From a virus, in the IMG/VR virus record IMGVR_UViG_3300007619_000006, positions 1 to 26,504 of that record: DNA of 26,504 nucleotides. One strand, given 5' to 3'. Positions 1 to 26,504 of the stretch are shown in pieces. The position numbers and the translations under genes were made by a program. The number at the start of each line of letters is the position of its first letter. Position 1 is the stretch's first letter. The notes beneath the pieces are model-generated. The model searched no databases, was not told where the DNA came from, and saw nothing but the letters and a program-made list of their open reading frames with translations.

Positions 1-3000
1 AAACTGCCCATCAAATCCAGGTCCTTGATATATCTGCACCAGTGAGTCTACATCGGCGCGGCTCCATGCCCAGTACTGAGATATAAAATTCTGGCCGGCA
101 AAGATTCGTTTATTTTGCGTGTCGGTAGCCATGCCGTGCGCCATTCCTGCCAGGCCGGCGCCACCCGCGAATTCAGTGCGCGCGGCTGACCCGTCGATCG
201 GGATCGTAAAGAACTGCGCTAATGACTGGTAGACGATGAGGTCGAATTCCTCGAAGCTCGGGACGATCCAGGGCGGCGCCGTAGCGGCCACAGCGTCCGG
301 ATCAGCGCAGTCGATACAGACGCCATCGCGTGCTCCATCAGAAAGCCCGGCAAATGCCACAGTGAGTCTCGGCATTTCGTCTGCGCGGGTGGCGGTAACG
401 CGCAGCTTCCATATCGAACTGAGTAGGGTGATTGTGTCATCCGTATCGTAGGCTTTCGCTCGCGTGGATATGACGCTTTCATCCCATGCTATCTGCTGGA
501 CAGTCCCAGCCCATGCACCCGAAGCTAGCAGCCGCATGCCACCAAGAGGAAAGGTGAACTCGATAACCGCACTCTGCCCCGTGAACGTACCCAGACTATC
601 GACGCTGTCGCCGGTATCGACCTGCCAGAGCGGGCCGGTGAAGTTCGTATCGCAACGCCCTTTAAGGACGTAGGTAGCGGCAGACCCCGATCCCGACCCT
701 GACCCAGACCCGCTGCCTGCGGTGTCGACGGCGGCAGCGGTATTGTACCATGGCGCGAACTCCATGAGGTTCGTTACCTGCGCGATGGCCGCGCGCTCGC
801 GCTGCTGCGTAACGCGCAACGCGGCGCCGCCCATCCGCCCACCCGCATCGCGCTCGTCGATCACCTGCAGGCGGCTGTCAGTGAGCCATATGTCATGGCG
901 CGCGAAACCAAAGGCCGCGAGATGTACCGGGCACCCCTCTGCCGCCATCTTCTTGAGATGCCGTATCAGGTCGCTCTTTATGACGCGCGCGTCGAACACG
1001 TGCGCGCCTGAGAGGCGTTCCGATGCGGAGCCGGCGAAATAGTTGCTTTGCGATAGGGGGGCGACCTGCGCCATCGCCTCGCCGCCCGAGAGCCCGCAGA
1101 CCGCAAACGTCCGCGGCTGCCAGATCGTGAGGCGGTTAAAGGTCGTGTCGCGTGCAATTGTGTCGTAGCACTCCTGATCCACAGGAATCGAGCCGGAGCC
1201 CGAACCACTACCTGGAACGAAACACGATGCTGGCTCACCCCAAAATGTGGCAGCATCTGACTGCGCAAGATAAAATGCATCCTTTTGATCGGCGGAAAGA
1301 ATTGCATTGATGACAAACATCGCCTTTAGATGTCCATCAAGCCATTCCGCATAACTCGAGCCCGATGTGTTTTGGGCGCCCCATATCAAATCCCGAATAT
1401 TGGCAATGAGGCTGCTATTGACCGATGCTGAATTAAGCAACGACCCGTTTATATAAAGTTTTGATGCGGTCGGTGTGCCAGTATCTTCGAGCTCCCCGAT
1501 CGCATGATACCAGGTATCGTAGGAGAAATTATCAGACCAGTCGGTAGTGACGCCCTTATACCCAGAATTATAGAACCCCACGTCAAAGGTACCCGAGGCG
1601 TCGGCGTTTGCTGCGGCCCCATAGTTGTACTGCGATCCCTGCCGCTTGCCCAGGAAAACCTGATAGGCTCCTGTGTCGGCATCGATCTTGAACCAGAACG
1701 CCATAGAGACGGCATCGGTGATGTCCAGCGATGCATTATCAGCCACATTGAGACGAGCCGACGAGCCGTTGAACTCCATCGAGTTCACCCCAAAGGGACT
1801 ATCCGAATCGATCACGACATTCGTATTCGTCAGGTCGTTGGCGTTGCTGGTTGCGTCAGTGTAATCGTCGTCGATATAGGCAGCATGAATGGATCCTGGA
1901 TATACCGCATTTTTGCCATACGGATCGCCCGCGGCCGGCTGCATACCGCTGCCCACTGGATCCCACGACCAGTATACCGGAAGGTCCTGGTTGCCTGTGT
2001 AGCTGCCGGCATTCGTCCATATCTCAGCCGTAGCGCCCCCTCCTAAACCGCCCGATGCCGGCGTAAAGTCTTTGATATGCAAAGGAAGGCGCTGCGTCTT
2101 AGCAGCGTCCAGGTATGCTCGAAGCGTAGGTGCGCCGGCTGCTTCACTGCGTGAGTCGTCTGAGTCAAGCATGTAATCAGGAAACTCAGCACCCGTGATA
2201 GGCCACGGCATCCCCGTCACGGAGCCACTGCCAGGGATGTTCTCTGCTGCAATCGTGTGGTATGCGCACTGCTCGCCGGCAATGTCTCCCGAGCCTGAGC
2301 CGATGGACCCGGAACCGGAGCCGATGGACCCGGAACCGGAGCCAGTAAATGGGCCGTCTTCTATGGCTGCGGATACGTCCCAGAAGCTGGTCGGATCTAC
2401 CTGGTTGTTATCAAGCGTCGTCTTCTGGTCGCTACTGAGGACCACATCATAAAGCGTGATTGCTTTGATGTGTCCATCAAAAAACTGAGAACTACCCTGC
2501 AGCGAGCCAATGCCAAAGACCGACGTATTGGGAGCCATGTCCGTAGCAAATGAATTTGTTGCTACCTCTGTGGCGTTCCTGAACACCTTGCAGACTACGC
2601 TGCCCGTGTCGTTGAGCTCGCCGTACACGTGATACCAGGTATCCAGGGACCCAAAGTCACCGCTCCATGATGCCGATGCCGACCTGAATACGGTCGTAAA
2701 AAAACCACAGTCCAGAACATCCGTGCCGCCCGACGTATTGACTGCTACACCATAGTTGTACGTGGTCGATGGCCCCCGCTTCGCCATGATGATCTGAAAG
2801 CCGGCCGCCCCATCGGTCTTAAACCAAAACTCCATCGTTACTGTTGTGGCAATGTCAAGCGCAGTATCGTCTGCTGCTTGCAGGAACGACGACGACCCAT
2901 TTAGCTCATAGCTTACGAGGTTTGATCCGAATGGCGAATCCGAAGCGTTGACAATGTCAGTATCGGAGAGATCGTTTCCGTTGGATGTGGCATCGGTATA

Positions 3001-3450
3001 GTCCTCGTCCTTCCATACCGCCCGGATATTGGCACCGTACACACTGTTTTTGCCATATGTAGCGCCTGCCACCGGCTGCGTCTGGCTGCCTCCGGTGATC
3101 CACCAGAGCCACACATCGAGATCCGCACCTCCTTCATAGGTACCTGGATTCACCCATAGCTCGGCCGACCCACCACCCGAAACGCCACCAGATGCCGGCG
3201 AAAAGTCGACCACATGTAATCCGACCTGATTACCGCCATCTTCATCAAGCGAAATTCGCAGGGTAGGGCCACCCGACGCCTCTGACGTGGATTCATCCGA
3301 GTCTATCAGCCCAGCTGGTAATTGATCGCCCGTGATCACCCACGAGTGGGACGTAATCGATCCCGCACCAGATAGCTCGGCCGCATTCGCCGTTATTTTC
3401 CATCGATGGACATTCGGATTACCGATATAATCGTCTGTGATCTCGCTCAT
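1..3450 (-). CDS. Giant tail fiber / receptor-binding protein with two LamG-like modules (C-terminus beyond window)
   Basis: An open frame of 1150 codons runs from ATG at 3450 to the left edge with no stop; I translated it in full. Residues about 25-350 and 405-735 are two diverged copies of one module. Each begins with a DUF2341-like part (PTLR, PASGG, YGKN.VY) and continues with a LamG/concanavalin A-like beta-sandwich (YTDATSN.NDL, SPFG.N, FWFK, DTWYH..GEL, FDGH/LDGH.KA, LS.DQK). The linkers are Ser-Gly rich (about 370-388, 747-754 and 912-923). Residues about 836-1045 match the 310-residue protein encoded just upstream. Residues about 1095-1150 (GMAHGMATD, KRIFAG, then RADVDSLVQIY) look like the start of YWTD/NHL propeller repeats. 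The ATG follows the upstream stop directly. Lectin modules at the end of a tail operon suggest binding of host surface glycans; that role is inferred. Confidence 0.85.
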   Translation of the reverse strand, partial: MSEITDDYIGNPNVHRWKITANAAELSGAGSITSHSWVITGDQLPAGLIDSDESTSEASGGPTLRISLDEDGGNQVGLHVVDFSPASGGVSGGGSAELWVNPGTYEGGADLDVWLWWITGGSQTQPVAGATYGKNSVYGANIRAVWKDEDYTDATSNGNDLSDTDIVNASDSPFGSNLVSYELNGSSSFLQAADDTALDIATTVTMEFWFKTDGAAGFQIIMAKRGPSTTYNYGVAVNTSGGTDVLDCGFFTTVFRSASASWSGDFGSLDTWYHVYGELNDTGSVVCKVFRNATEVATNSFATDMAPNTSVFGIGSLQGSSQFFDGHIKAITLYDVVLSSDQKTTLDNNQVDPTSFWDVSAAIEDGPFTGSGSGSIGSGSGSIGSGSGDIAGEQCAYHTIAAENIPGSGSVTGMPWPITGAEFPDYMLDSDDSRSEAAGAPTLRAYLDAAKTQRLPLHIKDFTPASGGLGGGATAEIWTNAGSYTGNQDLPVYWSWDPVGSGMQPAAGDPYGKNAVYPGSIHAAYIDDDYTDATSNANDLTNTNVVIDSDSPFGVNSMEFNGSSARLNVADNASLDITDAVSMAFWFKIDADTGAYQVFLGKRQGSQYNYGAAANADASGTFDVGFYNSGYKGVTTDWSDNFSYDTWYHAIGELEDTGTPTASKLYINGSLLNSASVNSSLIANIRDLIWGAQNTSGSSYAEWLDGHLKAMFVINAILSADQKDAFYLAQSDAATFWGEPASCFVPGSGSGSGSIPVDQECYDTIARDTTFNRLTIWQPRTFAVCGLSGGEAMAQVAPLSQSNYFAGSASERLSGAHVFDARVIKSDLIRHLKKMAAEGCPVHLAAFGFARHDIWLTDSRLQVIDERDAGGRMGGAALRVTQQRERAAIAQVTNLMEFAPWYNTAAAVDTAGSGSGSGSGSGSAATYVLKGRCDTNFTGPLWQVDTGDSVDSLGTFTGQSAVIEFTFPLGGMRLLASGAWAGTVQQIAWDESVISTRAKAYDTDDTITLLSSIWKLRVTATRADEMPRLTVAFAGLSDGARDGVCIDCADPDAVAATAPPWIVPSFEEFDLIVYQSLAQFFTIPIDGSAARTEFAGGAGLAGMAHGMATDTQNKRIFAGQNFISQYWAWSRADVDSLVQIYQGPGFDGQF
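2297..2343. repeat. 21-bp tandem repeat encoding a Ser-Gly linker
   Basis: A perfect 21-bp unit beginning GAGCCGATGG occurs twice in tandem (2297-2317 and 2318-2338), with the first bases of a third copy at 2339-2343. On the minus strand it encodes repeated GSGSGSI units joining the two lectin modules. Being in-frame and identical, it can expand or contract by slippage and so change linker length. Confidence 0.85.
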
Positions 3451-4383
3451 CTAGCTGCTCCATATTGGTATTCCCGCCTGCACGCCATCGGACCCCACGT
3501 AGATGCCAGGGCGCGGATCGATCAGCGGCCCCGGGCTTGTGATGCGCACGATGGGCTGCTCGTCAGAGGCGAGCACGGTAATGAGGATCGACCACGTGCC
3601 ATCGGGCACCTTGCCGGAGACGTCGTTGATATCTACCGTCTTCGCTATTGACGCCGGCAGCGCGTTCCCCGACCAGTCAAAATAGCTTACGCTACCTGTC
3701 CAGCCACCCGTGAGCAGCAGCGTAGCGCCCTGGATCGGCAGCACCATAGATAGGTTGGGCGATGGGTTGCTCCCCTTGTCGAGGACGCCTGAGAAGTCAA
3801 CGCTGGTTCCTGCCGCCATCGGGTCCCAGAAGGGACCCACCCACCCGCTCTGGTGCAACCGAAGCAGCGCCCACTGGTCAACCATACCGGAGCCCGATGC
3901 GACCGGAGCCGCGCCGGAACCCGATCCGCCGGCAGGGGCCTGGGGGAGCGCCGTCGACGACGTACACGCCCACGGGATGCCCTCGATGATGTTGTCAGAC
4001 TGGTAGATGGCGCCGTCGAAGACATGCGACTGCAGACGCGCCAGGGCGCCGGCCATATTCGCGGGACCGCGTCGGATGTCGATCATGTCGAGCGATTCGC
4101 CGACCGCCCAGACGTCATGCCTGTCGAAGCCGATAACGAGGCAGCGTACCGGCCAGCACTGGCCTTTCATCTGCCGCAGGTGCGAGATGTCGCACTCGCG
4201 CAGGAGCTGGAATTCCAGCGTCCGATCCCGGGAAATCACTTCCTCAGCGCCGTCGATCGTGACGTAGTTCTCGCTCGTGCTCACAATAGGGGAGGGCATC
4301 GCGAAGCGCGCGTGCGCGTCGACGACGTGCCCGGTCTGCTCCTGGTAAAATACAGCCCTATGTATCTGTCCACGTGCTGTCAT
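3451..4383 (-). CDS. Tail protein, paralog of the C-terminal half of the adjacent fiber
   Basis: 310 residues. The ATG at 4383 overlaps the hub gene stop (ATGA), and its TAG abuts the fiber ATG. Residues 77-118 (PVRCLVIGFDRHDVW...MIDIRRG) align with residues 840-880 of the fiber (PVHLAAFGFARHDIW...VIDERDA). Residues 181-250 (GWVGPFWD...GGWTGSVSYFDW) align with about 935-1000 (NFTGPLWQ...GAWAGTVQQIAW). A Ser-Gly-rich hinge at 152-166 separates the two blocks, as in the paralog. No enzymatic motif is seen. The position after the hub and before the fiber suggests a baseplate or fiber-attachment component. The function is inferred; the paralogy is visible directly. Confidence 0.8.
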   Translation of the reverse strand: MTARGQIHRAVFYQEQTGHVVDAHARFAMPSPIVSTSENYVTIDGAEEVISRDRTLEFQLLRECDISHLRQMKGQCWPVRCLVIGFDRHDVWAVGESLDMIDIRRGPANMAGALARLQSHVFDGAIYQSDNIIEGIPWACTSSTALPQAPAGGSGSGAAPVASGSGMVDQWALLRLHQSGWVGPFWDPMAAGTSVDFSGVLDKGSNPSPNLSMVLPIQGATLLLTGGWTGSVSYFDWSGNALPASIAKTVDINDVSGKVPDGTWSILITVLASDEQPIVRITSPGPLIDPRPGIYVGSDGVQAGIPIWSS

Positions 4384-6251
4384 GATTCTGCCAGGGCCAG
4401 GGCTTCTTCGTAAACTAAAAATTCAGTCAGTTCGGTATGCACATCGACCGATAAATAGATCGGCAGATAGCGCCCGCCGAGCGCCTGCATCACGATAGCC
4501 GGCGTCAGGATGCCCTTGTAGGTGCCTCGAATGAGGCGCCCGCCGACGCCGCGGGCGATGCGCTCGCGTATGATCAGTTCGTTCATGTCGGAATAGGGCC
4601 CCGCCTGCCCCACACTCGACGAGTCGAGCCACTTCGCCGGCAGCTGCCAGATGCCTGTACCAATCGTGTCGATCTCGACGCCGACGAATTCATTTGGCGC
4701 CGTGCGCTCGAGCGTCACCGGGTGCCACTCGCGCTGATACTTCACCGTCGGCCCCTCGTCGATAGAGCCGCCCACGGCAGGCGAGGCGCCATGCGCCTGC
4801 CACGGTGGGGTGTCTGTGATGGCGCTTGCGGCCTGGTCGTTCAGCTCCAGATGAAAGTTCCTCAGGTGCAGGTAGTAATCGGTGCCTGTGTCGCCGAATA
4901 TTTGCATGCGGATACGGCCATCGGCCTGCATGTAATCGCCCAGAATATGATTGTAGGTGTGCCAGGTGAGCGACGCGGGCGGCGTCCCGTTCGCGTCAGG
5001 TGTCTGAATATTCGATAACAGCGTCACGTCGGGCGTATCCCAAAAGTTGGGGCTGCTGCCTGTCGTGCTGTAGTACGTGGTACCGGACGGGTCGAGCGGG
5101 TCGGCGATGAGTTTCAGGCCCATCTGGTGCGTGCCTCCGCCGGCGACGGTGTACTCCAGCGCGTACTCAAAGTCGAAGGTCAGGCGCACGTACTTGCCCT
5201 TTTTGACCAATATAGTATCCTGTAGGATGTCCTCGCCGCCATCCTCGATGTACCCGCCTTCGGTCGTCTGGATAAACGTATTGGGGTTCGACGACTCCCA
5301 AAAAGCGTTGCCGCCTCCAATCCATCCCTGAAGCAGGCTGCCCATCTGGATAAAGATTTCTGTTATGTCGTCGCGCTTCGATCCGATCTCGACCTCCGTA
5401 GCGTAGTCGGGATCGAAGAGCCCGCGCCGGGCGTCGTCTACTGCCTTGATCGTCACGATCTGGCCTTCGTAATCGATCGTCTCGATGGTGCCGGCGGATC
5501 GGTCGTAAAGCTGCGCGTTGCGGCTTGCGGCGCTGTGCGTAATCCCCATGAGCCAGGGCTGCATAACGCACCAGCGACGTCCGTAATACAGGTCATTGAA
5601 GACCATGCACTGGAATGCTTCCGCCATGTCGGTAAGCTGGTTGCCGGCGGTATCAATCTCGTCAGGGTTATCGCCCAACCCCGTATAGGCGTACTCCAGA
5701 TCGGGGAAGCGCAATAGGCCCACCCAGGGACCACTCGATCCGGTACGCACATTGCGCGTCGAGAACAGATAGAGAATATCTTGCGCGTGAAGGCCTGACG
5801 AAAGTAGCTGCTGAAAAACCCCATGCAACGTCGCGTTGTTCTGGTTATAGGCGCTCTGGTCCTTCGTCCGGTTAAGGCCGCACGTCGCAATCAGGCGCGT
5901 TACCGGCGTCTCTGTGTCCGACTTGAGGGGCGTGTAGCTGTCGGCCAGGCGGCAGAAGAGGTCGATCTGGTATGTAAATGTTGAATCCGTGAGGCGAATC
6001 GTAAAACTATTCGGGGCGCTCGTACGGATATCGTCCCAGATGACAGACCCCGGATCGGTGAAGCCGATGCCCAGCGATGCCGGCAGCAGGAAGCGGTCCA
6101 AGAATCCAGAATCGGCATCCTGCCCCCACTGCAGGTTCGCATCCAATGACACGTCGTGGTCGCTACTGACGAGCACGGCGTCGGCCCTGAGAAGCTCGGC
6201 CGTCCATGTGCGGCTCCGTGCGCGGAGGGTGCCTGTGTACTTCGCGCCCAT
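4380..6251 (-). CDS. Putative tail hub / tail-tip protein
   Basis: 623 residues, starting one base after the tape-measure stop (TGA-T-ATG). The first gene after a tape measure is normally a distal tail or hub protein. The N-terminal ~150 residues (YTGTLRARSRTWTAELLR, then a long beta-rich stretch ending with VTRLIATCGL) resemble the opening of hub proteins of Bacteroidota siphoviruses, which is recalled rather than searched. Residues about 345-470 (VKKGKYVRLTFDF ... YYLHLRNFHLEL) have the alternating pattern of a jelly-roll carbohydrate-binding insertion. The C-terminus returns to a beta-rich segment (GRYLPIYLSVDVHTE). No peptidase or lysozyme motif is recognised. Confidence in a tail-tip role is fair; the exact subtype is uncertain. 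Confidence 0.7.
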   Translation of the reverse strand: MGAKYTGTLRARSRTWTAELLRADAVLVSSDHDVSLDANLQWGQDADSGFLDRFLLPASLGIGFTDPGSVIWDDIRTSAPNSFTIRLTDSTFTYQIDLFCRLADSYTPLKSDTETPVTRLIATCGLNRTKDQSAYNQNNATLHGVFQQLLSSGLHAQDILYLFSTRNVRTGSSGPWVGLLRFPDLEYAYTGLGDNPDEIDTAGNQLTDMAEAFQCMVFNDLYYGRRWCVMQPWLMGITHSAASRNAQLYDRSAGTIETIDYEGQIVTIKAVDDARRGLFDPDYATEVEIGSKRDDITEIFIQMGSLLQGWIGGGNAFWESSNPNTFIQTTEGGYIEDGGEDILQDTILVKKGKYVRLTFDFEYALEYTVAGGGTHQMGLKLIADPLDPSGTTYYSTTGSSPNFWDTPDVTLLSNIQTPDANGTPPASLTWHTYNHILGDYMQADGRIRMQIFGDTGTDYYLHLRNFHLELNDQAASAITDTPPWQAHGASPAVGGSIDEGPTVKYQREWHPVTLERTAPNEFVGVEIDTIGTGIWQLPAKWLDSSSVGQAGPYSDMNELIIRERIARGVGGRLIRGTYKGILTPAIVMQALGGRYLPIYLSVDVHTELTEFLVYEEALALAES

Positions 6252-6252
6252 A

Positions 6253-8757
6253 TCACTGCCCCGGTCTGGTTGTTCTTACCTGCCCGCGCGTTGCGTCGAT
6301 CGTTGTATTCGTCTCGTTGATTCGTGCTACGATCCGCTCGTTGTTAGCAGTCAGTTCGCCAGATACGCGCACATCAACAGATCCCATCATAGACGCTGCC
6401 GAAGAGGCCGGCATGCCCGCGTTGATCGCCTTTAATAGTGGACGATTTCTGGAAGCCGCCTGCGCGTTGATGACCTCCTCACCGGCCGTGAGGCGCGTCA
6501 GTACATTGTCGATGCCGCCCGGTCCTTTAATCGTGCCGCCTTCGGCAAAGCCGGGGATGGCGGATGTGAAAGTCGCGCCGGCGGCAGCGGCAATAGGGGC
6601 GGCCAGGAGCAACCCGAGTGGACCCATCTGCCCGACAGTTTTCACGAGGATGCGGGCAATGAATTCGGCAAGCAGGGCCTGCACGATCTGTTTTACCGAA
6701 GCGCGAACGGCGTCGGTCACGCTATCGGCCGCCATACCCTGAGCGGCCGCGTTCTCCAGAATCATCTGCGCGTGCTCCTGCTCCTGTTTCGCAAGCTCTT
6801 CTTTGATCCGTTTTTCCTCTTCGGCTGCCCTTATCCGTCTTGCCGCCTGTTCTAGTTCCGATTCGGTGCGCTGGATGTGTAGCGCCATCATCTCCTCTTC
6901 CTTCCTTTTTAATTCATCCTTGGCCTCGATCTCTGCTCCTGTGAGCTCGATCTTCTCGATGATCGATCCTTTCGCAGCTAAAGCCCGCTCACGTTCTATC
7001 TGGGCAATCTGGCTATTTAGCCGAATAAGTTCCTCTGTTATTTGCCCTGTCTTAATCAGTTCTGCCTGCTTCTGTTTAAGCAGCGTCAGCTCGTCCTCGA
7101 GCTCTTTTTTTGGCGAAGCGGGCGACGTATCGTCCTCTTTTTTAGGCCGGCGCAAGCTGCCGCGCGATGGTGAAGCCCCAGGCTCAAACTCTCCGGATAC
7201 CCCGGCGCCCCCGAAAGCCCCCGCGTTCCTTGCCTTGTTGGCTGCGCTAGCGGCATCGAGAAGGCGGTCCCTGAGCGTTTCCAGTTTGGCAATCGCCATG
7301 TCGGTGCCTTTGCTTACCAGGCCCAGGCCCAACGCATCGCTGATTGTCTTGAGTGATTGCACCGACGAGATTCCGAACTGCACCATAACGGCGGCGGCCG
7401 CGGCGATCTTGTCCCGGAATTTGATAAATAGCAGCGTGAGGATCGTAAGCGCCGAGATGACGAGCCCGACAGGGTTGAGCTTCATCGCCAGGTTAAGGAG
7501 CCGCTGGGCGATCGTTGCCGCGTTCGTCACGAGTGTCTGAATCTTCACCACCGCGTTGTAGGCCACGACGGCCGCCGTGGCCATACCCAGCACCTGCGCG
7601 ATCGTGAGCACCTCTTCCTTGTTCTCTCGCAGGTAATTGATCAGGTCGATGGTGGTATCGACGAGTCCCTTGAGCTCGTCAGAGTACTCCTGAAAAAGCC
7701 CGATCCCTACGCCCTGGATCGTAGCGAGGAGTCGGTCCAGCGAGCCCTGAAACGTCTCGGTGCGTATCGCCGCCTGCTCGATCGCCGTATCCGTCCCGGT
7801 CACCTTCTCAGTCATCGTGCCCACCGCCTCGGCGTTCTGGATGAGGATCCGCGCTGCGTTGGCGTTCTCCCGCCCGAAGATCTCGGAAAGACCGGCCGCG
7901 TCGCTTAGAAGGGGCTTCAGCTTGACGAGCGACGCGGTGAGTCCTTCGCTCTCGATATTGACGTTCTTGATCCCAGCGCCGGCCAGCTTCTCGGATTCCG
8001 TCTGGATGATGGATATCACGTTCCGGAGGCCGGTGCCTGCCTCGCCGCCTTTGAGGAAGTTCTGGCTCATCACCTCCAGCGCCCCGACCGTCTCCTGTAT
8101 AGACACGTTTGCGCCGCGCGCCGTTGCCGCCGAGTTCTTGAGCGCCGCCCCCAGATCCGAAACTTCCGCCGCGCCGAACTTCGAGCCGGCGGCGAGCAGG
8201 TTCACCACCTCGGCGCCCCTTGTGGCCTCCAGCCCGAAGGCATTGATCGACCCGGTAACGATATTTGTAGCCTCTGCCAGGCCGACACCCGCCGCCTGCT
8301 TGAGCAGGATAACCTGACTGGCGAGGCTCTCCAGGCCGGCCACGCCGCCGAGCGTGGCCACATCGATATTAGAAGCTAACAGTTTGAACGCTTCGATCTG
8401 ATCGGCCGCCGCAACGCCCGTGCGCATCGACTCCCGTACGGCGGTCTCGCCGAGGCGCTCCAGGTCCCGTCCGGCAATCCCGGTGATCGCCGATAGCTCC
8501 GCAAGGGAAGACTCGACCTGGCTGCCCATACGTATGACGGCGCCCGGAACGGTGCGGATGGCATCGGCGAGGCGCGCAAAGGCGTTCGCAGCCAGGTTGC
8601 CGATGGCCACCTCGACGATAGAGCCGAACGAACTGGTCTTTTTCGATGCTTGATTGAACGCATCGGAGAGCTGCATGATGGCGTTCGTATCGATCTGAAG
8701 GGCCTTGGCCATGCCCTTGTCATCCAACTCCATCTCTATTCGAACTTTGCTCGACAT
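6253..8757 (-). CDS. Phage tail tape measure protein (TP901-like core)
   Basis: 834 residues, the longest complete gene in the window. The N-terminal third has the TP901-type core: FGSIVEVAIGNLAANAF, SSLAELSAITGI, a region rich in Ala/Gly helices (AAGSKFGAAEVSDLGAALKNSA, split by short loops) and EVMSQNFLKGGEAGTGLRNV. Hydrophobic stretches follow at about 390-450, then a charged coiled coil at about 550-665 rich in Glu, Lys and Arg, and another hydrophobic stretch near 680-740 before FAEGGTIKGPGG. Tape measures set tail length; at roughly 0.15 nm per residue this predicts a tail of about 125 nm. The ATG directly abuts the stop of the tail chaperone frame. The long tail and no contractile-sheath gene nearby argue for a siphovirus. 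Confidence 0.95.
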   Translation of the reverse strand: MSSKVRIEMELDDKGMAKALQIDTNAIMQLSDAFNQASKKTSSFGSIVEVAIGNLAANAFARLADAIRTVPGAVIRMGSQVESSLAELSAITGIAGRDLERLGETAVRESMRTGVAAADQIEAFKLLASNIDVATLGGVAGLESLASQVILLKQAAGVGLAEATNIVTGSINAFGLEATRGAEVVNLLAAGSKFGAAEVSDLGAALKNSAATARGANVSIQETVGALEVMSQNFLKGGEAGTGLRNVISIIQTESEKLAGAGIKNVNIESEGLTASLVKLKPLLSDAAGLSEIFGRENANAARILIQNAEAVGTMTEKVTGTDTAIEQAAIRTETFQGSLDRLLATIQGVGIGLFQEYSDELKGLVDTTIDLINYLRENKEEVLTIAQVLGMATAAVVAYNAVVKIQTLVTNAATIAQRLLNLAMKLNPVGLVISALTILTLLFIKFRDKIAAAAAVMVQFGISSVQSLKTISDALGLGLVSKGTDMAIAKLETLRDRLLDAASAANKARNAGAFGGAGVSGEFEPGASPSRGSLRRPKKEDDTSPASPKKELEDELTLLKQKQAELIKTGQITEELIRLNSQIAQIERERALAAKGSIIEKIELTGAEIEAKDELKRKEEEMMALHIQRTESELEQAARRIRAAEEEKRIKEELAKQEQEHAQMILENAAAQGMAADSVTDAVRASVKQIVQALLAEFIARILVKTVGQMGPLGLLLAAPIAAAAGATFTSAIPGFAEGGTIKGPGGIDNVLTRLTAGEEVINAQAASRNRPLLKAINAGMPASSAASMMGSVDVRVSGELTANNERIVARINETNTTIDATRGQVRTTRPGQ

Positions 8758-9096
8758 CTACAAAACCCCGTTCGTTCTTATGGACCCCAACGCCCTGGAC
8801 TTTTCCGCTTCTAGGTGCTCGTCTTTGATGTGAATATTTCGCAGATGTATGTATACCAGCAGCCTGGAGAGGGGCCAGCGGAAGTACGCCACGTCAAAAT
8901 CAGTAGCGTCCATGCCGCCCAGGGCCTCGGAGAGACCCCGCGCCGGACGACCCCCACCGTCGATATCTGCGAGCAGCCCGGCGCGGTCCCTAATCTTCTT
9001 CGTTATCCGGTCAGCGCGCGCTAGTTCACGACTGACCTGTAGATAAAATTTGCGACGAGGGCCACCATCACACCCCGGTACTGCTGCGCCGTCCAC
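8758..9096 (-). CDS. Tail assembly chaperone, T part, read by -1 frameshift from the upstream gene
   Basis: This frame is in -1 phase with the upstream G-like gene. From the slippery site it reads Y-L-Q-V-S-R-E-L-A-R from 9045 down to the stop at 8758-8760, adding 95 residues to the first 106 of the G-like protein (fusion about 201 residues). The frame is open upstream to a GTG at 9096, but I see no independent ribosome site, so frameshifting is the likely route. The extension carries a patch rich in Arg and Lys and then a helical tail. In lambda and most siphoviruses the G and GT proteins coat the tape measure during tail assembly and are absent from the mature virion. Placement between major tail protein and tape measure is the canonical position. 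Confidence 0.85.
   Translation of the reverse strand: MDGAAVPGCDGGPRRKFYLQVSRELARADRITKKIRDRAGLLADIDGGGRPARGLSEALGGMDATDFDVAYFRWPLSRLLVYIHLRNIHIKDEHLEAEKSRALGSIRTNGVL
9009..9051 (-). promoter_or_regulatory. Programmed -1 ribosomal frameshift signal (slippery heptamer plus stem-loop)
   Basis: On the minus strand the zero-frame codons GCA-AAT-TTT contain A-AAT-TTT (9051 to 9045), a perfect X-XXY-YYZ heptamer. After a 7-nt spacer comes the stem GGTCAG (9037-9032) pairing with CTGACC (9014-9009) around a 17-nt loop that contains the zero-frame stop TAG. Slippage puts the ribosome exactly into the downstream open frame. A CGCGCG run in the loop could extend this to a pseudoknot, which I did not model. 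Confidence 0.88.
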
Positions 9097-9362
9097 TCGG
9101 TAGGATCGTACCTGTCCCCGTTCTCGCAGACCAGACGGAGGAACTGCTTCGCGTGCTCCTGCTTCGGCATTGTGATGTCATTAGACCGGATATCGCCGGA
9201 GAGAATCAGGTCCAGATCGACGCCAAGGAGCGCGCAAACCTCTTCCGTCTGCCCGATCGTGAACGTGTCGGGCATAACGGGAACCGGCTTCAGTTTCCAC
9301 CGGGTCCCGCTATCCTTCCGCCGTCTCGAGACGGCGGGTTTTCGTCTCCAGAGCTTCATCAT
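9021..9362 (-). CDS. Tail assembly chaperone, G-like
   Basis: 113 residues. The frame is open upstream to 9497 but that part lies inside the major tail protein gene. I choose the ATG at 9362, which overlaps the major tail protein stop (ATGA) and is followed by a second ATG. The N-terminus is basic (MMKLWRRKPAVSRRRK). The middle (FTIGQTEEVCALLGVDLDLILSGDI) and end (TEWTAQQYRGVMVALVANFIYRS) look helical, as in G-type chaperones. It ends at TAG 9021 unless the ribosome slips at 9045. It lacks any enzyme motif. Identity rests on position, size and the frameshift signal rather than on primary sequence. Confidence 0.82.
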   Translation of the reverse strand: MMKLWRRKPAVSRRRKDSGTRWKLKPVPVMPDTFTIGQTEEVCALLGVDLDLILSGDIRSNDITMPKQEHAKQFLRLVCENGDRYDPTEWTAQQYRGVMVALVANFIYRSVVN

Positions 9363-9841
9363 GCGCCTGAGCCGCTGCCCGGATCGTATTCCTGGATGGC
9401 CTGCCCGCTCTCGTTGGCCGGAGCAGAAACAGCGACCATCGCCATCTGGAGCGTGACGGGGTTTGGCACCGCCTGCGCCGTATAGACGACATGGCAACCG
9501 AATTGCCCGCCGACGATTTTGCGGGTGACCTTGCCCAGCTCCTTAACGCGGAACCAGACTGCCGTCAGGTTGGTGGTCGCCGTGATCAAGTTATTCTGGA
9601 ACGTGTCGTTCGCCTTGAGCGCCATCGGCAGAACGCCCTTCAGCAGAATCATCGCCATGAGATCCGTCGAGTTCATCCCCTGGACGGTCTCGGCCTGCTC
9701 GCCGAACGCCTCGTAGCCATCGGCCAGGATCTGCGTCCTCGGGATCGTAACCCAGGTCCCGGACGAAACATCGTCCGGATCGTAGTCGACAGAGTGCTCT
9801 ATCGACTCGACGACAGAGCGGTGAATTGTTGTATCGGGCAT
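9359..9841 (-). CDS. Putative major tail (tube) protein
   Basis: 160 residues. It is the gene immediately before the tail chaperones and tape measure, the standard place for the tube protein. The sequence is beta-rich and of tube-protein size, with GTWVTIPRTQILADGYEAFGEQ near the start (quoted around its core) and a long beta stretch over NNLITATTNLTAVWFRVKEL. The C-terminus ends EYDPGSGSGA, one of several Ser-Gly tails in virion proteins of this phage. The ATG at 9841 lies 6 bases after the upstream stop. I do not recognise a specific family, so the call rests mainly on gene order. Confidence 0.72.
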   Translation of the reverse strand: MPDTTIHRSVVESIEHSVDYDPDDVSSGTWVTIPRTQILADGYEAFGEQAETVQGMNSTDLMAMILLKGVLPMALKANDTFQNNLITATTNLTAVWFRVKELGKVTRKIVGGQFGCHVVYTAQAVPNPVTLQMAMVAVSAPANESGQAIQEYDPGSGSGA

Positions 9842-9847
9842 TGTGTA

Positions 9848-10432
9848 CTACCTCAGTGTTATTCTGAAATCAAGATGATGTACAAGGGCTTCCGGCTGCG
9901 AAGCGAACACAGCAACCGGAAATTCAGGGACGGCAATCGTTTCTGGCCGGTCGACCTCCACGATGTGGCCGGCCTCGCCTACGATCGATTCGTCGACCTC
10001 CTCGGCGCCTACCGTGGAAAGCTCTGTTAATAGCCCTGTCGGCGATTCGCCCCAAAGCAGCATGTTGAACTGCTCCTGCGTCGATCCGGCGTAGGCGTCC
10101 GATTCGGTAAATTCGAACTCCATCAGGACCGCGAACGTATGCGAAATCTGCACCTTGCCGCCCGTGATCGCATATTCGTCCTCGTTCCCGTACTGCGTCG
10201 CGTCCGCCTGGTCGATCGGCGCCATGCGACACCACGCGACCCGGGGCGGACTGAGCGAGCGGTCGCAGAAGACGTTTTGAAAATCATAGACCGATTCCAT
10301 ACCCAACATCGCTTTCGTAATGAACTTGACGACATTGAACGTAGCGTAGCCGTGCGCATCCAGGACGGCGGCGCACTTCTGGCGGAGCCACTCCAGCTTG
10401 GCCTCCATCGGTATGGTGAAAGGGCTATTCAT
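9848..10432 (-). CDS. Putative tail terminator / tail completion protein
   Basis: 194 residues. The ATG at 10432 overlaps the gp10-like gene stop (ATGA). It begins with a helical segment (MEAKLEWLRQKCAAVLDAHG) and continues with beta-rich stretches (KVQISHTFAVLMEFEFTES, FPVAVFASQPEALVHHLDFRITL, read across its end). A helix-plus-sheet protein of this size between a gp10-like protein and the major tail protein is normally the tail terminator (lambda gpU type), which caps the tube and joins it to the head. The function is inferred from synteny and overall shape. Confidence 0.62.
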   Translation of the reverse strand: MNSPFTIPMEAKLEWLRQKCAAVLDAHGYATFNVVKFITKAMLGMESVYDFQNVFCDRSLSPPRVAWCRMAPIDQADATQYGNEDEYAITGGKVQISHTFAVLMEFEFTESDAYAGSTQEQFNMLLWGESPTGLLTELSTVGAEEVDESIVGEAGHIVEVDRPETIAVPEFPVAVFASQPEALVHHLDFRITLR

Positions 10433-11004
10433 GCGGCCGGCAGGCTGCTGCCTAATTCGGATTCAATAAAGGCAATCATGATGCCGAGGGCGCGTTTCTG
10501 CACTTCTGGAAGCTCGTCATCGATGGCCGGCGCGAGGTATTCGCGCCGGGGCATCGTGATCTTAAAACTTGTCTTTTTCGTTAGCGCCATGAATTTCCAT
10601 TTCTCCTCGCCCGTCTCGAAAAACATCTTCCAGAAGAAGCCGCGGCTCTTTGTCGTTACCGGCACGTTGATGGTGCCGCCGAACTCATGGATGGCCGCGT
10701 AGGGGACGAGGATCGTGAAGATGAACGTGGTCATGGCGTCCCGTATGCGGATCTCCTTCTTCGATTCGGCGCCGCCCTTGACGGCCCGCATCAGGCGCTG
10801 GCTGCGGATTGTGAGCCGGCTCGGATGGGTAGGCGTTTGGACCGCCTGGCCGCTGTCGTTTTTGCCTGAATCGATCATGTAATCCTGCACGGCCCGGCCG
10901 CCAATACGGGCAACCGCCATGTTCGCGATGCGCGTCCGCACGTCCTTGCGCTTTCGCAGGATACGCTGCAGCGCTTCTTGGAGCCGCTTCAGGTCGTCTG
11001 CCAT
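10429..11004 (-). CDS. HK97 gp10-like tail completion / head-tail joining protein
   Basis: 191 residues. An upstream TTG at 11010 would add two residues, but I choose the ATG at 11004 because it overlaps the connector stop (TAATG). The family hallmarks are visible: a basic helical N-terminus (LKRLQEALQRILRKRKDVRTR), the central YAAIHEFGG motif, and PRREYLAPA followed by a C-terminal helix. HK97 gp10-family proteins and the related gpS/gpZ proteins act in joining tail to head. The position between the gp6-like connector and the tail terminator is the usual one. Confidence 0.85.
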   Translation of the reverse strand: MADDLKRLQEALQRILRKRKDVRTRIANMAVARIGGRAVQDYMIDSGKNDSGQAVQTPTHPSRLTIRSQRLMRAVKGGAESKKEIRIRDAMTTFIFTILVPYAAIHEFGGTINVPVTTKSRGFFWKMFFETGEEKWKFMALTKKTSFKITMPRREYLAPAIDDELPEVQKRALGIMIAFIESELGSSLPAA

Positions 11005-11771
11005 TACCAAGCCGGTACCACCCGGTGTTGATAGAGTGATTCGATTTGCTTTCGTTCGTAATCGTCCAGCGCCCGCTTACTCGTGATGCGCAGCCGGTCT
11101 GCGCTCATCTCGGATTCGCTGATCCCTACCAGCCCCTTTTGATTCCAGGCTATGTTCGCGATCACGATGTTTGCCGCGGCCGCCGCGATGTCCTGCGGGA
11201 GCGTCTGAACCGTGGCCGTATCGGAGAGGTTGGTCAGATCCCCGGTACTCAGAGCGCTGTTCCACGTCTCGCCGGATCCGGGCGCTTCCTGATCGTCCCG
11301 GATGTAGCCGCCGAAGTACACGGCATCGGCCGGCTGCTCCGACAGGTCCCCGTCCAGGTGCATGATCCCTGTGTCCATGCGCTCGCCTACGACCATGATC
11401 TCATCCGATAGAGCGGTAGATCCGTCGACGCTGTAAATTTCGGCAACCGGAAAGTGGCGGAAATACGCTCGCCACCGCGTCGTCTGGCTGGAGCGTGAAT
11501 ACTGCGACGCCTCCTGCCAGTCGCTGCCGTACTTGTCGCGCCGCCAGCGCTGCGTGTGCTGCCGGATGATCAGGCGCCGCCCCAGGTACTTCTCGATCTT
11601 CTCCGTCGCCATCTTGATAAATCGTAGCGACGCCTGCTGTATCTCCTCGGTATCGCCGCTTCCGGGGTCCGCCCGCAGCGCGCTCGTCACCTGCGTTCCG
11701 AGCTTCTCGAAAGCCTGATCCGCTACCTGAGATAGCGTCACAAGGTCGGTATATGAGGCCGTGAGAGCCAT
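11004..11771 (-). CDS. Head-tail connector protein (gp6-like)
   Basis: 255 residues. The ATG at 11771 overlaps the stop of the upstream enzyme gene (ATGA). Connector-type features are a helical N-terminus (FIKMATEKIEKYLGRRLIIRQ), a beta segment (FRHFPVAEIYSVDG), an Asp-rich section with FGGYIRDD, and a long C-terminal helix region (DIAAAAANIVIANIAWNQKG then RALDDYERKQIESLYQ). These match the DnaT-like/gp6 adaptor proteins that form a ring below the portal. Two short PGSG segments occur (ADPGSGDTE and APGSGETW). Family assignment is by pattern and synteny. Confidence 0.75.
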   Translation of the reverse strand: MALTASYTDLVTLSQVADQAFEKLGTQVTSALRADPGSGDTEEIQQASLRFIKMATEKIEKYLGRRLIIRQHTQRWRRDKYGSDWQEASQYSRSSQTTRWRAYFRHFPVAEIYSVDGSTALSDEIMVVGERMDTGIMHLDGDLSEQPADAVYFGGYIRDDQEAPGSGETWNSALSTGDLTNLSDTATVQTLPQDIAAAAANIVIANIAWNQKGLVGISESEMSADRLRITSKRALDDYERKQIESLYQHRVVPAW

Positions 11772-13378
11772 CAGGCATTAACCATATCATCTTCCTGCGG
11801 CAGGTTCTCCCGCTTCCAGTCCTCGACGAGCTTTTTGGCGGCCAGTTCGGCGGCCTTTTTACCCCGTTCGCGGCCCTTGACGTGGCCATCGAAGACGACG
11901 TCGTAATACCCATGTCCCGTGTGACTGCAGATCACCTCAGGTACATCGGCTTCGGTCAGCTCCTCAATGGGTTCGACTTCCGGCAAAGCCGGCTCCGTTC
12001 CAGGGAAGTGGACATCCGGCGCGTACTCGGCCTGCCCCTGCTGAACGAGTTCCTTCGCGTGCTGCTCGTCCGTAAAGAAGACGCGGCCTCTGAGCGCGTT
12101 AATGCCGCGCTCTACGCCAGAGCCACGGGGCGTATACCCGCGGTTGAAGTTGCGCAGGCGATTGACCGCCCGGAGCGCAACCTGATTCCTATCGAAATAT
12201 GATGTTCTCATAGTGGCCCACTTCTGGGCTGAGTATTTTTTATGTCCGTTCGGGTTCGGGATCGACCCATTCAGCAAGGGCTGGTACACACGCCCGGACC
12301 CGATGGGCACCGACACGCGCCCGGACAATCGCCGTATCGTCTCCGTGATAGCCTCACCCGCGCGCTCGGACGCGCGCCCGTCCGCGTAGGCATAGCAAAG
12401 GTCCACGGCCTGCCGACGCTTCTCCCTTTGCTCCGGACGGTCTTCCAGCGCCCGGCGTACGGCAGCCACCATATCCGCCGGATCGTCGACGTTGATACCG
12501 ACGCCGGAAGCCTCCCACCACCTGAGCCCGTGGTTCACGGCCTTGCGGTAGTGCGGGCAGTTCATCACGACGACGGGGCGGCCGTCGCCACCCTCGCCGG
12601 CAGATGCGAATTCGAAGAGCGTGGACATATGATCCATCACGTAGAGATCCGCCCGCTCCATCACGTCAGAGAACTTCTCTACCACCTCGATCCCGCGCTT
12701 GCGGTATTCCTCCCGTATGCTGCCGAGCATCCTCGGGTGACCGTGGCCCAGTAGCCGTATCTCTTTGCCGTTTAGCTTCGAGAGCGCATCTAAGCCCGGC
12801 AACTGGTGCCAGAAAGCCGACCTGGTTTCCTGAATCACCTTGCAATCCCAGTGCGTCGAAAAAGCAACGACGGGAAGTTTCCCAGCCGCCCGCTTCCTGA
12901 TTTCGCCCCGGTGCCAGGGGTCCATCTTCGGACACCCGACGATCCGGACGCTGTCTTCGCCATAGATCGCCGCGTCCTTGCCTGCCGGGTTCGGTCCCGG
13001 ATGCAGGAATAATGCGACGTTCTTGTGGTTCGGCCAGCCGGCGTAAGATGGGCTCTTCTTCGTGAAGGATTGCCCGGCGCCGTGCTGCGTGAACACCGCC
13101 ATACGCTGCGCCTTGTGGGCAATCAGGAGGTCACCCGACGCGCTGCAAAGAACAAGATTCCTACCCTTTCGGAGCAGCCTGGGTACGTGCCCCCGGCTTG
13201 CGTACGTGACGATGTTCGGTGGATCGATAACACCCGCAACAAGCCCCTGAACATGAGGCCCTAGCGTCGTCCTCGTGATGATGCTGCCCCGATGCTCCGC
13301 CGGAACGGCCAGAAACATGGGGAGCAGATGGTCGAAGAAGTGGCGCTCGTGGGCGAGGAGATCGATTCTGCCGCTCAT
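11771..13378 (-). CDS. CDP-glycerol glycerophosphotransferase-like GT-B enzyme with phage-head-like C-terminal extension
   Basis: 535 residues. Residues 1-350 resemble the TagB/TagF family, which transfers glycerol phosphate or ribitol phosphate to sugars: TQHGAGQSF at 97-105, IVGCPKMDPW at 146-155, VVAFSTHWD at 170-178, GHGHPRM at 211-217 (the HP motif), ADLYVMDHMSTLFEFASA at 243-260 (TagF-like DYSS region) and PVVVMNCP at 268-275. The last ~105 residues are unlike that family: RVFFTDEQHAKELVQQGQAEYA at 432-453 and, at about 485-522, SHTGHGYYDVVFDG followed by a basic helix resemble small phage head proteins that usually follow the capsid gene. This looks like an enzyme fused to a virion-associated module. 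It sits between capsid and connector genes. The product transferred and the acceptor cannot be told. Confidence 0.7.
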   Translation of the reverse strand: MSGRIDLLAHERHFFDHLLPMFLAVPAEHRGSIITRTTLGPHVQGLVAGVIDPPNIVTYASRGHVPRLLRKGRNLVLCSASGDLLIAHKAQRMAVFTQHGAGQSFTKKSPSYAGWPNHKNVALFLHPGPNPAGKDAAIYGEDSVRIVGCPKMDPWHRGEIRKRAAGKLPVVAFSTHWDCKVIQETRSAFWHQLPGLDALSKLNGKEIRLLGHGHPRMLGSIREEYRKRGIEVVEKFSDVMERADLYVMDHMSTLFEFASAGEGGDGRPVVVMNCPHYRKAVNHGLRWWEASGVGINVDDPADMVAAVRRALEDRPEQREKRRQAVDLCYAYADGRASERAGEAITETIRRLSGRVSVPIGSGRVYQPLLNGSIPNPNGHKKYSAQKWATMRTSYFDRNQVALRAVNRLRNFNRGYTPRGSGVERGINALRGRVFFTDEQHAKELVQQGQAEYAPDVHFPGTEPALPEVEPIEELTEADVPEVICSHTGHGYYDVVFDGHVKGRERGKKAAELAAKKLVEDWKRENLPQEDDMVNA

Positions 13379-13392
13379 CTATCCGATTCATT

Positions 13393-13428
13393 GAAGCCGG
13401 CTGCGCGAATAGCCACGCAGCCGGCTTC
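13393..13428. terminator. Strong hairpin between capsid gene and the next gene
   Basis: A perfect 13-bp stem, GAAGCCGGCTGCG (13393-13405) and CGCAGCCGGCTTC (13416-13428), encloses a 10-nt loop. It lies in the 64-bp gap after the capsid stop. No U-tract follows on the minus strand (AATGAATCGG), so it is more likely an mRNA-stabilising 3' hairpin or a leaky attenuator than a full intrinsic terminator. Confidence 0.6.
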
Positions 13429-13442
13429 GTCAGATTAGGGGA

Positions 13443-14855
13443 TTACGAACCAGAAGCCGCCGTAAACGGCCCATTGACGAACGCCAGCGTCCGGTATACC
13501 GTCAGCGCGAGGCGTTCTTCAAAGCGCATTGTAGCGAGGTTGCGCCTGAAGTTGTCGCTGTCTTCGGTCGAAATCGCGACGGCCGCGCTCATGCGGTCCC
13601 AGATCTGGGCGCCGAGAGCGAACGAGCCGACCGTGAACTCGCCGATAGGCTGGCTTAGCGATACGGCAACAGGCAACCCCCAAATACGAGGCTGTGCGAT
13701 CTGCTGCGGCATGGCGAAGATGTAGCGGTTTTCACCGTCCTTCGTCAGTTCTACGCTGGCCCAGTCGAGCGGGTGGAGAACCACACCGGTTGGCGGAAAC
13801 TCGCTCTCGATCACCTGATACATCGCCACGCGGAGGCGGTCGATATTGGTCGCGCTCACCACACCGATCGTGGTCTCAAGACTCGAATCGTAGGCCGTAG
13901 CCTGCGTGTTGATGCCGTCGAGATTGTTCGAAGTGCCGTCGCCATTCAGGAGTTGGTCTTCTTCCTCGAGCAGCAGCAGGTACCGCCCGCGGCTGTCGAT
14001 GTAGGACTGAAGCCCTACCGCGTCGTCGAGAAGCTGAAGCGCGATCACGACAAAGTGCGCGATCGTTTCCACGTTGGCGGTCGCCGCCGTGAAATCGAAA
14101 TTGGTCTCACCTTTCAGCTCGCCCTGCCCGTTTCCGCCAGATCCGGTCTGGGGTCCCGCACTGTCGGTCAATCCGGTTTCACGCACAAAGCGAACCGTGT
14201 CGCTCTGCGTGGTGCCGACCGGGATCAGGTCCCGAATCAGAAGCGCCCGCTCGCCAGGGCCAACGATGCCCGGAACGCGCATGTAGTCGACCGTATCGCC
14301 GGCCGATATATCGGCGTTCGTGATCGTCTTTTCCAGCATGGAGGCCGCCGCCGTAAGCAGGTTAGCCGGTGTGATCATCGGAACGACTTCGCGGTGCTGC
14401 TTCGAGAGGCCCCATGATGGAAATTCCATCACGTAGTTAGAGCCCTGCGAGCGCCGAACGCGGGAAAGCGCCTTGGCGTGGTCGCCGTCGCGGTCCTTGA
14501 TCATGTCGTAGACACGGAGGCCGGGCGTCTTGAAAGCCGCGCCCTGCTGCCCATTCTGTGCCATGCGCTTTTGTAGGCTGACCTTCAGGTCTTCGGATTC
14601 TTTGGCCTGCTTGGTCAAGTCCTCCTGAATCGCTTTGATCTCGGCAGCGCGTGTGACCAGCTCTTCCTGGGTCTTCTTGACCTTGTCGACCAGACTCGCG
14701 TTTTCCTTCGAAAGATTGGCTACGATTTCCTTGTCTTCGGACGAACCTTTCTGGTCGTCTTCGAGCTGCTTGATCCGAGGCTCGTACTCGGTGATAATAT
14801 CATTGAGGTTCTTCGACAGTTTGTCGAGAACGTCTTTTGTTTGTGTTTCTGGCAT
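13443..14855 (-). CDS. HK97-fold major capsid protein
   Basis: 470 residues. The first ~100 residues are a charged coiled coil (DKLSKNLNDIITEYEPRIKQ onward to SLQKRMAQ), as expected of the delta/scaffolding domain removed by the prohead protease. The remainder has the phage capsid family pattern: LTAAASMLEKTITNADIS, VETIAHFVVIALQLLDD, RGRYLLLLEEEDQLLNGDG, GVVLHPLDWASVELTKDG, PQQIAQPRIWGLPVAVSLSQ, and near the end IWDRMSAAVAISTEDSDNFRRN (shown in parts). The ATG at 14855 lies inside the end of the protease gene. The cleavage site is probably shortly after residue 100, which is inferred. The C-terminus ends AASGS, and a Ser-Gly-rich loop TGSGGNGQG occurs mid-protein. Confidence 0.95.
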   Translation of the reverse strand: MPETQTKDVLDKLSKNLNDIITEYEPRIKQLEDDQKGSSEDKEIVANLSKENASLVDKVKKTQEELVTRAAEIKAIQEDLTKQAKESEDLKVSLQKRMAQNGQQGAAFKTPGLRVYDMIKDRDGDHAKALSRVRRSQGSNYVMEFPSWGLSKQHREVVPMITPANLLTAAASMLEKTITNADISAGDTVDYMRVPGIVGPGERALLIRDLIPVGTTQSDTVRFVRETGLTDSAGPQTGSGGNGQGELKGETNFDFTAATANVETIAHFVVIALQLLDDAVGLQSYIDSRGRYLLLLEEEDQLLNGDGTSNNLDGINTQATAYDSSLETTIGVVSATNIDRLRVAMYQVIESEFPPTGVVLHPLDWASVELTKDGENRYIFAMPQQIAQPRIWGLPVAVSLSQPIGEFTVGSFALGAQIWDRMSAAVAISTEDSDNFRRNLATMRFEERLALTVYRTLAFVNGPFTAASGS

Positions 14856-15585
14856 GACTGCGTAGTCTCAAATGTGACAAATGCAAATCCGAGAGAAGCA
14901 GCAATTCGCTAAGGGTCGTCAATCGATCCTCGTTCATGCTGTCGATTTGCGGCGCAGTCGGCCGATCTGAAGTGTCTTCAGGGGTGACGTGACCTTTTAC
15001 AAGCCCTAGCCAGCTCTCGATTTTCTGGCAAAGCTCATCTGAAATGCCGGTGCTAAGAGCGCGGCCGGCATTTGTTACTTGCACTTCCAATGGGGTAGGA
15101 ATCCTGCACTCTTCGTCTTCCTGCCCCGTCAAGGACTTTACATCTATGGTGGGAGTGAGGGGGTTTGCACCCCACGTGACAGACGAGTACTCCCATAATC
15201 TCGCCTGCTTGATAACCGATAAATCAGTATCGTCCCGGTCGATGTGGGACATGCCTACGGAATGCTCCGTGATGACGCCTTCCTCGTAGAGGATGAGCGC
15301 ATCGCGCCCCGCCTGCGTTTTAGATATCTTGCTCACGACCCGGAGGCCCTTCGAATCCTCCTCTAGCTCAAGGGGGCGGCCGATGATATCTGATGGCCAG
15401 TGCATCCATAGGTGCTTCACCCTGTTCGCCCCGCCCGGCCCTTGCTCCTGGATCGTCTTCTTGAAAGCTCCACGGGCGATGATGTCGCCGTCCGCGTCCC
15501 GATTGCCGAAGGCCGACGCGTACAGGACCACGATCCCGTCGAGGCGGCTTACGTCGGCGATATTTCCTGAATCTTTATAGATCAT
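14800..15585 (-). CDS. HK97-type prohead protease
   Basis: 261 residues from the ATG at 15585; the open frame extends to 15846 but that part crosses a terminator and a small gene. Family motifs: GIVVLYASAFGNRDADGD, AFKKTI, HLWMHWPSDIIGRPLEL (candidate catalytic His), GLRVVSKISKTQAGRDAL, EGVITEHSVGM (candidate catalytic Ser) and LWEYSSVTWGANPLTP. The enzyme cleaves the delta domain from the capsid protein during maturation. The ATG overlaps the stop of a small membrane-protein gene (ATGA). The last 55 bases overlap the capsid gene start. The C-terminal ~80 residues beyond the protease core are not family-typical and may act in scaffolding. Confidence 0.92.
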   Translation of the reverse strand: MIYKDSGNIADVSRLDGIVVLYASAFGNRDADGDIIARGAFKKTIQEQGPGGANRVKHLWMHWPSDIIGRPLELEEDSKGLRVVSKISKTQAGRDALILYEEGVITEHSVGMSHIDRDDTDLSVIKQARLWEYSSVTWGANPLTPTIDVKSLTGQEDEECRIPTPLEVQVTNAGRALSTGISDELCQKIESWLGLVKGHVTPEDTSDRPTAPQIDSMNEDRLTTLSELLLLSDLHLSHLRLRSHARNTNKRRSRQTVEEPQ

Positions 15586-15701
15586 CGAAGCATTAGAACC
15601 GCGGCTATCGTCAGCATGAAGGCTACCACGAGAAACAGGATGAGTCCGACCAAGAACCGGGTGCAACCCATCGGATCTGGGTATGAATAGAAGTCGCTCA
15701 A
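15582..15701 (-). CDS. Small single-pass membrane protein
   Basis: Too short for routine gene calling. From ATG at 15671 it encodes 29 residues, MGCTRFLVGLILFLVV and on to MLR, almost all hydrophobic. An in-frame TTG at 15701 gives a 39-residue form beginning MSDFYSYPDP, the more protein-like reading and consistent with TTG starts elsewhere here. Its TGA overlaps the protease ATG (ATGA), the same coupling as its neighbours, which is the main argument that it is real. One transmembrane helix is predicted by eye. It begins 18 bases after the U-tract of a terminator. The function is unknown. Confidence 0.55.
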   Translation of the reverse strand: MSDFYSYPDPMGCTRFLVGLILFLVVAFMLTIAAVLMLR

Positions 15702-15718
15702 TCGATTCTAGTGCAGAT

Positions 15719-15761
15719 AAAAAAGGGGGCGCCCCACCTCGTCGGTAGAGAGCCCCCTTTT
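15719..15761 (-). terminator. Intrinsic (rho-independent) terminator or attenuator
   Basis: On the minus strand AAAAGGGGGC (15761-15752) pairs perfectly with GCCCCCTTTT (15730-15721) around a 21-nt loop and the run of six T residues continues to 15719. This is a textbook intrinsic terminator for leftward transcription. It stands before the protease and capsid genes, so either a promoter follows it or it is read through to a set degree. Confidence 0.85.
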
Positions 15762-15827
15762 GGAGATTCGCTAAGGGTCTTCGCCCTAAGTACTGGTAAT
15801 ATACGGGTTTACGGGGTTTGTTCCAAT

Positions 15828-16022
15828 TTACGCCGCCTTGCGCCACCCCACAATAAACAACCCTCCGTTCGTCGCGTGAATATTAATCGTGCCATGTCCC
15901 AGCCGCCGGGCTTTCACAGCACGAGCGATCTTGATTAGTCGTTCTAGTTCGTCCTGCGTTAGCTCGTCCGAGGGTTGCGTACACACGACCTCGCGACCGT
16001 CGTAGGTTGTCTGTCCGTTCAA
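15828..16022 (-). CDS. Small protein of unknown function
   Basis: 64 residues from a TTG at 16022 that overlaps the preceding stop (TTGA). The sequence has a charged helix (DELTQDELERLIKIARAVKAR, in part) followed by a short beta-like segment (GTINIHATNGGLFIVGWRK). I recognise no family. It is the last gene before the terminator at 15719-15761, so the minus-strand block upstream may end here. The TTG start is accepted because the overlap pattern recurs in this operon; no ATG is available in the frame. Confidence 0.55.
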   Translation of the reverse strand: MNGQTTYDGREVVCTQPSDELTQDELERLIKIARAVKARRLGHGTINIHATNGGLFIVGWRKAA

Positions 16023-16174
16023 GGCAGTACCTGGTTTACTTCTAGAAATTCAACGACCCGCAGCGATAGCCAAAACATGAGCAGGTACAGCAAAAGCACC
16101 ACCGCGCCGATGCCGGCCCAGCTAACGAGCATCACGATCCAGCTCCATATGCGCCTGTATACCGGCCTGATCAT
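16019..16174 (-). CDS. Small membrane protein
   Basis: 51 residues from the ATG at 16174, which overlaps the MuF gene stop (ATGA); an upstream TTG at 16201 lies within the MuF gene and is less likely. After a basic N-terminus (MIRPVYRRIW) comes a long hydrophobic stretch of about 30 residues (WIVMLVSWAGIGAVVLLLYL and on), enough for one long or two short membrane helices, then a short acidic tail. Size and topology would allow a holin-like or other membrane role, but no lysis gene is nearby and the call stays open. Confidence 0.6.
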   Translation of the reverse strand: MIRPVYRRIWSWIVMLVSWAGIGAVVLLLYLLMFWLSLRVVEFLEVNQVLP

Positions 16175-16968
16175 AGCACCGCCATACTGGTACATCGACA
16201 ATTTATGACGTTCCCAGCGCTCCCTGCCGTGTCGCCGGGGTACATGAGCGACTCGCCACCTACGTAGAACGGCTCGTCAACCTTCACCTCCTGCCCGTCG
16301 GCCTCGATATGATCGTCCCGCACGAGGCCGTCACGGCGCGATAACCACTTCTTATTGTCGATCCCGGCATCGGTGAAAGCCAGTTGCTGACCGGATTCAA
16401 ATACCGGCGTTGCCGACGTCTGAGCAATCGTGCGAGCTCGCCATGGCGCAGCCCCGAACACGCGCTGCACCCGGGCGGCCAACTCGTCGACCGTCTCGCC
16501 GCGTTCGACGCCGTCGCCGATCTGCTTCGCCAGCATCTTCAACGTAGTGTCGTTCATGCCCTTCGTTTTCTGCAAGACCTCCAACGCAGTCGCACGCGCG
16601 CGCGTATCGCCGGGCGGGAAGGAGGTAGAGAACGCAACCCGCTCCGCGCCGGTGCGGTAGCCCTGAACTATCGATCGGGTGACGAGCGGCCCGTAGCGCT
16701 CCAGTGTGGCATCGTACCAGCGCTGGAGATCAAATATCTTCATCGCCGTCTCGAAGTCGTCCTTACTGGTTCGCGAGATCGGAGAGCCCTTGTATAGGTC
16801 CCGGAGGCGCTTGATCGTGTCGGTTTCCTGCTCCCGAAACAGCCTCATGCCCGCGCGCACGTACGCCCGCTCACCGGTGCGCTTGATCAGGTCGACGCCG
16901 TGCCACATGGCGCGGAGTTCTTCCTCGCTCGTGCCCTTGATCCGGATTAGCTGGTTAACAACGCCCAT
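16171..16968 (-). CDS. Phage head morphogenesis protein (MuF-like)
   Basis: 265 residues from ATG at 16968, preceded by AGAGGTGG; the frame is open to 17034 but the earlier part lies within the upstream glycosyltransferase gene. The C-terminal half has the MuF signature: RARTIAQTSATPVFESGQQLA, then KKWLSRRDGLVRDDHIEADGQ and the closing FYVGGESLMYPGD...NCRCTSMAVL. The N-terminal half is helical (FREQETDTIKRLRDLYKG). MuF-type proteins are minor head components, normally encoded right after the portal gene. Here four enzyme genes separate portal and MuF, so the enzyme cassette appears to be inserted into a conserved gene pair. Confidence 0.9.
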   Translation of the reverse strand: MGVVNQLIRIKGTSEEELRAMWHGVDLIKRTGERAYVRAGMRLFREQETDTIKRLRDLYKGSPISRTSKDDFETAMKIFDLQRWYDATLERYGPLVTRSIVQGYRTGAERVAFSTSFPPGDTRARATALEVLQKTKGMNDTTLKMLAKQIGDGVERGETVDELAARVQRVFGAAPWRARTIAQTSATPVFESGQQLAFTDAGIDNKKWLSRRDGLVRDDHIEADGQEVKVDEPFYVGGESLMYPGDTAGSAGNVINCRCTSMAVL

Positions 16969-17785
16969 AACGCCACCTCTTGACCCTCGTAATGCCCCAC
17001 ATCTGCCGGTAGAGCCTTTCGTACTGGCTATCACGCGCCCGGAAGGGCTGGTAGTGCGGAGGACGCTTCTTGTAGTGCTCGACCCACATCGACGGGATGA
17101 AGGCGACGCCTAGCCTTCCGGCATCCTGCGACGTTTCGGCCGGGCGTAGCTTCTGATTCGATAGCTGCCGCTTACGCATTGCAGTATCCCCATTGCTCGC
17201 CTGGATTCGCTGAAAAAAATCCGCGTGCTCACCGCCAATCTTTAGCCTCTCATCCCACAGCACGTGGTCGAATAGGCGTCTTTTGGCTACCCAAAAATTC
17301 GATATCGTATCGGCTTCGAACCACACCAGGCCGTCCGGCTCGGTGTGCTTGCGGGTTACCTGGCGGGCAAACAGGGTGCCGCCTTCGAGCGTAACGTCCG
17401 CGTAGTACTTCGTCCAACCGGCGCCTTTCTTTCGCACATGCCGGCACTTGCACCCGGCCATGACGAGGTGATCGTGAGCCTCCAAAAGTTCGATCATTCG
17501 CGGTATATCCGTCTCCTTCGTAAATACATAATCATCGTCGACATGGACGAGGTAGGGCTCTGTAGTCCCGTTAATCAGCGCGTTGCGGCCGGCGCTGCAT
17601 CCAACATCGAAAGGTAGTCGAATGTACCCGGTCAGGCCGCGCAAGGGGAGGGGCTCCTTCGAGTCGTCGGCGGCGTAGATACGGGCGTCCGGCCAGAGCC
17701 TGCGGATCGATTTGATGCAGCGCTGGGCCATCTGGGGGCGTTCAAAGACCTTGATCGCGAAAGCGGTGTTTTCTAGCCAGTTCAT
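16955..17785 (-). CDS. GT-A glycosyltransferase, B4GALNT-like (paralog of the gene at 18401-19183)
   Basis: 276 residues. The ATG at 17785 overlaps the sulfotransferase stop (ATGA). GT-A features: nucleotide-sugar binding start (FAIKVFERPQMAQRCIKSIR), ADDSKEP at 39-45, the DxD metal site VHVDDDYVF at 80-88, and GGEHADFFQRI at 184-194, which corresponds to the GEHxDFF acceptor/base motif of animal-type beta-1,4-N-acetylgalactosaminyltransferases and related enzymes. The paralog has the same motifs in the same order. No signal peptide or membrane segment is seen, so it should act in the cytoplasm. Donor and acceptor cannot be read from the sequence. Confidence 0.82.
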   Translation of the reverse strand: MNWLENTAFAIKVFERPQMAQRCIKSIRRLWPDARIYAADDSKEPLPLRGLTGYIRLPFDVGCSAGRNALINGTTEPYLVHVDDDYVFTKETDIPRMIELLEAHDHLVMAGCKCRHVRKKGAGWTKYYADVTLEGGTLFARQVTRKHTEPDGLVWFEADTISNFWVAKRRLFDHVLWDERLKIGGEHADFFQRIQASNGDTAMRKRQLSNQKLRPAETSQDAGRLGVAFIPSMWVEHYKKRPPHYQPFRARDSQYERLYRQMWGITRVKRWRYGRC

Positions 17786-18408
17786 GCCGCCTGCTTCCTC
17801 CGGTGCCGCCCTGCGTTCTTGTGAATACCCGTCTTAATGATTTGCGCCTCACGCGAAATCCCGACATGATCGAGAATACCTCGGTTGCCTGCCTCGCTAT
17901 TCAGGGCGTCGATGTAAAAGACCTTCACTTGATCCGGGTACGCTCTTGTAGCAGCCGGCACCAGCTCCTCGTAATAGTGCTCCCAGTACCGGACGAGTGC
18001 CTCTTTCCGGTTCTTGCATCCCCTAAATTTGGGGAATGCATGGTACCAGTTGGCGCGCTTCGGTGTGCCGCCTTCCGCCGCCGGCTGCCAGTTGTTGCGG
18101 CGTCCGGCTTTGTGCTTCCACGATTCCAGCCAGCTATCAAGGTCCCGCTTCATGACGATCACCCGCGCCCCCTTGTCGCAGAGCATCAGCAGGCACGAGC
18201 CCCACTGTAGGGCCACGTCCCCGTAGTACAGGTGGTCGGCTTTTTCGGCTTCTACCCGAGCAATCCAGCGCTCCGGCTTGCCCCACTGGAAGCGCCACGT
18301 GAACCGCTCGTGCGTTACGCGCCCGCCCGCCTGCGCGTCGAGCAGGTGCGCGAGCGATGTCGTTGCCGTGCGGCCAGCGCCACAGCCTATGATAAGCTTG
18401 CTACTCAT
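17782..18408 (-). CDS. PAPS-dependent sulfotransferase-like protein
   Basis: 208 residues from ATG at 18408; the frame extends upstream to 18495 inside another gene. The N-terminus carries the 5'-phosphosulfate loop GCGAGRTATTSLAHLL (8-23), and ARVIVMKRDLDSWLESW (81-97) supplies the Arg and Ser of the 3'-phosphate-binding motif. Both are where sulfotransferases have them. Between them lies FTWRFQWGKPERWIARVEAE. Length is slightly short for the family but the core is intact. The gene overlaps glycosyltransferase genes on both sides by 4 and 8 bases, pointing to sulfation of a glycan made by them. A kinase role for the P-loop is less likely, as no second kinase motif is seen. Confidence 0.8.
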   Translation of the reverse strand: MSSKLIIGCGAGRTATTSLAHLLDAQAGGRVTHERFTWRFQWGKPERWIARVEAEKADHLYYGDVALQWGSCLLMLCDKGARVIVMKRDLDSWLESWKHKAGRRNNWQPAAEGGTPKRANWYHAFPKFRGCKNRKEALVRYWEHYYEELVPAATRAYPDQVKVFYIDALNSEAGNRGILDHVGISREAQIIKTGIHKNAGRHRRKQAA

Positions 18409-19183
18409 AAGCGGCCCTCTTTCCAGGCTTCGCCCATTTCTTGATCTTCTTGATACCCCACCTTTCGAGCATCTGGCGCCGGTACTTACTGCCACGGCGT
18501 CTCATCTTCTTGTATCCTTCGGGGCGGCTACCGGTGTCGATGAAGTGGATGCCGGGGATAAAAATAACGAACGTCGTCTTTGGGTATTCCGGGTTTTTTC
18601 GCTGAAGTTGAAGAAAGAAATCCAGGTGTTCCCCACAGGTCTTATAGGATTCATCGAATCTCATATCCCCTAATCTTTTCGTATTGACAAGAAAGCACAT
18701 CGGAAGAAATTCCACATAAAACAGCTTCTTTTTAGATACCGGGTTGTACGTTGAACAGGTCGGCTTTTTGATTGACAACACATTGCCCATCAGCTTAAGA
18801 TCGCCTTCTGTGTTAGCCCACCGATTACGCCCCTTCTCGTACTTCGCCATACCTGCAACCGCCGCCATGGGTTCAGCCTGTAACGCCTCGTACAGTTTCT
18901 CCACACTCCCCGCCGTCAGCTTGTTATCATCGTCCATCAGCATCAGGTACGGCGTCTCTGCCTCATCGATGAGGCGGTTTCGTTTGGCCGATATGCCGCT
19001 ATCGTAGGGCATATCGATCGTGCGGATATGCTCACCGACATACGGCACGGGCTCCCGCGAATCGTCGGCAACCAGGATACGCGCATCTGGATACAGGCAT
19101 AGGATCGTCTCTACCGTATCTCGACACTCGGCCGGGCGTTCGAACGTCGAGATACAAAAGGTTATGTCGTTAAGCATTCCCAT
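18401..19183 (-). CDS. GT-A glycosyltransferase, B4GALNT-like (second paralog)
   Basis: 260 residues. Two ATGs are possible, 19183 and 19177; I keep 19183. It parallels the gene at 16955-17785 throughout: FCISTFERPAECRDTVETI, ARILVADDSREPVP at 35-48, DSGISAKRNRLIDEAETPYL in the middle, DxD in MLMDDDNKLT at 81-90 and CGEHLDFFLQLQ at 183-194. The C-terminus is strongly basic (KKMRRRGSKYRRQ, IKKIKKWAKPGKR). The base composition appears somewhat lower in G+C than nearby head genes. The duplication plus divergence suggests two different linkages, possibly alternating in one glycan, which is speculation. Confidence 0.82.
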   Translation of the reverse strand: MGMLNDITFCISTFERPAECRDTVETILCLYPDARILVADDSREPVPYVGEHIRTIDMPYDSGISAKRNRLIDEAETPYLMLMDDDNKLTAGSVEKLYEALQAEPMAAVAGMAKYEKGRNRWANTEGDLKLMGNVLSIKKPTCSTYNPVSKKKLFYVEFLPMCFLVNTKRLGDMRFDESYKTCGEHLDFFLQLQRKNPEYPKTTFVIFIPGIHFIDTGSRPEGYKKMRRRGSKYRRQMLERWGIKKIKKWAKPGKRAAYE

Positions 19184-19941
19184 TTCAAATGAGGATACAT
19201 TAAAGGGATAAAATCACGATATATCGGCTCCCATTCGCCGCTCTTCTCCCGCCGGTTCTTAGCGGCATCCCACGTATTCTTCGATCCTCCGTCCTTGATA
19301 TCAACGATATGAACGCGCTGCAGATCGACGCCGTGCCGGCTGATCACGTGCCGCGAAGCGTGCGCCGCCTCTAGCTTACGATGGACGTGCGCATCCATAC
19401 GTGTACTCTTTTTGTCAAGGTACGGGCGCCATCCTATACGGTCGAGAATATGGCGGCTCATCAGGCGTCCGGGGCCGTAGCCCCACTCGCCACCGGCTGT
19501 GCAGAGCGCGGTCTCTCCGGTTGCCTTATTGACGAAAAAGCAGGAATCCATCCCCACGTGATCTACTCCGAATTCGCTACGCGGCATATGAACCCATCTC
19601 AACACCTCTTCGATATAGCCGCCCGATATCAAGTTATCGCTCCCGGTCTGCATGAAGGCGGCTACCGGGCAACGCTCCGGCGTCATAGCGCGCCGCATCG
19701 CCAGCCAGCCGGCGTTCCACTTGCGGCCCAGCGGCAGATTCTGTGTGACGAGCACATCCCATCCCATCGTAGATAGGTCTTCGACGGGGTAGGGGTCCGG
19801 GTCGTCCGGGCTCACAATGGCGAACGGCATGATCTCGATATGCCCCCTGAAATAGGATCGCAGGTGCTCCCAGTGATCGACCGCGAGCGAGACGGTTTCA
19901 AGTCGGCCCCAGATCGGGATATGTACGCCGAGGTGGATCAA
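19162..19941 (-). CDS. GT-A-like glycosyltransferase
   Basis: 259 residues from a TTG at 19941 that overlaps the portal stop (TTGA). It starts HLGVHIPIWGRLETVSLAVD, as in GT2-like enzymes. LPLGRKWNAGWLAMRRA (69-85) looks like the nucleotide-sugar region, FMQTGSDNLISGGYIEEVL has SDN (101-103) where DxD is expected, and a later GPGRLMSRHILDRIGW plus TRMDAHVHRKLE could form the acceptor side. It is not a clear paralog of the other two. The altered DxD makes activity less certain. Role is inferred from family shape and from lying in the same overlapping gene run. Confidence 0.65.
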   Translation of the reverse strand: MIHLGVHIPIWGRLETVSLAVDHWEHLRSYFRGHIEIMPFAIVSPDDPDPYPVEDLSTMGWDVLVTQNLPLGRKWNAGWLAMRRAMTPERCPVAAFMQTGSDNLISGGYIEEVLRWVHMPRSEFGVDHVGMDSCFFVNKATGETALCTAGGEWGYGPGRLMSRHILDRIGWRPYLDKKSTRMDAHVHRKLEAAHASRHVISRHGVDLQRVHIVDIKDGGSKNTWDAAKNRREKSGEWEPIYRDFIPLMYPHLKWECLTT

Positions 19942-21347
19942 TGATGCCCGTTTGTTGATTTCTGAAGTATACCTTCCACCTCCATCAAGAGCGTCGATGC
20001 CGCCGCCTCGTCTTCTTCGCTCATCGACGATTCCATACCGCCGATATCGCTCAAGAGGATCGTACCGATCTTGCTCAAGAGTTCAGCCGCGTTGCCCATT
20101 TTCGGGTCATATCCAAGCTCCTCACGCGCCTCGTCCTGCGTAAAGATCGCCTGCCCGGCAACGAGCTTACTCAGGCGCGCCACCTTCTCATTCGCGTCCT
20201 CGCGAAGCGCCTTGATCATTGATTCATCATAGGTCAGCTTAGCTTCTGGAGTGCCGTACCGAGGCATGTACCAGGTGTTCATCTGGTCGATCAGCCAGTC
20301 CAGGAGCGGCAGGCTCGTTAGCTTGATGAGCGCCCGTACGGCCTCGATGTAGTTTGAGTACGTCTTATTCGCGTTGTCGCCCAGGAGCGCCGGGTCGACG
20401 CCCAGGCCAGCAGCGATCATCCGCATCGTCTGCACGATCGTCTCGTCCAGCAGCCCCTCGCGAGCGCTCATGCCGGCCTCTTTGAAGTCCATACCGCCCT
20501 CAAGGAGCCCCGGCTGCGACAGCGATGCGTCCCGGCTGTACGCTTCTTGGACCTCCTCTTTAGTGCGCTTGAACTGGTCGGGGTCCATCACGTCGGGGAC
20601 AACGAACCAGCCGGGGATACGCCCCTTGTGCTGACTGATCGACTTCGCCCATTCCATCTGATCGTCGAAAATATCGAGCGCCTGGAGAATCCGCAGAAGG
20701 AGCGGTAGGCCGCGGTCATCGTTGAGCGGATCGTACTTCTTGATGAAGAGCACTTCGTCGATAGGCCAAGCCATGCCACGACCATACATATCGACGCCTA
20801 GAAGGCGCACGATCTCCAGCGTCTGCTGGTTGCGCTCCACGTAGGTCATCCGGTCGGGGCGGATAAGCGAAATCCGAGTCGGGTTAAACGAGCGCTGTCC
20901 CATCAGCCCGAGGTTCCACATGAGCACTTCGCCGCCCAGAAACAGGTGGATCGTCATGATCTCGAAGAGCGCCCCCATCGAGCATTCGTTGCGCGGGTTG
21001 CCGAGAAGATTGATCAAGGGGTGATTGTCGTCAGCAACGAACTGACCGTCCGGGCCCGGCACCTCGACGTACAGGTTTTTGGCTACCGAGGCTATCGACG
21101 TGCTGACCAGCTCCACCGCCCGCCAGGCATACGGGTTGCGCACGGCCTTGCGGGCCATCGATTCGTAGGTCGGCTTTGACCAGTCGGCCGATAGCCCGAT
21201 AAAATACGTGGTCAGGGTACGCGAGACACCCCAGAAAAAGTACTTCAACACCATGGGGATGCGCCCGATCTTGCGGGTTACGCCGTTCAGGCCGGCCTTT
21301 GCAGCGCGTGCCGTGCGGCTGAACGGGCTTAATTTTTCTTTCTTCAT
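19938..21347 (-). CDS. HK97-type portal protein
   Basis: 469 residues. I choose ATG at 21347 over the upstream in-frame start at 21374 because AAGGAG lies 7 bases before it and it overlaps the methyltransferase stop (ATGA). Portal hallmarks: PYAWRAVELVSTSIASVAKN, HPLINLLGNPRN, MTIHLFLGGEVLMWNLGL, RPDRMTYVE, DPLNDDRGLPLLLRILQAL, GLLEGGMDFKEAGMS and MIAAGLGVDPALLGD, then YSNYIEAVRALIKLTSLPLL. The protein forms the dodecameric ring through which DNA enters and leaves the head. It is followed by four enzyme genes and only then by MuF. Confidence 0.96.
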   Translation of the reverse strand: MKKEKLSPFSRTARAAKAGLNGVTRKIGRIPMVLKYFFWGVSRTLTTYFIGLSADWSKPTYESMARKAVRNPYAWRAVELVSTSIASVAKNLYVEVPGPDGQFVADDNHPLINLLGNPRNECSMGALFEIMTIHLFLGGEVLMWNLGLMGQRSFNPTRISLIRPDRMTYVERNQQTLEIVRLLGVDMYGRGMAWPIDEVLFIKKYDPLNDDRGLPLLLRILQALDIFDDQMEWAKSISQHKGRIPGWFVVPDVMDPDQFKRTKEEVQEAYSRDASLSQPGLLEGGMDFKEAGMSAREGLLDETIVQTMRMIAAGLGVDPALLGDNANKTYSNYIEAVRALIKLTSLPLLDWLIDQMNTWYMPRYGTPEAKLTYDESMIKALREDANEKVARLSKLVAGQAIFTQDEAREELGYDPKMGNAAELLSKIGTILLSDIGGMESSMSEEDEAAASTLLMEVEGILQKSTNGHH

Positions 21348-21916
21348 TTCTTTACTCCTTTGAACAAATGCCACTTCCAGATGCGGCGCATTTCTTTGAT
21401 ATCAATACGATCCCCATAGCGATCCGCCACCGCGCCCCAATGCGGAAACGTACGGACGTGCGCCGGGTCGTCGAACTCGGGTACGCTGACGATGCAAGTG
21501 CAGCCGGCCGGGATCAGGTCTAGTACGTCCATGTCGTATTCGATGTGCTCTAGTACTTCCATGAGAACGAAAGCCGCATCCGGAGAAATGAGCGGAAATT
21601 CCATCTGGAGCAGATCTTGCGCCTCGAACTTGAAGTGACCCGGTAGCCCAATATTTTGCGCCTTACGGATCGCCACCGGCGAGAAGTCAAAACCCCAATA
21701 CGATAGCAATTCAATTCCGCGTCCGGGCAAGAACTCATGCAGATACTCCGCAAAATGCCCGGGGCCGCAGCCTAGATCAATAACCAGCGGCGTGCCCGAT
21801 TCAATCATGCCGGTAGCCGCTTTGTACAGGCGCTGCCGGACGCTTCGGTAGTCCCGCCACGAATGGACCGAGCTGCTCTCGTACGTCTCATCGTAATAGG
21901 ATGCCGGCCGCTCCAT
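21344..21916 (-). CDS. Class I SAM-dependent methyltransferase
   Basis: 190 residues from ATG at 21916, which shares a base with the preceding stop (TGATG). Motif I is LVIDLGCGPGHFAEYL at 44-59, an acidic residue follows in YWGFDFSPVAIRKAQ (73-87), and the post-II region is VLMEVLEHIEYDMD at 117-130. This is the Methyltransf_11/25-type small-molecule, sugar or protein methyltransferase pattern; no DNA methylase (D/N)PPY motif is seen, so DNA is an unlikely substrate. Position next to the glycosyltransferases suggests a sugar or glycan as substrate, by context only. Confidence 0.83.
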   Translation of the reverse strand: MERPASYYDETYESSSVHSWRDYRSVRQRLYKAATGMIESGTPLVIDLGCGPGHFAEYLHEFLPGRGIELLSYWGFDFSPVAIRKAQNIGLPGHFKFEAQDLLQMEFPLISPDAAFVLMEVLEHIEYDMDVLDLIPAGCTCIVSVPEFDDPAHVRTFPHWGAVADRYGDRIDIKEMRRIWKWHLFKGVKK

Positions 21917-22107
21917 CACTTCAGCACCTCGGGGCCTACGCTCATGTTTTGGCGTTCACGATACGCTGCCTGCCGGCACGCATTCTGGCAATAGTACACA
22001 TTCGAGCGAGGCGAGCGCCGGTAGAACGAAAAGCCGCAGTGCGAGCATTTAAACTCCCAACTCCGGCGCTTCTCGTTCCACGTTGGTTGGTTTTGCTTTA
22101 ATGCCAT
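21916..22107 (-). CDS. Small zinc-finger protein
   Basis: 63 residues from ATG at 22107, two bases after the terminase stop; the frame is open to 22164 but that part overlaps the terminase. It has CSHCGFSF, then YYCQNACRQAAYRERQ, giving C-x2-C and C-x3-C pairs. The second half is the common pattern YCS.ACRQ.AYR of small phage and bacterial zinc-binding proteins. It is rich in Arg and Lys, so nucleic-acid binding is possible. It is coupled to both neighbours. Function unknown. Confidence 0.75.
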   Translation of the reverse strand: MALKQNQPTWNEKRRSWEFKCSHCGFSFYRRSPRSNVYYCQNACRQAAYRERQNMSVGPEVLK

Positions 22108-22109
22108 AG

Positions 22110-23399
22110 CTACGAAAGACTCCGGGCACGAGCGACGCCCATGCTCTTGTTCAAGTGACTGCATATATACCTCAGCGCATCGAGTAAGTGGTAGGTTTCC
22201 TTATCCTCAATCTTTTCGATAGGCTCACCCATGTCGTCCAGCTCCCGACTGTAGCTCTCGAATTCATCGATGATCTCTGCCAGGTCGTCGAAGACCTTCA
22301 GCCGCCCCGCCTTGAGCAGGGCGTACACGCGGTTGATGCCCACCTCTACATCCGACACGGGCGGCTCGTGGATGAACAGACGCCCGGCGCGGAACTCCTG
22401 CCGCCACTGCCCCTCAGACTTCGCCCCACCGTACGCCGTCATGCGCCCAGGCTCACCAGCGCGCATCTTCTCGGCGTGTTCCTTCGATGTCATACCGCCC
22501 TTGTGGTAGGTGCGGTACAGGAATAGTTCACCAGTTTCCGGGCTCCGGGCGATAGAGACGGCCGCCGTGTTGACGCCACCGAAGTCGATACCGACGAAAC
22601 GCGGCCAGTCATCCGGGATGTCAAAGCGCTTTACCTTCGAGTCGGCGCCGAAGCAGTCGTAGATCATACCGGCGGGCCGCTCGAATACCCCCTTGTACAT
22701 CATGTTGAACTTCCAGCGCGGAAGCTCCCGCTCGGCGCGCTCATACTCGGATCGGGGAAAATTAGGGTTCATAGTCGATGCGAACTGGACGAGCTCGATA
22801 TCCGCATTTGGGTCTTTGGCCCGGTCGTGGATCTGCGTCTTCAGCCACCCAAGCGTATATGGCGTCGTGGTCATCAGGGCACGCCCCTCGTAGATCGACA
22901 GGCGGCGCTGAATGGCCTCCCATGACCCGAGCTTAAATTTCCTTTGTCCCGGCTCGTCCATCCATACCGCCTTCGCTGTAGCCGATTCCAGGCTGTCAGG
23001 GTCCTGGGCGTGGCCAAAAAATACCTGAGTGCTGTCGTTATAGGATCGTCCCCATACGGCTTCTTGGCCGCCCTTTGATATCTCGAAGATACGGTCCGCT
23101 ATGTGGTAATCTCCGTAGCCCAGGCGGCGCTTGAAAAGCCCCAGGAACTCGGGCAACACCTTCTTTTGCATGAGGGGATACGTAGGGCATGCGACCATGT
23201 AATCGCCGGGACCACACTTTTTCATCTCGTCGAGCAGCCACCATGGACCCGTAACAGTCTTCCCTGACTGTGTGCCAGCCAGCATGAGCAAGAAGCGCTT
23301 ATCGCTCTGCAAGATGCGGCGCTGGCCGGGGTGGTCCTTGAAGCGGAGCGCACCTTTCTTGTCGACCACATAAGGGCTATATAAGGCGCTAATCTCCAT
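22110..23399 (-). CDS. Terminase large subunit
   Basis: 429 residues. The ATPase part has Walker A AGTQSGKTVTG (41-51) and Walker B AVWMDE (144-149), followed by the coupling motif TTTP (177-180). The nuclease part opens with VGIDFGG (269-275) and closes with ETYHLLDALRY, giving the acidic residues of an RNase H-like fold. The protein packages DNA into proheads and cuts it. The ATG at 23399 overlaps the small subunit by 11 bases. Confidence 0.96.
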   Translation of the reverse strand: MEISALYSPYVVDKKGALRFKDHPGQRRILQSDKRFLLMLAGTQSGKTVTGPWWLLDEMKKCGPGDYMVACPTYPLMQKKVLPEFLGLFKRRLGYGDYHIADRIFEISKGGQEAVWGRSYNDSTQVFFGHAQDPDSLESATAKAVWMDEPGQRKFKLGSWEAIQRRLSIYEGRALMTTTPYTLGWLKTQIHDRAKDPNADIELVQFASTMNPNFPRSEYERAERELPRWKFNMMYKGVFERPAGMIYDCFGADSKVKRFDIPDDWPRFVGIDFGGVNTAAVSIARSPETGELFLYRTYHKGGMTSKEHAEKMRAGEPGRMTAYGGAKSEGQWRQEFRAGRLFIHEPPVSDVEVGINRVYALLKAGRLKVFDDLAEIIDEFESYSRELDDMGEPIEKIEDKETYHLLDALRYICSHLNKSMGVARARSLS

Positions 23400-23739
23400 C
23401 GTAAGGGGACGTGTCTACCGACTTGATCGGGATCGGGCCGCCGCCGGGGCCGCTGTGCTCGTGGCGTTCGATATATCCTCGGTCCTTCGCCTGCGTCTTA
23501 AGATAGAAGATGATCGCCGTGTCGCTGCCCTCGTTGATGCGTTGCAACAGCTTCAGTTCCGCCGTGTCCTTCGTAAGCTCCCGAGCATCTTCAACGGCTT
23601 GCTTTACCGTCGGATATCGGTTGATGTAATTGTATACCGTAGTTCGATCACAGCCCAGTATTCTGGCGGCAGCAGACAGAAAGCCCTTGGTATCTGTGAT
23701 CGCCTTGACTACCTCGCCAGCATTATATTTAGCCGCCAT
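23389..23739 (-). CDS. Terminase small subunit
   Basis: 116 residues. The N-terminus is a helix-turn-helix: VVKAITDTKGFLSAAARILG, then CDRTTVYNYINRYP. The middle is helical (VKQAVEDARELTKDTAELKLLQRI) and ends YLKTQAKDRGY, the usual small terminase pattern of HTH, oligomerisation helices and a short tail. It recognises packaging sites (cos or pac) on the phage genome. The 11-base overlap with the large subunit supports the call. The cos/pac site could lie just upstream, in the 23740-23913 stretch. Confidence 0.85.
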   Translation of the reverse strand: MAAKYNAGEVVKAITDTKGFLSAAARILGCDRTTVYNYINRYPTVKQAVEDARELTKDTAELKLLQRINEGSDTAIIFYLKTQAKDRGYIERHEHSGPGGGPIPIKSVDTSPYDGD

Positions 23740-23745
23740 CTTTTT

Positions 23746-23847
23746 TTAGGTGTTGAAAGTGTTGATCCCTGCCCGCCGCGTGTTACCGGCCCGCAGGGCG
23801 TCACAGATCCGCTTCTGAACGTCGCTATTTAGTTTTGTCTTACGCAT
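23746..23847 (-). pseudogene. Truncated helix-turn-helix ORF, remnant of a second small-terminase-like gene
   Basis: 33 residues from ATG at 23847, beginning MRKTKLNSDVQKRICDAL and continuing RAGNTRRAGINTFNT. The start is very like the N-terminus of another family of phage small terminases and HTH proteins (KLTPEVQERICDALRAGNT-type, recalled, not searched), and AGINTF resembles its recognition helix, but the frame then stops. It ends 6 bases before the terminase small subunit ATG. A replaced gene whose first codons survive is the simplest reading; a real mini-protein is possible. Confidence 0.45.
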
Positions 23848-23884
23848 AATTAGAGCGCCGGGGTCGGTGCTGCCCCGCCTGTCT

Positions 23885-23902
23885 CCCGGCTGGAAAGCCG
23901 GG
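23885..23902. other. Short GC-rich hairpin after the mom-like gene
   Basis: CCCGGCT (23885-23891) pairs with AGCCGGG (23896-23902) around a 4-nt loop. It lies 11 bases after the mom-like stop on the minus strand. A second, weaker pair (CGGGG at 23859-23863, CCCCG at 23873-23877) follows. No U-tract, so an mRNA 3' structure rather than a sure terminator; part of a packaging site is another possibility. Confidence 0.4.
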
Positions 23903-23913
23903 CGCATCTGCTG

Positions 23914-24540
23914 TCATGCTGCCGGCGCTTGTTCCCGTTTCGGGTATGGTTTCGCAAGCGGTTCTATCTGCTTGCGCATTTCTTTGTCGAGCGGGTATAG
24001 GTAACGATGTTTAGGCTTTAATTTTTTGCTCGGTAGATCCCTATAATTCACTACAGAACCCCGTTCTCCGCTGCCCCAACCCGATGTCATAGTCCTATTG
24101 TGAACCCATTCTCCTTTATAAAACCATGCTGTACCAGGTTCAGTATCTCCTGAATAGATCCAATTTCCTGCCTGGTATATCCCACCATGATGCCCCTGTT
24201 CTGGATCTGCAAAACTAACGACAAGCCGCAATCCTTCACTCTGGATTTTCAGCATCTTTAAAGATATAGATATGATTCTGGTAACAGATGCATCATGGTT
24301 TCTTAATGCAACCCTAACAAGTTCACATACTTCGAACTGAGATAATTTATACGATGCCCCTAATGTCGGAGTGTTGCCATGACTGAATAGTATCGCTCCT
24401 ATAAAATCACCATTCTCCCAAACGCCAAACCTTGATGTCTTTCCTGCTGGCATACGCTTTGAATAATGCCAGTTCATCACAGCAAACCGCGCCGCTTCGT
24501 AGCTACACCAGTCTATTTTCAATTCAGGGCGTGAACTCAT
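23914..24540 (-). CDS. mom: Mom-family DNA modification protein (adenine carbamoylmethylation)
   Basis: 208 residues. The pattern is that of phage Mu Mom and relatives, GNAT-like proteins that turn adenine in DNA into N6-carbamoylmethyladenine and so block restriction: WHYSKRMPAGKTSRFGVWE (24-42), FIGAILFSHG (46-55), ELVRVALRNHDAS (73-85), LVVSFADPEQGHHGGIYQAG (106-125) and the close LPSKKLKPKHRYLYPLD (169-185). The ATG at 24540 overlaps the ParB-like gene by 17 bases, so the two are probably co-translated. By hand count G+C is about 42% over 24001-24480 against about 59% over 24601-24840 in the neighbour, a sign of separate origin. Function is from family resemblance. Confidence 0.85.
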   Translation of the reverse strand: MSSRPELKIDWCSYEAARFAVMNWHYSKRMPAGKTSRFGVWENGDFIGAILFSHGNTPTLGASYKLSQFEVCELVRVALRNHDASVTRIISISLKMLKIQSEGLRLVVSFADPEQGHHGGIYQAGNWIYSGDTEPGTAWFYKGEWVHNRTMTSGWGSGERGSVVNYRDLPSKKLKPKHRYLYPLDKEMRKQIEPLAKPYPKREQAPAA

Positions 24541-25072
24541 GACCGCACTCCGGGCAGGTTACTTTTGCTTTCTCATCGAGCCGCCCTTGTTCGTCAATGC
24601 CTACTGGCTGGAAGTTGGGTGCATCCAATCCTAACTCGTACAGCAGCGCGTCCACATCATCCCCGTCGTACCCCGTCCCGAGTAGCCCTTCGCTACTCGC
24701 CGCCAGCGTCTGCAGCAACTCCGCCAGGATCTCGTTATCGTACGTCGCCAAGTCGCTGTGCCGGTTGTCACCGATCAAGACCTTGATGGCGTGGATGTCG
24801 CCGTCCGTCTCGATGTATTCGACCGGGATCTTGAGCATACCGAGCGCCAGCGCCGCCTTTACGCGATGGTTGCCGGCCAATACGCGGGAATCCCGTTTGT
24901 CGACGATCACACGACCGTAAAAGCCGTTCTCCTTGAATGAGGTAGCAATCGCCCCAACATCGCCCTGACGCGGGTTCGTCTCATGCAAACGAAGTTCAGA
25001 CGGGTCCGCCATGCCGGTCTCCAGGTTAAGGAGCCGGATCGGATCGCCGTCTTTTGTTTCGATGAATGCCAT
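24524..25072 (-). CDS. ParB-like (ParB/sulfiredoxin fold) domain protein with zinc-knuckle tail
   Basis: 182 residues. The ParB-like domain covers about residues 15-110: ELRLHETNPRQGDVGAIATS, then ENGFYGRVIVDKRDSRVLAGNHR (66-70 VLAGNHR, the GHxR-like motif) and LGMLKIPVEYIETD. It continues with the usual KVLIGDNRHSDLATYDNEIL region and a C-terminal CPECGHEF zinc knuckle. In phages this domain often precedes DNA methylases; here it precedes mom. It is not a partition ParB, since no HTH domain follows and no ParA is seen. A role in DNA binding, nucleotide hydrolysis or as Mom partner is inferred. It is the first leftward gene after the palindrome region. Confidence 0.82.
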   Translation of the reverse strand: MAFIETKDGDPIRLLNLETGMADPSELRLHETNPRQGDVGAIATSFKENGFYGRVIVDKRDSRVLAGNHRVKAALALGMLKIPVEYIETDGDIHAIKVLIGDNRHSDLATYDNEILAELLQTLAASSEGLLGTGYDGDDVDALLYELGLDAPNFQPVGIDEQGRLDEKAKVTCPECGHEFTP

Positions 25073-25076
25073 AACG

Positions 25077-25095
25077 AAAAAAGTTATACTTTTTT
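25077..25095. promoter_or_regulatory. Inverted repeat just upstream of the ParB-like gene
   Basis: AAAAAAGT (25077-25084) and ACTTTTTT (25088-25095) are perfect inverted arms around TAT. It lies 4 bases before the ParB-like ATG. It shares AGTTATA with the palindrome at 25115-25135, so it may be a second operator site. On the minus strand TAACTTTT within it resembles a Bacteroidota -7 element, but no good -33 element is seen. Confidence 0.45.
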
Positions 25096-25106
25096 ATTTA
25101 GACATA

Positions 25107-25136
25107 TTGCAGACATATAACTCATTGAGTTATATT
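25107..25136 (+). promoter_or_regulatory. Candidate promoter for the rightward genes
   Basis: TTGCAG (25107-25112), an 18-base gap and TATATT (25131-25136) fit a sigma70-like promoter moderately well, and TATATTG also resembles the Bacteroidota -7 form. The 21-bp palindrome covers the gap and most of the -10, so a bound protein would block it. The predicted start of transcription is near 25143, about 35 bases before the first ATG. Confidence 0.4.
25115..25135. promoter_or_regulatory. Perfect 21-bp palindrome, likely operator
   Basis: Arms ATATAACTCA (25115-25124) and TGAGTTATAT (25126-25135) flank a single T. It stands in the 104-bp divergent gap between the ParB-like/mom genes and the rightward genes, the classic place for an operator controlling both directions. 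No T-run follows that would make it a terminator. Confidence 0.65.
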
Positions 25137-25162
25137 GTACATAGTTAATCAGTAGCACACAC

Positions 25163-25179
25163 AACCGGAGAAAACGATG
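25163..25179 (+). promoter_or_regulatory. Ribosome binding site, copy 1 of a repeated leader
   Basis: AACCGGAGAAAACGATG precedes and includes the start of the gene at 25177. The same 17 bases occur at 25472-25488. GGAG lies 6 bases before the ATG, a clearer Shine-Dalgarno than most leftward genes here have. Confidence 0.7.
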
Positions 25180-25458
25180 ACTATCACGAGTAACACGATT
25201 TACAAATGGGAGGGCGGCGGCCAAACCCAGAGTATCGATTTTATGACCGAAAACGGAACGCGGGTCCTGCTCTCGATCAGTTCTAACGGTAGCTATACCG
25301 TTGTCTATAAATACAATCAGATTGGCCGCCGCAATCGTCGTATAGGCAAAACGTTCTGGAGCCTCGACGAGATGATGGCCCACTACAAAACGATTCGTTC
25401 CGAACTTTTGGCAGCACTTCAAGAGCCCAAAGAAAACGCGTTTATCGAAACCGTATAG
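25177..25458 (+). CDS. Small protein of unknown function
   Basis: 93 residues, first rightward gene after the palindrome, with a good ribosome site. The sequence has two beta-rich segments (SIDFMTENGTRVLLSISSNG and YTVVYKYNQIG), a basic turn (RRNRRIGKTFW) and a C-terminal helix (SLDEMMAHYKTIRSELLAAL). I recognise no family. Small size, opposite orientation to the late genes and position beside an operator suggest an early gene, possibly regulatory or host-takeover, which is only context. Confidence 0.7.
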   Translation: MTITSNTIYKWEGGGQTQSIDFMTENGTRVLLSISSNGSYTVVYKYNQIGRRNRRIGKTFWSLDEMMAHYKTIRSELLAALQEPKENAFIETV

Positions 25459-25471
25459 GCCAGAAACATAT

Positions 25472-25488
25472 AACCGGAGAAAACGATG
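25472..25488 (+). promoter_or_regulatory. Ribosome binding site, copy 2 of a repeated leader
   Basis: Identical over 17 bases to the leader at 25163-25179, including the ATG of the LPD29 gene. It lies in the 27-bp gap between the two genes and confirms the start at 25486. Confidence 0.7.
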
Positions 25489-25974
25489 TCCAGATTAATC
25501 TCAACCAACGATACAGCGAAGCTCATCCGAAAAGCCTTGAAGGATAATTTTCCAGACACGAAGTTCGGTGTGCGTTCAAAAAAGTATAGCGGCGGCTCTT
25601 CGATCACAGTATCTTATACCGATGGTCCGCCTTATAAAGCCGTTAAGAAAGTGGCTGAACGGTTCGAAGGCGCCAGCTTCGACGGTATGCGAGACCTAAA
25701 GGAATACAAAACCCACGTCGACGAAAACGGAGAGATGGTCCATTATGGCCCCGATTTCGTTTTCGTAAACCGTGACTATTCCGATGCTGCTACTTACTGG
25801 GCGACTCGCTACGTGCTCGAAACCCAACACCTGACCGTCTGGCGTAACGGCGAACTTACCGACTGGGATGGTGAAGGCGATTACAACAAAGAATCAGTAA
25901 TGATCGGCCAGAGCCGCGAATACGTCGATGCTTACGCCCGGACTAGAATCCTTCAAGATTTAGATCTTTCATAG
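25486..25974 (+). CDS. LPD29 domain protein
   Basis: 162 residues. The N-terminal ~100 residues match the large-polyvalent-protein-associated domain LPD29: TAKLIRKALKDNFPDTKFGV, RSKKYSGGSSITVSYTDGPP, FEGASFDGMRDLKEY and GPDFVFVNRDYS. LPD domains are found in phage and conjugative-element proteins thought to be injected or to act on the host early; no reaction is established. The C-terminal ~60 residues (WATRYVLETQHLTVWRNGEL and on) are not recognised. It shares its leader with the gene before it and is followed at once by another small gene, so the three form one operon. Confidence 0.78.
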   Translation: MSRLISTNDTAKLIRKALKDNFPDTKFGVRSKKYSGGSSITVSYTDGPPYKAVKKVAERFEGASFDGMRDLKEYKTHVDENGEMVHYGPDFVFVNRDYSDAATYWATRYVLETQHLTVWRNGELTDWDGEGDYNKESVMIGQSREYVDAYARTRILQDLDLS

Positions 25975-25975
25975 A

Positions 25976-26173
25976 ATGAAACCAGCAGACCTCAAGGCAA
26001 AGCTCGGCAAGTACGCCGGGCTTTTGCTGTATCCCGCATTCACGCGCTCGTACTGGCGTCAGGTCGTACACAAAGATCTGACGATCCAGCCCGATCGGGT
26101 GGAGGCCATTTGTAAGGCTATTGATCAACATATCAAAGAACTAAAGCGGATTAAGAACGAGCTTAAACCGTAA
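25976..26173 (+). CDS. Small, possibly XRE-like DNA-binding protein
   Basis: 65 residues, ATG one base after the LPD29 gene stop. It is basic and helical: MKPADLKAKLGKYAGLLLYP, FTRSYWRQVVHKDLTIQPDR and EAICKAIDQHIKELKRIKNE. The middle segment resembles the recognition helix region of XRE-type HTH proteins (SxYWxxVxxxxLxPxPxRxxxI), so it could be a repressor for the nearby palindrome; the N-terminal HTH helices are not clear. Last gene of the rightward operon. Confidence 0.55.
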   Translation: MKPADLKAKLGKYAGLLLYPAFTRSYWRQVVHKDLTIQPDRVEAICKAIDQHIKELKRIKNELKP

Positions 26174-26176
26174 ATC

Positions 26177-26275
26177 TCACCCCGTGATATTCGACGGCCT
26201 GACATCAAAGAACCCCGGCTCTTCCGCCGTCGCGCCAGCCCTGGTAGAGGAGATATTTTTGGCAACCCTTACCAT
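26177..26275 (-). CDS. Possible small ORF downstream of the edge gene
   Basis: 32 residues, from MVRVAKNISSTRAGATAE to FFDVRPSNITG. The ATG lies one base after the stop of the partial gene at the edge (TGA-T-ATG), the same spacing as tape measure to hub, and the stop is 3 bases past the converging rightward gene. No family recognised. Could be chance. Confidence 0.3.
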   Translation of the reverse strand: MVRVAKNISSTRAGATAEEPGFFDVRPSNITG

Positions 26276-26276
26276 A

Positions 26277-26504
26277 TCACGCCGCCGGCTGGTTGATCCA
26301 TGAATTCTCGAGCGGCGTCCGCTCCACGGTCATACTTTCGGTGCGCGTGAGCGTCACAGTCTGCCCGTACATGCTGTAAAAGCTGACCAGCTTACGCGAT
26401 AGCTGCGCTAGGTACTTACATATCGTGTCGACATCATCCTTCGATGTGAACCGCCCCTGCTGAGCGCGGTTGTGGATCGCGGTCGCATACTGCTGTATGT
26501 GCTC
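26277..26504 (-). CDS. Partial gene of unknown function (N-terminus beyond the window)
   Basis: 75 residues open to the right edge, ending at TGA 26277-26279. The visible C-terminus reads EHIQQYATAIHNRAQQGRFT, SKDDVDTICKYLAQLSRKLV, SFYSMYGQTVTLTRTESMTV and ends ENSWINQPAA. It is helical in its first part. No stop occurs in this frame and the other minus frames are broken sooner. It is convergent with the rightward operon. No family is recognised. Confidence 0.6.
   Translation of the reverse strand, partial: EHIQQYATAIHNRAQQGRFTSKDDVDTICKYLAQLSRKLVSFYSMYGQTVTLTRTESMTVERTPLENSWINQPAA

Follow-up and report, generated by a model that had tools for sequence, protein, structure and literature searches.

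Gene organisation of the locus

The window analysed here is the whole stretch of a 26,504-base virus record. Its main gene block lies on the minus strand and runs from a ParB-like gene and Mom through the small and large terminase genes, a zinc-type small gene, a methyltransferase (MT) gene and the portal gene to three GT-A glycosyltransferase (GT) genes with a sulfotransferase (ST) gene, followed by MuF, the protease, the major capsid protein (MCP), a GT-B enzyme (GTB), the connector and tail genes. The main features are as follows:

11004..11771, minus strand: putative head-tail connector, after GTB (homology and synteny with the connector position in relatives)
11771..13378, minus strand: GTB, GT-B (CDP-glycerol phosphotransferase-like) glycosyltransferase, 535 aa (Glyphos_transf, 9e-9)
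13443..14855, minus strand: MCP, HK97 type (Phage_capsid, 5e-43)
16171..16968, minus strand: MuF head morphogenesis protein (Phage_Mu_F, 4e-13, above the Pfam cut-off)
16955..17785, minus strand: GT_C, GT-A/GT2 glycosyltransferase, 276 aa (Pfam Glycos_transf_2, 1e-10)
17782..18408, minus strand: ST, PAPS-type sulfotransferase, 208 aa (Sulfotransfer_4, 5e-7, above the curated cut-off)
18401..19183, minus strand: GT_B2, GT-A/GT2 glycosyltransferase, 260 aa (Pfam Glycos_transf_2, 8e-13)
19162..19941, minus strand: GT_A, GT-A-fold glycosyltransferase, 259 aa (AlphaFold model and Foldseek)
19938..21374, minus strand: portal protein, flanking the cassette (Phage_portal, 4.5e-39, above the Pfam cut-off)
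21344..21919, minus strand: MT, class I SAM methyltransferase, 191 aa (Methyltransf_25, 3e-8), upstream of the portal

Four genes (GT_A, GT_B2, ST and GT_C; 16955-19941) occupy the 2,987-base gap between portal and MuF, and the cassette, GTB and MT together total ~5.2 kb, compared with ~36 kb for the relatives described below. Overlaps of 4-22 nt couple the cassette genes to the head genes; the four-base overlaps ATGA (17782-17785) and TTGA (19938-19941) named in the original prediction are both present, and the linkage of enzyme genes to virion genes is borne out by the overlaps and by synteny in relatives. The three GT-A enzymes and ST do lie in a row between portal and MuF as had been proposed, whereas MT, assigned to the same row, lies upstream of the portal, and the range of 16955-21916 given for the insert takes in the portal itself. 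The count of three GTs was incomplete, as a fourth at 11771-13378, between MCP and the head-tail connector, had been overlooked. MuF probably starts at ATG 16968, the longest ORF running from 17034. The connector gave no hit in the Pfam search and is named by its position, and a scan for promoters and terminators gave results near chance level.

Predicted enzymes of the cassette

GT_C carries a DDD (DXD) motif at residues 83-85 together with GEHADFF, and GT_B2 carries DDD at 84-86 together with GEH; in alignments, the DDD of both proteins is invariant in five phages. Profile searches of the PDB matched GT_C to B4GALNT1 (1.8e-16) and GT_B2 to B4GALNT1 (1.2e-15) and chondroitin synthase (7e-9). 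Among solved structures, both enzymes come out nearest to the GalNAc transferase B4GALNT1, a match from which no sugar is read. GT_A had no significant Pfam match, no PHROG match and just weak, chance-like matches in the profile search of PDB sequences, and ST had neither a PHROGs family nor any match in that profile search. The folds of GT_A and ST were modelled because the PDB-sequence searches gave nothing solid. The AlphaFold model of GT_A (pLDDT 77) matched GT-A enzymes in Foldseek (E 1.6e-6, probability 1.00), and its GSDN (DXD-like) motif is invariant in the alignment. The GT-A class proposed for the three enzymes was thus confirmed, for two by Pfam GT2 and the invariant DDD and for the third by the model, Foldseek and GSDN.

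The ST gene should start at ATG 18408, which is preceded by an AAAGAGG-type ribosome-binding site and matches the start of homologues; the protein is therefore 208 aa long, not 237 aa, and the longer ORF range of 17782-18495 begins too far upstream. ST contains the 5'-PSB loop GxGxGRxxT and the 3'-phosphate residues R88/S96, and G8, G10, G12, R13, T16, R88 and S96 are invariant in an alignment of 9 homologues. The best 27 PDB matches of its AlphaFold model (pLDDT 87.7) in Foldseek were all sulfotransferases. Pfam, the predicted fold and the invariant PAPS-binding residues agree on the PAPS-type class, and the structural check advised for nucleotide-sugar and PAPS sites returned predicted GT-A and PAPS-sulfotransferase folds with invariant catalytic motifs. 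No APS kinase was found in related records; therefore, PAPS must come from the host. Tyrosylprotein sulfotransferases were among the best PDB matches of the ST model, in keeping with an alternative in which a tyrosylprotein-type ST would sulfate a protein of the capsid or tail directly, the GTs having a separate role. The modelled sulfotransferase fold does not separate protein from glycan substrates.

GTB scored 35.2 bits against Glyphos_transf (curated cut-off 22.1), and by profile it belongs to the same family as the CDP-glycerol glycerophosphotransferases TagB/TagF. Unlike these, GTB is encoded after MCP and bears a C-terminal extension specific to phages, and polyol-phosphate transfer is not implied. 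The PDB profile search found no relative of GTB, and none was found in bacterial genomes with the patterns used. The C-terminal extension weakly matches phrog_2616 (0.0019), a small post-MCP family; its kinship to the post-MCP domain is rated as suggestive because hhalign gave 8-22% against post-MCP domain sets.

Neither ST nor any of the GTs, GTB included, contains a membrane-like segment (over 19 residues, the mean hydropathy reached 1.07 at most), and the window enzymes are predicted to be soluble. This result bears on host surface conversion, in which the enzymes would act, towards the end of infection, on a glycan of the host envelope; such a change might, for instance, stop progeny phages adsorbing to debris or shut out other phages. 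Glycans at the cell surface are important to phages, and phage-encoded GTs and acetyl-type modifications of the host O-antigen are well known. The known Gtr seroconversion systems, however, need membrane GtrA/GtrB, and the hydropathy of the window enzymes reveals no membrane GT or flippase of this kind.

Conservation of the cassette in related phages

The order MT-portal-GT_A-GT2-ST-GT2-MuF-protease-MCP-GTB-connector is common to four ~36 kb IMG/VR relatives (L008, L009, L075 with L171, and L076), and a fragment (L010) agrees with the same gene order. The cassette was thus found between portal and MuF in related genomes, where the original prediction had suggested looking for it, and the notion that these two genes are normally adjacent holds just partly in the relatives seen. 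Because four relatives keep the genes and their order, we judge from the sequences that the gene set is beyond chance. Scans with single ST or GT_A proteins found no relatives, and alignments or MCP were needed. The cassette proteins share 32-63% identity with those of the window, against 43-68% in the case of portal, MCP and MuF; GT_C is 51-63% and GTB 46-56% identical in the four relatives, where the position of GTB is unchanged, and MT is kept in 4/4 (36-50% identical; the L075 copy was found by tblastn).

The ST and MCP trees share the same grouping, namely, (window, L008), (L009, L075) and L076. In this phage group the cassette is therefore a long-standing component of the head module, inherited together with it. 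A recent insertion was rejected, given that the cassette genes have diverged to about the same depth as portal and MCP, and the earlier description of the cassette as inserted is misleading for the phage group of the window. Co-inheritance with MCP and the full retention of set and order in 4/4 relatives also argue against passenger (moron) genes that sit in the head operon by happenstance and have no virion role, as does the purifying selection found in the second group below. GT and ST genes do move between phages, and ST relatives occur at other positions, some of them away from head modules (L072, and L069 next to replication genes). On balance, passenger status is improbable.

The window carries a Mom DNA-modification gene, and phage GTs often glycosylate hypermodified DNA, as in T4; the GTs could accordingly be imagined to act on phage DNA. 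Against this, PF00303 (thymidylate-synthase-family hydroxymethylase) was absent from 5 related records in a search in which the positive controls matched, the window being a fragment, and Mom was not found in the ~36 kb relatives in a search run without a positive control. The GTs lie among head genes, one type being fused to a head-module domain, and we know of no sulfation of DNA bases. Modification of DNA is considered very improbable.

Scanning genomes with MCP gave 79 distant loci, of which many were alphaproteobacterial, and no cassette homologue was found at these 79 loci. Naming a host from them was rejected because the loci are too remote.

A second arrangement in Salinibacter phages and other lineages

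An ST relative was found in 184 and a GT2 relative in 184 records of cultured phages of the salt-loving bacterium Salinibacter ruber M8, and in the records examined the pair occupies the interval between MCP and the connector, immediately behind MCP. The order MCP-ST-GT2-connector also occurs in L067, L184 (with L182 of the same lineage), L187 and L208; besides the Salinibacter phages, the second arrangement is thus present in no fewer than four further lineages. L068 has the ST-GT2 arrangement but shows no connector after GT2, and L186 has MCP-GT2-connector without ST. The GenBank entries of Salinibacter phages that were examined label the ST and GT2 ORFs as hypothetical. In comparisons within the Salinibacter phages and of L067 with L068, dN/dS of ST and GT2 was 0.14-0.24, with the exception of one ST pair with two changes in all (0.32); more diverged pairs gave 0.21-0.40, near saturation. 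ST and GT2 in the second group are under purifying selection.

GT2 directly follows ST in both head-module arrangements, and L186 keeps the GT without ST, as expected if ST acts after the GT. Both observations argue against direct sulfation of a virion protein, which we consider decidedly unlikely.

GT2 of the second arrangement is enlarged by a domain whose paralogue is encoded alongside as a small protein of its own (pairwise E 4e-9 and 4e-7). With profiles of this small domain, E values lay between 3e-19 and 3e-4 in the GT and between 4e-13 and 9e-7 in the stand-alone copies; L208 yielded no recognisable stand-alone copy. In sphingomonad prophages, small ORFs of this type come immediately after MCP, and hhalign related the Salinibacter small-domain set to two sphingomonad ORF sets with 89-96% probability. 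The small head-module domain is near phrog_2616, a PHROG family without functional annotation.

The GTB family likewise adjoins head or connector genes in unrelated phages. A GTB relative precedes head-tail adaptor genes in L081, and one in Rctr41k comes after genes for a capsid protease and an SU10-type adaptor; in L077, an MT-GT2-GTB fusion follows a head gene, and its C-terminal domain is paralogous to the next small gene.

Proposed function

Operon position shows timing, not substrate. The fusion of a GT to a head-module domain, at a position next to MCP, makes the virion a more likely substrate than the host surface. This fusion, and the location of the genes within a late head block in two different arrangements, also weigh against host surface conversion, which we regard as unlikely. 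The original prediction had left both virion coat and host surface standing; the virion is now favoured. Synteny, conserved active sites and the fusions of a GT to a head-module domain lend further weight to the proposed enzyme classes, to the linkage with virion genes and to the idea of a sulfated glycan. A phage-encoded system for glycosylation and sulfation of the virion (head), made late with the head, is somewhat better than an even prospect. The broader proposal is that a sulfated glycan covers the capsid in a widespread, hitherto unrecognised class of tailed phages, made by an ST and GTs encoded in the head operon, with one GT brought to the capsid by its fused head-module domain; it is tentative and falls a little short of even.

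We infer catalysis, the sugars, the order of steps, the acceptor, the tethering and sulfation itself in the following scheme. Three GT-A enzymes and one GT-B enzyme would use nucleotide sugars of the host to assemble a short glycan attached to a head protein, with MCP (13443..14855) or a near neighbour among the head proteins as the favoured acceptor. ST would then transfer sulfate from host PAPS, resulting in a negatively charged coat, and MT would perhaps cap the glycan. Of the sulfated, possibly methylated glycan first envisaged, the idea of sulfation holds up, and an action of MT on the glycan is conjectural. In the sister arrangement, the small-domain copy on the GT may tether the enzyme to the assembling capsid.

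Comparison with known systems and significance

In mycobacteriophages (Che8 gp110, Corndog gp38 and Myrna), phage-encoded GTs are reported to glycosylate the phage's own proteins of capsid and tail (Freeman et al. 2023, as cited by PMC12363180 and PMC12691614). The window phage is similar in encoding its GTs, with a putative acceptor, and the citing papers mention no sulfotransferase. The window phage differs in having four GTs, ST and MT built into the head gene block, and its sister lineages differ in having a GT fused to a head-module domain. No earlier report of GTs fused to a head-module domain was found in the literature searched, nor was any report of sulfated phage virions, in a search that leaves out most subscription journals.

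Phage-borne PAPS sulfotransferases are also known from marine phages (OM43 phages and Synechococcus phage S-SRM01), where their function 'remains unclear' (PMC10580990). Those are reported as isolated metabolic genes of the Sulfotransfer_3 type (PMC10580990), whereas the window ST is of the Sulfotransfer_4 type and is paired with a GT in the head operon. The proposed reading offers a specific, testable role for phage sulfotransferases in cultured phages. A sulfated sugar coat, if true, would represent a novel type of phage surface; its charge would affect particle stability, adsorption and diffusion in mucus or brine, as well as recognition by antibodies or cells. The fused domain, if it acts as proposed, would be a natural, sequence-encoded way of aiming a glycosyltransferase at a capsid.

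Phoenicisalinivirus, a group of Salinibacter ruber phages, has myovirus-like particles for which virion proteomics has been done, and the main text of that report mentions no transferase (PMC11631230). These cultured phages share the MCP-ST-GT2 order, but they have just ST and one GT (with the fused small domain), not the full set of the window. Sulfation as a halophile trait was rejected: ST, the GTs and GTB of the window are neutral to basic, and therefore the window phage does not look halophilic.

Glycan-related genes at other loci

The interval 5343-11086 of the viral contig L080, between the major head protein and tape measure genes, may be a further glycan cassette. This interval contained a glycosyltransferase-like ORF, a PIG-L/LmbE-deacetylase-like ORF and a relative of the GT-B (CDP-glycerol-transferase-like) gene of the window. 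In L077, a head gene immediately preceded a fusion gene.

L080:9309-9992, PIG-L/LmbE-deacetylase-like ORF, identified by eye
L077:5749-8493, 914-aa product joining an FkbM methyltransferase domain to GT2/galactosyltransferase-like and GT-B domains

In L004, the large terminase shared 62% identity with that of the window, and the portal and the capsid (Gp13-like) differed from those of the window. A relative of the cassette glycosyltransferase GT_A (26%) was sited in L004 between head morphogenesis and scaffold genes.

Sulfotransferases adjoined GT2 genes in the viral contigs L190 (3315-5413), L179 and L200, and no head genes were recognised near them; L190 carried two consecutive sulfotransferases.

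Other genes of the window and related phages

A Mom-family gene and an adjoining ParB-like gene were present in the window, and a TnpB-like gene was located in the Salinibacter phage L003.

23914-24540, minus strand, DNA modification gene of the Mom family (Pfam Mom, 9e-47)
24524-25072, ParB-like gene
L003:8369-9871, TnpB/Cas12f-like IS605 OrfB gene, between MuF and MCP

No Mom gene was found in six related records using a search without a positive control. In the genome of L076, a relative sharing the cassette, a DNA-cytosine-methylase-like ORF (L169:1182-1994, judged by eye) was present instead of Mom.

1-3450, minus strand, long tail protein containing two stretches of Laminin_G_3 (ConA-like lectin) type

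Numerous GSGSGS linkers were observed in this tail protein, and the adjoining 310-aa product (3451-4383) appears related to part of it.
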